Source: an uncultured Algoriphagus sp. (lineage in GTDB: Bacteria > Bacteroidota > Bacteroidia > Cytophagales > Cyclobacteriaceae). From it: a stretch of DNA of 52,810 bases. Where the stretch lies: assembly GCA_903952135.1 (NCBI GenBank), contig CAJBER010000206.1, forward strand, positions 1 to 52,810, given 5' to 3'. Every line of letters begins with the position of its first letter. Position 1 is the first letter of the stretch. Of this stretch, positions 1 through 52,810 are shown one piece after another. Both the position numbers and the translations under genes were made by a program. The notes below the pieces were generated by a model, which was given only the letters and a program-made list of their open reading frames with translations, did no database searches and was not told where the DNA came from.

Positions 1-1665
1 CAGGAAAACTACGACGACTTCTACTACGGCAAGGGATCTACCTATCCGGATGTGCAAGGCTCCGTCGGCATCTTGTTTGAACAAGCAAGTTCCAGAGGAC
101 ACCTTCAAGAAACGGACAATGGCATGCTCAGCTTTCCATTCACTATCCGCAACCAATTTACCGCCAACCTATCCTCCTACCAGGCCACCAAAGAAATGCG
201 CGTGGAGCTCAACCAATGGATGAAGGATTTCTACACGGACATCAAAAAAGAAACCGATGCAGACATCAACAAGGCCTATATTTTTGGTGCTGCGGAGGAA
301 GATGCACGGAGCTATCATTTGGCAGACTTGATTCTACAGCACGAAATCAAGCTCTTTTCCCTCAAAGAAGACTTGGTCATCAACGGCAAACAGTTCAAAA
401 AAGGAAACTCCTACATCGTGCCTGCCGACCAGCCGCAATACCGCTTGATCAAGGCGATGTTTGAAACGCGAACTACCTTCCAAGACAGCTTGTTTTACGA
501 CATCTCTGCTTGGACCTACCCCATGGCTTTTGGCGTAGACTTTATGGCGTTGAATAGCCGCATCGTCAACCTAGCCAACGTCAGCCCTGTGGATAAGTCC
601 AGTTTTGCGCAAGCGCCAGGCAAGGTAGTCGGCTCCGCCGGGGCCTATCAATATGCGATGGAGTGGACCGATTACTATGCGCCAAAGGCGGCCTATCAAT
701 TGTTGAAGGCTGGTTTATTGGTTCGGGTAGCCACCAAAGAATTCTCCACCGCAGAAGGGAAAACCTTTGGCAGAGGGACTTTGCTGATTGACAAAGGCGA
801 AAGCGGACTTGATCCTCAGGCCTTCTTCAAGAAGCTAGAAGAGGTAGCCCGATTTGCACATGTAGATATTCATGCATTGACGTCAGGGTACACGCAGGGA
901 GCAAACCTAGGTTCTACCTTTATGCTTCCCTTGAATACGCCTACCATCGCTCTTTTGGTCGATGGGGGTGTGGATAGTGGAGAAGCTGGAGAAATCTGGC
1001 ACCTACTCGATCAGCGCATGCAGATGCCACTAACCCTACTGCCTTTGGAATCCGTAAGCGGCACCAACTTGGATCGCTACTCGGTCATCTTGATGGCGGA
1101 TGGAAGCTACGGGCAACTGGGTCAGTCGGGCGCTGCGGCCCTGAAAACCTGGGTGAGCAAGGGCAATACCTTGGTGGCCAAAGGAGGCGCACTTCGCTGG
1201 TTGGCCCAAAATGAAATCGGAAATTTCACCTTCCGCAAGGTGGATAACGCAGAGAAGGGCTTACAAAAAAGCTATGCAGACTTTGAGAATGCTACCGGAG
1301 CCAAGCAAACTTTTGGAGCCATCTTTAAATCTACCTTGGACACCAGCCATCCTATCGGCTATGGCTATGTGAGCAAAGACCTTTTCACTTTCAGAAATGA
1401 CAATTTCTTCCTAGAGCCCTCTACCAACCCCTACGCCAATCCGCTAGTCTATACTAAAGATCCTTTGGCTTCCGGCTACTTGCATCCAAGCAATCTGCCT
1501 GGAGTACAGGAGAGCGCAGTGATCCGTGTAGCTAGTCAAGGCAGAGGAAGAATTGTGGGCTTTGCAGACAACCCTAACTTCCGTGCCTTCTGGTTTGGTA
1601 CCAACAAACTGTTTATGAATTCCATTTTCTTTGGTCAAGTGATTGACGGAGGAACTGCCCGTTAA
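1..1665 (+). CDS. M14 family zinc carboxypeptidase, C-terminal part (5' end outside window)
   Basis: The reading frame is open from base 1, so the N-terminus lies outside the window; the GTG at 52 is internal. The first residues include the stretch ILFEQASSRGH, which I read as the region of the M14 catalytic glutamate; the zinc ligands would be upstream. The rest resembles the long C-terminal extension of Bacteroidota M14 proteins: a segment around residues 300-400 (LLVDGG, then a glycine-rich ILMADGSYG) looks like the class I glutamine-amidotransferase-like fold often fused to these peptidases. The protein is probably secreted or periplasmic, but the signal peptide cannot be seen. A stem-loop terminator follows the TAA at once. 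The family call rests mainly on the YDDFYYGKGSTYPD and FEQASSRGH motifs. Confidence 0.85.
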   Translation, partial: QENYDDFYYGKGSTYPDVQGSVGILFEQASSRGHLQETDNGMLSFPFTIRNQFTANLSSYQATKEMRVELNQWMKDFYTDIKKETDADINKAYIFGAAEEDARSYHLADLILQHEIKLFSLKEDLVINGKQFKKGNSYIVPADQPQYRLIKAMFETRTTFQDSLFYDISAWTYPMAFGVDFMALNSRIVNLANVSPVDKSSFAQAPGKVVGSAGAYQYAMEWTDYYAPKAAYQLLKAGLLVRVATKEFSTAEGKTFGRGTLLIDKGESGLDPQAFFKKLEEVARFAHVDIHALTSGYTQGANLGSTFMLPLNTPTIALLVDGGVDSGEAGEIWHLLDQRMQMPLTLLPLESVSGTNLDRYSVILMADGSYGQLGQSGAAALKTWVSKGNTLVAKGGALRWLAQNEIGNFTFRKVDNAEKGLQKSYADFENATGAKQTFGAIFKSTLDTSHPIGYGYVSKDLFTFRNDNFFLEPSTNPYANPLVYTKDPLASGYLHPSNLPGVQESAVIRVASQGRGRIVGFADNPNFRAFWFGTNKLFMNSIFFGQVIDGGTAR

Positions 1666-1670
1666 ACTCC

Positions 1671-1703
1671 AAATCCCAGCATTGAGCTGGGATTTTCTTT
1701 TCC
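1671..1703 (+). terminator. Rho-independent terminator after the M14 gene
   Basis: AAATCCCAGC and GCTGGGATTT form a perfect 10-bp stem around a 5-nt ATTGA loop, followed by the T-rich tract TCTTTTCCT. It begins 5 nt after the stop codon and ends about 20 nt before the next start codon, so the downstream gene either has a very compact promoter or depends on readthrough. Confidence 0.8.
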
Positions 1704-1723
1704 TATTGCTATTCTTAGAATTT

Positions 1724-2836
1724 ATGAAAAAAATTAGTCTTTTTCTTTTCGCTATGCTGATGGGCGGAAATACTCTTGTCGGACAAGAAATGAGTTTTGA
1801 GTCCTACAATCCTCCATCCACGCTCAAGGTGCCTCAGCATCCGGTGACGCGGTCAAAGTTTCCCTTTATCGATATCCACAGCCACCAAGGAGGCGTCAAC
1901 AAATCCAAGATCGATCAGCTCTCCGCTGAGATGAAAGAACTCAACATGGCAGTAATGATCAACCTGAGTGGGCGGGGCTTTGGACAAGGCAATAGCAATG
2001 CACAGCAGGAATACATCAAGGGCATGATGCAGGAGTTTAAGACCCATGCCCCTGGCAGATTCATGGTGTTTACCAACTTGAATTTTAACGGTTTCGGTAC
2101 ACCAGAATGGACCGCCTTGGCTGTAAAGGAGCTGGAGGAAGATGTGGCTGCAGGAGCAGTAGGCTTGAAGATTTACAAGAGTTTGGGCTTGAACTCCAAG
2201 GACAATAGCGGAAAGCGAATTCCCGTGGATCATCCCGATTTGGATCCAGTGTGGGCCAAGGCTGGGGAACTTGGGATTCCTGTATTGATCCATGCTGCGG
2301 ATCCTGCTCAATTTTGGCAAGCGATGGACTCTACGAACGAACGCTGGCTGGAACTCAAACTTCATCCGAGTCGTCGCCGATCTGCTACCGACCCAGCGCC
2401 TTTTGAGCAAATCATCGCAGAGCAGCACAGGGTATTTGCGAAGCATCCCAAAACCACCTTTATCAATGCGCATATGGGTTGGATGGCCAACGACTTGGAT
2501 GCCGCAGGGGCACACTTGGATCGCTATCCGAATGTCAACTACGAGATCGGTGCCATCATCGCGGAGTTGGGAAGACAGCCTCGACGGGCCAAAGAATTTT
2601 TCACCAAGTACCAGGATCGAATTTTATTTGGGAAAGATGCCTACAACAAGGAGGAGTTTTACACCTATTTCCGAGTCCTGGAAACCGAGGACGAGTATTT
2701 TCCTTATTACAAAAAGTACCATGCCTTTTGGAGCATGTATGGGTTAGGACTTTCAGACGAAGTCTTGAAAAAAGTATACTACAAAAACGCCCTTCGGATT
2801 GTACCGGGATTGGATAAGACGCTTTTTCCGGATTAG
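1724..2836 (+). CDS. Secreted amidohydrolase (amidohydrolase_2-type TIM barrel)
   Basis: The start is taken at ATG 1724 because it gives a clean signal peptide (MKKISLFLFAMLMGG, cleavage near VGQ); the frame is open further upstream through the terminator of the previous gene, but those residues look non-coding. The mature protein has the metal-dependent hydrolase pattern: an HxH motif in FIDIHSHQGG, later histidines in VLIHAAD and INAHMGW, and a catalytic-type aspartate in LFGKDAY. This is the pattern of PF04909 hydrolases and decarboxylases. The substrate cannot be told from sequence. The product should act in the periplasm. The gene is convergent with the TonB receptor gene, with a repeat element between them. 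Confidence 0.85.
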   Translation: MKKISLFLFAMLMGGNTLVGQEMSFESYNPPSTLKVPQHPVTRSKFPFIDIHSHQGGVNKSKIDQLSAEMKELNMAVMINLSGRGFGQGNSNAQQEYIKGMMQEFKTHAPGRFMVFTNLNFNGFGTPEWTALAVKELEEDVAAGAVGLKIYKSLGLNSKDNSGKRIPVDHPDLDPVWAKAGELGIPVLIHAADPAQFWQAMDSTNERWLELKLHPSRRRSATDPAPFEQIIAEQHRVFAKHPKTTFINAHMGWMANDLDAAGAHLDRYPNVNYEIGAIIAELGRQPRRAKEFFTKYQDRILFGKDAYNKEEFYTYFRVLETEDEYFPYYKKYHAFWSMYGLGLSDEVLKKVYYKNALRIVPGLDKTLFPD

Positions 2837-2871
2837 GAACCACCTAGACACATAGGGGAAGATACTAGTTG

Positions 2872-3027
2872 AAAAAAGGTGGAAATAAGGTAGAAATACA
2901 ATGGAAATAAATCGAGCCTGCCGAAGGCTGGCAGGCTCGGTGAAATAGTTAACCCTGCCGCTATTTCAACTTATTTCACGTAGCGAAGCGGAGTCTATTT
3001 CTACTCTATTTCGATTGTATTTCCTAG
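2872..3027. repeat. Intergenic inverted-repeat element (GAAATA family) with GC-rich palindrome
   Basis: This gap between two convergent genes holds repeated GGAAATA/TAGAAATA words on the left and their reverse complements (TATTTC) on the right, forming a long imperfect inverted repeat. At its centre-left lies a perfect 10-bp hairpin, CGAGCCTGCC at 2913-2922 and GGCAGGCTCG at 2930-2939. Similar GAAATA words occur near 36324-36395 and 50917-50965. It could act as a bidirectional terminator or be a REP-like element; no coding capacity was seen. Confidence 0.6.
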
Positions 3028-3047
3028 TCCAAACCTGGTGCAATACC

Positions 3048-5435
3048 TTAGAACTTCATCTTTATCCCCATCAAGAAATTCGTTCCTGCCTGAGGATAGA
3101 AGAAGTTTTCCGTCACTAATTCACGGCCCGTTCCTCCGGGAACAAAGTAGCTGAAGGTGTAGCCATTGGGCTCGTACATCTCATTGAAGATATTATTGAT
3201 CAATAGATTCACTTCCAGTCCTTTGAAGAAGCGTGGGGTCGCGGAATAACTGATTCGCAGGTCATTCGTAAAGAAGGCATCCAAGGACCGGGCCTCATTG
3301 GCCGTATTGTCCAAAAACTGTCGGCCTACGTACTTGCTCATCCAGTTGAGGGACAGGTTTTTGCTTGGTTTGTACTCGATGATCGCCGAACTCACCACAT
3401 TCGGAGAGAAAGCAATGTCTGTATTGGTGTAGGTGATCGTTTCCTGTCGGAACTCGTCCACACTGTAGTCGTCAATGTACTCGGTAAACTCTCGGATTTT
3501 ATTCTGACTCAGTGCCAGGTTGCCTCCCAAGGTCCAGGTCTTGGAAAGGATGTAAACTCCATCCAATTCAATCCCTGCACGATAGGAAGATGACACATTT
3601 TCCCGAATGTAAGCCCCAACGTCATTGATCTGACCCGTCAAGATCAGCTGGTCCTTGTAACCCATGTAGTAGAAGTTGGCATTGTAGCTGAAGTTGCCAG
3701 ATTTGGATCGTACACCCGCCTCCACATTGTTGAGTCGCTCGGGTCTAGGCACTTCGGTGATCGGATTGTCGGTAAAGTCCGAGCGGGTCGGTTCCCGGTT
3801 GGCCACCGCATAGCTCGCATACCAGGTTTGCTTTCTTTTTTCGTAGGAGAACCCAAACTTAGGATTGAAGAAGGTGTAATCTGCCTGACCATCCACGAGG
3901 CGTAAGTCGTCATTGAGTCCATTAAAGGAGTAGGAGATGCCGCGCACCTGCAGGTCACCGAAGAGATTCAGCCCAGGCTTGATCTCGTACGTGGCTTTGG
4001 TATAGATATTCCGGTCGTCCTTGACGGCATTGTTGTCGTAGTAGCGATCCCGAATGTTACTTGGGCCAGCAATCCTTGCCCATACAATCTCTCCAAAGTG
4101 TCCCCCATCGTAGCGATTGGCCCCACCACCGATGATCCAATCCAGTTTGCCGTCAGTGGAAACGTAATTGGCCGACCCTACAAAACCATAGAAATCGTTG
4201 TCTAGCCAACGGCGGCGAATGATATCGGTACGTTCAATCACCTCGTCCCCGATTTTTACAGGCGCTAAAGCATAGCTAGCAAAGTCATCATCGGCTCGAA
4301 ACTGCTCGTAATACCCACGTCCATAAGTGTAGTGTAATGCCAAATTGGTCTTCCAATTGGAACCCACTTTACCGGTATAGATCAACTGGTAATGGTCCTG
4401 CTGGTAGTTGTCCGTTTCGTTGTCGTAGGTATAGGAATTAAACGTGCGATCGGTGGTTAATTTGTCTTGGGGAAGTCCTGCCCAACTTTGGTAGGTCTGT
4501 TCTTTACCAGAGAAGGCAATCAATTTGATGACGCTCTTTTCTCCGTAGTATCCTCCCGACACAAACCAGCTGCCTAGGTCCGAAAAGGCCCGGTCCACAA
4601 ATCCATCGGAAGTAATCTTGGAGAGTCGCGCATCTACGGCAAAGCGGTTGTTGAGTAGGCCTGTTCCTGCTTTGACGGTATGTCTCCAGGTATTGAAGGA
4701 GCCAAAACCATTGTCAACTTCGGCATAGGCCTCGTCGCGACGGGTGTCGGTCTGAAAGTTGAGGCTGGCGCCAAAGGCTGCGGCTCCATTAGTGGAAGTA
4801 CCCACCCCACGCTGAATCTGGATGTTTTCCACCGAGGAGGCAAAGTCCGGCATGTTGACCCAAAAGACCCCATGCGCCTCTGCGTCGTTCAGTGGAATGC
4901 CGTTGATGGTGGCATTGATCCGGGTTTGGTCAGATCCTCGGATACGAATACCCGTGTAGCCTACCCCTGCTCCTGCATCGGAGTGGCTGACTACGGAGGG
5001 GGAAAAGTTGAGGAGAATGGGAATGTCCTGCCCCAAATTCCGCTTGCCAATTTCCGACTTATCCACCGTGTTAAAGGTGGTTGGCGTGCTCTCTGAGGCG
5101 CGGGTGGCGGACACAATGAATTCCTCGCTCAAGAAATCCTTGGATTCCAAGCCCAGTTCCAGGGAGGCCGCAAAAGGAAGTTCAACCGACTCCCGTACGG
5201 TTTCGTAGCCCAGGTAGGAAACTCGGATTTCCTGCTTTCCATTGGGCACTCGTCCCAAGGTAAACTTACCGTCGGTATCTGTGACGGCACCTTTTCCCAA
5301 ACTTTCGATCCAAACAGATGCGCCTACCAAGGGAACGCTCGTTTTGGCATCGAAAATTCGGCCACTTAGGCTAGACTGTGCCCAAGCGTGTAGACTGAAC
5401 AGTACACACAGTCCTACTAGTACTAACTTTTTCAT
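3048..5435 (-). CDS. TonB-dependent outer-membrane receptor, TPP-riboswitch controlled (probable thiamin/precursor uptake)
   Basis: The start is set at ATG 5435: it follows AAAGGGGGAAATT and gives a signal peptide MKKLVLVGLCVLFSLHAWAQ. The frame stays open upstream only because it runs through the riboswitch leader. The 795-residue product has a carboxypeptidase-D regulatory-like beta-sandwich (about residues 23-105), a plug domain (about 110-240, with GIRIRGSDQTRINATINGIP and QRGVGTSTNGAAAFG), then a 22-strand-type barrel ending in aromatic IKMKF. Such receptors import ligands across the outer membrane using TonB/ExbBD energy. The ligand is inferred from the TPP riboswitch at 5583-5662, not from the protein itself; TPP-regulated TonB receptors are known in Bacteroidota. 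No SusD partner is adjacent, which fits a small-molecule ligand rather than a glycan. Confidence 0.9.
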   Translation of the reverse strand: MKKLVLVGLCVLFSLHAWAQSSLSGRIFDAKTSVPLVGASVWIESLGKGAVTDTDGKFTLGRVPNGKQEIRVSYLGYETVRESVELPFAASLELGLESKDFLSEEFIVSATRASESTPTTFNTVDKSEIGKRNLGQDIPILLNFSPSVVSHSDAGAGVGYTGIRIRGSDQTRINATINGIPLNDAEAHGVFWVNMPDFASSVENIQIQRGVGTSTNGAAAFGASLNFQTDTRRDEAYAEVDNGFGSFNTWRHTVKAGTGLLNNRFAVDARLSKITSDGFVDRAFSDLGSWFVSGGYYGEKSVIKLIAFSGKEQTYQSWAGLPQDKLTTDRTFNSYTYDNETDNYQQDHYQLIYTGKVGSNWKTNLALHYTYGRGYYEQFRADDDFASYALAPVKIGDEVIERTDIIRRRWLDNDFYGFVGSANYVSTDGKLDWIIGGGANRYDGGHFGEIVWARIAGPSNIRDRYYDNNAVKDDRNIYTKATYEIKPGLNLFGDLQVRGISYSFNGLNDDLRLVDGQADYTFFNPKFGFSYEKRKQTWYASYAVANREPTRSDFTDNPITEVPRPERLNNVEAGVRSKSGNFSYNANFYYMGYKDQLILTGQINDVGAYIRENVSSSYRAGIELDGVYILSKTWTLGGNLALSQNKIREFTEYIDDYSVDEFRQETITYTNTDIAFSPNVVSSAIIEYKPSKNLSLNWMSKYVGRQFLDNTANEARSLDAFFTNDLRISYSATPRFFKGLEVNLLINNIFNEMYEPNGYTFSYFVPGGTGRELVTENFFYPQAGTNFLMGIKMKF

Positions 5436-5439
5436 AATT

Positions 5440-5490
5440 TCCCCCTTTCGGGTTTTTGAGTGAAACATGAGAAAACCCAGGGGAGGTTTT
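5440..5490 (-). promoter_or_regulatory. Leader segment with competing hairpins around the receptor ribosome binding site
   Basis: Reading the minus strand, AAAACC (5485-5490) can pair with GGTTTT (5472-5477). The same GGTTTT region, as GGGTTTT, can instead pair with AAAACCC (5450-5456), so the two stems exclude each other. The ribosome-binding purines AAAGGGGG (5441-5448) can also fold as CCC-GAAA-GGG, a GNRA-type mini-hairpin, or pair with TCCCC at 5480-5484. This is what a translational expression platform for the upstream riboswitch could look like. The pairings are seen in the sequence; their role is inferred. Confidence 0.4.
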
Positions 5491-5582
5491 CCGTGATTGT
5501 TTACCCGGTTGCGACGCAAAAACACATCCGAAGGAAGGCTAGCACTTCCTAGATTGGATTCAATTTTATACTCCGCATGCTC

Positions 5583-5662
5583 ATTTCCCTTCGCCGGCAT
5601 TACCCGGATCAGGTGGTATGGGTATGATCTCAGCCCGTTGTATTTAAGGCACCCCTTATGAT
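5583..5662 (-). promoter_or_regulatory. TPP riboswitch (THI element)
   Basis: On the minus strand this region carries the hallmark THI-box blocks in the right order: AAGGGGTGCC, then GGCTGAGATCATACCC, then ACCTGATCCGGGTAAT, then GCCGGCGAAGGGA. The CUGAGA block binds the pyrimidine of thiamin pyrophosphate and the GGCGAAGGGA side closes the pyrophosphate helix. The aptamer begins a few nucleotides after the predicted transcription start and lies about 150 nt upstream of the receptor ATG, leaving room for an expression platform. No strong U-tract terminator was seen between aptamer and gene, so control of translation is more likely than attenuation. Confidence 0.93.
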
Positions 5663-5669
5663 CTGACAA

Positions 5670-5700
5670 CAAAGTTAAATGGGAAAAGTTTTTTTCCAAA
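5670..5700 (-). promoter_or_regulatory. Bacteroidota-type promoter of the riboswitch-receptor transcript
   Basis: On the minus strand TTTG (5697-5700) is followed after exactly 19 nt by TAACTTTG (5670-5677). This matches the Bacteroidota sigma-factor consensus TTTG-N19-TAnnTTTG at every specified base. The implied start site lies just ahead of the riboswitch aptamer. Confidence 0.8.
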
Positions 5701-5757
5701 AGTCAGTTCTTCCCAGCTTTTTTTTAACTTCAAGCATCCACCACCACCTCTTATGCA

Positions 5758-6603
5758 ATGCGACTATACAAATTGATTTCAGGAACACTTTTGGAACTAA
5801 ACGGAACCAATTATTTAGGCCCTGAACTCGATTGGGATCAGTTGCTCGGCAGGGAGCAACTCCCCAAATTACTGGCTTCAGAGGCAAGCAATTGGGAAAA
5901 AATAAGCCAAGAAAAAGCCGAAGAATGCATCGCAGAAGGACTGTTGGCGCCCATGGGAACTCAGGAAGTCTGGGCTGCTGGGGTGACTTATTTTCGCAGC
6001 AGGACCGCTCGAATGGAGGAGTCCAGTGATTCGGGTGGGGCCACATTTTACGACAAGGTTTACGTAGCCGAGCGTCCCGAACTCTTCTTCAAGGCCACTG
6101 CGAGCCGGGTATCCAATCCTGGAGATCTAGTCAAGATCCGCACCGACTCCAGTTGGGATGTGCCCGAGCCCGAGCTGACGCTTTTGCTTTCCCCTTCGGG
6201 AAAAATTCAAGGATACACCATCGGCAACGACATGAGCAGCCGCAGTATAGAAGGGGAAAATCCCCTCTACCTCCCTCAGGCCAAAGTGTACCAGGGCTGC
6301 GCTTCCCTTGGCCCCTGCCTGTTGATTCAAGAAGAACCACTGCCCGCTTCCACCAAGATCAGTTTGGAGGTGCATCGGCAGGGGAGCCTGGCCGCTTCGG
6401 GGGAAACCACCTTGGCGCAATTGAAACGAAGCCCAGAAGAACTTGCCCAATGGCTTTTCCGAGCCAACACCTTTCCAACTGGCTGTTTTCTGATGACAGG
6501 AACCGGTATTGTGCCCGATGATTTTTCCTTGGAAAAAGGGGATTCCGTGACCATCAACATTAAAGGCATCGGCTCCCTTCATAATGAGGTGGGGACGATT
6601 TAG
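5758..6603 (+). CDS. Fumarylacetoacetate hydrolase (FAH) family protein
   Basis: A 281-residue protein of the FAH fold, which usually acts as a Mg-dependent hydrolase, dehydratase or isomerase on 2-keto acid intermediates. The metal-binding signature is visible: EPEL around residues 138-141 and [15 protein letters not shown] around residues 157-171. The [14 protein letters not shown] stretch resembles the COG3970-like branch that includes 2-keto-3-deoxy sugar acid dehydratases, so a role in sugar-acid catabolism is possible but unproven. The length fits the family. It is transcribed divergently from the TPP-regulated receptor, but nothing links their functions. The ATG at 5758 is chosen because it starts a typical N-terminus (RLYKL). 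Confidence 0.82.
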
Positions 6604-6713
6604 AATCGAGTTTTTTCAAAAGCCAAGGCAGAGCATTTGAAACTAATTCCCCCATTGAAAGAGCCCACTTGACCATTGGTAAAAATCCAAGGCGCCCCCA
6701 AAAGCAAAAGCCC

Positions 6714-6721
6714 TATGTTTG
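6714..6721 (+). promoter_or_regulatory. Candidate -7 box for the DUF5916 gene
   Basis: TATGTTTG matches TAnnTTTG and lies 19 nt before the chosen ATG at 6741. No good TTTG is found at the expected distance upstream, so only the -7 element supports it. Confidence 0.4.
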
Positions 6722-6740
6722 TACATTCGGAAAGTCCTTT

Positions 6741-8954
6741 ATGAAACGTTTTTTATTCTTTTTTATCCTAGTAGGAGTAATCAGTTTTTTTCAAGCGGAA
6801 GCACAAGCTCCTGCTCAGCAAAATGCCTTTGCATTTAAACTGAAAGAACCCATCACCTTGGACGGTATTTTGGATGAAGCCATCTGGAAGGATGCCGAAG
6901 GATGGAATGGCAATTTTATGCAGTACTTCCCCTCAGACACTTCCTTGAGTAAAGTTCCCACTCGCGTTAAAATTGCTTTCGATGAGAACAATCTCTATTT
7001 GGCAGCCATCATGGAGAATACAGGACCACGGAAATACGTATCTACCTCTCTAAGAAGGGACTACCGAGGAGAACAAAACGATGGGATTACCTTCGTTTTT
7101 GACACCTTCAATGACGGAACCAATGCCTTCCATTTTGGAGTGAACCCTTATGGTGTACAGCGGGAAGCCTTACTCGCCAATGGAGGCTCTCGCCCCGACG
7201 ACCTCAACCAGGCTTGGGACAATAAATGGTATTCTGAGGCCAAAATTTTGGAAAATCAGTGGCAGGTGGAAGCAATTATTCCGCTATCTACGGTGCGATT
7301 TAAGGAAGGTACTGAAAACTGGAACGTCAACTTCTACCGAGTGGATAGCCATACAGGTGAGCGATCTACTTGGGCGCCCATTCCAAGAAACATTTCCATC
7401 ATTTCCACGGCATTTCTTCGAAAATTGGTGTTCGAGGAGCCCCTGCAGAAAAAAGGAGCCAACGTCTCCCTCATCCCTTACGTAGCGGGACGAACGTCTA
7501 GAAACTTCCTTGAAAACAGCAGTGAATCCCTTAGACCTGCAATTGGCGGCGATGCCAAAATTGGTATCGGGCCAGCAATGAATCTAGATTTGACTTTCAA
7601 TCCGGATTTTTCGCAGGTAGAAGTGGATCAGCAGGTGACGAATCTTGACCGATTCGAAATCTTTTTCCCTGAGCGTAGGCAGTTTTTCCTTGAAAATGGA
7701 GACCTTTTTGACAGCTTTGGTCAGCCTCGATCACGACCCTTCTTCTCTAGAAGAATCGGTGTGGATATCGACTCCGCTACTGGACAAAACGTGCAAAGTA
7801 AAATCATTTATGGTGCTCGCCTGAGTGGAAAATTGAACGAGAAATGGCGTGTAGGAGCCATGAATATGCAAACAGCCACAGATGAGGATGCTGGCATTGT
7901 AGGAAAGAATTTTACCGTGCTCGCGCTCCAACGAAAGGTGTTTGAAAGATCCAATATCGGGTTGATCTATGTCAACAAAGAATCCTTGGCCCTAGACGAG
8001 TACCAGCAAGTGTTTGATCCTACGGCATACAATCGCTTGTTGGGAATTGATTACAACCTCAACTCTGCCAATGGAAAGTGGACGGGAAAGGTATTTTACC
8101 ACCGCACCTTTGAATCAGTGAAAGTAGATAAGCCTTATTCCTTCAATGCTTACCTGTTGTATAACGACCTACACTGGAATTGGACCTTTAGCATCCAAGA
8201 TGTGGGTAAATCCTACAATCCGGAAGTGGGATTTGTCCCTCGGTCAGACTTCAAACGCATCAACCCAGACATTACTTACCTATTTTATCCCAAGTCCAAA
8301 TTCATCAATCGACATGGTCCAAAACTAGAGCTTGAAGGATTGTGGAACGAAACCTTGGGGACTACCGATCGGGACATCAACCTAGGCTATCTTGTTCGCT
8401 TCAACTCCTTGGCCGAATTGGAAGTCACCCAACGAAACAGATACGTCTACTTATTCAGCAGTTTCGATCCTACCCGATCGGGTGGAACACCCTTGGCGGC
8501 AGGCACAGATTATTCTTACCAAAATGTCCTGGTAGAATTCCGAAGCAACCCACGCAAAAAGCTGAATTTGAACTTGATTGGGGAGTTTGGGGAATACTTT
8601 ACTGGCAATATACAGCGTATCACCACACAAACAGGTTTGCGCCTGGGATACCTCGCCAATATCTCCATGAACTTCAACTATGCCCGTATCCGCTTGCCTC
8701 AACCCCAGCGGGATGCAGATTTGATCCTAGTAGGTCCTCGAATTGATTTGACACTGACGAAAGAATTGTTCTGGACTACCTTTGTGCAGTACAACAGTCA
8801 GATTGACAACATGAACATCAACACCCGTATCCAGTGGCGCTATGCTCCTGCGTCAGACTTTTTCTTGGTGTACACGGACAACTACTTCCCGGGCGACTTC
8901 CTTCCCAAGCAGCGCTCGCTGGTGTTTAAGTTGAACTACTGGTTGAATTTGTAA
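6741..8954 (+). CDS. DUF5916 family outer-membrane protein with CBM9-like N-terminal domain
   Basis: The ATG at 6741 begins a signal peptide (MKRFLFFFILVGVISFF, cleavage near AEAQA). Residues about 30-215 form a carbohydrate-binding-module-9-like domain (ITLDGILDEAIWKDAEGW is its characteristic opening; VKIAFDENNLYLAAIMEN follows). The rest matches the DUF5916 beta-strand-rich region, with alternating amphipathic strands and the FNPDFSQVEVDQQVTNL and FFPERRQFFLENGDLF motifs typical of the family. The protein ends in an aromatic/hydrophobic strand, consistent with an outer-membrane barrel. These proteins are common in Bacteroidota; their substrate is unknown. The gene appears monocistronic and converges on the following minus-strand gene. 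Confidence 0.85.
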   Translation: MKRFLFFFILVGVISFFQAEAQAPAQQNAFAFKLKEPITLDGILDEAIWKDAEGWNGNFMQYFPSDTSLSKVPTRVKIAFDENNLYLAAIMENTGPRKYVSTSLRRDYRGEQNDGITFVFDTFNDGTNAFHFGVNPYGVQREALLANGGSRPDDLNQAWDNKWYSEAKILENQWQVEAIIPLSTVRFKEGTENWNVNFYRVDSHTGERSTWAPIPRNISIISTAFLRKLVFEEPLQKKGANVSLIPYVAGRTSRNFLENSSESLRPAIGGDAKIGIGPAMNLDLTFNPDFSQVEVDQQVTNLDRFEIFFPERRQFFLENGDLFDSFGQPRSRPFFSRRIGVDIDSATGQNVQSKIIYGARLSGKLNEKWRVGAMNMQTATDEDAGIVGKNFTVLALQRKVFERSNIGLIYVNKESLALDEYQQVFDPTAYNRLLGIDYNLNSANGKWTGKVFYHRTFESVKVDKPYSFNAYLLYNDLHWNWTFSIQDVGKSYNPEVGFVPRSDFKRINPDITYLFYPKSKFINRHGPKLELEGLWNETLGTTDRDINLGYLVRFNSLAELEVTQRNRYVYLFSSFDPTRSGGTPLAAGTDYSYQNVLVEFRSNPRKKLNLNLIGEFGEYFTGNIQRITTQTGLRLGYLANISMNFNYARIRLPQPQRDADLILVGPRIDLTLTKELFWTTFVQYNSQIDNMNINTRIQWRYAPASDFFLVYTDNYFPGDFLPKQRSLVFKLNYWLNL

Positions 8955-8984
8955 TCAGGTTCCTAAGCCCGAAATTTCCTTGGT

Positions 8985-9806
8985 TCAAAAGGTTTTCAAG
9001 CGGCCAACAAGTACTCCATTCACATAGTTTGCTTCGCTATAGATACACCCTGATTCGGCATAGGTAAGCACTGTGCCGTTGATTATCCCATTGGTGTAGG
9101 GCGTCACCGAAGAAACCCATCCGGCAGGATTTGGAGGGCTTATTTGAGAAAGGTCGCATAAGCGCCCGGTATATTGCACTTTCAGGCCCCCACAAGTTTG
9201 AAATGGATGGTGAAATTTGAGCCACTCTCCTTCTTTTTTACCCTTTAGGTAGTGCCCCGCTTCCTTGATCATTCCATCAGAGTAAAAATATTCCCAAAGA
9301 CCTACCGGTTTTTTATCACTCAACTTGCCTTTCGCATAGACTTCATAAAACTTGGCCTTCCAGGCTAATCCGGGGGTTTCGCTTTGAAAATCAAAGAGCA
9401 ATAGGTGGTCACTCTTGGACAGTTTTTCCCACTTTTTATTTCCAGAACAATAGTTGGTTTGGTAATACGGGAAATCCAAACTCGTATTGGCCACAATAAA
9501 GTAAGAAGTGCCAGGATAAAAATAGAGCGAACAATAATCCCAATCATACCCAAATTCAATATCCACGGTTTCCGATTTGGGAGTTCCACTAATCAATTCA
9601 TCAATGAAAAAAGTGGCCACATAGCGGTACCCTATATTGGGGAAAAACTCCGTCCGCTTCGTAATAAGATGCCCTTTAAACAACAGATCTGCTTCAACCA
9701 AATGTCGAATGGTTAAGTCATCACCTGGATAACAACCACATTCCGAAGCCCTTCCAAAAAACGGGTTCAAAAAGAAAACGAAGAAAAGAAGGATCCCTAG
9801 TTTCAT
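8985..9806 (-). CDS. Secreted protein with NTR/TIMP-like N-terminus and MORN-like repeats
   Basis: A 273-residue protein with a signal peptide (MKLGILLFFVFFLNPFFGRA) followed by a Cys-rich CGCYPGDDLTIRHLVEADLLFKGHL. That pattern, a CxC start then a strand in which something is described as a source of KGHL/FIGKV-type residues, resembles bacterial netrin/TIMP-like modules. The C-terminal half has repeated motifs of the MORN/YwqK type: PVGLWEYFYSDGMIKEAG, LKGKKEGEWLKFH, and a final INGTVLTYAESGCIYSEANY. No catalytic motif is seen. The function is unknown; a surface or periplasmic binding protein is the most that can be inferred. Confidence 0.6.
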   Translation of the reverse strand: MKLGILLFFVFFLNPFFGRASECGCYPGDDLTIRHLVEADLLFKGHLITKRTEFFPNIGYRYVATFFIDELISGTPKSETVDIEFGYDWDYCSLYFYPGTSYFIVANTSLDFPYYQTNYCSGNKKWEKLSKSDHLLLFDFQSETPGLAWKAKFYEVYAKGKLSDKKPVGLWEYFYSDGMIKEAGHYLKGKKEGEWLKFHHPFQTCGGLKVQYTGRLCDLSQISPPNPAGWVSSVTPYTNGIINGTVLTYAESGCIYSEANYVNGVLVGRLKTF

Positions 9807-9987
9807 CTGTTTGCGGCTACACGTGCTTATTTACTTGGTATTTACTATGATACCTGGCCAATTCCTGAAAAGCCCCATTCTGATTACCAATCTAATAGTA
9901 AAAAAGGTGAATTTTTCTTCTCTCAAAAAATTACCAAATTTTTAGGAAGAAGGAAAACACTTTAATTAAACAGGCTGTTAGCTCCCT

Positions 9988-11430
9988 ATGAAGTACGATA
10001 GGATTTTAGTTTGGTTTAGAAATGATTTGAGGCTGGGGGACAACGAAACCTTAACACGTGCCATCCAACAGGGAAAGAAAATCATCCCAGTTTACTGCTT
10101 TGATTCCAGGCAATTCAAAAGCACCTCTTTAGGATTCGCCAAAACCGGGGCTTTTCGAGCCCAGTTTCTACTGGAAAGTGTGGCTGACCTTCGACAATCC
10201 TTTCAAAAAATAGGGGGTGACTTGGTCATTTTAAAGGGGAACCCAGAACAGGCTGTCCCGGAATTTGCCAAGCAACTTGGCGCCACTGCCATCTATTTCT
10301 CAAAGGAAGTTGCGGCTGAGGAGCGACAAGTAGACAAGGCCCTGGAGGAAAATGCCTTTTCTCAAGGGATCGCCTGCGAAAGTTTCTGGCAGAGCACCCT
10401 TTACCACAAGGATGATTTGCCTTTTCCAATTCGGCAAACACCTGAAGTGTTTACTCAATTCCGAAAAGAGGTTGAAAAGGGATGCAAAATCCGTCCCTCA
10501 TTTCCTTCCCCTAAACAAATTTCATATCCTGGGAAAGCAGTAATTCCTGATGCAGGAGAATTGCTCCCCTTAACCACATACGGACTGGAGTACCGCAAGC
10601 AAGCGCAACAATCGTGGTTGTACGTTCGCGGGGGAGAATCTGCTGCGCAAGAGCGGCTCCAGTCCTATTTTTGGGAAAAAGACCTCCTCAAAAACTACAA
10701 ACAAACACGCAACGGGCTAATCGGTATGGACTACAGCTCCAAACTGTCTCCCTGGCTTGCGCTCGGCTGCATTTCCCCTCGCAGCATCTACGAAGAAGTG
10801 AAGCGGTACGAGAAAGAGCGTGTCAAAAACGACAGCACCTATTGGCTGGTCTTTGAGTTGATTTGGCGGGATTACTTCCGATTGATTGCCAAAAAGCATG
10901 GCATCAAGATCTTTAGCCTAGGCGGAATCCGAAATCAGCAGGATGCCTGGAGGCGGGATAAAGACCTCTTTGAAGCCTGGAAATCTGGGCAGACAGGAGT
11001 GCCTTTTGTGGATGCCAACATGCGGGAACTGAATGCCACCGGATTTATGTCCAACCGAGGGAGGCAGTTAGTCGCCAGTTTTCTAGTCAATGACCTCGGT
11101 ATCGACTGGACCTGGGGAGCGCGCTACTTTGAAAGCCTGTTGGTGGATTACGATGTGTGCTCCAACTGGGGCAACTGGATGTATGTAGGCGGAGTAGGCA
11201 ATGATCCTCGAGAAAATCGCTACTTCAACATCCTGCGTCAGGCCAGTACCTATGACAAAAAAGGAGACTTTGTACGGCTCTGGATTCCTGAGCTTCAGGC
11301 CATTTCGGGATTTGACATCCACCAACCCTGGGAGTTATCCACCGCCACGTTGCGAAACTTGAAAATTCAATTGGGGCATAGTTATCCACACGCCTTGGGT
11401 AAAATCCCTGCTTTGGAAAAGGCGTATTGA
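9988..11430 (+). CDS. DASH-type cryptochrome / DNA photolyase family protein
   Basis: A 480-residue flavoprotein. The N-terminal alpha/beta photolyase domain opens with VWFRNDLRLGDNETL and includes GDLVILKGNPEQAVPEFAK. The C-terminal FAD-binding domain has TRNGLIGMDYSSKLSPWLALGCISPRSIY, WRDYFRLIAKKHG, and ATGFMSNRGRQLVASFLVNDLGIDWTWGARYFE followed by DYDVCSNWGNWMYVGGVGNDPR. The RQLVASFLVNDLGIDWRxGAxxFE and SNWGNW patterns are those of the Cry-DASH branch rather than class I CPD photolyases. Family members repair CPD lesions in single-stranded DNA with light, and may also signal. The gene stands alone, with no folate-synthesis or regulator gene nearby. Confidence 0.88.
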   Translation: MKYDRILVWFRNDLRLGDNETLTRAIQQGKKIIPVYCFDSRQFKSTSLGFAKTGAFRAQFLLESVADLRQSFQKIGGDLVILKGNPEQAVPEFAKQLGATAIYFSKEVAAEERQVDKALEENAFSQGIACESFWQSTLYHKDDLPFPIRQTPEVFTQFRKEVEKGCKIRPSFPSPKQISYPGKAVIPDAGELLPLTTYGLEYRKQAQQSWLYVRGGESAAQERLQSYFWEKDLLKNYKQTRNGLIGMDYSSKLSPWLALGCISPRSIYEEVKRYEKERVKNDSTYWLVFELIWRDYFRLIAKKHGIKIFSLGGIRNQQDAWRRDKDLFEAWKSGQTGVPFVDANMRELNATGFMSNRGRQLVASFLVNDLGIDWTWGARYFESLLVDYDVCSNWGNWMYVGGVGNDPRENRYFNILRQASTYDKKGDFVRLWIPELQAISGFDIHQPWELSTATLRNLKIQLGHSYPHALGKIPALEKAY

Positions 11431-11442
11431 GCTCCTAGTAGA

Positions 11443-11548
11443 ATTGCGGATAATCGTATCGGTTTTTTTTAAGCCCTTTGCGCCTTTCCCCCTTTGCGTG
11501 AAAATAGTCTCGCAAAGACGCGAAGCCTGCCTACGGTAGGTAGGCCGC
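11443..11548. repeat. Intergenic repeat cluster with palindromes
   Basis: Within the gap between photolyase and lipoprotein genes lie: ATTGCGGATAATC (11444-11456), also present near 28405-28417; an inverted CTTTGCG (11492-11498) / CGCAAAG (11511-11517); and a GCCTGCCTAC/GTAGGTAGGC palindrome (11525-11545) of a type found in several other gaps. No gene was recognised between 11431 and 11720. Confidence 0.55.
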
Positions 11549-11720
11549 AAAGAAATAAATGCTTAGCTTGATTTATTTACACCCTAGCGCTAATGGTTTA
11601 AACGAATATCTGCAGAGTTATAACTCCTTCAAAGCTACAGATAGGATTTAGGTATATCTCTTTTTCTCCCCCTAGACCCATTCTGATCAATTTCCTGAGG
11701 TCGGGAAGACGATAACATTC

Positions 11721-12953
11721 TTAGTAGCTCAACTTATACCTACTCAAATTCGGTACAATCTGTTTCTTTCTTTTCAGTTCCCGTTGGTACAGGTACTCTC
11801 CCAATTCTGCAAAGAAGGGTAATCCCACCTCATCCGTCTCGTACTTGTCGTCGTTGAGAACTTGGTCCTCATTTACGTAGATAATAGCGGATACAAAAAA
11901 CTCCACCCCGGTTTCAAAATCCACAAAATACCCTCCATCAATCAGGTGCCCATAGGACCAGCCGGTCTTGTTGAATACCCGGAAGCGGGTTGGAATCGGG
12001 GCTTTGTCTGTTCCAAACTTGAAAAACTTGGAGTAGCTGTCGTAAAATTCAGTGGTATCGTAACCGGGATAATCACTTTCTCGAGGCAGCATACTCATGT
12101 ACTTGAGCACAAAATTCCGATGCTCCTCATTTAAATTAAACCGTTCGATCCCAACAAAGGCCTCGGGAAAAATGGTCCGCTGTACAACGCGATGTAAGTC
12201 TGTAAGGGAAAACTTGTTCTTGTAAGAAAAGTCCATCCCCTCCTGAATCAAGGTGTCATTCCTATAATGGGCTCGGCCCAACTTCGGATACCCCGGGACC
12301 ACATAGACACTATCGGACTGCCGAGCAGGGATTTCCAAAATTGTCTTCCCAGAGCTATCCAGAAATCGAATCGGGTTAAAGTGCCGGTTTTCTTCGGCAG
12401 AAATGGGGAAACTCAACCGCTGCGTAATCACCGAATTCGCTAGCCCTTTTTCCCTCAACTTCGTATTGATGTAATCCATCCCCAGCAACTCATACAATCT
12501 GTTGGAGGCATCGTTATCGGAGACAAGCAGGATTTTTTTGATGTAGTGCCCGATGCTTGGCAGGCCATTTTGAGCCGTGGAATCGGACCAAGCAGGTAGT
12601 TGGGAAGGGCGAACTGAGTCGGTCAGCATAGTGGTCTCCAACGTCAATCCTTCTAGTTGCTGCTCCTCCAGCCATTCTAAAGCCAAAAGGACAATGGGTA
12701 ACTTTACTGTAGAGGCTGGATAGAAATACCTCGAATCATCCACGTTGTAGGGGTAGGTAGTAAACAGGGGGTTGCCGTGCTCGTTGCGGTCGATTTGCGT
12801 ATACAGTATCTGAACCTGGTACTTGGCGGTATCGGCAAGCACCTTTTGCAAAGTTGGGTAATCTTCCAATCCCTCCTCAAAGGGTATCGGAGGATCAAAA
12901 TTACAAGCAAGAAAGATGAAAGTAACAAGAAGGGAAAACAGGTAATTTTTCAT
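11721..12953 (-). CDS. Lipoprotein serine hydrolase, class A beta-lactamase fold
   Basis: A 410-residue lipoprotein: the signal ends in a lipobox FLACN, with the cysteine at residue 16. The active-site motifs of penicillin-recognising enzymes are present in order: STVK within YPASTVKLP (SxxK), SDN within LVSDNDASN, and KTG within FNKTGWSYG. This set belongs to PF13354-like class A enzymes. Length exceeds classical beta-lactamases (about 290) owing to an insertion between SDN and KTG, so resistance activity should not be assumed; peptidase or esterase activity is equally possible. Its ATG overlaps the TGA of the upstream PLP-enzyme gene (ATGA), which implies translational coupling. It is third in a VOC, PLP-enzyme, lipoprotein operon. 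Confidence 0.82.
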   Translation of the reverse strand: MKNYLFSLLVTFIFLACNFDPPIPFEEGLEDYPTLQKVLADTAKYQVQILYTQIDRNEHGNPLFTTYPYNVDDSRYFYPASTVKLPIVLLALEWLEEQQLEGLTLETTMLTDSVRPSQLPAWSDSTAQNGLPSIGHYIKKILLVSDNDASNRLYELLGMDYINTKLREKGLANSVITQRLSFPISAEENRHFNPIRFLDSSGKTILEIPARQSDSVYVVPGYPKLGRAHYRNDTLIQEGMDFSYKNKFSLTDLHRVVQRTIFPEAFVGIERFNLNEEHRNFVLKYMSMLPRESDYPGYDTTEFYDSYSKFFKFGTDKAPIPTRFRVFNKTGWSYGHLIDGGYFVDFETGVEFFVSAIIYVNEDQVLNDDKYETDEVGLPFFAELGEYLYQRELKRKKQIVPNLSRYKLSY

Positions 12954-14014
12954 AGAGACCCGGCGAGATGAACTAGAAATTGGGATAAAGCATTTACCTC
13001 CTCCTTGGAATGACTGGCGGAAAGGACCACGCGATTGACTTTGGGACTACTTGCAGAAGGATAGGAAAAAGAAGAGGTGATGTACCCCTGCTCCTGCAAG
13101 TTGTCGGCCCAAGAATCCAGTGAGTACACGAATACTGGAAAGTTTGGGTTCCCTGCAATTTGCGGGAGATCCCTGCTTTGTAGGTAAAAAAAGGAAGTTA
13201 GTTCCTTTAACTTTCGCTGCTGCGCATGCAAAAGTTCCTGTGCATCCAAAAAACCTTGAAGCAAGGCAGGAGCAGGAGGAGAAGCTCCTACAAAAATGGA
13301 CTGGGATTTGACCCCTTGAATCAAATCCTCTGCGCCCAATACGATTCCTCCGGGAGTGGCCAAGCCCTTGCCCAAGGAGCCAGAAACAACGAGTTGAATC
13401 CGGTCCTGCTTCCATTGGGAATAGGTGCCAAAAAGGGAATCGCCCAATACCCCAAAAGCATGGCTATCGTCAATCAATAGTATCACCTCGTGCTTTGCAG
13501 CAATCGAAGCAACCCAATCGTAGGCATGAATTTCTGCTTTGAGCGGATCTACTGCATTGCCAAGGATCAAGATTTTCTGTGATGGCAAGCGAGAAGACCG
13601 CTCCAAACAGGCTTGTGTCCATTGGGGAAAACTCAGAGAGGAATCTGCTTGAACGCCCGAAGGCAAGATCGCAGGATGGGTATCCGGTGCCGCCCAGCAT
13701 TGATCTGCTTTGGGGAAAAGGTATTGGCTGGCAGCGATGCCCGCCAAGTAACCCGAACTGAATAATGCGCTGCTTTCTGCCCCTGCCTGATTTGAAAAGA
13801 ACTCCTCAAACGCATCGTAGATCGCAAGGCGCACATTGTTGGTTCGACTGAGCCCATGGTGCGTGCCCCACTTTTGTACATTACTTTCCACAATTCGCAT
13901 ATAGGCCTCCAAACTATCCAATCCTAGGTAAGAAGTTCCGTTAAAGAAAAGGCATTCCTTCCCTTCCAGCAGAAGCTTTTTTCCAAGGCGAGCAGATAGG
14001 GCTAGCGGGTTCAC
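12950..14014 (-). CDS. PLP-dependent aminotransferase class I/II, alpha-oxoamine-synthase-like
   Basis: A 354-residue fold-type I PLP enzyme. Features of the alpha-oxoamine synthase group (8-amino-7-oxononanoate synthase, 2-amino-3-ketobutyrate ligase) are visible: FNGTSYLGL near the N-terminus, WGTHHGLSRTNN, the histidine motif IDDSHAFGVLG, and the PLP-lysine region SGSLGKGLATPGG. It is somewhat shorter than typical AONS (about 385 aa), and no bioF/bioD neighbours are present, so biotin synthesis is not supported. It lies 5 nt after the VOC gene and overlaps the lipoprotein gene by 4 nt, so the three are almost surely co-transcribed. Substrate unknown. Confidence 0.82.
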   Translation of the reverse strand: MNPLALSARLGKKLLLEGKECLFFNGTSYLGLDSLEAYMRIVESNVQKWGTHHGLSRTNNVRLAIYDAFEEFFSNQAGAESSALFSSGYLAGIAASQYLFPKADQCWAAPDTHPAILPSGVQADSSLSFPQWTQACLERSSRLPSQKILILGNAVDPLKAEIHAYDWVASIAAKHEVILLIDDSHAFGVLGDSLFGTYSQWKQDRIQLVVSGSLGKGLATPGGIVLGAEDLIQGVKSQSIFVGASPPAPALLQGFLDAQELLHAQQRKLKELTSFFYLQSRDLPQIAGNPNFPVFVYSLDSWADNLQEQGYITSSFSYPSASSPKVNRVVLSASHSKEEVNALSQFLVHLAGSL

Positions 14015-14019
14015 GAAAT

Positions 14020-14442
14020 TTACTTGGCAAAAATCTGGGTAGGATCTTGGAAGGACTTAAACTCAAGGGCATTGCCACAGGGGTCCAAGAAAAACATGGT
14101 GGCCTGCTCGCCTACTTCACCCTTGAATCGAATGTAGGGTTCAATGACAAATTCAATACCGTGGGCTTTTAACTTGTCTGCGAGGTCGTGCCATTCCTCC
14201 CAACCGAGAATAGCTCCGAAGTGACGTACAGGAACATTTTTTCCATCCACCTCGTTGGTTTTGGCGCTGGCAAGTTCATCCGGCTTGATGTGTGCGGATA
14301 GCTGGTGACCAAAGAAGTTGAAGTCAATCCACTTGTCGGTGCTCCGACCAATGTCACAACCCAGTAGATTGCCGTAAAATTGGCGGGTTTCTTCGATGTC
14401 ACGAATAGGAAAAGCGAGGTGAAAAGGTTTAAATTCAGCCAT
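14020..14442 (-). CDS. VOC family (glyoxalase/bleomycin-resistance fold) protein
   Basis: A 140-residue protein with paired beta-alpha-beta-beta-beta modules: [23 protein letters not shown] at the N-terminus and a C-terminal half ending [15 protein letters not shown]. The histidine at residue 8, a mid-protein histidine (PVRHFGAIL) and the glutamate in NALEFK are in positions that bind metal in VOC enzymes. It is the first gene of the three-gene minus-strand operon. Could be a dioxygenase-like, lyase or epimerase member; sequence alone does not decide. Confidence 0.85.
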
Positions 14443-14500
14443 AATGATTAGTTTCGTGGGGTGATGTGTTCAGGGCATGTTGATTTTTCTCCCCTAATAT

Positions 14501-15400
14501 ATGGCAAAAAAGAAAACAGTTTCATTGGTTTTGAGCAGCGGCGGCGCAAGAGGACTGGCGCATATAGGCGTGATCGAAGAGCTCGAGCACAGAGGATATA
14601 CAATAGCTGAGATTGCGGGCTGCTCCGCAGGAGCTTTAGTTGGAGGCATGTACGCCGCGGGCAAGCTTCCCGAGTTCAAAGATTGGATCTGCAATTTGGA
14701 CCGCGTGGATGTGTTTTCCTTGATGGATTTTACTTTTTCAAGCCGTGGATTTATCAAGGGAGAAAAGGTATACCAAGCCCTAAAACGAGTCGTTCCAGAC
14801 CAAAACATTGAAGAATTGTCCATCCGATTTTCCTGCAATGCGGTAGATGTCAACTCAGGAAAGGAGCATGTATTTACTCAAGGAAGTTTATACAAAGCCA
14901 TCCGTGCCTCGGGGAGCATCCCCTCCGTTTTTATCCCTGCCAAGGCAGAAAAGCAGCATTTTATCGATGGAGGCGTATTGAACCCTGTTCCCATCTCCCT
15001 GATTTCAGATCCACATGCCCATGCCATAGTCGTGGTAGATACAAATGCATTGGAAGAACATTACCTCGATCAGCCCAGCAAGCCCTCCAGGAGGCCCCAG
15101 GGACTTGCCCTGCCCAGCTGGGTGAAGGATTACCAAGGCAAAATGAAAACCAATTTTCCGAAAGACAGGAAAAAAGACCCCCAACGAACCTATTCAGCTT
15201 TGGAGCTCGTCAACCGTTCCTTTGACCTGCTGCAAGACCGCTATTGCCAATTGCTTTTGGAAAACTATCCGGTGGATGCCCAAATCAAAATTGCAAGAAA
15301 GCAATGCGGAACGCTGGAATTTCACCGTGCCGCCGAATTGATTGAAGTTGGCCGAATCAAGACTGCAGCAGCCTTAGATCTTATGGAACATGGAAATTGA
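14501..15400 (+). CDS. Patatin-like phospholipase family protein
   Basis: A 299-residue cytoplasmic-looking protein without signal peptide. It shows the patatin hallmarks: the oxyanion-hole GGARGLAHIG (residues 14-23), the nucleophile elbow GCSAG (Ser in GxSxG, about residue 43), and the DGG catalytic aspartate in FIDGGVLNPVP. These form a Ser-Asp dyad that hydrolyses acyl esters of lipids. It is shorter than the outer-membrane patatin family of Bacteroidota, which carries a C-terminal barrel. The stop codon overlaps the start of the methyltransferase gene by 11 nt. Confidence 0.88.
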   Translation: MAKKKTVSLVLSSGGARGLAHIGVIEELEHRGYTIAEIAGCSAGALVGGMYAAGKLPEFKDWICNLDRVDVFSLMDFTFSSRGFIKGEKVYQALKRVVPDQNIEELSIRFSCNAVDVNSGKEHVFTQGSLYKAIRASGSIPSVFIPAKAEKQHFIDGGVLNPVPISLISDPHAHAIVVVDTNALEEHYLDQPSKPSRRPQGLALPSWVKDYQGKMKTNFPKDRKKDPQRTYSALELVNRSFDLLQDRYCQLLLENYPVDAQIKIARKQCGTLEFHRAAELIEVGRIKTAAALDLMEHGN

Positions 15401-16007
15401 CGAACTCAATCGCCTCCTAGGCAATGTGGATAACTACCTTTTGGATCAACTCCTAAAAGGGCGATTTACCAAGGACATGAAAATCTTGGATGTGGGCTGT
15501 GGTGAGGGCCGAAATTCCGTGTATTTCCTTCAAAAAAACTATTCCATTTTTGGTATCGACCCAAATGAGGTAGCCATCCAGTATTGCCGCTACTTGGCAA
15601 AAAGTATTCAGCCCCAAACAGACATTCACCGCTTTCAAATCGGCGATGGGGCGGCGATTCCTTTTCATGCAGCCGCCTTTGATGCGGTGATTAGTTCGGC
15701 CGTGCTCCACTTTGCGGAGGGGCATGCCCATTTTTGGAAGATGATCTCTGAAATCCATCGCGTGCTCCAGCCTGGGGGAATTTTTTGGATGCGGATGTGC
15801 ACCGGCCTTGGCAATATCCTGGAAGAAAGTCAGGACCTAGGCGAGGGCAGATACGCCTTACCGGACGGATCCGAACGCTATGTATTGCTGCCAGATGGGC
15901 TGCAAGAACTTGAACGCGTTGGTTTCCGATTTCTTGAAGCCCCCAAGACGGTCCTGGTCTATGGGCAACGGGAGATGGGGGTTTTTCTGATGGAGAAAAT
16001 CGGGTAA
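15390..16007 (+). CDS. Class I SAM-dependent methyltransferase
   Basis: A 205-residue Rossmann-fold methyltransferase: motif I ILDVGCGEGRNSVYFL, acidic motif II FGIDPN, motif III/IV region FDAVISSAVLHF, and post-motif HRVLQPGGIFWMR. The architecture resembles Methyltransf_11 and tellurite-resistance TehB-like enzymes. The substrate is not recognisable. Its ATG at 15390 lies inside the 3' end of the patatin gene in another frame, so the two are co-transcribed and probably translationally coupled. It converges on eboF with a 12-nt gap. Confidence 0.85.
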   Translation: MEIDELNRLLGNVDNYLLDQLLKGRFTKDMKILDVGCGEGRNSVYFLQKNYSIFGIDPNEVAIQYCRYLAKSIQPQTDIHRFQIGDGAAIPFHAAAFDAVISSAVLHFAEGHAHFWKMISEIHRVLQPGGIFWMRMCTGLGNILEESQDLGEGRYALPDGSERYVLLPDGLQELERVGFRFLEAPKTVLVYGQREMGVFLMEKIG

Positions 16008-16019
16008 GAACTTTCTTAT

Positions 16020-17399
16020 TTAGTCCTTTTTACCCTGTACCGCCTTCACAATCAAGTCAAATACAGTGGTGGGAGCAATGCGTTCGGCATTGGAAAGTGA
16101 TGCTTCACAAACCAACAGGGGCTTGTCCAAATCCGATTCTGGGATACGCCCATGGGCTCCCTTGACCAAGGTGGCATCCAAGGGAATCACATCCATCAAG
16201 TAGCGAAAGCCGAGCTTTTTCTTGATGAGTTTGGTGCCCACCTTGAGCATAGGAATGGGGATCGCAGGGTCCATAATCAGTTCCACAGGATCGTAACCTG
16301 GCTTCCTGTGGATGTCCACACAGCGCGCGTAGTCTGGTGCTTTGGCATCGTCGAGCCAGAAGTAGTAGGTAAACCAGGAATCAGCATCCGACACCACCAC
16401 CAAATCCCCTGAACGGGCATGATCCAAATGTGCGTCTTTTTTCCCTTGGGCATCCAAAACTTTTTCCACACCTGGAATCGCTTCGAGGAGGGCTTTCACT
16501 TCAGAAAGTAGGGACTGGTCCTGCACATGCACATGCGCCACCTGATGATCTGCTACGGCAAACACTTTCGAGGTACCTGCATCGAGGGTTTCTAGACCCA
16601 GTTCATTTTTCACTTGAATCCAGCCCTTCTCTCTAAAAATTCGGTTGAGGTGGATCGGTTGAGTCACGGAAGTAATGCCGTATTCGGAAAGCAACAGCAC
16701 CTGCGTTCCTTGACTTTCAAAGTAGGTAATCAGGTCCTTTGCGAGGTCATCAATTTCACGTAGGTCTTTCCCAATCTTCGCAAAGTCAATCCCATACTTC
16801 TGCAAGGCATAATCCAAGTGGGGCAAGTAGATCAAGTTGAGTGTGGGAGAATGCCATTCATCTACCTTCTTGGCCGCCTCCGCTATCCAGCGGCTGGATG
16901 CGATGGTCGTCGCTGGCCCCCAAAAACTAAAGAGAGGGAAGGGGCCTAGCTCCGCTTGCAGGCGGTCCCGCAGCTCCATGGGTTGGCTATGGCAGTCAGG
17001 CAACTTGCGCCCATCCGCAGGGTACAGCGGCCTTGGAGTCACCGCAAAATCCGCCGTGCTGTACATGTTGTACCACCAAAACAGGTTGGCCACGGTAAAA
17101 CTCGGATCTTCTTTGCGCAGCAGGTCCCATACTTTTTCGCCTTGTACGAGCTTGTTGGACTGCCGCCAAAACTTGATTTCACACTCCTCCTCAAAGTACC
17201 AGCCGTTGCCGACAATGCCGTTATCTGTAGGCCACTTCCCCGTCAAATACACCGACTGAGCAGAGCAGGTCACTGCTGGAAGCACGGGCTCCACCACCGC
17301 TTGGTGCTTGGATGCAATCCATTGTTTCAAAAATGGGGTATGCTCTCCGATCACTCTGGGAGATAGCGCGACAATATCGAGGACAACGGTTTTTTTCAT
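16020..17399 (-). CDS. eboF: EboF-type nucleotide pyrophosphatase/phosphodiesterase family protein
   Basis: A 459-residue alkaline-phosphatase-superfamily protein, last gene of the ebo operon. The nucleophile region LPAVTCSAQSVYLTGKWP matches NPP-type phosphodiesterases (catalytic Thr at about residue 44), and later metal-ligand regions are PHLDYALQKYG and KGAHGRIPES. Where NPP enzymes usually have SDHG, this protein has SEYG (LLSEYGITSV), so one metal site may differ. There is no signal peptide, suggesting cytoplasmic action, unlike secreted NPPs. The name rests on operon context with eboA-E as much as on sequence. In cyanobacteria the ebo genes affect export of the scytonemin precursor; the metabolite here is unknown. 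Confidence 0.8.
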   Translation of the reverse strand: MKKTVVLDIVALSPRVIGEHTPFLKQWIASKHQAVVEPVLPAVTCSAQSVYLTGKWPTDNGIVGNGWYFEEECEIKFWRQSNKLVQGEKVWDLLRKEDPSFTVANLFWWYNMYSTADFAVTPRPLYPADGRKLPDCHSQPMELRDRLQAELGPFPLFSFWGPATTIASSRWIAEAAKKVDEWHSPTLNLIYLPHLDYALQKYGIDFAKIGKDLREIDDLAKDLITYFESQGTQVLLLSEYGITSVTQPIHLNRIFREKGWIQVKNELGLETLDAGTSKVFAVADHQVAHVHVQDQSLLSEVKALLEAIPGVEKVLDAQGKKDAHLDHARSGDLVVVSDADSWFTYYFWLDDAKAPDYARCVDIHRKPGYDPVELIMDPAIPIPMLKVGTKLIKKKLGFRYLMDVIPLDATLVKGAHGRIPESDLDKPLLVCEASLSNAERIAPTTVFDLIVKAVQGKKD

Positions 17400-17428
17400 G
17401 TTCTAAAAATGGAGAATACCTCGTTCAA

Positions 17429-18646
17429 TCACTGGAGCTGCTCCCTCACCCAGGCCAGCTCTCGGGAGATCGCCTCGCCCAAGGTAAGGTGGGTGTCCTC
17501 TGGAAGCACTTCCCAAGTGTAGGTTTCCACTTCCAGGTGACTGCTGATGCTTGGATCAGCTTTGACCAATTTCAACACCTCCACAATATCTTCCTGTGTG
17601 GACTGGAAGGTTCCGTAATTTTCTAGAAAGATGGGCACATGAAAATGAACCCGCCATTCCAAATCTTTCGTGTTGTTAAGTAGGGCAATCGCTTGGGGCA
17701 AATCTGGGTAAGAAATCAAACCCTTTTCTTGGGTTCTCCCAACCACCTGATGCAAGTAGGTGGTATCTGCAAATTCTTCCAATCTTTTTCCAATGCTAAA
17801 TCGCTCGAATGGCGAATCTGGAATTAACAGTTTTAGGGCCGCAGAAAGTTGAATTTTCCCTATTCGAATCCCCGCTTTCTTCAATTTCTGAAAGGTCTCC
17901 TTGGGCTTTTCGTAGCCAATGGCAAAGTGACATACATCGTAACAAACCTGAAGATGATCCAAAATCAGCGCTGAAGCTTCCTTCTCCACAATCCCCAATT
18001 TCTTTCCAAGGATGCCCTTCCCTTTGGAAATGAGCCAGTCTTTGAAATAGCGAATCAATTCCTCAGAATTTTCAATCAGCCCATCCGGTTCTGGTTCAAG
18101 GTCTAAGTGCAGCAGCTTCCCCGTTTCACGACGAAGGCGTACCAACTCATCCACCACATCCATCAAATGAGTAGTCGCTTGCGCAAAAGCGGCCTCTTTT
18201 TCCGCATCTGTGCTAAACCAGTGTCTGTAAGACAGGGGAGAGGTGGAAATACCGCCCTCCATCCCCTCGGGAAGAAGCTGAGCTAAAATCCGAAAACATC
18301 GAATCGTGTAATCAAGACGGGCTTCGGTAGTCCAATCTGGTGCATGCACCTGTTCTTTTACCTTGGTTCGGTGAAATCCTCCGTAGGGAAAGCAATTCAA
18401 GGTATAGACGTAAGCATTGCTTTTTTTCAACCAGTCCCGAAACTCCTGCAGGCGCTCTGGGCGCTCCAATACCACCGAGGCTTCATGAGAAAGGCGAAGA
18501 CCAATTCCAAAAGCACCTTTATGGGCCAAGCGTTTCTTGACTTCAGGGATGTATATTTTCAGGTTTTGAAAAGTTGCATCCCACGTTTCCCCCGCATGGA
18601 TGTTGCTGCAATAGCTTAGGTGAAGGTTCGTGATGTTCATAGGCAA
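17429..18646 (-). CDS. eboE: Metabolite traffic protein EboE (sugar phosphate isomerase-like TIM barrel)
   Basis: A 405-residue protein of the xylose-isomerase-like TIM-barrel superfamily. The N-terminal LHLSYCSNIHAGETWDATF is the pattern I associate with EboE proteins; further barrel motifs are LHLDLEPEPDG, VCYDVCHFAIGYE and WRVHFHVPIF, which carry Glu, Asp and His residues suited to a metal site. The second Met (residue 3) is an alternative start. It is separated by 29 nt from eboF and by 6 nt from eboD, supporting one transcript. Catalytic activity has not been established for the family as far as I know. Confidence 0.85.
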   Translation of the reverse strand: MPMNITNLHLSYCSNIHAGETWDATFQNLKIYIPEVKKRLAHKGAFGIGLRLSHEASVVLERPERLQEFRDWLKKSNAYVYTLNCFPYGGFHRTKVKEQVHAPDWTTEARLDYTIRCFRILAQLLPEGMEGGISTSPLSYRHWFSTDAEKEAAFAQATTHLMDVVDELVRLRRETGKLLHLDLEPEPDGLIENSEELIRYFKDWLISKGKGILGKKLGIVEKEASALILDHLQVCYDVCHFAIGYEKPKETFQKLKKAGIRIGKIQLSAALKLLIPDSPFERFSIGKRLEEFADTTYLHQVVGRTQEKGLISYPDLPQAIALLNNTKDLEWRVHFHVPIFLENYGTFQSTQEDIVEVLKLVKADPSISSHLEVETYTWEVLPEDTHLTLGEAISRELAWVREQLQ

Positions 18647-18652
18647 AATTGC

Positions 18653-19804
18653 TTAACCTTGGATAGCGTCGTGCTCTTCCCAATGCTGCAAGAGGTGTAG
18701 CGCTTTCACAATCAATTCGGGATCTATTTCATGTACTTCCACCCCTTTTCCCAACTTTTCCAGAAGCATGATCGTGAGCCTTCCTCCCAAGTGCTCTTGA
18801 AATTCTTTGAGCCCTTGAAGCAAGGCATCCTCTTGAAGTTCAGGCGCATAGAGGCTAAGCCCCAAGGTCCGAAACACCTTAAAAATACGGAGTAAATCGG
18901 CTTCTTCGATTCGCCCTTGCAAAAAAGAATAGGCAGAATCAAGTGCTATTCCTATGGCAACCGCCTCTCCATGTCGAATTCGAAAGTCACTCAATTTCTC
19001 CAGTTTGTGGGCTGCCCAATGCCCAAAATCCAAGGGTCTACTCGAGCCAAACTCAAAGGGATCTGCCCCAGCAATGTGCGCCATGTGGTGTTGCGCACTG
19101 CGAATGATGTGTTCCTTCATGGGCTCCATCTCTCGCCTCGCAAGCGCTGCAGCTTCTTTTTCCAGCCACTCAAAAAAATCAAGGTCTTTGATCAGCGCCA
19201 CTTTGATCGCCTCCGAAATCCCAGAACTCCAATCTCGGTCTTCCAGGCTTTCCAAAAAGGTAAAGTCATTGAGCACCGCAAAAGGAGGGGTAAAGGTGCC
19301 CAGGTAATTTTTTTTGCCGAAGGCATTGATGCTGTTTTTGACGCCAACTGCAGAGTCGTTCTGAGACAGGACCGTAGTAGGAATGCGGACGAGTCGAATG
19401 CCCCGGTGGGAGATCGCTGCCGCAAAGCCCACCATATCGAGTACTGCTCCTCCACCCAAGGCGACCAGGTAGGAGTGCCGATCAATCCCGAAGGTATGAG
19501 TAGCCTCCACCACCTGCTTGTAGGCTTCCGGGTCGTTTTTGCAGGCTTCTCCACCCGCTACCACCATTGGCTCGCCCACTAGAGCAAGACGCGAGGACTG
19601 GGAGGCTATATAGGTTTTGATCTGGGAAATAAGCCCAGGATGATGGGCTACTACCCCAGAGTCCAACACGAAAAATACCCGAGACAGCTGCCCTTCTGGG
19701 AAGGTGTCGACAAACAAGGTTTGACTTTCCGCAAACAAATGCTCCGTAAACGCAACCGGGTAGCGAAAGGGTACCGAGAAAGACTGTTGGAGAATCGTAG
19801 GCAT
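18653..19804 (-). CDS. eboD: EboD, 3-dehydroquinate-synthase-like protein
   Basis: A 383-residue homologue of 3-dehydroquinate synthase (AroB). The NAD-binding and active-site segments are visible: ALGGGAVLDMVGFAAA, RIPTTVLSQNDSAVG, the metal-ligand glutamate in GISEAIKVALIKD, and histidines in DFGHWAAHKLE and RHGEAVAIG. AroB normally has NLGHTFGH at the first histidine block, so the paralogue differs there. Its place between eboC and eboE argues against the shikimate pathway and for a dedicated sugar-cyclase role in the ebo metabolite route. There is a 61-nt gap to eboC, the widest in the operon. Confidence 0.88.
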   Translation of the reverse strand: MPTILQQSFSVPFRYPVAFTEHLFAESQTLFVDTFPEGQLSRVFFVLDSGVVAHHPGLISQIKTYIASQSSRLALVGEPMVVAGGEACKNDPEAYKQVVEATHTFGIDRHSYLVALGGGAVLDMVGFAAAISHRGIRLVRIPTTVLSQNDSAVGVKNSINAFGKKNYLGTFTPPFAVLNDFTFLESLEDRDWSSGISEAIKVALIKDLDFFEWLEKEAAALARREMEPMKEHIIRSAQHHMAHIAGADPFEFGSSRPLDFGHWAAHKLEKLSDFRIRHGEAVAIGIALDSAYSFLQGRIEEADLLRIFKVFRTLGLSLYAPELQEDALLQGLKEFQEHLGGRLTIMLLEKLGKGVEVHEIDPELIVKALHLLQHWEEHDAIQG

Positions 19805-19865
19805 TTTGGGATGGGATAATTCGTCTTGATAGGCAAGATGTGAAAGAAATTGAATTTAATCGCCC

Positions 19866-20777
19866 TTAGGTCACAGCAAATTTTTTGGCCAAGCCCAAAG
19901 AGATGGGAAGCAAAAGCAAAATTACAAGCCCGATGGGCCAGCCCGAAAAGGCCGTGGCCAGGGTGGCATTCACCAAAATTAAGGAAAGTACGGCCGCTTT
20001 CACAGACTTCCCGATGTACTTGGGTTCCTGTGTTCGGATCGCTTGCAAAAGGGGCGGAAAAAGGCGATAGCCCAAAAAGGCTAAAAAGGGCAAGATTTGG
20101 AGGTAACCCGGGCTCTTTTGGTAAGCGAGGAGAAAAAGGGCTACGAAAATAGAGGCATACATGGCTCCTCCTAGAAATAGGGCACTCCGGTTTTTTCCAT
20201 GCACTTCCCCTCTACTGATCAAAGTAATGGCGGCCACATAGACGAGAGGGAGCAGCCCTAGGTACCAGTTGCTCTCCAGCAAGGCAGGTACTACAGCGAT
20301 ACCCAACAGGAGATTCCCTGTCCGGCACAGGCCCATGTTGATGGGTCCAAAAAAGAACTGATGCTTGCCCCAATAATCATAGAGCAAGGCACATCCCGCC
20401 ACGCCGATGGCAAGGATCCCGGCAAGTGGATTGACTTGAAACGCACAGACAATCCCCGCAAAAAGTAGAAGCGAGGCCATTGCAATCGCCCCTTTTTTTG
20501 AAACTCGTCCGCTAGGAATCGGGCGCTCGGGACGCTCGATGGCATCCAATTCCGCATCGGCGATGTCGTTAAACGCTACCCCTCCACCATACAAGCCGAT
20601 GGTGCTGAGGGAAAGCCAAAGCAGGTTCCACCAGTACGTTTGATCCCCATAAATCCAATTCGTGGCCATCCCATCCCAGGCTCCAGCGATGGCAAAGCCT
20701 GCCCAGATATCAGCCACAGCCGTCACCACATTGGCAGGTCGGGTGAGTTGGAGGTAGGAAAAAAGTTTACTGGCCAT
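19866..20777 (-). CDS. eboC: EboC, UbiA-like membrane prenyltransferase homologue
   Basis: A 303-residue integral membrane protein with about eight hydrophobic helices. It carries the first UbiA Asp-rich motif, NDIADAELDAIERPERPIPSG, preceded by a glycine-rich helix, which binds prenyl diphosphate through Mg in UbiA enzymes. The second Asp-rich motif expected near residues 170-190 is not evident; the equivalent loop reads LISRGEVHGKNRS. That may mean altered chemistry. The gene follows eboB by 6 nt. In the ebo system this is the only clearly membrane-embedded protein, so it is the best candidate for the membrane step. Confidence 0.87.
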   Translation of the reverse strand: MASKLFSYLQLTRPANVVTAVADIWAGFAIAGAWDGMATNWIYGDQTYWWNLLWLSLSTIGLYGGGVAFNDIADAELDAIERPERPIPSGRVSKKGAIAMASLLLFAGIVCAFQVNPLAGILAIGVAGCALLYDYWGKHQFFFGPINMGLCRTGNLLLGIAVVPALLESNWYLGLLPLVYVAAITLISRGEVHGKNRSALFLGGAMYASIFVALFLLAYQKSPGYLQILPFLAFLGYRLFPPLLQAIRTQEPKYIGKSVKAAVLSLILVNATLATAFSGWPIGLVILLLLPISLGLAKKFAVT

Positions 20778-20783
20778 GATGGA

Positions 20784-21695
20784 TTAGTTTTCTACGCGGT
20801 CATCAGGACCCTCCACGCGGGGAACCTGTCCACCGCGAAGTACAGAGTTGCCTCCCAGTTTTTTGGTTTGATCAATCGGCGCAGCCTTGAGCCAATCGTC
20901 CTCGTGCATTTGCCCACTCAAGCCAAATACGGTGAGTGCATTTTGGTAGGTAGTCAAGCGAACATGCTCTTCTGGCACCCCCATTTTGCGCATCAGCGCG
21001 GCAGTCTTCGGCACCGCAATCGGATCCGAAATCCCCCAATCTGCTGCAGAATTCACAATGATGCGCTCGGGACCATATTGCTTGACGATCTCCACCATCC
21101 GTTCAGAACCCATTTTGGTATGTGGATAAATGGTAAATGCAGCCCAAAAGCCACGATCCAATACCTCTTTCACTGTTTCCTCATTGTTGTGATCGACCAC
21201 CACCCAATACGGGTCCATGCCATGCTCCACCGCCACATCCATGGAGCGGGTCGTACCCTTCTTCTTGTCGCGGTGAGGGGTATGGATCAATACCGGAAGC
21301 TCCACTTCTTTGGCTAGCTCAAGCTGTAGGCGGTAAAAGCGATCCTCCGCTTCGGTTTGGTCGTCGTAACCAATTTCCCCAATGGCCACCACCCCTTCCT
21401 TGCCCGCATAGAGTGGTAGGAGTTCCATCACCTGTTCGGCCAAGGCTACATTGTTGGCTTCCTTGGAATTGAGTCCCATGGTGCAGTAGTGGACGATGCC
21501 AAACTGGCTTGCACGGAATCGCTCCCAGCCCACCAAGGTGGAAAAATAGTCCTTGAAGGAGCCCACTTCCGTACGGGGCTGACCCAACCAGAATGCGGGT
21601 TCGATCGTGGCCACAATGCCCGCTTTGCGCATGGCTTCGTAGTCGTCGGTAGTCCTGGAAACCAGGTGAATGTGGGGATCTATGTACATTTCCAT
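20784..21695 (-). CDS. eboB: EboB, TatD-family metal-dependent hydrolase
   Basis: A 303-residue TIM-barrel hydrolase of the TatD type: HxH motif in DPHIHLVSRT (about residues 7-16), bridging glutamate in AIGEIGYDD, histidine in LIHTPHRDK, histidine in VVVDHNNEE and aspartate in NSAADWGISDP. All metal ligands appear intact, so it should be catalytically active, though the substrate is unknown (TatD relatives act on nucleic acids or D-aminoacyl-tRNA). It starts 46 nt after eboA and overlaps nothing. Membership of the ebo operon rather than a stand-alone TatD follows from the gene order. Confidence 0.87.
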   Translation of the reverse strand: MEMYIDPHIHLVSRTTDDYEAMRKAGIVATIEPAFWLGQPRTEVGSFKDYFSTLVGWERFRASQFGIVHYCTMGLNSKEANNVALAEQVMELLPLYAGKEGVVAIGEIGYDDQTEAEDRFYRLQLELAKEVELPVLIHTPHRDKKKGTTRSMDVAVEHGMDPYWVVVDHNNEETVKEVLDRGFWAAFTIYPHTKMGSERMVEIVKQYGPERIIVNSAADWGISDPIAVPKTAALMRKMGVPEEHVRLTTYQNALTVFGLSGQMHEDDWLKAAPIDQTKKLGGNSVLRGGQVPRVEGPDDRVEN

Positions 21696-21741
21696 GGGTA
21701 GATGCGGGGGTAATTGGGTGAATTTAGCGGTTGATGAGTGA

Positions 21742-22617
21742 TTAAACTCGATTTTTTTGAAATTCTATTCCTAGGTCTTCCCAGCTGTAGGCATGAGTAG
21801 CGCAGGCTTCCTGAAGCAAAGGATAGGCAGCCAAGAGTTCTTTGGCGGGAGCATAGCTACACTGGTACGCGGCCAAAGCCCCGGCTTTTTGCTCGGTGGC
21901 ATCCGAAGCCGCCAGTACTTTTTTCAGGTCCTCCAGGTATTGAGGCCCCATAAATGGAACGAGCAGGCGCCAAACTTCTGGCATCACTGCCCTCCCGGCT
22001 GCCCAGCGCTCGTGGGCAAAGTCGGTTGCCATGGCAGCAAGTGCTGCATTGCGTCGACGATCTAGGTCTTGGATGAGGTAGAGCGGGCGCTGCATAAAGA
22101 TGGCTTTGAGGACCAGTTGATTCCAGTTGGCCTCCGGGAAAAATCTCGATGGGTAGGGATTGCGCAGCGCAATGGCATCAAAGACCACCGACATATTCGT
22201 GCGGCACCCTTCAATGGCGCGAGGCAAGAGCCCTTCCGCATTCGGGAATAGCGGCAAGGCGGCATAGAGGGCCTGCTGCTCGTACATATCGCCCGTTTCA
22301 AAGAGTTGCTGTAGGATGGCCTGCCAGGATTCATTCTGGAAGGGCAACTGGAGTACTAGGTAAATTCGAGCCACTTGAAGGCTATCCCAGGCAGTTGGAT
22401 CTACTCCCTCAGGAAGAGATCTAGTTGCTCCCTCCGTCCAGGAAACAGCCTCTTTATTAAAATACCGAGAGGCGCGGGAAAAGGCTAGAAAGAAGGGATT
22501 CGGGGAAGTGGAGGCCTTAATTTTATCGGTTTGCTCCGCCAACCAGGTAAATGAAGCAGGTTCCGCAGATGCTTCTAAAGCCTTTTTTAAAAATTCTTGA
22601 ATCGGAGCTGTTGCCAT
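21742..22617 (-). CDS. eboA: EboA family metabolite traffic protein
   Basis: A 291-residue alpha-helical protein, first gene of the ebo operon. It has no signal peptide or membrane segments and no catalytic motif I recognise. The identification comes from its position directly ahead of eboB-C-D-E-F and from the general EboA character: helical HEAT-like pairs with repeated Trp and Leu, such as WDSLQVARIYLVLQLP and LYAALPLFPNAEGLLPRAIEGCRTNMSVVFDAIALRNPYP, the last being a strongly conserved-looking core. The upstream gap (22618-22857) would hold the operon promoter, but no consensus -7 box was found. Confidence 0.78.
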   Translation of the reverse strand: MATAPIQEFLKKALEASAEPASFTWLAEQTDKIKASTSPNPFFLAFSRASRYFNKEAVSWTEGATRSLPEGVDPTAWDSLQVARIYLVLQLPFQNESWQAILQQLFETGDMYEQQALYAALPLFPNAEGLLPRAIEGCRTNMSVVFDAIALRNPYPSRFFPEANWNQLVLKAIFMQRPLYLIQDLDRRRNAALAAMATDFAHERWAAGRAVMPEVWRLLVPFMGPQYLEDLKKVLAASDATEQKAGALAAYQCSYAPAKELLAAYPLLQEACATHAYSWEDLGIEFQKNRV

Positions 22618-22706
22618 GGGGAGATAGATTTACCAAACTTCTACGTAAAGAAACTGTAACCCGAAGAAAAATCCATCCCGTTTTAGACAAATGGAGGAAA
22701 AAAAGT

Positions 22707-22788
22707 TGGTCAACAGTCGACGGTCCACAGACGACTGCTAATTGTTAGGGAAGGCAATGATCTGCGGTGGACCGTTAGCCGTTGACTA
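22707..22788. repeat. Imperfect inverted repeat, GTGGACCGT/GTTGAC family
   Basis: Left arm 22707-22730 contains GTCAAC and CGGTCCAC; right arm 22762-22788 contains GTGGACCGT and GTTGAC, so the two halves fold on each other imperfectly. The same words recur at 28333-28363 and 50104-50133. It lies between the divergent eboA and M28 peptidase genes. Confidence 0.55.
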
Positions 22789-22822
22789 ATTTTATCCACC
22801 AGCGGTTTCAGGAAAATTGAAG

Positions 22823-22846
22823 TTAATTCCTAGTTTTAGGAATTAA
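22823..22846. promoter_or_regulatory. Perfect 24-nt palindrome upstream of the M28 peptidase gene
   Basis: TTAATTCCTA (22823-22832) and TAGGAATTAA (22837-22846) are exact reverse complements separated by GTTT. The element ends 11 nt before the ATG at 22858. It could be an operator or a 5'-leader hairpin at the ribosome-binding region; the TAGTTTTA at its centre also resembles a -7 box (7 of 8 positions with TAnnTTTG counted loosely). Confidence 0.5.
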
Positions 22847-22857
22847 ATACACTCGCT

Positions 22858-24402
22858 ATGAAAATCCGCAACAGCTGGTACCTAGGACTTGTGTTTTTTG
22901 TTTCTGTACAGCTACAGGCACAAAACCAAGTCATCGATGCCATTATCAAAGAAGCAACCGAAAATTCTAAACTAGAAGTTCTTGCTCATGAAATCATGGA
23001 TGGAGTAGGCCCAAGATTGGTCGGCTCCCCACAAATGCAAAAGGCCCATGACTTGGCCGTCACCACCTACCAGAGTTGGGGCATTCCTGCCCGCAACGAA
23101 AAGTGGGGAGAATGGAGAGGCTGGGAAAGAGGCGTCACCCACATGGATATGATTGCACCTTGGACCAAGTCCTTGGCCGGCACGCAGCTGGCTTGGAGCC
23201 CCTCTTCCCCTCAGGGAGGCGTAAAAGGGGAGGTAGTGATCCTTCCTGAATTTGCCGACTCACTAGCTTTCCAAAAGTGGCTACCTTCCGTAAAAGGCAA
23301 GTACGTGATGATCTCCGTACCTCAGCCTACGGGACGCCCGGACTACAACTGGGAGGAGCATGGCACGCCCGCTTCCTTTGAAAAAATGAAAGCCGAACGC
23401 ACCGCCATCAATGCATCTTGGACCAAGCGTCTTCAGGCTACGGGCAAAAACCGCAACCAACTTCCCCTCGCGCTTGAAAATGCAGGTGCTGCAGGTATCC
23501 TCACCTCCAATTGGTCCAACGCCTTTGGTGCCAACAAGATTTTCTCTGCCTCCACCAAAAAAGTGCCGACCGTAGACATTTCCCTAGAAGACTATGGCCT
23601 GCTCTATCGCTTGGCAGAAAGCGGCAAAAAACCACAGTTGCACCTCAATGCGCAGTCCAAAGAAACAGGCATGCAGCCTACCTACAATACCGTTGCCGAA
23701 ATCAAGGGTAGTGCAAAACCAGATGAATACGTGATGCTTTCCGCACACTTTGACTCTTGGGATGGCGGTACTGGTGCTACAGACAACGGCACAGGCACCA
23801 TCTTGATGATGGAAGTGATGCGTGTCTTGAAGCAAGTGTACCCCAATCCAAAGCGTACCATCTTGGTAGGCCACTGGGGATCCGAGGAACAAGGACTAAA
23901 CGGCTCCAGAGCCTTTGTGGAAGACCATCCTGAAATGGTAGGAAAGATCCAAGCCCTCTTCAACCAGGACAACGGTACCGGCCGAATTGCAAATATTTAG
24001 GGTCAAGGGTATGTGGATAGCTACGAGTACCTAGGTCGCTGGCTCAACAAGGTGCCTCGCAACATCACCCAGGACTTGAAAACCGAGTTTCCTGGCAACC
24101 CAGGAGCTGGAGGAACAGACCACGTGTCCTTTGTGGCAGCGGGTGTTCCAGCTTTCAACTTGAGTGCCTTGCCTTGGAACTACTTCAACTATACCTGGCA
24201 TACCAATTTGGACACCTACGACAAGATTGTCTTTGACGACGTGCGTCAGAATGTAATCCTCACTGCGATCTTGGTGTACATGGCCTGCGAAGAAGAAGGA
24301 CTTGTGTCCCGCAAGCAACGCATTCCGATCAATGCGCGCACAGGTGAGCCTACCGAATGGCCTGGCAAACGGTCTCCAACTCGAAAAGGAGGGGTGAATT
24401 AA
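22858..24402 (+). pseudogene. M28 family metallopeptidase interrupted by one in-frame TAG
   Basis: The reading frame runs from ATG 22858 (signal peptide MKIRNSWYLGLVFFVSVQLQAQ) to TAG at 23998-24000, then continues in the same frame without any shift to the TAA near 24402. The first part (380 aa) holds most M28 zinc ligands: AHFDSWDGG with ATDNG, GSEEQG and NQDNGTGR. The remaining histidine (NYTWHTNLDTYDK) is beyond the stop. Homologues read NGTGR-x-xNISGQG at this point, so the TAG replaces a codon that is probably serine. The rest of the frame has no other lesion, which suggests a very recent nonsense mutation, a base-call error, or readthrough. The truncated product would lack one metal ligand. 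Confidence 0.85.
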
Positions 24403-24416
24403 TTGTCACACTTTCT

Positions 24417-24452
24417 AAAAAAGGCTGTCCTGAATAGGGGCAGCCTTTTTTT
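24417..24452 (+). terminator. Rho-independent terminator after the M28 gene
   Basis: AAAAAGGCTGTCC pairs with GGGGCAGCCTTTTT (one G-T pair) around a short loop and ends in seven Ts. It begins about 15 nt after the stop codon. Confidence 0.85.
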
Positions 24453-24826
24453 GTAATTTGTTTTTTGTGGTGAATTGATCTACCGGGGTAGGTTGAACTA
24501 CCGGGATAGGTCAACCCGCCTTTGCGGGTTGTGCGAAATATGCTAATCATTTTACCCCGGGTTCACCTGCCGTTGGCAGGTAAACCCGGGGCTATGCAAG
24601 GTTTGATCCGCCTTAGCGGATCCTTACTCGAGACAATTTTGGCGCACATAGGTTGTCCCTATTTTTACCAATAACGATTGTTGTTTTTGACTAGGGTCCA
24701 CCACGGCGGACTAATCCACCACTCGGGACTGATCCGCAGGTGCGGATCCAACTTTGAATAGCCGCGGGTGCAACCCGTGGTTAAAAAATAAATAGATGTT
24801 CACGATCCGCCACAGCGGTTCGAACC
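24453..24826. repeat. Cluster of six small palindromes in a gene-free gap
   Basis: This stretch between the M28 gene and the AlkP-like gene has no credible ORF but at least six hairpins: AACCCGC/GCGGGTT (24513-24530); a 9+7-bp stem CCCCGGGTT/AACCCGGGG enclosing ACCTGCC/GGCAGGT (24555-24591); GATCCGC/GCGGATC (24605-24622); GATCCGCA/TGCGGATC (24731-24748); CGGGT/ACCCG (24765-24777); and an imperfect GATCCGC/GCGGTTC (24804-24821). The GATCCGC unit occurs three times. It looks like a REP/BIME-type array. Confidence 0.65.
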
Positions 24827-26062
24827 CTATTTTTTCCCCGCCACCCTCCAGGTATTTGCCGAATTGTATTTTCCTACCACCAACACCTTGAAAAAGGCCT
24901 TTTTGCCCAAGTCCGGAGGGAGCGCATATTGCTTTGCATCGGAAGGCACTTCTCCTAGGAAAAAATACTCATCCGAGCCTCCTTCACCAAAGTGATCTGT
25001 AGGACTCCAGTAGACAGAAAGGGTTTCGGATTGTGTGCCTGGGGCCCAGATAAGTAGTTGTTTTTTTCCCTTACCGACCAATGTCAGGTTGCTCAGGGAA
25101 AGGGGTCCTGTCAGAGGTACCCCATCCAGTTCGCGTTCCTGATGCTCTGGAACGACCAGGTTGAAAAAGCGAAAAAAAGAAGGGAGCAGATCCACCTGAG
25201 CCCCTTTTCCAGCAGAAAAATGGGCATTCAAGCCGCTGGCGCTAGAAGCAATCCACACTTCCCGTTCCGCCTCACTCTGGCCTCCATGGTCTTTGGCCTC
25301 AGGCTCCTTGCGTCCATGATCGGTAGTGACCCAGAGCTGCCAGTCCTCGCCTTTTTGTTGCCGCTGCTGAATGGCCCGCCAAATCAAGCCTACCTGGGCA
25401 TCTGCCTTTTGGATGGCAGCATCCATTGCGGGACCTCTTCCAAATTTGTGTCCCATGTCGTCCGTGTATTGGAGATACACCCAGGTAAGGTCCGGCCCTT
25501 GGGTACTGAGGTAAGTCGCTGCCTCCTCGGCCACTTTTTGGTCAATTTGGTGAATATAGTCCGACTGGGCATCGTGGGGGTAGCGCAGCGTATCCAGTTC
25601 CAGGCCATCCAGAGACTGGTTCAACTGGAGGTAGTTGGTTTGCGGGAGATTTTCTCCCAGGAGCTTGGTGCGGTTATCCTGCCAGGTGGAGAAAATAGCC
25701 AACTTCGCATCGGGTCGAGCCTCGCGCAGGTAGCGGAAAATGGTCCAGTACTGGTAATTGGGGGATTCGATTCCATTGCCCCAAACCTGATGCTTGTGTG
25801 CCCAGGTACCTGTCAAAATAGAATTGTAGCCGACGGCAGAAATGGTAGGAGATTCGGAATATCCTCCTTTTTGGCCCCCGGCGGATGCACGCGCATAGCC
25901 CCCTTTTTGGATTACTTGATCCAAGTTGGGAGTGGCTACGCGCTCCAAATCCTGAGCCGGAATCCCATCTAGAATAATGAACACAAGCTTTTTCTGTTGG
26001 GCCACCGCTACGGTGCTCCACACTACTAGGATAGAAACTAAGGCTAAAGCCAGCTGTCGCAT
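24827..26062 (-). CDS. Secreted alkaline-phosphatase-superfamily phosphodiesterase
   Basis: The start is placed at ATG 26062, which gives a signal peptide (MRQLALALVSILVVWSTVAVAQ); upstream codons in frame overlap the divergent gene. The 411-residue protein matches the type I phosphodiesterase/nucleotide pyrophosphatase fold: metal-site aspartate in FIILDGIPAQDL, nucleophile region SESPTISAVGYNSILTGT (Thr), metal ligands in QYTDDMGHKFG, TTDHGRK and KDHGGQSE. The C-terminal 100 residues form a separate beta-rich domain (VGKGKKQLLIWAPGTQSE onward), probably for binding. Periplasmic or extracellular action is expected. It is divergent from the S9 peptidase gene, with only 56 nt between the two starts. 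Confidence 0.85.
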   Translation of the reverse strand: MRQLALALVSILVVWSTVAVAQQKKLVFIILDGIPAQDLERVATPNLDQVIQKGGYARASAGGQKGGYSESPTISAVGYNSILTGTWAHKHQVWGNGIESPNYQYWTIFRYLREARPDAKLAIFSTWQDNRTKLLGENLPQTNYLQLNQSLDGLELDTLRYPHDAQSDYIHQIDQKVAEEAATYLSTQGPDLTWVYLQYTDDMGHKFGRGPAMDAAIQKADAQVGLIWRAIQQRQQKGEDWQLWVTTDHGRKEPEAKDHGGQSEAEREVWIASSASGLNAHFSAGKGAQVDLLPSFFRFFNLVVPEHQERELDGVPLTGPLSLSNLTLVGKGKKQLLIWAPGTQSETLSVYWSPTDHFGEGGSDEYFFLGEVPSDAKQYALPPDLGKKAFFKVLVVGKYNSANTWRVAGKK

Positions 26063-26072
26063 CTCGGTTTTT

Positions 26073-26102
26073 TTTGGAAATAAAAGAGAATTTGTACCTT
26101 TT
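26073..26102 (+). promoter_or_regulatory. Candidate promoter of the S9 peptidase gene
   Basis: TTTG (26073-26076), an 18-nt spacer, then TACCTTTT (26095-26102), which differs from TAnnTTTG at one base. The start codon is 17 nt downstream, giving a very short leader. Weak but well spaced. Confidence 0.35.
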
Positions 26103-26118
26103 ACCAAAACCTGCTCCC

Positions 26119-28191
26119 ATGAAAAATTATATCCTTCTCTTTTCGCTTCTTTTTTGCTCCCTCGAGGGGATGGCCCAGCAACTAGGGGACTACTTGTCGG
26201 CCGCATTTCCTACCCACATGACTGCTTCTGCGGATGGCAAGGCCTTGGCCTGGGTGCTCAACGACAAAGGGGAGCGCAATGTATTTTATGCCAAAGCCCC
26301 AGCATATGAGGCGCAACAGCTGACGCAGTACAGGGGAGATCAAGGCATAGATCTAGGGCCATTGGTTTTTTCTCCCGATGGGAGCACCTTGCTGGTAGTT
26401 CGCGGAAATCCCAAAAACTCCTCCGGCTATGCTGCCAATCCTGCCCAACTTCAGGAAAACACGCAGAAGAAAATTCATGTGGTCCAACTCCAAACGGGGA
26501 AAAGTCGGGAGTTTTCCTTGGGAGCATCCCCCGTATTTAGCCCAGACGGCAAGCAGGTCGCTTTTTTGCAGGGAGGGGAAGTATACTTAAAGGCACTTTC
26601 CGACAGCAGCGGGCAAACAGGCAAGCCCCTATTTATTGCTAGAGGTACATCCTCTAACCTGGCGTTTTCTCCAGATGGCAGCTACCTGGCCTTTGTGTCG
26701 GCACGCACCGACCATTCCTTTGTGGGCCTTTGGAATTTTGCGAAAAAGAGCCTCCACTTTCCAGAAGCCAGTTTGGACCACGACAGCTACCCCGCCTGGA
26801 GCCCAGATGGGACGCAGCTCGCCTACTTGCGTGTACCCAACATCCTGAATCACCTCCCCTTCACCTCGCTGACCGAAGCCAATCCCTGGAGTATCCGCGT
26901 TCTTCAGCTCGCTACACTAGAGGCAAAGGAAGTGTGGCGGGCAGATCAAGGCGACGGCTCCGTGATGGTAGACGACCTCCCAGCATCCTCCGAGCGCCTC
27001 TGGTGGACACCAGACGGGCAACTTGTCTTTCCTTGGGAGAAAAATAACTGGATGCAGCTCTATGCCGTCAACCCAAAAACAAAGCAGGTAAAGCACCTGA
27101 CTGCTGGGGAAGGGCAAGTAGAATGGGTGCAAACTTCCTACACCAAAAAAGACCTGCTCGTGACCCACAACATTGGAAATATTGACCGACGTCAGGTGTC
27201 GCTGCTCGACTTATCCACACTGGAGATGCGACTACTTTCGAATCCAGAAAGCATCTCTTGGGCTCCAGTAGCGGTAGAGAAGGGATGGGCTTGTTTCGAG
27301 TCCAATTGGAATCAACCCGGCTGGCCTACACTTCACCTATCGGGAAGCAGTAAAAAGCTTGCAGAAGCACGCTTCCCCAAGGAATTTCCAAAGACCTTCA
27401 GCAAACCGGAAGCAATTACCCTTACCGCAAAAGATGGCTATAAAACTTCCGCTCAGTTGTTTTTACCACCAAACTACGATCCCAAGAAAAAATACCCTGC
27501 TGTCATTTTCATGCACGGAGGTAGCCGCAGGCAGATGCTTTTGGGCTACAACTATGGCCTGTACTATTCCCATACCTATGGCGCTCAACAGTATTTTGCA
27601 TCCCAGGGCTACATTGCCTTGACGCTCAATTACCGCAGTGGCATCGGCTATGGGATGGACTTTAGGGAGGAGAAAAACTTCGGAGCAGGAGGGGCTAGCG
27701 AGGTACAGGATGTCTTGGCAGCAGCAGACTATTTGGCTGCCCGATCCGATGTGGATGCAGGCAGAATTGCTCCATGGGGAGGCAGCTATGGGGGATACTT
27801 AACCGCACATGCACTAACTCAGGCCCCTGAAAAATTCCACGTAGGCGTAGACATCCATGGGGTCCACAATTGGAACAACGACATTCCCGTCTTTGCTTCG
27901 TGGTATGCCCCTGAGAAATTTCCAGAAATGGCCGATCTGGCCTTTCGCTCTTCTCCTATGGCTCGTGTGGAAAACTGGAAGGATCCCGTATTGCTTATCC
28001 ATGGGGATGACGACCGCAACGTGCTCTTTTCCGAAAGTGTGGAACTGGCAGAAGTGTTGCGGAAGCAGGGAGTGGAAGTAGAGCAACTGGTCTTCCCGGA
28101 TGAGGTGCATGCCTTTTTACTTCACCAAAACTGGGTTAAGGCCTTTGAGGCAACCTTCAGATTTATCGCCAAACATTCTTCGGAAAAATAA
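26119..28191 (+). CDS. S9 family (prolyl oligopeptidase / DPP IV-like) peptidase
   Basis: The ATG at 26119 begins a signal peptide (MKNYILLFSLLFCSLEGMAQ). Residues about 25-430 form a TolB/WD40-like beta-propeller with repeated FSPDG motifs (LVFSPDGSTLLVV, PVFSPDGKQVAFL, LAFSPDGSYLAFV, PAWSPDGTQLAYL). The C-terminal alpha/beta-hydrolase domain carries the catalytic triad: Ser in WGGSYGGYLTAH, Asp in IHGDDDRNV and His in PDEVHAFLLH. The oxyanion region YPAVIFMHGG is also present. The protein should be a periplasmic serine exopeptidase. 690 residues is a usual length. Neighbouring AlkP gene is divergent, so shared regulation is possible. Confidence 0.9.
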   Translation: MKNYILLFSLLFCSLEGMAQQLGDYLSAAFPTHMTASADGKALAWVLNDKGERNVFYAKAPAYEAQQLTQYRGDQGIDLGPLVFSPDGSTLLVVRGNPKNSSGYAANPAQLQENTQKKIHVVQLQTGKSREFSLGASPVFSPDGKQVAFLQGGEVYLKALSDSSGQTGKPLFIARGTSSNLAFSPDGSYLAFVSARTDHSFVGLWNFAKKSLHFPEASLDHDSYPAWSPDGTQLAYLRVPNILNHLPFTSLTEANPWSIRVLQLATLEAKEVWRADQGDGSVMVDDLPASSERLWWTPDGQLVFPWEKNNWMQLYAVNPKTKQVKHLTAGEGQVEWVQTSYTKKDLLVTHNIGNIDRRQVSLLDLSTLEMRLLSNPESISWAPVAVEKGWACFESNWNQPGWPTLHLSGSSKKLAEARFPKEFPKTFSKPEAITLTAKDGYKTSAQLFLPPNYDPKKKYPAVIFMHGGSRRQMLLGYNYGLYYSHTYGAQQYFASQGYIALTLNYRSGIGYGMDFREEKNFGAGGASEVQDVLAAADYLAARSDVDAGRIAPWGGSYGGYLTAHALTQAPEKFHVGVDIHGVHNWNNDIPVFASWYAPEKFPEMADLAFRSSPMARVENWKDPVLLIHGDDDRNVLFSESVELAEVLRKQGVEVEQLVFPDEVHAFLLHQNWVKAFEATFRFIAKHSSEK

Positions 28192-28269
28192 CCGGTTATC
28201 CACAGGTAGAAACCCTTAAAAAAACAGCACAACGGTTTTTCAGTACCTGACTAAAGCAGTTTAATTCTT

Positions 28270-28420
28270 TATGATTATCCGCTTTTTCACCACTAGCCAG
28301 AGAAAAAAAGGGTTGAGGTTCAATTAGATGAGCTGTGGACCGTTGACTGTGGTCTGTCAACAATTATCCGCAGTTTAAAATAGACATGCTGAGCTGCTGG
28401 CATGATTGCGGATAATCATA
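28270..28420. repeat. 151-nt element bounded by 13-nt inverted repeats
   Basis: TATGATTATCCGC (28270-28282) and GCGGATAATCATA (28408-28420) are exact inverted copies. Between them lies CTGTGGACCGTTGACTG at 28333 and GTCAAC near 28357, the words shared with 22707-22788 and 50104-50133. The element lies between the S9 peptidase and the nadR-like gene, whose stop codon follows directly. It could be a small non-autonomous mobile element or a long hairpin; no direct target repeat was identified. Confidence 0.5.
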
Positions 28421-28951
28421 TTACTCTTTTTTCAAAGACCCTACCGCCTGGATGGCAGTGTTCAGCCTTTGGGCAGTATCTCCGGAAACAAGGATACAAG
28501 GAAATCCACTTGCTTCGGTGAGCTGCTGGTAGACCTCAAAAAATTGCTGCCGCATCTCCAATTCCGGATGCTCTCGGAACGGATCCGCCTGCCAGGGCAA
28601 GTCAGTCGCACACAAGAGGATCAAGTCGTAAGTTCGTCGAGCAATTTCCTCCAGCACCCAAGGATCTACTTTGCCATAGCGGTGTTGGGACCAAACCTGA
28701 ATCACGCGTAGGTCGGTGTCGCAAAAGAGGTAGCTTTTTGCCCCACCAGCCAGTTCATCCTCCAACTGCATTTGTTGCTTCCCAATTTGAAGGAGGTCTT
28801 CGTAAGCATAGGTACGGGCTAGTTTTTCCAAGTACTCCCGGGCCACTTCAGGCACCCAGGGCTCTTGGAAGTAGGCTGCCAAAGCGGCCGCCAAGGTGCT
28901 TTTCCCGGTAGACTCGGGTCCCAAAATCAGGATGCGCTTAGGCTTTTGCAT
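28421..28951 (-). CDS. NadR-like ribosylnicotinamide kinase (AAA_28 ATPase)
   Basis: A 176-residue P-loop protein: Walker A GPESTGKSTL (residues 11-20), EVAREYLEKLARTYAYED, FCDTDLRVIQVWSQHRYG and LILLCATDLPWQADPFREHP, all characteristic of the kinase domain of NadR. It lacks the nucleotidyltransferase and DNA-binding domains of enterobacterial NadR, as is common in Bacteroidota. The expected reaction is phosphorylation of nicotinamide riboside to NMN. It overlaps the 3' end of pnuC by 14 nt, so transporter and kinase are produced together for NAD salvage. Confidence 0.88.
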   Translation of the reverse strand: MQKPKRILILGPESTGKSTLAAALAAYFQEPWVPEVAREYLEKLARTYAYEDLLQIGKQQMQLEDELAGGAKSYLFCDTDLRVIQVWSQHRYGKVDPWVLEEIARRTYDLILLCATDLPWQADPFREHPELEMRQQFFEVYQQLTEASGFPCILVSGDTAQRLNTAIQAVGSLKKE

Positions 28952-29555
28952 GGGTTCGGGTGGCTTGAATCCAGGAAAAAAGCCCCGCTATCGCCAAGGC
29001 GGTGAAAAACAAATACTGGAAAGAGGTCAGCACAAGTCCTTTGTGAAAGTAGAGGGGAATGGAAACCAGGTCGGTCAAGATCCAAAAAATCCAACTCTCC
29101 ACCTTTTTTTTCGCCATCAACCACATGGCCACAAAGGCCGAAGCAGTGGTGAAGGAGTCCCAATAGGGTACCGTACTGTCCGTAAACTGGAGTAAGGCCC
29201 AGGCCAATAGCGGAAAGGAACAGCCAAAAATCAGGAGGGAAAAAACCCAGCCTTTGCCATCTTGCCAGGTAACGGGAAGGGTATCCTGCTTTTCTTGGGG
29301 ATGTGTCCAGAGGTACCAGCCATAGACGGACATGCCAAAGTAATAGGCATTGATGCCCATGTCTGCATAGAGCCCATAGTCAAAACAAATCCACACATAG
29401 ATGAGCACAGATACGATGCCTGTGGGGTACACCCAAATGTGTTGCTTCGTGGAAAAATACACCGAAGTAATCCCCATCAAGACGGCAAACGCTTCCAGCC
29501 AACTGAGTTGCTGCAGCCCTTCTGCCAGTCCGGTCCGGAGTAGTTCGAAATCCAT
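28938..29555 (-). CDS. pnuC: Nicotinamide riboside transporter PnuC
   Basis: The start is ATG 29555; upstream in-frame codons run into the divergent uvrA region. The 205-residue protein has about seven membrane helices and PnuC signatures: WLEAFAVLMGITSVYFSTKQHIWVYPTG, NAYYFGMSVYGWYLW and ESWIFWILTDLVSIPLYFHKG, the latter with the conserved WxxWixxD region lining the substrate channel. PnuC lets nicotinamide riboside diffuse in, and phosphorylation by the co-encoded kinase traps it. A length near 200 residues is normal. Confidence 0.9.
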   Translation of the reverse strand: MDFELLRTGLAEGLQQLSWLEAFAVLMGITSVYFSTKQHIWVYPTGIVSVLIYVWICFDYGLYADMGINAYYFGMSVYGWYLWTHPQEKQDTLPVTWQDGKGWVFSLLIFGCSFPLLAWALLQFTDSTVPYWDSFTTASAFVAMWLMAKKKVESWIFWILTDLVSIPLYFHKGLVLTSFQYLFFTALAIAGLFSWIQATRTHAKA

Positions 29556-29687
29556 GATGCGAAGAAAAGGATAAATTTGAGAGCGAAAACCTAAGCCGCA
29601 GGTTAATTTAGGTTCCTTCCCCTCAAATTTGTGGCAAAGAATTAACTTTTCCTGCAGTTGCCAGGTTTGATTGCTAAATTGCGCTTT

Positions 29688-32489
29688 ATGAAGTTGCCCA
29701 GTATCCCGGTCACCCAAGACATTGATTCCCTCGATCCGAAGGACTTTATTTTGATTAAAAATGCGCAGGTCAACAACCTGAAGCACCTCAGTGTGGCCAT
29801 TCCAAGAAATGCCTTTGTGGTCATCACGGGTTTGTCTGGCTCAGGCAAGTCCTCCTTGGCCTTTGATACGCTTTTTGCCGAGGGGCAACGCATGTATGTG
29901 GAGAGTTTGAGCTCCTATGCGCGACAGTTTTTGGGGAGGATGGAAAAGCCCGAGGTGGAGTACATCAAAGGGGTGGCTCCGGCCATTGCCATACAGCAAA
30001 AGGTGAGCACCAAAAATCCCCGCTCTACCGTAGGGACGACCACCGAAATCTACGATTACCTGAAACTCCTATTTGCTCGCGTGGGCAAAACCTATTCTCC
30101 GATATCCGGAAAAGAGGTCAAGCACCACACCGTGAGTGACATCGTGGACTTTGTGCATTCCTTTGAGGAGGAGTCCAAAGTGATGATCTCTTGCCCCCTG
30201 CAGCCTTCGGGGGATCGAAAACTCGAAAAAGAACTCGAACTCTTGCTTCAAAAAGGCTACACCCGCGTGTTGCGAGATGGCGAAGTGCTGGCCCTTGAAG
30301 AGATTTTGGCGCTGCCAAAAATCGAAAAAGGGAACTATGAAATATTAATCGACCGCTTGACGGTACAGAAAGAAGTAGAAGACAACCAGTTTCGGTTGGC
30401 CGACTCCATCCAAACTGCGCTTTTTGAAGGGCATGGAAGTTGTAAAATCACGCTTCCTGGACAGGAAACCCGTACATTTTCGGATCGATTTGAACTGGAC
30501 GGGATGTCCTTTGAACTCCCTTCTGTCAATTTCTTCTCCTTCAACAATCCCTACGGAGCCTGCAAGCGCTGCGAAGGCTTTGGAACCGTCTTGGGCATCG
30601 ATCAGGACCTGGTCATTCCAGACAAGGAACTTTCGGTGTACGAAGGGGCGATTGCACCTTGGAGAGGAGAAAGTGGAAAAGGCTGGTTGGAACCCCTGTT
30701 GAAAAAAGGAATCGACTTCGACTTCCCCATTCACCGGGCCTACCAAGACCTGACTGAGAAAGAAAAATCCCTGCTTTGGAAAGGAAATTCCTATTTCCGA
30801 GGGCTAAATGAGTTTTTTGAAGACCTGGAGTCCAAAACCTACAAGATCCAATACCGCGTCATGCTTTCCCGATTTCGGGGACGTACTGCCTGCCCGGATT
30901 GCCGAGGCACGCGACTGCGAAAAGATGCTTCCTATGTGCAGCTTGGAGGAAAATCCATCACCGACCTGGTATTGATGCCCATCGAAGATGCGCTTCAGTT
31001 TTTCCAAACCATCCAACTTTCTGCCCACGAAGGGAAGTTAGCCAGTCGATTGCTGAAGGAAATCAGCAGCCGATTGGAGTTTATGAACCAAGTTGGTCTG
31101 GGCTATTTGACCCTCAACCGACTCACCTCCAGCCTATCCGGAGGCGAATACCAACGGATCAAGTTGGCCACCTCCCTAGGGTCTGCTTTGGTGGGCTCCA
31201 TGTACATTCTGGATGAACCCAGCATTGGGCTTCACCCACGGGACACAGATCGATTGATCGAAGTACTGAAGGCCTTGAAAAACTTGGGCAACACAGTCAT
31301 TGTGGTGGAGCACGAGGAAAAAGTGATGAAAGCTGCCGACCAAATCATTGACATTGGGCCAGAAGCTGGGGTGAAGGGAGGGGAATTGCTATTTCAAGGA
31401 AGTATTGAAGACCTCATTGCGCATGGCAGCACCTATACCGCCAAATACCTGCGTGGAGAAGAGAAGATATTCACCAAAACAGGCAATCGCCCCTGGAAAG
31501 ATTCCATCTGGATCAAGGGTGCTCGAGAAAACAACCTAAAAAATTTAGCAGTACAGATTCCCCTCCACACGCTTACTGTGGTGACTGGAGTCTCCGGTTC
31601 GGGAAAGTCTACCTTGGTGAAAAAGATCCTTTACCCAGCACTTGGAAGACTGCTGGGTACGGTGATGGACGAAGCCGGGAAGTACGATAAGCTCGAGGGG
31701 GATTACAAGAAGGTCACCCAAGTAGAGTTTGTGGATCAGAACCCAATAGGCAAGTCTTCCCGCTCCAATCCCGTCACTTACGTGAAGGCTTACGACGTCA
31801 TTCGAACCCTCTTTTCAGAGCTGCCGCTCTCCAAGCAGCGGGGCTACAAACCTGCCTTTTTCTCCTTCAATGTGGATGGGGGTCGCTGTGAAGCCTGCCA
31901 AGGGGAGGGCAATGTAACCGTAGAAATGCAGTTTATGGCGGACATCCACCTCACCTGCGAGTCTTGCAAGGGGAAGCGTTTCAAGAATGAAATCTTGGAG
32001 GTCACCTACAAGGACAAAAACATCTCCGAGGTGCTGGACATGACCATTGACGAAGCCATTGAATTTTTCAAGGAAAAGTCCCAGTTGGTCAATCGCCTCC
32101 TTCCTCTTCAGGAAGTTGGCTTGGGCTACATCGGCATGGGTCAAAGCTCGAATACCCTCTCCGGTGGAGAGGCCCAGCGCGTGAAGCTGGCTTCGTTCCT
32201 AGGCAAGGGAGGTACCAAAACTGGAGACCACATCCTCTTTATCTTTGACGAGCCGACTACAGGCTTGCATTTCCATGACATCAGCAAGCTCTTGCACAGC
32301 ATCAATGCGCTCATTGACCAGGGACACTCCGTGATCATCATCGAGCACAACACGGAGGTAATCAAATGTGCGGATTGGGTGATTGACTTGGGTCCTGAGG
32401 GAGGCAATAAAGGCGGTCAACTGACCTTTGCGGGTACGCCTGAGGACTTAGCGAAGGAGAAGGGAAATTTTACGGGAATGTATTTGTGA
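29688..32489 (+). CDS. uvrA: Excinuclease ABC subunit UvrA
   Basis: A 933-residue double ABC ATPase of nucleotide excision repair. ATG 29688 is chosen over the earlier one at 29658, which adds only ten non-conserved residues. N-terminal Walker [13 protein letters not shown] (about residue 50), signature LSGGEYQR (about 483) with Walker [13 protein letters not shown]; second Walker [10 protein letters not shown] (about 635), signature LSGGEAQR (about 824), Walker [13 protein letters not shown]. Zinc-module cysteine pairs CKRC, CPDC, CEAC and CESC are present. UvrA dimers detect bulky lesions and load UvrB. Bacteroidota often carry two UvrA paralogues; the [14 protein letters not shown] form suggests this may be one of the two. 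No uvrB in the window. Confidence 0.95.
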
Positions 32490-32491
32490 GA

Positions 32492-32740
32492 ATTGTACGA
32501 AGTAGGTAGGAAAGTGAGAGGTACGAAATACGAAGTACGGAATTGAAACCAATGTCGAATGTCCAACGCTGAGTGAAGAATGTCGAATTTGGAAACATTT
32601 GGCTATGCCAGCAGCATGTAGTCTAATCTCTTGGTTCTTGTATCTTGCTTCTTAAAGCATCTTGCGACTTGATACTAGCGACTTGCCTGCCTGCGGTAGG
32701 CAGGATACTTATTTAATATCCAACGCTGATTGAAGAATAA
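32492..32740. repeat. Dispersed word-repeat element downstream of uvrA
   Basis: It begins 3 nt after the uvrA stop and consists of short reiterated words: GTACGAAGTA, ACGAAATACGAAGTACG, AATGTCGAATGTCCAACGCT, TGCCAGCAGCATG, CTTGATACTAGCGACTTG, a GCCTGCCTGCGGTAGGCAGG palindrome (32685-32704) and CCAACGCTGATTGAAGAAT. The same words, mostly in reverse orientation, make up 36405-36660 and 50698-50850. No gene was seen. Confidence 0.65.
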
Positions 32741-32782
32741 TGAAGTGGTTCGCAAAAAGACAAGAATGCTGCCCTAAGCAAC

Positions 32783-35119
<2,337 letters not shown>

Positions 35120-35148
35120 GGGCTGTTGGGCTAAAAATTCAGGAATAT

Positions 35149-35661
35149 TCAGTTTTTAGTAATTTTCTTCCGGTAGGCTTGGTTCTTATAGGTGATTTTT
35201 AAAATAAAATTAGACCCCCAAAGCTGACTGAACTCTACCGCTAGAACTTGTTCTCCGAGATAGGTTTTCGAAAACACCGTTCTCCCCAGCATATCGACTA
35301 ATTCGACCTCCACCTGGCCCTGTATGGGTTTGGAAAAGGAAATCGTCAGCACATCGGAAAAAGGATTCGGAAAAACCGATACCAGTAAATTGGAAAAAGG
35401 AGGGGGCTCCTTTGGGGTAGCCACGGTAAAGGGTTGAATAAACCCTTGAATAGCACTGTACTTGACCCCATAATAGGTCCCAATTGCACTCAATTGTCCC
35501 ACACTTGCTTGAACGGCATAGGTTCTCCCCTCTATAGATTCCCGAACAGAGAATCCTGCTTCTCCTAAAGTGGATCGGATCAAATACGGACTCTTAACCT
35601 CTTGGGCCCAAGAAAATGGCACAAAAACCAAGGTTAAAATGTAAAGAAACGACGACTTCAT
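35149..35661 (-). CDS. T9SS type A sorting domain-containing protein
   Basis: ATG 35661 is selected because it gives a signal peptide ([20 protein letters not shown]). The 170-residue product consists of a short N-terminal part ([26 protein letters not shown]) and a C-terminal type IX sorting domain: [31 protein letters not shown] and the ending [20 protein letters not shown]. Such domains direct proteins through the outer membrane and are removed on export. So little passenger remains that the protein may be a small cell-surface accessory to the collagen-like protein encoded just downstream. Confidence 0.85.
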
Positions 35662-35967
35662 GAATTCAGTGACCCAAACTACCTTGACTATTGGGAGCCC
35701 CAACTGTGATTTTATCTACCGCAATCTGCCTCCCTTACGTACAACCTAACTTCTTCCTTTAATCTGCTCTCCACCCCCTTTACCGTAGGGGTAGATTTCC
35801 AATTCAGCACAGAAGACCCATTTCCTTATTCACTACTTAGTAAAGCCGCGAAAGTCTTCCCTTTGTAGTGTCAATTCTTAAAAAAGCGCGGTACTTAGTT
35901 CATCTTGAATACATCCCAAAAACGCATCCCCTCACCGCTCAGCGATGGAGGAAATAACGGATGGAAT
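35662..35967. other. Gap upstream of the T9SS/collagen operon
   Basis: About 300 nt with no convincing gene. It contains ACCCC...GGGGT arms around CTTTACCGTA near 35774-35793, a candidate operator-like inverted repeat for the downstream minus-strand operon, but no clear TAnnTTTG box was located. Two overlapping short ORFs on opposite strands at about 35895-36138 look like chance. Confidence 0.4.
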
Positions 35968-36186
35968 TTACTGTCCATGCCCTTTGGGCGGACTTTGGAT
36001 TTTACTCCTTTCGTAAGCGAATGCGGTAAGCTGAAACCGGTCCAGACTACGTTGCTCCTGCTGATTTCCAGTTTTTTGAACAAAAAAGACCTGGCTTGGA
36101 GGCTCCAATTCAAATGGAAGCGTACAAGCCCCAAATAGGAAAATGAAAACTAAAAGAGGACGAAAAGAAAAATCGTTAACATTCAT
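35968..36186 (-). CDS. Possible small lipoprotein (72 aa)
   Basis: The first 21 residues (MNVNDFSFRPLLVFIFLFGAC) resemble a lipoprotein signal ending in the lipobox FGAC; the next residues, TLPFELEPPSQVFFVQ, are proline-rich. The remainder is hydrophilic with no known motif. It is led by the AT-rich segment at 36187-36285. It may be a real short gene, a truncated remnant of a longer one, or a chance ORF; codon use was not tested. Confidence 0.35.
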   Translation of the reverse strand: MNVNDFSFRPLLVFIFLFGACTLPFELEPPSQVFFVQKTGNQQEQRSLDRFQLTAFAYERSKIQSPPKGHGQ

Positions 36187-36275
36187 AATATAAAAATTTA
36201 AAGATTAAAAAACATTTAATAAATGTAATTTAAATTTTTGTTGATAAAAAAGATTAATGATTTTATTTTTTGAAA
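36183..36275. other. AT-rich island with small inverted repeat
   Basis: About 90 nt almost entirely A and T, in strong contrast to the surrounding sequence of roughly 50% GC. It contains ACATTT-AAT-AAATGT (36212-36226) and many A and T runs. It precedes the possible small lipoprotein on the minus strand, so a promoter/UP-like region is one explanation; a remnant of foreign DNA is another. Confidence 0.5.
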
Positions 36276-36287
36276 AAGACAGGGAAA

Positions 36288-36395
36288 TGCCCGCCGCGGC
36301 GGGCAGGCACCCTAAAATAATAATGGGAAATACAGTGAAAATAGGTTGAAATACACTCCGTCTGCCCGGCGCGGAGGGCTCCGTGAAATAGGGTG
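36288..36395. repeat. GAAATA-family repeat with 18-nt perfect palindrome
   Basis: TGCCCGCCGCGGCGGGCA at 36288-36305 is a perfect palindrome. It is followed by GGGAAATACAGTGAAAATAGG, GTTGAAATACACTC, a CCGTCTGCCCGGCGCGGAGGG block and CCGTGAAATAGG, the same word set as in 2872-3027. No gene is present. Confidence 0.55.
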
Positions 36396-36404
36396 GATAA
36401 AAGT

Positions 36405-36660
36405 GCGAAGTACGAAATTGAAACTAATTTAAAGTTGTACCAGGTACCAATTACGAAGTACCTGCTAGCCGCAGGCAGGCAAGCGATTAGACACTATGCT
36501 GCTGGCATAGCCGCATGTTTCCCCACTTCTTCAATCAACATTCAGCGTTCGATATTAGTTTGAATCTCGTAATTCGCCTGCCTTCCGCAGGCAGGTATCT
36601 CGTATTTCATACTTTGTACATTGTACTTGGTACTTCGTACAATCTTGCTACTAGATACTT
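36405..36660. repeat. Dispersed word-repeat element at the 3' end of the quinone oxidoreductase gene
   Basis: Words shared with 32492-32740: GTGCGAAGTACGAAATTGAAAC, TACGAAGTACC, GCAGGCAGGCAAG, ATGCTGCTGGCATAGCCGCATG, TTCTTCAATCAACATTCAGCGTTCGATATTAG, a GCCTGCCTTCCGCAGGCAGG palindrome (36576-36595), TACTTGGTACTTCGTAC and CTTGCTACTAGATACTTGCTAC. The last words overlap the last codons and stop of the minus-strand gene ending at 36651. Confidence 0.65.
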
Positions 36661-37637
36661 GCTACTAAAAGTACCACTCCCTTCCCCAGTATTTTCCGAT
36701 CCATCAGATCCTGCAAGGCCTGGGGAGCCTCGGCTAGTGCATAACGTTTTCCCACATGCTGCCGAATCTTGCCCTCCTGAATCCAAGCAAGCAGCTGACG
36801 GGTATTTTGAAGACTGGCCTTAGGCTCTAGCTTGGCAAATTGCCCCCAAAACACACCAACCACCGAACATCCCTTCAAAAGGGGAAGATTCATCGGGAGC
36901 TGCGGGATTTCCCCATTTGCAAAGCCAACCACCAAATAGCGCCCTTTCCAGGCCATGCCACGCAAGGCGGCTTCGGAAAATTTCCCTCCCACCGGATCGT
37001 AGACCACATCCACCCCCCGTCCTCCGGTCAACTCTTTGATTCGCGTTTTTAGGTCCTCCTTTTCGTAATTGATCGTTTCCACAGCCCCCTTCTCTCGGCA
37101 AAGTGCTAGTTTTTCTTCCGTAGACGCTGCCGCAATCACCCGAGCCCCCATCAAGGTGCCCAGTTCCACAGCCGCCAATCCCACTCCTCCTGCGGCACCT
37201 AAAACCAGGAGGGTTTCCCCTGCCTGCAGCTGGGCACGATCTTTCAGCGCATGGTAGGAAGTGCCGTAGGTATACAAGGTGGTCGCCGCTACTTCAGGCG
37301 AAATCCCTTCTGGCAAGGGAAATACCCGATCCGCATCTACCGCCACCTTCTCGGCAAAGCCTCCCCAACCACATAGCGCTAGGACAGGCTGCCCCAATTC
37401 CAGGCCTTGGACATCGTCCCCTAGTTCAGACAAGGTCCCTGCCACCTCTCCTCCAGGTGAAAAAGGAAGCTCCGGCTTAAACTGGTACTTGTTCTGAATG
37501 ATCAGCACATCCGGAAAATTTACCCCACAGGCCGCTACGGTGATGACTACCTGCTTGGGGCCCGCTACAGGGTTGGCAACCTCCTGCACCTGCAAGGTGT
37601 CGGGAAGTCCAAATTGGGTACAGAGAACTGCTTTCAT
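36651..37637 (-). CDS. Zinc-independent quinone oxidoreductase / NADPH:quinone reductase (MDR superfamily)
   Basis: A 328-residue medium-chain dehydrogenase/reductase with start at ATG 37637 (MKAVLCTQFG, a typical opening). Visible features: CGVNFPDVLIIQNKYQFKPELPFSPGGEVAG in the GroES-like domain, and the nucleotide-binding GAAGGVGLAAVELG (Rossmann glycine motif AxxGxGxxA) followed by ARVIAAAS. The GHE zinc signature of alcohol dehydrogenases is absent. Members reduce quinones or enoyl compounds with NADPH. The last codons and stop (VASI then TAG) lie inside a dispersed repeat, so the 3' end may have been remodelled by repeat insertion. Confidence 0.88.
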   Translation of the reverse strand: MKAVLCTQFGLPDTLQVQEVANPVAGPKQVVITVAACGVNFPDVLIIQNKYQFKPELPFSPGGEVAGTLSELGDDVQGLELGQPVLALCGWGGFAEKVAVDADRVFPLPEGISPEVAATTLYTYGTSYHALKDRAQLQAGETLLVLGAAGGVGLAAVELGTLMGARVIAAASTEEKLALCREKGAVETINYEKEDLKTRIKELTGGRGVDVVYDPVGGKFSEAALRGMAWKGRYLVVGFANGEIPQLPMNLPLLKGCSVVGVFWGQFAKLEPKASLQNTRQLLAWIQEGKIRQHVGKRYALAEAPQALQDLMDRKILGKGVVLLVASI

Positions 37638-37709
37638 GGAGCTTGATTTTTGCCGAAGGCGTGTAAACACAAAAGAAGGAAAAAAGAAGGAAAATCGGCT
37701 CGAAAGGGA

Positions 37710-37717
37710 TAATTTTG
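37710..37717 (+). promoter_or_regulatory. Candidate -7 box for the M20 dipeptidase gene
   Basis: TAATTTTG matches TAnnTTTG exactly and lies 29 nt ahead of the ATG at 37747. The partner TTTG at the expected distance is missing, so support is partial. Confidence 0.4.
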
Positions 37718-37746
37718 AGACCCATTCACCCCTAAGACTTTCTTCT

Positions 37747-39135
37747 ATGTCAGTAGCATCCTACCTAGAAAAAAATAAAGACCGCTTTCTTCAAGAACTC
37801 TTTGACCTCCTCCGCATTCCTTCGGTGAGTGCGGATCCCAAATTCAAGGGAGACGTGGTGGCGGCAGCCAATTTTGTCAAAAACTCCTTGGAAAAAGCAG
37901 GTGCAGATCGGGTAGAAATCTGTGATACTCCAGGCTTTCCAATTGTCTACGGAGAAAAAATAATTAACCCAAATTTCCCCACCGTATTGGTGTATGGCCA
38001 CTACGACGTGCAGCCTGCGGATCCCTACGAACTCTGGGATTCCCCACCTTTTGAGCCAGTGCTGAAGAAAACGGCCATCCACCCCGAGGGAGCCATTTTT
38101 GCCCGAGGCGCAGCAGACGACAAGGGGCAGTTCTACATGCACATCAAGGCCTTTGAAGCGATGATGGCCACAAGCGATCTTCCCTGCAATGTCAAGTTTA
38201 TGATCGAAGGGGAAGAGGAAATAGGCTCGGACAACCTGGACCAATTTGTCCTCGCCAACAAGGAGCGCCTCAAGGCAGATGTCATCTTAATCTCAGACAC
38301 GCACATGATCGGCATGGACAACCCGTCCATCACGGTAGGTCTGCGCGGCATGGCCTACATGGAGGTGGAGGTGTGCGGCGCCAACCGTGACCTTCACTCC
38401 GGCACCTACGGAGGAGCTGTGGCCAACCCGATCAACGTCCTTTGCAAGATGATCGCGTCCCTCAAGGACGAAAACGAGCACATCACCATCCCTGGTTTTT
38501 ACGAAAAAGTACAAGAGCTCAGAGCGGCTCAGCGTCAGCGCCTCAACGAAGCCCCTTTTGATCTATCCGAATACAAAGGCAAGTTGGACATTCAGGAAGT
38601 GCATGGGGAAAAAGGGTACAGCACCATCGAGCGCATTGGCATCCGCCCTACGCTAGATGTCAATGGCATCTGGGGAGGCTATACCGGCGAAGGAGCCAAG
38701 ACCGTGCTACCTTCCAAGGCTTTTGCCAAGATTTCCATGCGCTTGGTTCCTGACCAAGACTGGCACGAAATCGCCACCCTATTTGAAACTCATTTCAAGG
38801 CTATCGCCCCAGCATCGGTAACCGTCAAGGTAAAAGCACACCATGGTGGCGCTCCTGCGGTGGTGTCTGACTCTTCCCTAGGCTACCAAGCGGCAGAAGC
38901 TGCCATGGAGGAGACCTTCGGCAAAAGACCCATTCCAACCCGAGAAGGGGGATCCATTCCTATCGTAGCCCTCTTTCAAAAAGAACTGGGCTCCGATCCC
39001 ATCCTATTTGGTTTTGGACTAGACACGGATGCCTTACACTCGCCCAACGAGCATTATGGGGTGAAAAACTACTTGATTGGCATCGAAACTATTGCTGCCT
39101 TTTTCAGACACTTTAGCACCCTTCAAGGAAAATAA
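37747..39135 (+). CDS. M20 family dipeptidase
   Basis: A 462-residue cytoplasmic metallopeptidase; ATG 37747 is preferred because the upstream codons in frame overlap the divergent gene and its promoter. Metal and catalytic residues: GHYDVQPADPYELWDSPPF (first His and Asp), ARGAADDKGQ (bridging Asp), IEGEEEIGSD (catalytic Glu and Glu ligand), SDTH (Asp ligand) and DALHSPNEHYG (last His). The dimerisation lid contains DLHSGTYGGAVANP. The pattern is that of the carnosinase/CPG2-like dipeptidase branch. Its role is final breakdown of small peptides. Confidence 0.9.
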   Translation: MSVASYLEKNKDRFLQELFDLLRIPSVSADPKFKGDVVAAANFVKNSLEKAGADRVEICDTPGFPIVYGEKIINPNFPTVLVYGHYDVQPADPYELWDSPPFEPVLKKTAIHPEGAIFARGAADDKGQFYMHIKAFEAMMATSDLPCNVKFMIEGEEEIGSDNLDQFVLANKERLKADVILISDTHMIGMDNPSITVGLRGMAYMEVEVCGANRDLHSGTYGGAVANPINVLCKMIASLKDENEHITIPGFYEKVQELRAAQRQRLNEAPFDLSEYKGKLDIQEVHGEKGYSTIERIGIRPTLDVNGIWGGYTGEGAKTVLPSKAFAKISMRLVPDQDWHEIATLFETHFKAIAPASVTVKVKAHHGGAPAVVSDSSLGYQAAEAAMEETFGKRPIPTREGGSIPIVALFQKELGSDPILFGFGLDTDALHSPNEHYGVKNYLIGIETIAAFFRHFSTLQGK

Positions 39136-39220
39136 GTTTGGTTCATCCATTGCCTCAAGCCAAGCCACCCAAAAACTTTAGCCCTTCAGTTCGTGTTTCT
39201 CTAGGTAAACCCTGCATTTC

Positions 39221-41317
39221 ATGACTCGCTTCCAAAAAAATTGCCTTCTCCTCCTTGCGCTAGTGCTGCTGATCAGCCCTTGGGCAGAGGCTCAGTTGGT
39301 CAAGCCGCCAGTTTGGAATGTCCGCCTGGAAGGCAAGGATCTAATGGTTGGGAAGCAGGCCACAGTGGTGCTGGAAGCGCAGATTCCCATGGGATGGTAT
39401 GTGTATTCCAATGATTTCGACAAAAGCCTAGGTCCCTTGCTGACCGAATTTGTTCCTGGCAGCTCAACGGATTATGCCGTGGCCGGAAAGCTTCAAGGTA
39501 TCCAAGCCAAAAAGAAGTACGACGAAGTTTGGGAAGGGGACATTACCTACTTTATGGGCAAAGGGCGCTTTGAGCAGCCTGTCAAGTTGCTCAAAACCTC
39601 CGGAAAAGTCACCGGCTCCTTGGAGTACCAAATGTGTACGGACCTGACCGGGCAGTGCATCAACTACGAGTTGGACATCGAGCTGCCATTTACCGCAGCA
39701 GAAAATCCTGCTGCTACCGAAGACCTTCAAAAAGAAGCCGCCGCCTTGGAGGAGGCTCCACTAAATGAAGCGAATAGCGATTCCCCTCTCACAGATGGGC
39801 CTGATTCCACTTACGTAGTAACTTCCGACTCAGCTTCTGTAGCAGCGGCTACGACGGATGAGTTTGCAGAAGAAGAAGAAACGGCTTCCCTTTGGGGCTT
39901 TATGGTGCTGGCCTTCTTGGCTGGCCTAGCCGCACTGCTGACCCCCTGTGTGTTTCCAATGATCCCGATGACGGTGAGCTTCTTTACCGGCAGATCGAAA
40001 AAACGATCCGAAGGCATCCGCCAGGCATTTATCTACGGCATTTCGATTATCGGCATTTATACCATCGCCGGCACCGCCGTAGCGGCCATTCAAGGACCCG
40101 AGTTTGCAAATTGGTTGGCTACCCACTGGGTGCCCAATGTCTTTTTCTTCGGCATATTTGTGGTGTTTGCCTTGGCCTTTTTGGGGATGTTTGAACTCAC
40201 ACTGCCTTCCCGTTTTGTCAACAAAATAGATGCAAAAGCAGAAAAAGGAGGGCTTGGAGGCGTATTCTTCATGGCCTTTACCTTGGTCTTGGTTTCTTTT
40301 TCCTGTACCGGTCCGATCGTCGGCTCAATCCTGATTTCCTCCGCTGGGGGCGAATTAGTGAAGCCCGTCTTGGGCATGTTTTCCTTCGGCCTCGCCTTTG
40401 CTATTCCCTTTACACTCTTTGCCATTTTCCCCGAATGGATGCAGCGCCTTCCCAAATCTGGGGGCTGGCTGAATACCGTGAAGGTGGTCCTGGGCTTTTT
40501 GGAATTGGCCTTGGCCTTCAAATTCCTCTCCATTGCTGACCTAGTTTACCACTGGGGCATCTTGGACCGAGACGTGTTCTTGGCGATTTGGATCGTGATC
40601 TTCTCCGCTTTGGGACTGTACCTTTTGGGAAAAATCAGACTTCCGCACGACTCCAAGATGGAGCACCTCGGCGTGCCCCGCCTGCTCCTGGCCTTGGTCA
40701 CCTTCTCCTTCGTGGTGTACATGATCCCAGGACTCTGGGGAGCGCCGCTCAAGGCATTAAGTGGGTACTTGCCTCCCTTAACTACCCAGCAGTTTAGCCT
40801 CAGTGGATCTGGAGACAGCGAACCTACAAACCCCTCCACAGAAGTGATCCTGTACGGAGACTTGCTCAAAATTCCTCACGGCATCCCAGGCTATTTTGAC
40901 TACGAACAAGCCTTGACCGCTGCGAAGCGAGAAGGAAAGCCGCTCTTGATTGACTTCACAGGACATGGTTGTGTCAACTGCCGTAAGATGGAGGAAAATG
41001 TGTGGGTGGATCCTCAGGTGCTCAAACGCCTGAAGGAGGACTATGTGATGGCGGCCTTGTACATCGACGAGCGACTGGAACTCCCCGAGAGCAAGTGGTA
41101 CACCTCCAGCTACGACGGCAAGGAGAAAAAGACACTTGGCAAGCAAAATGCCGACTTCCAGATCACCCGATTCAACAACAATGCCCAGCCTTACTATGTC
41201 ATCTTGGACCACCAAGAAAAGCTCCTGGCTACTCCTAGAAGTTACAACACGGACATTGCTGCATTTATGGAATTTTTAGATGGGGCGAAGGCCAGGTTTC
41301 AGGCCACAAAAAAGTAA
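39221..41317 (+). CDS. DsbD-family thiol:disulfide interchange protein
   Basis: A 698-residue membrane protein. Signal peptide MTRFQKNCLLLLALVLLISPWAEA; periplasmic N-terminal DsbD-alpha-like domain with a Cys pair in QMCTDLTGQC (about residue 150); a central block of about eight helices (residues 225-530) with the redox cysteines in LLTPCVFPMIPMT and SFSCTGPIVG; C-terminal thioredoxin-like domain with GHGCVNCRKME (CxxC, about residues 585-590). It passes electrons from cytoplasmic thioredoxin to periplasmic disulfide isomerases or cytochrome c maturation. The stop codon directly abuts the stop of the convergent RES gene (TAA then TCA on the plus strand). Confidence 0.9.
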   Translation: MTRFQKNCLLLLALVLLISPWAEAQLVKPPVWNVRLEGKDLMVGKQATVVLEAQIPMGWYVYSNDFDKSLGPLLTEFVPGSSTDYAVAGKLQGIQAKKKYDEVWEGDITYFMGKGRFEQPVKLLKTSGKVTGSLEYQMCTDLTGQCINYELDIELPFTAAENPAATEDLQKEAAALEEAPLNEANSDSPLTDGPDSTYVVTSDSASVAAATTDEFAEEEETASLWGFMVLAFLAGLAALLTPCVFPMIPMTVSFFTGRSKKRSEGIRQAFIYGISIIGIYTIAGTAVAAIQGPEFANWLATHWVPNVFFFGIFVVFALAFLGMFELTLPSRFVNKIDAKAEKGGLGGVFFMAFTLVLVSFSCTGPIVGSILISSAGGELVKPVLGMFSFGLAFAIPFTLFAIFPEWMQRLPKSGGWLNTVKVVLGFLELALAFKFLSIADLVYHWGILDRDVFLAIWIVIFSALGLYLLGKIRLPHDSKMEHLGVPRLLLALVTFSFVVYMIPGLWGAPLKALSGYLPPLTTQQFSLSGSGDSEPTNPSTEVILYGDLLKIPHGIPGYFDYEQALTAAKREGKPLLIDFTGHGCVNCRKMEENVWVDPQVLKRLKEDYVMAALYIDERLELPESKWYTSSYDGKEKKTLGKQNADFQITRFNNNAQPYYVILDHQEKLLATPRSYNTDIAAFMEFLDGAKARFQATKK

Positions 41318-41779
41318 TCAGGTCCCAAAAATCCGCGGATCAAAGGGAAAGTCTACCCTGCTCTTGACTTGAATCTGAGCAAAATCCCGATGTAGGGGAT
41401 TCAGCAAGTAATTGAAATCCCCAGGCACCACCGCCGAAGGTACTTGCAGCACGCAACTTTTCTCTGCTCCTACAAACTCATCCCCGAGCCGCTGGGTCTG
41501 AAGCAGGTGGGGAAAACTATTCCAGCCCTCCGGCAACCTCTCCAAGGCAAGCGTCTGGAGACTCACCTTGCTAGGGATTTCCAGTTCGACCATCTCGTAA
41601 TCCTTGGGCAAAAGCCCTAAGGAAAGGTGCACTGCTACCTCAGCCATCGCCAAGGCCCTACTCGCCGCACAGTAAATGAGGGCCGTGCCCTTGGAATTCC
41701 ATCGGTTGCCCGATTGAGCAGCCCCTTCCCCCGATAAGGGATTGGCATACTTTTTCCGCACCAAGCGATAGACACGCAT
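41318..41779 (-). CDS. RES-domain toxin of a type II toxin-antitoxin pair
   Basis: A 153-residue RES-domain protein named for conserved Arg, Glu and Ser: visible are YRLVRKKYA with LSGEGAAQSGNRWNSKG (Arg), ALAMAEVAVHL (Glu), and SCVLQVPSAVV (Ser). Characterised RES toxins deplete NAD+ in the cell by phosphorolysis or hydrolysis. The gene overlaps the upstream antitoxin gene by one base (TGATG), the standard arrangement for this family in which the antitoxin comes first. It is the last gene of the minus-strand run. Confidence 0.85.
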   Translation of the reverse strand: MRVYRLVRKKYANPLSGEGAAQSGNRWNSKGTALIYCAASRALAMAEVAVHLSLGLLPKDYEMVELEIPSKVSLQTLALERLPEGWNSFPHLLQTQRLGDEFVGAEKSCVLQVPSAVVPGDFNYLLNPLHRDFAQIQVKSRVDFPFDPRIFGT

Positions 41780-42294
41780 CAGACAAAGATCCCTTGGTCG
41801 ATGCGATGCAGCTCCTGGATGACCAGCTCTTGGCCATAGGAGTCCTTCAACAACTCCAGTGGCATCTTGCCGCCAAGTGCGGGACTGGCAGCATTGAGCC
41901 AGGCTCCAAAGTCGGCGGCGGTATCAAAGACTTCCAGGCCCATCACCGTCACTTCTGCGAGCTCGATGATTTTTTCGGAATGGATGGATTTGAAAAGGTA
42001 GTCTGGCTCTTTTTTGTAGCGCTGCAAGGACTTCAGCGAAATGTCCAAAAAATCCGACCACTCCTCGTCTGAAAAAGGAGCCAAATCTTTGATCGTCAAA
42101 AACAGGGTGGTAGGAATCCCCTTGCGAATCAACTCCACCAACAACATCCGGTCCGAAAAAAATTGGGCGGAGCGAAGGCCTTCGCCTAGCGTGGATCTGC
42201 TGGCCTGACGCCCATACCGCGGTAGGCTGGTCGCGTAGGACTCCATTTCATTTACAACCGAAATGAGATTTGAGGTAGGGACGATGGGACACAT
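41779..42294 (-). CDS. Xre/MbcA/ParS-type antitoxin (DUF2384) partner of the RES toxin
   Basis: A 171-residue protein with a central helix-turn-helix-like region (DLAPFSDEEWSDFLDISLKSLQRYKKE, about residues 70-95) and a C-terminal toxin-binding ParS/MbcA domain (LAEVTVMGLEVFDTAADFGAWLNAASPALGGKMPLELL, then a short C-terminal tail ending in RIDQGIFV that would plug the toxin active site). GG and P positions match the DUF2384 family. It probably represses its own promoter. Start ATG 42294 is used; Met17 is an alternative. Confidence 0.85.
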   Translation of the reverse strand: MCPIVPTSNLISVVNEMESYATSLPRYGRQASRSTLGEGLRSAQFFSDRMLLVELIRKGIPTTLFLTIKDLAPFSDEEWSDFLDISLKSLQRYKKEPDYLFKSIHSEKIIELAEVTVMGLEVFDTAADFGAWLNAASPALGGKMPLELLKDSYGQELVIQELHRIDQGIFV

Positions 42295-42304
42295 AGCGGG
42301 AAAA

Positions 42305-42339
42305 TTGTCTATGAATTTAAGACAAATTTCTCAAAAGTA
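42305..42339 (-). promoter_or_regulatory. Candidate promoter and operator of the RES/Xre pair
   Basis: TACTTTTG on the minus strand (42332-42339) fits TAnnTTTG, about 38 nt before the antitoxin start. Between it and the ATG lies TTGTCT (42305-42310) / AGACAA (42320-42325), an inverted repeat with a 9-nt spacer, well placed for autorepression. No TTTG is seen at the -33 position. Confidence 0.4.
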
Positions 42340-42357
42340 AAAGTTTATCCCTTTTTA

Positions 42358-43131
42358 TTACGGATAAATCTCCTCCAAAACCTGGGCGAGACGCACGCTG
42401 GCAGCGATCAAGCGCTCCTCAGCGATACTGAAATTGTCGTAGAGGTAGGGGTAGCTGATCCGCTTGTTTTCCGGCAGGTTGTAGACCTGCGGTCTGTACT
42501 TCACCGCCTCTTTCAACCAGTCCTGCATGGTCCCAGCACGGTAAGATGCCCGCATTTCAGGAGTCATGCGTCGGTACAATTCTTCCGCCAATTCGGTGTA
42601 ACTCATCCCTTGGCGATCAATCATCCCGCTATCCCAAAGGGCATGTAAGTTGGTAGGCTGCCCAAAAAATTCAATTTTCACATCGTTGCCCCCCTTGTCG
42701 GTTCCAGTACCCACATGCAAAGGTTGATGGATATCCTCGATCATGTGGATAAGCATTTTCAACTTTTCAGCTTCCGTTTTAGGATCCAAGCCTCCTTTTT
42801 TCAGCTCGGCTTTGATGCGCTGAATCGCCTCATAGGCATCCCCTGTTTTTTCCTGGGTGCTCGGATCGTATTCCCCATTTTTGCTGTTCAAGTAATGCCA
42901 GGTGGTCGCGTAATCGTAGCTTTTGTCCGAACGGATGTCATCCATCCAGGTCCCACTTTTACTGAGTGAAGTGGGGTAAATCAATCCCTCTACCTTCTTC
43001 AGCGTAGACTTCTTGAGTTGCTTTTCGGCAAGGTAACCAATCAGGTAATGTCCCAATTGACCCCAAGCAAAGGCTTGAGAGACCAGCAAGGTGAATGCAA
43101 GCGTAAGGACGAGGGAATAGATTCTTTTCAT
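42358..43131 (-). CDS. S1/P1 nuclease family protein
   Basis: A 257-residue secreted zinc nuclease. The signal peptide (MKRIYSLVLTLAFTLLVSQAFA) ends just before the mature N-terminal Trp of AWGQLGHYLIG, whose amino group binds zinc in this family. Other ligands: TWMDDIR (Asp), TTWHYLN (His), LIHMIEDIHQPLHVG (two His and Asp), GGNDVKIEFFG and NLHALWDSGMID (His and Asp). The family cuts single-stranded DNA and RNA and removes 3'-phosphates. It is 13 nt downstream of the M20 amidohydrolase gene, probably in one transcript. Confidence 0.9.
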   Translation of the reverse strand: MKRIYSLVLTLAFTLLVSQAFAWGQLGHYLIGYLAEKQLKKSTLKKVEGLIYPTSLSKSGTWMDDIRSDKSYDYATTWHYLNSKNGEYDPSTQEKTGDAYEAIQRIKAELKKGGLDPKTEAEKLKMLIHMIEDIHQPLHVGTGTDKGGNDVKIEFFGQPTNLHALWDSGMIDRQGMSYTELAEELYRRMTPEMRASYRAGTMQDWLKEAVKYRPQVYNLPENKRISYPYLYDNFSIAEERLIAASVRLAQVLEEIYP

Positions 43132-43144
43132 AGCAGGAGATTCT

Positions 43145-44335
43145 TTAGGTGGAGGCCAGTTCGGATACCGCCAACCAGGCCATTAGGCCAGCGCCGATTT
43201 CCAAGGCTTCTTCTTCAATATCAAAAGTGGAGGTGTGCACGCCTGAGGTAATGCCTCGGGCTTCGTTGCGCGTACCCAATCGGTAAAAGCAGCCATCCAC
43301 CTCTTGCGAGAAGAAGGCAAAATCTTCGGCGGCCATCCAGATGTCCAGGTCAAGGACATTTTCGGATCCCAAGTAAGCGCGGGCAGCCTCCACGGAGCGA
43401 GCCGTCAAAGCAGGTTCATTTTTTAGAAAAGGATAGCCCTTCCGGATTTCAAAGTCCAGTTGTCCGCCCATTCCCTCCACGATTCCTTCGGCGATTTGAC
43501 GCATCTTCTCATGTGCCTTGGCTCTCCAGGCTTCGTCTAGGGTGCGGAAAGTCCCCTGAATCTTGACCTCATTTGGAATGATATTCGTAGCTCCAAGTGC
43601 CTCCACCCGTCCAAAGGAAAGTACGGATGGGATTTTGGGATTGGCCACTCGGCTGACGATTTGCTGCAAGGCCACCAGTAAGTGCGCAGAGATCAAGACG
43701 GGGTCGATGAAGGTTTCTGGCATGGCTCCATGCCCACCTTTTCCCTTGATGGTGAGGTACAATTCATCCGTGCTAGCCATGTAGAGACCGGAGCGGAAAC
43801 CCACCTTGCCGGCAGGAATCATCGGCATCACATGTTGGCCAAGAATGGAATTGGGTCTAGGATTTTCGAGGACCTTGTCCTTGATCATGAGCGACGCCCC
43901 ACCAGGAATGATTTCTTCACCAGGCTGAAAAATCAACTTGATGGTTCCCTCAAACTGATCTCGGACTTCATTCAATATTTTTGCAGCGCCCAACAAAGAT
44001 GCGGTATGTGCATCGTGACCACAGGCATGCATGACGCCAGGGTTTTGAGACTTGTAGGGCACCTCATTCGCCTCAATAATCGGCAAGGCATCCATGTCTG
44101 CACGAAGGGCTACCACCTTTTTCTCGGGATTTTTCCCCCGGATCAGCGCAGACCAACCGGTAGTCGCTTTGGATTCGATCTCGGTAATGCCTATTTCTTT
44201 CAATTTCTCTGCTACAAAAGCAGCCGTTTCGTATTCCTTAAACGAAAGTTCAGGATGGGAATGCAAGTGTCTGCGAAGGTCGATTACCTCCTGCTTGTAG
44301 GCCTGAGCCAGGGATTTAATTCTTTCCTTTAGCAT
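43145..44335 (-). CDS. M20 family amidohydrolase (N-acyl amino acid / hippurate hydrolase-like)
   Basis: A 396-residue cytoplasmic enzyme of the M20D group: HLHSHPELSFKEYETA, LRADMDALPI, VMHACGHDAHTASLLG, FQPGEEIIPGGASLM, KGGHGAMPE and MAAEDFAFFSQEVDGCFYRLG are all present in the usual order, giving the Cys/His/Glu two-metal site. It hydrolyses N-acyl amino acids or similar amides. The start overlaps the 3' end of the SPOR-like lipoprotein gene by 20 nt, so it is part of the same minus-strand operon as secA. Confidence 0.9.
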   Translation of the reverse strand: MLKERIKSLAQAYKQEVIDLRRHLHSHPELSFKEYETAAFVAEKLKEIGITEIESKATTGWSALIRGKNPEKKVVALRADMDALPIIEANEVPYKSQNPGVMHACGHDAHTASLLGAAKILNEVRDQFEGTIKLIFQPGEEIIPGGASLMIKDKVLENPRPNSILGQHVMPMIPAGKVGFRSGLYMASTDELYLTIKGKGGHGAMPETFIDPVLISAHLLVALQQIVSRVANPKIPSVLSFGRVEALGATNIIPNEVKIQGTFRTLDEAWRAKAHEKMRQIAEGIVEGMGGQLDFEIRKGYPFLKNEPALTARSVEAARAYLGSENVLDLDIWMAAEDFAFFSQEVDGCFYRLGTRNEARGITSGVHTSTFDIEEEALEIGAGLMAWLAVSELAST

Positions 44336-44858
44336 TGGAGTTGGTACCAGTGGAAATCGTGTATTCTTCTCTTAAAAATCTATCTTGAATAATTCTGGCT
44401 GCGGGGAATTGAGCTTTTACCTTATAATAAATCGGCTGCGCTTCAATTTTATACCCATAGCTTCCCACTTTCACCAAATAGCGAGGCTGATGGTATTGCA
44501 TTTCTGGATTAAGCTCTGGATCCAGAAGCGAAAGACCATCCTTGGTCTTGAATGCTTCATTTCTGTCAACTCCTGAATAAACCAAAATCGTAAACCCATT
44601 GACATAGGGTTCAGACTTTGCTTTTTCGTAATTTCTTCGGAGTCGTTGCCCCAACTGAGCATCTACTTCTTGCGAAGAAGCCGGCAAGGCTGGAGTCACT
44701 TCTTGTAATGCTTGTGTGTAATCCGGAAAATCTGGAAGCTGAGAGCGCAAGTCTTCTTGGTATTGGGAATAGTCAACAGCTTCAAGCTGTGGAAGTACAG
44801 TGCTGGTTTTACAGCCCCACACAACGAGTACGATTCCTAAGATCCAAAAATTCTTCAT
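44316..44858 (-). CDS. Small lipoprotein with SPOR-like C-terminal domain
   Basis: ATG 44858 gives a lipoprotein signal MKNFWILGIVLVVWGCK with cysteine at residue 16. A low-complexity linker (YSQYQEDLRSQLPDFPDY) follows. Residues 95-165 resemble an SPOR-type beta-alpha-beta fold: NGFTILVYSGVDRNEAFKTKDG and YLVKVGSYGYKIEAQPIYYKVKAQFPAARIIQDRF. SPOR domains bind denuded septal peptidoglycan, and the resemblance here is moderate. The gene starts 5 nt after the secA stop. Confidence 0.72.
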   Translation of the reverse strand: MKNFWILGIVLVVWGCKTSTVLPQLEAVDYSQYQEDLRSQLPDFPDYTQALQEVTPALPASSQEVDAQLGQRLRRNYEKAKSEPYVNGFTILVYSGVDRNEAFKTKDGLSLLDPELNPEMQYHQPRYLVKVGSYGYKIEAQPIYYKVKAQFPAARIIQDRFLREEYTISTGTNSNAKGKN

Positions 44859-44863
44859 GGGCA

Positions 44864-47800
44864 TCAATTTTCTATCACCACACAATTTCCTTGTTCGATG
44901 TCTTGTTCCACACTCTTGTACTTGACATCCAGTTTGGTGCTTCCGTCTCGGTATTGTACCGAAACCTTATCGTTTCTTCCGTACACCTTATCCACCTTTC
45001 GAGGGGCAACAGGCTGTGGAGCAGGTCTGCCCGCATTAGCCGCCGCTGCAGAAGCGCGATTGGCTCCTGGATTCAGCGTATTGCCTACCTCTTCCTTAGA
45101 GGTCTGCAATTTGGGCTCAGCAGTACGTCTGGGCTGCGCTTGCTGTACCTGCGCAGGATCCTGCTTGGGAAGATCTGCACGCGTAAGGAAGGAAGTCATG
45201 TCCTCATTCAACTTACCAATAAAGCGCTTGAAGAGTTCAAAGGCCTCAAACTTGTAGATCAACAGCGGGTCTTTTTGTTCGTACACCGCATTCTGTACCG
45301 ACTGCTTCAAGTCGTCCATATCTCGTAGGTGCTCTTTCCAGTTCTGGTCAATGATTGCCAAGGATACATTCTTTTCAATGGCACGAACCAGCTCCTGACC
45401 GTTGTTTTGAAGGGTCTTTTCCAAGTTGCAGACCACACCAATTTGTTTGATGCCGTCCGTAATCGGTACCAGGATATCCTTTACCGTAGCTCCGCGCTCT
45501 TCCTGTACATTTTTGAATACCGGGAGGGCTGTAAGCGCGATTTGCGCGTTTTTCTTTTGGTAAAAATCAAAAGCCAAGGCATACAGCTCTTGGGTCAACT
45601 TATTGGAATCCTTGGTTTTCAAGTCGTCATTCGTCACCGAAAAATCCACCCCTAGGGTCGTGAAGACGGTCATACGCAAGTTTTCTGCATCGGCCGTGGA
45701 CTTGCCCATTTCGATTAGATTTTCGCAGACATCGAAAAGGATGTTGAGAATATCGAGCTCCAGACGATCCCCCTTCAATGCATTTCTTCTACGCTTGTAG
45801 ACCACCTCACGCTGGGAGTTCATCACGTCATCGTACTCGAGCAAGCGCTTACGGGTACCGAAGTTGTTTTCCTCCACCTTTTTCTGCGCCCGTTCGATGG
45901 ACTTGGAAATCATGCTGTGTTGAATCACTTCTCCTTCTTCCAAGCCCATGCGGTCCATGAGTTTGGCGATGCGGTCTGATCCAAAAAGGCGCATCAAACT
46001 GTCTTCTAGGGAAACAAAAAACTGGGAAGAACCCACGTCCCCTTGACGACCAGAACGTCCACGCAACTGACGGTCTACACGACGAGATTCGTGACGCTCA
46101 GTACCGATGATGGCCAAACCTCCTGCCTTGCGGGATTCTGGGGTCAACTTAATATCTGTACCTCTACCTGCCATGTTGGTGGCGATGGTCACGGTGCCTG
46201 GCTTACCTGCCTCGGCTACAATTTCAGCTTCACGAGCGTGCTGCTTCGCGTTCAATACCTGGTGATTGATTTTTTTCAAGGTCAGCATGCGGCTGAGTAC
46301 CTCGGAGATTTCTACCGAAGTGGTACCCACCAGCACGGGTCTGCCCTGAGCCACGAGTTCGTTGATCTCGTCCGTCACCGCGTTAAACTTCTCGCGTACG
46401 GTTTTGTATACCTTGTCATCACGGTCTTGACGGATGATTCCTTTGTTGGTTGGGATGACTACCACGTCCAACTTGTAGATCTCCCAAAATTCTCCTGCCT
46501 CTGTTTCTGCTGTTCCCGTCATGCCCGCTAGCTTGTGGTACATGCGGAAATAGTTTTGTAGCGTGATCGTAGCGTAGGTTTGCGTAGCATCCTCCACCTT
46601 CACATTTTCCTTGGCTTCAATAGCTTGGTGTAGTCCATCGGAATAGCGTCTGCCTTCCATGACACGGCCTGTTTGCTCGTCGACGATCTTCACCTTTCCA
46701 TCTACGAGGATGTACTCCGTGTCACGCTCAAACATGCAATAAGCCTTGAGCAACTGGTTGACCGTATGGATGCGCTGCGCTTTGATGCTGTAATCCTTGA
46801 TCACTTCTTCCTTGCGCACCAATTTTTCGGTGTCGTCCAAGGAACTGTCCTTTTCCAAGGCGTCTAGAGAAATCCCGATATCTGGAAGGATAAAGAAGGT
46901 GGGGTCCTCGTTTTTGGAGGTCATCGCTTCAATCCCGCGATCGGTCAAATCGATCACATTGGTCTTTTCGTCGATGGTAAACAAAAGCGGCTCGTCTGCC
47001 TCAGGCATGTTGCGCTTGTTGTCTTGAAGGTAGAAGTTCTCCGTTTTCTGAAGAATCACTCGGATTCCTGGTTCAGAAAGGTACTTGATCACAGGCTTGT
47101 ACTTGGGAATGCCTCGGTAGGCTCTGAAGAGCGCTAGCCCTCCTTCTTTCTCGTTGCCGTCGGCGATCGCTTTTTTCGCTGAGGTCAAAAATCCCTGCAC
47201 CAACTTGCGCTGTTCTTCTACTAAGGCAGAAACACGAGGCTTCATTTGATCAAACTCGTGCACATCTCCGCGAGGAACAGGTCCTGAGATGATCAATGGG
47301 GTACGTGCATCGTCAATCAAGACGGAGTCCACCTCATCCACCATGGCAAAGTGATGCTTGCCTTGTACCAGGTCTTCTGCCTCACGGGCCATGTTGTCTC
47401 GGAGGTAATCGAAGCCAAACTCATTGTTGGTACCGTACACAATGTCGCATCCGTAGGCGCGCTTTCGACCTGGGGAGTTTGGCTGGTACTTGTCGATGCA
47501 GTCTACTGTGAGTCCGTGAAACTCAAACAAGGGCGCATTCCACTCCGAATCTCGCTTGGCGAGGTAGTCGTTGACAGTCACCAAGTGTACGCCACGACCC
47601 GACAAGGCATTCAAAAATGCAGGGAGGGTAGAAACGAGGGTTTTTCCTTCCCCTGTCGCCATTTCGGAGATTTTTCCTTTGTGAAGGACCATGCCACCGA
47701 TCAACTGTACATCGTAGTGGACCATGTCCCAAACCACTTCGGTTCCCGCTGCCAGCCACTTGTTGTGCCAGACGGCCACCTCTCCTTGGATCTGTACGTT

Positions 47801-48244
47801 GGACTTCGTAGCCGCAATTTCTCGGTCACGAGGGCTTGCTTTCACTTCCAACTTACCCACTTCTTTGAATCTGCGGGCCGTCTCCTTCACAATCGCAAAA
47901 GCCGTAGGCATCACCTCCTCCAATACTTTTTCCAACTCCGTATCTCGCTCTTTTTCTAGGGCATCGATCTGGTTGAAAAGTTCGTCCTTCTCGTGAACGG
48001 CTTCGGCGGGGAGTTCCTCAATTTTCGCTTTGGTCGCGGCAATTTTATCGTCGATGGCTTTCAAGTGCTCCTGAATTCGAGCACGAAGCGACTGGGTCTT
48101 CTCCCGAAGTTGATCATCGGAAAGTACCGCAAAGCCTGAAAAAATCTGGTTGATTTCTGCCACTTTGGGCAGCAATTCTTTGATATCTCGGTCGGATTTG
48201 GTTCCAAAAATCTTGGCTAATCCTTTGGCAATAAAATCTAGCAT
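44864..48244 (-). CDS. secA: Preprotein translocase subunit SecA
   Basis: A 1126-residue ATPase driving protein export through SecYEG. Features: Walker A MATGEGKT (196-203), Walker B/DEAD-like MVDEVDSVLIDDART, motif VTIATNMAGRGTDIKL and QLRGRSGRQGD. Compared with E. coli SecA (901 aa) it has a charged, probably coiled-coil insertion at about residues 60-110 and a second long insertion in the first ATPase lobe (about 330-420), usual for Bacteroidota. The C-terminal zinc motif CxCxSGx8CH is absent: the protein ends GRNDKVSVQYRDGSTKLDVKYK... with a single cysteine, so SecB/lipid contacts by that tail are not expected. dapF lies 85 nt upstream on the same strand. Confidence 0.95.
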   Translation of the reverse strand: MLDFIAKGLAKIFGTKSDRDIKELLPKVAEINQIFSGFAVLSDDQLREKTQSLRARIQEHLKAIDDKIAATKAKIEELPAEAVHEKDELFNQIDALEKERDTELEKVLEEVMPTAFAIVKETARRFKEVGKLEVKASPRDREIAATKSNVQIQGEVAVWHNKWLAAGTEVVWDMVHYDVQLIGGMVLHKGKISEMATGEGKTLVSTLPAFLNALSGRGVHLVTVNDYLAKRDSEWNAPLFEFHGLTVDCIDKYQPNSPGRKRAYGCDIVYGTNNEFGFDYLRDNMAREAEDLVQGKHHFAMVDEVDSVLIDDARTPLIISGPVPRGDVHEFDQMKPRVSALVEEQRKLVQGFLTSAKKAIADGNEKEGGLALFRAYRGIPKYKPVIKYLSEPGIRVILQKTENFYLQDNKRNMPEADEPLLFTIDEKTNVIDLTDRGIEAMTSKNEDPTFFILPDIGISLDALEKDSSLDDTEKLVRKEEVIKDYSIKAQRIHTVNQLLKAYCMFERDTEYILVDGKVKIVDEQTGRVMEGRRYSDGLHQAIEAKENVKVEDATQTYATITLQNYFRMYHKLAGMTGTAETEAGEFWEIYKLDVVVIPTNKGIIRQDRDDKVYKTVREKFNAVTDEINELVAQGRPVLVGTTSVEISEVLSRMLTLKKINHQVLNAKQHAREAEIVAEAGKPGTVTIATNMAGRGTDIKLTPESRKAGGLAIIGTERHESRRVDRQLRGRSGRQGDVGSSQFFVSLEDSLMRLFGSDRIAKLMDRMGLEEGEVIQHSMISKSIERAQKKVEENNFGTRKRLLEYDDVMNSQREVVYKRRRNALKGDRLELDILNILFDVCENLIEMGKSTADAENLRMTVFTTLGVDFSVTNDDLKTKDSNKLTQELYALAFDFYQKKNAQIALTALPVFKNVQEERGATVKDILVPITDGIKQIGVVCNLEKTLQNNGQELVRAIEKNVSLAIIDQNWKEHLRDMDDLKQSVQNAVYEQKDPLLIYKFEAFELFKRFIGKLNEDMTSFLTRADLPKQDPAQVQQAQPRRTAEPKLQTSKEEVGNTLNPGANRASAAAANAGRPAPQPVAPRKVDKVYGRNDKVSVQYRDGSTKLDVKYKSVEQDIEQGNCVVIEN

Positions 48245-48329
48245 GGTCTGGTCTGTCCCTATTTGGGGACTTAAAAATACGTCCTTTTTTTAGAATTGGT
48301 ACTCCTTTGGGGTTGGTAATTCGATGGCC

Positions 48330-49109
48330 TTAGTGAAAGTCTTCCAAGCGGAACTGTCCGGAGAAAACTTGCTGTGCTGGTCCAATTAACCAAATGTTTG
48401 TAAATCCTGTGTGGGCATTCCCTTCAAAAGTCACCCGCAAATTTCCCCCGAGGGTACGGATTTGGATGTCTTTTTGTTGGGTGAGGGCCCCACAAACGAG
48501 GGCGGCAGCCGTGACTCCCGTGCCACAGGAAAGCGTTTCGTTTTCTACCCCGCGCTCAAAGGTGCGGACGAAAATTTCGGCATCCCCTAGTTGCTGAATG
48601 AAGTTGACATTGCTGCCTCCCGGGGCATAGCAAGGATCGTGGCGTAGGAGTTGCCCTTGCTCCAGCACCGGATAATCTTCCAATTGCTCTACCCAGCGCA
48701 CGTGATGCGGGGAGCCTGTATGTACGAATGCATCGCCTAGGCTTTCTGAAATCTCGGATACATCGCCCATTTTTAAAGAAACTAATCCGTCGCTGATACT
48801 GGCCTCATGGGGGCCATCGATGGCTAGAAATCGGGTATGCTGGGGGATGATTCCGAGAAAAGCCGCAAAGGCTACTGCGCAGCGGGCCCCATTTCCGCAG
48901 AAACTTTGGCTGCCGTCGGCATTGAAATAGACCACTTCAAAGTCGTAATCCACATGGGAGCGGATCAGAATCAGCCCATCGGCACCGATCCCAAACTTCC
49001 GGTGGCAGAGGGCCTGCACCAACGGGATATTGGCCAAGTCCCAGTGGGCGGCCCGATCATCGAGCATGACGAAGTCATTGCCGGTGCCTTGGTACTTGTA
49101 AAAGCGCAT
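48330..49109 (-). CDS. dapF: Diaminopimelate epimerase
   Basis: A 259-residue enzyme of lysine and peptidoglycan precursor synthesis, interconverting LL- and meso-diaminopimelate. The start ATG 49109 places MRFYKYQGTGNDFV at the N-terminus as in homologues; ATG 49127 adds six residues and is an alternative. The catalytic cysteines are present: SFCGNGARC (base 1) and LSCGTGVTAAAL (base 2), together with RKFGIGADGLI. The fold is the two-domain DapF barrel. It may share a transcript with secA and the following genes. Confidence 0.93.
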   Translation of the reverse strand: MRFYKYQGTGNDFVMLDDRAAHWDLANIPLVQALCHRKFGIGADGLILIRSHVDYDFEVVYFNADGSQSFCGNGARCAVAFAAFLGIIPQHTRFLAIDGPHEASISDGLVSLKMGDVSEISESLGDAFVHTGSPHHVRWVEQLEDYPVLEQGQLLRHDPCYAPGGSNVNFIQQLGDAEIFVRTFERGVENETLSCGTGVTAAALVCGALTQQKDIQIRTLGGNLRVTFEGNAHTGFTNIWLIGPAQQVFSGQFRLEDFH

Positions 49110-49168
49110 GTCCTGGGGTAGGGCCATCAGTCTGAGGGGTTTGGAAGAAATTATCCCTAATTGAACTA

Positions 49169-49176
49169 CAAACTTA
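49169..49176 (-). promoter_or_regulatory. -7 box of the dapF transcript
   Basis: TAAGTTTG on the minus strand matches TAnnTTTG. A TTTTC sequence at the right distance upstream (49195-49199) replaces the usual TTTG. The distance to the dapF ATG (about 60 nt) is reasonable. Confidence 0.5.
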
Positions 49177-49283
49177 CGCAATTGTCTTGAAAGGAAAATC
49201 CCTACTCCTGGGCAGGGGAAAATGTGCTTTCACACCCAAAAATTCTCAAAATAGTGTAGATTCGTGTATCCAAACCAAATGCC

Positions 49284-50042
49284 ATGAAGACGAATCCAAG
49301 CAACCTCAGCCGAAGAACTTTTCTCGCCAATTCAGCCAAAGCAGGGCTGACGGTAGGCCTCCTAGGAGCCGGAATCCCCGATCTTTTTGGAAAGGAAAGC
49401 CTTCCAGCATTCGCTACCGGATTTACCCAGCAGCCCTTGCCCTACGGATACGCCGCCTTGGAGCCGCACATCGATGCGCGAACCATGGAGATTCACTACA
49501 CCAAGCATGCGGCTGCTTATGCGAGCAACCTTCGGGATGCCGCCAAAGAAGAAGGGGTGGATACTACCCAGCCCTTGGAGCAAGTACTTGCTTCCATTTC
49601 CAAGTACTCCACCAAGATGCGTAACAATGGTGGCGGGCATTACAACCACGAACTTTTCTGGAGCATCCTAGCCCCACCTTCCGCGGAAGGGCTATCAGGA
49701 AGTCCTGATGGTTCCTTATTGAAAGCCTTGAAAGCCTCCTTTGGGAGTTACGAAGCCTTTGTTGCGCAGTTTGAAACTGCTGCCAAAACCCGATTTGGTT
49801 CGGGCTGGGCTTGGCTGCTCATCGATGCCAGCGGCAAACTTGTCGTGAGTTCGACTCCCAACCAGGACAATCCCTTGATGGACCTTGCCGAAGTAAAGGG
49901 AACCCCTATTTTGGGTTTGGATGTGTGGGAGCATGCCTACTACTTGCACTACCAAAACCGCCGCCCCGATTACGTAGCTGCCTTTTGGAAGCTGGTCAAT
50001 TGGAACGCGGTAGCAGCGCGCTTTGCGGCAACTACTACCTAA
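49284..50042 (+). CDS. Tat-exported Fe/Mn superoxide dismutase
   Basis: A 252-residue protein. The N-terminus carries a twin-arginine signal (NLSRRTFLANSAKAGLTVGLL), followed by the Fe/Mn SOD fold. Metal ligands are visible: His in MEIHYTKHAAAY, His in GGGHYNHELFW, and Asp and His in DVWEHAYYLHYQNRRPDY; PLPYGYAALEPHIDARTMEIHYTKH is the family signature. The Gln/Gly pair that separates Fe from Mn enzymes was not resolved. Tat export of a folded, metal-loaded SOD would place it in the periplasm, useful against extracellular superoxide. Divergent from dapF. Confidence 0.9.
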   Translation: MKTNPSNLSRRTFLANSAKAGLTVGLLGAGIPDLFGKESLPAFATGFTQQPLPYGYAALEPHIDARTMEIHYTKHAAAYASNLRDAAKEEGVDTTQPLEQVLASISKYSTKMRNNGGGHYNHELFWSILAPPSAEGLSGSPDGSLLKALKASFGSYEAFVAQFETAAKTRFGSGWAWLLIDASGKLVVSSTPNQDNPLMDLAEVKGTPILGLDVWEHAYYLHYQNRRPDYVAAFWKLVNWNAVAARFAATTT

Positions 50043-50103
50043 TTGTATGCCTATTGAACTACACGTTTTCTAATGGATGCTAACGTTGTCATCAATTGAC
50101 TTT

Positions 50104-50189
50104 GCTGTGGACTGTGGACCGTCGTCAGTGGACGTTTATCCGCGACCTCCTTACCAAAATCTAATCCCCGTGCATTATCGCGGATAAAC
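50104..50189. repeat. Repeat of the GTGGACCGT family with GCGGATAA inverted arms
   Basis: CTGTGGACTGTGGACCGTCG begins at 50105. GTTTATCCGCG (50134-50144) and CGCGGATAAAC (50179-50189) are exact inverted copies with 34 nt between them. The same two word types occur together at 28270-28420, and the GTGGACC words alone at 22707-22788. It lies between the SOD and MazG-like genes. Confidence 0.55.
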
Positions 50190-50228
50190 AACCTAATTTT
50201 ATTTTCATCACAATACGATATACTTCCC

Positions 50229-50696
50229 ATGCAAGATCCCAAGTCCCTCAGTTCCGTTGCCCTCTTTCACGAGACCTTCAAGCACCCTATTCTACCTGTA
50301 CCAACCATTCCTTCGGAGACCCGCTGCGCGCTGCGCGTATCCTTGCTCGCCGAGGAGCTGAAGGAACTGGAGGAGGCCATTGAAAACAAGGACTTGGTAG
50401 AGATTGCCGATGCCTTGTGTGATTTGCAGTACGTGCTATCCGGTGCCATCTTGGAGTTTGGTTTGGGGGAAAAGTTCAAGGCACTTTTTGACGAGGTGCA
50501 GCGCTCCAACATGAGCAAGGCTTGTACCTCAGAGGAGGAAGCCAAGGCTACCGTGGCCCATTACGAGGCCAAGGGCACGCCTTGTTTTTATGAAAAAGAA
50601 GGGGATTTGTATTTGGTCTTCCGCGAGGGCGACCACAAGACCTTGAAGTCTGTGGGGTATTCGCCGGCTGATTTGAAAGCAATTGTAGAGAAGTAG
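50229..50696 (+). CDS. MazG-like nucleoside triphosphate pyrophosphohydrolase
   Basis: A 155-residue all-alpha NTP pyrophosphohydrolase of the PRA-PH/MazG superfamily. The metal-binding helices are clear: LLAEELKELEEAIENKD (ExxE) and LVEIADALCDLQYVLSG (ExxD), followed by FDEVQRSNMSKAC. The C-terminal 50 residues (GTPCFYEKEGDLYLVFREGDHKTLKSVGYSPADL) form a small extra domain common in Bacteroidota homologues. The substrate is probably a non-canonical NTP for pool cleaning. A dispersed repeat starts directly after the stop. Confidence 0.87.
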   Translation: MQDPKSLSSVALFHETFKHPILPVPTIPSETRCALRVSLLAEELKELEEAIENKDLVEIADALCDLQYVLSGAILEFGLGEKFKALFDEVQRSNMSKACTSEEEAKATVAHYEAKGTPCFYEKEGDLYLVFREGDHKTLKSVGYSPADLKAIVEK

Positions 50697-50697
50697 G

Positions 50698-50850
50698 TGA
50701 TGAGTATCAAGTAGCAAGATGCTTATCGAGCAGAATACCAGTCCTATTACGAATTTCCACTTCTTCATTCTTCAATCGGCGTTCAGCGTTCGACATTAGT
50801 TTAAACTCCGTATTTCGCCTGCAGGCCTACCTACCGTAGCTAGGCAAGTA
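50698..50850. repeat. Dispersed word-repeat element downstream of the MazG-like gene
   Basis: Starts 2 nt after the stop. Words shared with 32492-32740 and 36405-36660: TGAGTATCAAGTAGCAAGATGC, ATTCTTCAATCGGCGTTCAGCGTTCGACATTAGTTT, CCGTATTTCGCCTGC and a GGCCTACCTACCGTAGCTAGGC palindrome near 50824-50845. Confidence 0.65.
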
Positions 50851-50862
50851 AGACGCTCTTTT

Positions 50863-50912
50863 AAACCACAAAGACACATAGAAAAGATCCTATGTGTCTT
50901 TGTGGTTTTTAA
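50863..50912. terminator. Strong bidirectional hairpin terminator
   Basis: AAACCACAAAGACACATAG (50863-50881) and CTATGTGTCTTTGTGGTTT (50890-50908) form a perfect 19-bp stem around an 8-nt loop. It is flanked by T runs downstream on the plus strand and by TTTTAAA on the other side, so it can end transcription from both the MazG-like gene and the convergent adhesin gene. Confidence 0.75.
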
Positions 50913-50916
50913 TCTT

Positions 50917-50950
50917 ATGGAAACAAGGTCTATTTCTGCCTTGTTTCCAT
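50917..50950. repeat. Second hairpin, GAAATA-family element
   Basis: ATGGAAACAAGG (50917-50928) and CCTTGTTTCCAT (50939-50950) are exact inverted copies around a 10-nt loop. With TATTTCTGCC and TGTATTTCTACTG beside it, this is a short member of the GAAATA word family seen at 2872-3027 and 36288-36395. Confidence 0.5.
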
Positions 50951-50967
50951 TGTATTTCTACTGTTTA

Positions 50968-52810
50968 CTATTTTTTCAACACATTCAGCATCCCTTTTCT
51001 CACTTCTCCTGTTTCGGTGACTTCTACAATCCAGAAGTAGGTTCCGATAGGCAATTCTTTTCCTTCAAAAGTAGCATCCCAACGAACATCCGGATTTTCG
51101 GTGTAATACACACGATTGCCTCCTCTTTCATAGATGGATATGCGTACCCCCTCGTAAAAACGAAGTTCTGGAATGCCCCAAGTATCGTTGAAGCCGTCCC
51201 CGTTTGGAGTGAAACTGTTGTAAATGACAATGTCCGATACGGATGGGCGGGATCTTCGAATCTCGAAGAACTTATCCAGCGTATTGCCATCTCGGTCGGT
51301 GACACGGACGATGATGCTGAACGTCGTCTTACCCGCAGCCAAGTCGGCACTATTCCAATACAGAATGTTGTTCAGGATCACGAAGTACTTGTTGTCATAG
51401 CCTGGGCCATTCAAACTCACCGTATGGATCTTATCCACCGGGTCATTCACCACAAAGGCGCCTACTGGGAGAAAATACGTACTGGTGCTGCCTACAAAAC
51501 TACTGTTGTCCAACCTGACATCTAGCGGAGCAGCCTTAGGCAGTACCTGAACCTGCGCCTTGGCAAGAATCTGATCTGGGTTTTCAATGCCTGCAGGCAG
51601 AATTAGAGTCCCTGTAAGCGAGTAGGTTCCTCGTGCAAGTAGGTTCAACTTGCTCTTGTCCCACTTTACCTCCACGCGGAAATATTGCCCATGGGTAGCC
51701 AACACGTTGACTGTAGCGGGTAGAGCTGCTTCCTTGGACCATTCCGTGGTGATCAGTCCCAATTCGGCTACCGAAAGGGCTCTCGCTTTGAGAATTTGCA
51801 GATTTGCGCCCGTTACGGAAAGGGTGTAGTTGGCCCCTGCGGAAATCGTCCCTGCATCAATGCGGTAAGTTCCAGGCTCTTCCCCTGCTTCTCTACTCAA
51901 GCCACCACGAAGGATGGATTCGGAATAGGATGCTTTTAGTCCTTGCAAACTGAAAGTAAATTCTGGATCCGCCTGTCCATAGATTTTTGTAGCACCATTC
52001 ACGCTCAGCGATAGGCTGGCTGGAGTTACTTCTAGTACCCCTTCCACTCGGGTCAAGGTGTAGTTTGGATCTGATCCTCCAGTGAGTATAATTCGGTAAG
52101 TTCCTACTCCAGAAGCAGTCGTTGCGGTGGTACTGATGCTAGGCGCTTGGTCAATTTCCGTATCCCCATCGACCAATCCGCTGTACGTGAAGCGGAAAAT
52201 TGGATTGGCATCACCGTAGATTTTGGAGGCATTGTTTGCCCGAATGGTCAATGCTTTTGGAGCGATAGTAAAGGTTTGGGTCTTTGTGCCCGTATAGTTG
52301 CCGATACCTGTAACCGTCACCCTAGCCGTTCCTGCATTCGTGTTGTCGCTGTAGGCCACCGTGTAATCTGTTCCAAGTATCAAGGTCGTATTTCCATCCT
52401 TCACTAGTACAGTTGGGCTGATTGCCGCACCCGTATAAGTTTGGTTCGCGATTGCATCAATGGTAAGCGTGCTAGCAGCCTTCGCTACAATGCTGAAGGT
52501 TTGCGTCTTCGTACCCGAATAATTACCCGCTCCCGTGATGGTCACGGTCGCTGTGCCCACGTTCGTGTTATTCGTGTAGGCCACCGTGTAGTCTGTTGGT
52601 GCAGTCAGCGTCGTGTTGCCATCCTTCACCACCAGGGCCGGGGTCAAGGCTGATCCGGTATAGGTCTGGTTGGCGATCGCATCAATAGTCAAGGTACTCG
52701 CGGCCTTGGCTACAATGCTAAAGGTTTGCGTCTTGGTACCCGAATAGTTGCCCGTTCCCGTGATCGTCACGGTCGCTGTACCCACGTTCGTGTTGTTGCT
52801 GTAGGCAACC
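50968..52810 (-). CDS. Large repeat-rich adhesin-like protein with T9SS type B (gliding-motility) C-terminus, 3' part
   Basis: The frame is open to the window edge, so the N-terminus is missing; the GTG at 52785 is internal. The visible 3' part encodes tandem Ig-like repeats of exactly 75 residues (225 bp) with NQTYTGSALTPALVVKDGNTT, DYTVAYTNNTNVGTATVTITG and GNYSGTKTQTFSIVAK, then MBG-type domains (KIYGDANPIFRFTYSGLVDGD, KIYGQADPEFTFSLQGL), a cadherin-like segment, and a C-terminal gliding-motility/CHU_C domain: YNSFTPNGDGFNDTWGIP, YERGGNRVYY and LPIGTYFWIVEVTETGEVRKGMLNVLKK. Type B domains direct surface delivery by T9SS. Its role is probably adhesion or gliding. The repeats are near-identical in DNA, so copy number may vary. 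Confidence 0.9.
   Translation of the reverse strand, partial: VAYSNNTNVGTATVTITGTGNYSGTKTQTFSIVAKAASTLTIDAIANQTYTGSALTPALVVKDGNTTLTAPTDYTVAYTNNTNVGTATVTITGAGNYSGTKTQTFSIVAKAASTLTIDAIANQTYTGAAISPTVLVKDGNTTLILGTDYTVAYSDNTNAGTARVTVTGIGNYTGTKTQTFTIAPKALTIRANNASKIYGDANPIFRFTYSGLVDGDTEIDQAPSISTTATTASGVGTYRIILTGGSDPNYTLTRVEGVLEVTPASLSLSVNGATKIYGQADPEFTFSLQGLKASYSESILRGGLSREAGEEPGTYRIDAGTISAGANYTLSVTGANLQILKARALSVAELGLITTEWSKEAALPATVNVLATHGQYFRVEVKWDKSKLNLLARGTYSLTGTLILPAGIENPDQILAKAQVQVLPKAAPLDVRLDNSSFVGSTSTYFLPVGAFVVNDPVDKIHTVSLNGPGYDNKYFVILNNILYWNSADLAAGKTTFSIIVRVTDRDGNTLDKFFEIRRSRPSVSDIVIYNSFTPNGDGFNDTWGIPELRFYEGVRISIYERGGNRVYYTENPDVRWDATFEGKELPIGTYFWIVEVTETGEVRKGMLNVLKK

Follow-up and report, generated by a model that had tools for sequence, protein, structure and literature searches.

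The product of the ebo genes has remained an open question from their naming in 2016 onwards (PMC5133447), and the accessible portions of that paper and of two later ones (PMC6282210 and PMC9235831) name no product. In Nostoc punctiforme the genes have a role in exporting the scytonemin monomer to the periplasm (Klicki et al., 2018, PMC6282210), as an earlier, sequence-only reading of the present locus had stated for a cyanobacterium. That reading described a complete eboA-F operon in a Bacteroidota host, and both points hold: the window, by which we mean the whole stretch of 52,810 nucleotides analysed here, comes from an Algoriphagus-type MAG and carries six co-directional, open and tightly spaced reading frames on its minus strand (16020-22617; Table 1), with gaps of 46, 6, 61, 6 and 29 bp in order from eboA to eboF. 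The NCBIfam models for EboC (NF035940, 403.9 bits, cut-off 250), EboE (NF035939, 500.8 bits, cut-off 250) and EboA_domain (174.7 bits, cut-off 50) are all passed, so that the proposed HMM check comes out in favour of all three proteins; for EboA this extends to the domain and not to the stricter EboA_family model (225.4 bits, cut-off 320). EboB and EboF matched no Ebo-named NCBIfam model and were assigned through Pfam, position and relatives.

Table 1. Features of the ebo locus in the window.
Feature	Position	Strand	Description
eboA	21742..22617	-	291 aa
eboB	20784..21695	-	303 aa
eboC	19866..20777	-	303 aa
eboD	18653..19804	-	383 aa
eboE	17429..18646	-	405 aa from TTG; ATG two codons further in
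eboF	16020..17399	-	459 aa
Divergent intergenic region upstream of eboA	22618..22857		also lies upstream of an M28-type peptidase gene; likely to hold the promoter

The operon is a complete, ordinary copy of an already known one: genes, order and families are those of the ABCDEF-type operon of Bacteroidetes, Cyanobacteria and Leptospira (Yurchenko et al., 2016, PMC5133447), from which its architecture does not differ and which the same source describes as ancestral in Bacteroidetes. Compared with that work, the new points are an examination of EboF and EboD residue by residue and the alternation of EboD with an inositol-phosphate-synthase homologue, both described below. Taken as a whole, the sequence-only interpretation is partly supported, with corrections or additions needed on lineage spread, EboC biochemistry, EboF metals and superfamily labels. 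Upstream of eboA lies an imperfect inverted repeat of 27 nt (22702-22728 / 22767-22793); a sigma-70-type promoter scan of 15500-23200 performed no better than on shuffles, and a terminator scan gave no more matches than shuffles did.

All six genes occur together in 68 of the 81 loci fetched through EboE (window counted), some of the others stopping at a contig end, and the association is beyond chance. The cluster had been called scattered, which fails for this lineage: EboE was found in 33 of 36 Algoriphagus genomes, next to 6 of 22 other genomes examined from the same order. Since the window adjoins another Algoriphagus MAG, among Algoriphagus, in a quick tree of concatenated Ebo proteins (67 of the 68 complete loci; L056, a further copy in the MAG that supplied L055, was omitted), the phylogeny that had been suggested as a check for horizontal transfer gives no sign that this copy arrived recently. 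In some genomes eboE or eboE-F is located apart from the remaining ebo genes; among nine genomes picked for split, cut or missing clusters, EboC and EboE presence was concordant in all nine. No linked cargo pathway emerged when flanking ORFs of at least 120 aa, within 10 kb on either side of the 81 loci, were grouped into families by clustering between genera. The widest spread, five genera, is reached by three families, whose position and strand vary. The earlier statement that the product or cargo in this host is unknown stands. Within the loci examined, none of the recurrent neighbours identifies a cargo. Next to the window operon, no scytonemin genes could be made out (the families of four flanking genes were scanned, the remainder judged by eye), in line with what had been noted, whereas the Nostoc cluster, with homologous Ebo proteins (cyanobacterial EboB in the fetched loci is 69-75% identical to that of the window), serves the scytonemin monomer.

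EboD had been labelled dehydroquinate-synthase-like, a label that holds at the level of the superfamily only. As judged from its sequence, EboD is a member of the sugar-phosphate-cyclase superfamily, distinct from the cell's AroB: it scores 227.5 bits against the aroB equivalog (cut-off 305), a model that is passed by a separate AroB encoded on a different contig of this genome (G000:C77, 333.1 bits). Residues that set dehydroquinate synthase (DHQS) apart are missing. D259 is present in 79/79 EboD sequences where aligned DHQS chains carry N; column 255 is S in 77 and A in 2, where those chains carry R; and the column occupied by K in the 5eks DHQS and by M in ValA holds L in 34, M in 30, V in 9, T in 6 and K in none. 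D259 matches ValA, a sedoheptulose 7-phosphate cyclase, and not DHQS, but EboD is not simply EEVS-like because ValA keeps R at the S255 column; this is a comparison of single columns, and a 14-residue fingerprint of sedoheptulose 7-phosphate cyclases (Kean et al., 2014) is mentioned in PMC4426668. EboD forms a clade of its own (PMC5133447).

Among 47 plasmid-collection records with EboE, an inositol-phosphate-synthase (MIPS) homologue lies within 10 kb of EboE in 29, EboD (at least 46% identical) in 15 and neither in 3, while in none of the 47 were both found. One cyclitol-forming synthase appears to take the place of the other, although the 29 records are mostly closely related streptomycetes and the swap rests on two lineages. 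MIPS-type clusters (Streptomyces, Embleya, Nonomuraea, Gemmatirosa) have EboB, EboE, EboF and an EboC homologue of the SCO3242 family in common with the window, and carry the MIPS homologue plus an extra isomerase where the window has EboD; the actinomycete loci examined include an EboA domain, whereas Gemmatirosa gave no EboA match. Three proteins of the Gemmatirosa locus (L144) group with the streptomycete set, namely the MIPS homologue, the isomerase and EboC by its type, the EboC grouping having an SH-aLRT of 87, which is not decisive. Holding the MIPS-type rows together is rejected by EboB (AU p 1.5e-35), weakly rejected by EboF (p 0.037) and not rejected by EboE (p 0.18), so that, in these sequence comparisons, it is EboC of Gemmatirosa, and not EboB, that tends to follow the inositol synthase. 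The two clustered homologues that were scanned score 28.6 and 47.5 bits against a curated MIPS model with a cut-off of 638 and, because they lie so far from it, inositol phosphate is not assured as their product. The product of EboD would be unphosphorylated and that of MIPS phosphorylated. The exchange places a chemical constraint on the ebo product and turns the question of what that product is into a swap experiment. The word inositol is absent from the main texts, as accessible, of PMC5133447, PMC6282210 and PMC9235831, and searching the literature under the database names of the ebo and MIPS-type proteins yielded no paper.

EboC is, on sequence grounds, a UbiA-superfamily intramembrane prenyltransferase of the Ubi-297 group. 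N70-D71-x-x-D74-x-x-x-D78, Y63 and R152 are present in 31/31 sequences across phyla; D71, D74 and D78 correspond to the DXXDXXXD motif of Ubi-297, and Y63 and R152 would be the counterparts of its Tyr56 and Arg145, a mapping taken from the constant offset of 7 to the published numbers. Among solved chains, EboC comes closest to digeranylgeranylglyceryl-phosphate synthase (E 1.6e-9), an enzyme whose acceptor is a polyol phosphate. EboB and EboE retain full sets of candidate metal ligands: H8, H10, E107, H138, H169 and D219 in EboB and E184, E186, D237, H240, H299, H334, H336 and E374 in EboE, each in 31/31 sequences. EboB, the most conserved Ebo protein (mean pairwise identity 74.3%, 70 sequences), had been called a TatD hydrolase. 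The sequence is consistent with a TatD-superfamily metal-dependent hydrolase, a label that applies at superfamily level only: the broad Pfam TatD_DNase model passes (58.8 bits), the TatD subfamily model TIGR00010 does not (37.1 bits, cut-off 206), and the nearest solved chain is 3guw (AF_1765, E 4.1e-23), ahead of TatD enzymes. EboE is, following NCBIfam and PMC5133447, a predicted xylose-isomerase-like TIM barrel; a sequence search of solved chains gave it no match. EboA is predicted to be an all-helical, HEAT/ARM-like solenoid and is a probable scaffold. Its AlphaFold2 model (mean pLDDT 95.3; of 71 loci available, 66 remained after a length filter and 64 plus the window were used, those omitted being mostly near-copies) has a best structural match with Z 9.7, rmsd 6.5 and 240 aligned residues, which is weak for helical repeats, and a best Foldseek match at E 0.22. 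A TPR fold has been suggested for this protein (PMC6282210).

For EboF, the earlier description as phosphodiesterase-like is right about the fold, yet the usual metal ligands are apparently replaced. EboF scores 191.5 bits against PF01663 (Phosphodiest), and its AlphaFold2 model (pLDDT 85.3; 77 loci available, 69 after a length filter, 57 plus the window used, those omitted mostly near-copies) matches ENPP5 with Z 32.3, rmsd 3.0 and 336 aligned residues, so the modelled protein has the NPP / phosphonoacetate-hydrolase fold; a single-sequence search of solved chains found no match, while a profile search did. With that family it shares the nucleophile Thr, and T44, D196 and H416 are retained. 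Where catalytic two-metal members have D, H, D and H, a profile alignment to Xac NPP, of weak local scores, places V10, Q200, E239 and Y240. Q200, E239 and Y240 occur in 98/98 sequences from six phyla (78 + 20 rows, corresponding to 60 + 16 distinct sequences at 90% identity). D8 was considered as the canonical metal Asp and set aside, the profile alignment putting V10 at that column; D8 itself is variable (D in 52/78, N in 25/78). The canonical catalytic metal site thus appears to be replaced, as far as alignment can tell, which puts the annotation as a phosphate hydrolase in question.

How might these proteins work together? We tentatively favour, at somewhat less than an even chance, a product in the form of a small membrane-bound prenyl-cyclitol that helps to move a host metabolite to the periplasm. 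The cyclitol would arise when EboD closes the ring of a sugar phosphate, probably sedoheptulose 7-phosphate, that does not carry the carboxylate found in DAHP. It would be remodelled by EboE and EboB using ordinary metal sites, and in the inner membrane EboC would link it to a prenyl chain; EboA could provide a helical scaffold; and EboF may bind the phosphorylated head group or process it in a way that departs from canonical phosphodiesterases. By analogy with the scytonemin monomer of Nostoc, the lipid would assist transfer of a host metabolite to the periplasm. Beyond the observed gene content, families, conserved residues, aligned EboF substitutions and synthase alternation, we infer that the product is a cyclitol, that the steps follow this order and that the lipid acts as a carrier, together with metabolite export by ebo in Algoriphagus and everything concerning its cargo. 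A prenylated cyclitol is preferred to an aromatic product because of the EboF substitutions, the MIPS/EboD alternation and an EboD without DHQS-distinguishing residues. Further support comes from the nearest solved relative of EboC, the candidate metal ligands of EboB and EboE, and the concordance of EboC with EboE. In Nostoc, deletion of each ebo gene studied leaves the scytonemin monomer cytoplasmic, no gene-specific intermediates accumulating (PMC6282210), and transposons in eboA, eboD or eboE of a Pseudomonas abolish nematode repellence (Burlinson et al., via PMC6282210); both support the prenyl-cyclitol, as does a ScyD/ScyE-family protein that immediately precedes the operon, on its upstream side, in 2 of 4 annotated MIPS-type loci examined, both Streptomyces. 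This reading is weakened by eboD lying outside the set deleted in Nostoc, by a swap that rests on two lineages, by the low scores of the two MIPS homologues scanned, by the R of ValA, by the differing phosphorylation of the two synthase products, by the want of a recurrent cargo neighbour and by the aromatic acceptors of EboC relatives, one of them from Algoriphagus (PMC9235831, in whose main text the word cyclitol is absent).

Those acceptors suggest another view, namely that the native acceptor of EboC is an aromatic quinoline acid and the end product of the operon a farnesylated quinoline. Homologues from Maribacter, Zobellia and Algoriphagus machipongonensis, which share prenyltransferase group, ebo context, DXXDXXXD motif and Tyr and Arg placement with the window enzyme (itself known here from sequence, whereas the relatives were assayed with aromatic substrates), farnesylate quinolines in vitro. 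Membrane fractions containing the homologues from all three genera, the A. machipongonensis enzyme included, act on 8-hydroxyquinoline-2-carboxylate (8-HQA), and the Maribacter enzyme uses 6 of 14 acceptors, 8-HQA and quinaldic acid best (PMC9235831). However, R145 of Ubi-297 can be mutated without loss of 8-HQA farnesylation (same source); because its putative counterpart R152 is invariant, 8-HQA may be a surrogate acceptor. EboD and MIPS would be left without a role, and kynurenine-derived aromatics as a universal substrate were rejected: the route is seemingly not required, because a tryptophan-dioxygenase homologue was detected in 36 of 39 EboE-positive genomes, two of the three others being 94-100% complete, and in 14 of 19 EboE-negative ones (most matches cover only part of the model). 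We consider a farnesylated quinoline of the 8-HQA type unlikely. That EboD is a second dehydroquinate synthase supplying aromatic biosynthesis is extremely improbable: at 558.9 bits it does pass PRK06203 (cut-off 333), which bears the name 3-dehydroquinate synthase, and DHQS chains are its best solved matches, but against this stand the aroB cut-off, the separate AroB, the substitutions in 79/79 EboD sequences and the distinct clade.

Two other proposals concern what the pathway is for. The end product might be an isoprenoid-cyclitol secondary metabolite, protective or antimicrobial, with secondary effects on transport (Yurchenko et al., 2016). This involves the same chemistry as a prenyl-cyclitol carrier and suits genes kept throughout most of the genus with no recurrent linked pathway; the monomer trapped in the Nostoc deletions (eboD not among them) with no gene-specific intermediates, and ScyE-family genes beside two Streptomyces loci that point to periplasmic work on cargo, speak against it and make it doubtful, if still plausible. 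Alternatively, the Ebo proteins could assemble into a transport complex, held in place by EboC and EboA, that makes no diffusible product. The coordinated deletion phenotype (PMC6282210), the predicted solenoid of EboA and the apparent loss of catalytic metals from EboF would all suit such a complex, which we nonetheless regard as very unlikely, given that EboB, EboC, EboD and EboE retain conserved candidate active-site residues, that eboE or eboE-F can stand apart, and that an unrelated cyclitol synthase substitutes for EboD.

The prenyl-cyclitol reading can be extended, more speculatively and with considerable doubt, to a general bacterial lipid carrier system in which the cyclitol synthase is swappable (EboD, or a MIPS homologue with matching EboC and isomerase) and EboF is a conserved pseudo-phosphodiesterase that would read or deliver the head group. 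If this were true, ebo would join the undecaprenyl and capsular carriers as a third lipid-linked means of aiding export. Its further users would then include the streptomycete ScyE-type loci and the calcium-dependent antibiotic cluster of S. coelicolor, with which SCO3242 and SCO3243, the latter a myo-inositol phosphate synthase, are listed (PMC3610822).

The claim that this stretch carries a complete ebo operon is borne out: the six genes stand in order, separated by gaps of 6 to 61 bp, EboC and EboE exceed the curated NCBIfam cut-offs, and EboA passes its domain model and fails the stricter family model. At 0.511, the operon's G+C content differs little from the 0.494 of the whole window. 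The ABCDEF type was named and described in 2016 (PMC5133447), and the operon is one further example of this already described system; the comparative results go beyond it. Among the fetched loci, EboB is the most conserved Ebo protein (mean pairwise identity 74.3%), and the values for EboA, EboC, EboD, EboE and EboF are 42.0, 53.5, 59.1, 53.1 and 63.5%, respectively.

Features of the window and of fetched ebo loci (L-numbers; coordinates count within each locus)
Location	Coordinates	Strand	Feature
Window	16020-22617	-	ebo operon, order eboA, eboB, eboC, eboD, eboE, eboF; all six ORFs open
Window	22702-22793, 28335, 50114		degenerate intergenic repeats, units GTGGACNGT / GTCNACNG
Window	22858-24402	+	peptidase gene (M28-type by our own reading), divergent from eboA; in-frame stop after codon 380
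Window	24827-26206	-	second PF01663 protein, 65.2 bits; DG, D-x-x-x-H and DHG by eye
L145 (Aureibacter plasmid)	651-1919		ferritin-like protein upstream of ebo
L162 (Mycetohabitans plasmid)	2987-4069		ferritin-like protein upstream of ebo
L150 (Ketogulonicigenium)	11575-13621		two Gfo/Idh/MocA oxidoreductases and a sugar phosphate isomerase flanking ebo
L151 (Streptomyces sp. NBC_01244)	8977-10155		EboE in an apparent aromatic (type II) polyketide cluster
L158 (Streptomyces)	3194-4396		ScyD/ScyE-family protein, 243 bits (cut-off 80)
L161 (Streptomyces)	3180-4379		ScyD/ScyE-family protein, 257 bits (cut-off 80)

EboD and a homologue of inositol-phosphate synthase (MIPS) appear to alternate in ebo clusters. 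With the EboE of the window as tblastn query, 47 plasmid-collection records were retrieved, some of them chromosome-sized, and the coordinates of EboE, MIPS and EboD in them were compared by eye. A MIPS homologue lies within 10 kb of EboE in 29 records (25 Streptomyces, 2 Embleya, 1 Nonomuraea, 1 Gemmatirosa) and EboD, at no less than 46% identity, in 15 (2 Deinococcus, 1 Aureibacter, 5 Ketogulonicigenium, 2 Salipiger, 1 Roseivivax, 3 Mycetohabitans, 1 Azospirillum); both together were found within this distance in none of the 47. Neither was found in three records: in one, EboE stands alone next to polyketide genes, and in two only EboB, E and F lie within ~9 kb. The DNA of ten MIPS-type loci gave no EboD match at E 1e-5, and for the other 19 absence means that they are not among the best 60 of 115 records of the EboD search; the MIPS search listed all of its 44 records. 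Near-copies make up many of the streptomycete records, which leaves few independent units (actinomycetes, Gemmatirosa). Pfam places the two clustered homologues scanned in the MIPS family (PF01658, 99.3 and 113 bits), an assignment at family level, as they score far below the cut-off of the curated mycothiol-type model. The one partner prenyltransferase scanned passes the SCO3242-family model (376 bits, cut-off 260); it matches the EboC model as well, but below that model's cut-off (125.7 against 250). PMC3610822 lists SCO3242, together with the myo-inositol phosphate synthase SCO3243, under the calcium-dependent antibiotic cluster. We found no printed account of the alternation in the main texts of three ebo papers and the open-access literature searched. 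In L151, no other ebo gene was found within ~9 kb of EboE. The enzyme types flanking ebo in Ketogulonicigenium are also present in inositol metabolism.

The best solved matches of EboD are dehydroquinate synthases (DHQS; 5eks, 164 bits), with the sedoheptulose 7-phosphate cyclase ValA third (4p53, 136 bits). In the printed alignments, LNLGH of the DHQS chains corresponds to VDFGH in ValA and LDFGH in EboD. The column with K in 5eks and M in ValA holds L (34), M (30), V (9) or T (6) in 79 EboD sequences, and the column with R in both DHQS and ValA holds S (77) or A (2); the next residue is an R that also occurs in ValA. In the fungal enzyme, K250, R264 and N268 contact the substrate. D259, R256, H262, H278, E198, K156, N166 and K201 are present in all 79 sequences, and a true AroB is encoded elsewhere in the same genome. 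The column pattern fits a substrate without the carboxylate of DAHP, the DHQS substrate, as already proposed from phylogeny (PMC5133447).

The sequence-only reading also held that the metabolite is unknown. This stands for the native product; it omits, however, that Ubi-297 homologues of EboC, one from Algoriphagus machipongonensis, farnesylate 8-hydroxyquinoline-2-carboxylate (8-HQA) in membrane fractions and that the Maribacter enzyme also accepts quinaldic acid (PMC9235831). An R145A variant keeps its activity on 8-HQA (PMC9235831). Y63, R152 and the DxxDxxxD motif of EboC are invariant (31/31), and a constant offset of 7 suggests that Y63 and R152 correspond to Tyr56 and Arg145 of Ubi-297. 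That this arginine is invariant and yet dispensable for activity on 8-HQA argues that 8-HQA is a stand-in for the native acceptor. All 31 EboB sequences keep six TatD-type residues, presumably ligands; the conserved E, D and H residues of EboE would suit a metal-binding TIM barrel, and EboA is predicted with high confidence to be an all-helical solenoid.

We tentatively favour a reading, to which we give slightly less than even weight, in which the ebo operon makes a prenylated cyclitol that aids export. Next ranks the version in which the prenylated cyclitol is itself the final product, which we consider rather unlikely. In Nostoc, the scytonemin monomer stays cytoplasmic on deletion of each ebo gene studied, a set that did not include eboD (PMC6282210). 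The ScyD/ScyE-family genes of the two Streptomyces loci lie directly upstream of MIPS-type ebo operons, with multicopper oxidases nearby, and could perhaps reflect scytonemin-like periplasmic chemistry outside cyanobacteria.

Gene trees of 31 sequences each were used to ask whether prenyltransferase and synthase move jointly in the MIPS-type loci, which carry a MIPS homologue and an extra isomerase instead of EboD. The Gemmatirosa EboC groups with MIPS-type actinomycetes (SH-aLRT 87, not decisive), whereas EboB rejects a tree in which the MIPS-type sequences are held together (p 1.5e-35, with long branches present), EboF rejects it weakly (p 0.037) and EboE does not (p 0.18). This comparison is suggestive, not conclusive, of a transfer of MIPS, isomerase and EboC as one set.

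The AlphaFold2 model of EboF (pLDDT 85.3; below 50 at residues 357-377 and 397-404) matches the NPP/phosphonoacetate-hydrolase fold (ENPP5, Z 32.3, rmsd 3.0, 336 residues aligned). When a profile of 58 EboF sequences is aligned with Xac NPP (2gsn; whole-sequence E 6.8e-5), V10, T44, D196, Q200, E239, Y240 and H416 line up with D, T, D, H, D, H and H of the canonical metal site, which are D54, T90, D210, H214, D257, H258 and H363 in the usual numbering. The alignment scores poorly at the local level (10.1 and 11.6 bits; -1.6 for the H416 stretch), and the mapping therefore draws on motif context (DGL, HxD, SDHG, HG) and the fold match. In the printed alignments, phosphonoacetate hydrolase and ENPP4 have a D, an H four positions on, and then DH, where EboF has D...Q and EY. 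The first six residues are present in 78/78 sequences from Bacteroidota and Cyanobacteria (77 loci and the window; 60 distinct at 90% identity) and H416 in 77, with one gap. Twenty further loci (Deinococcota, Gemmatimonadota, Pseudomonadota, Actinomycetota and one plasmid of a Bacteroidota species; 16 distinct at 90% identity) all keep D196, Q200, E239, Y240 and H416, and 19 keep V10 and T44, with one gap each. Conservation in both sets indicates that these residues are old and kept, and EboF could be either a pseudo-enzyme or a user of other chemistry. Neither "active site" nor "catalytic residue" occurs in the main text of PMC5133447, nor "catalytic" in that of PMC6282210. The second PF01663 protein near the operon offers a natural contrast to EboF.

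Beside the operon, the peptidase frame runs on past its stop as far as 24402 and is open at that place in six of six relatives; the stop may reflect a genuine gene disruption or an artefact of assembly or sequencing. As for the intergenic repeats, the window holds 4 copies of ACGGTCCAC, where 0.28 are expected.

The host MAG is incomplete (2.84 Mb, 249 contigs, 89.9% complete). Algoriphagus loci are the nearest named relatives of its ebo locus, and the proposed concatenated phylogeny (six proteins, 67 loci) groups the window within Algoriphagus, next to a MAG of that genus. Of 36 genomes of the genus, the host's among them, 33 encode EboE; of the three that lack it, two are just 67-76% complete and one is 99% complete. 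Elsewhere in the order, 6 of 22 genomes encode it. In nine genomes chosen because eboE is solitary, cut by a contig end or missing, one of which is related to such a genome, EboC exceeds its cut-off exactly where EboE occurs (6 both, 3 neither); in three of the nine, no other ebo gene was found in the 20 kb surrounding eboE. Since the presence of the two proteins agrees even where eboE is solitary, ebo genes tend to be kept in the same genome even when split.
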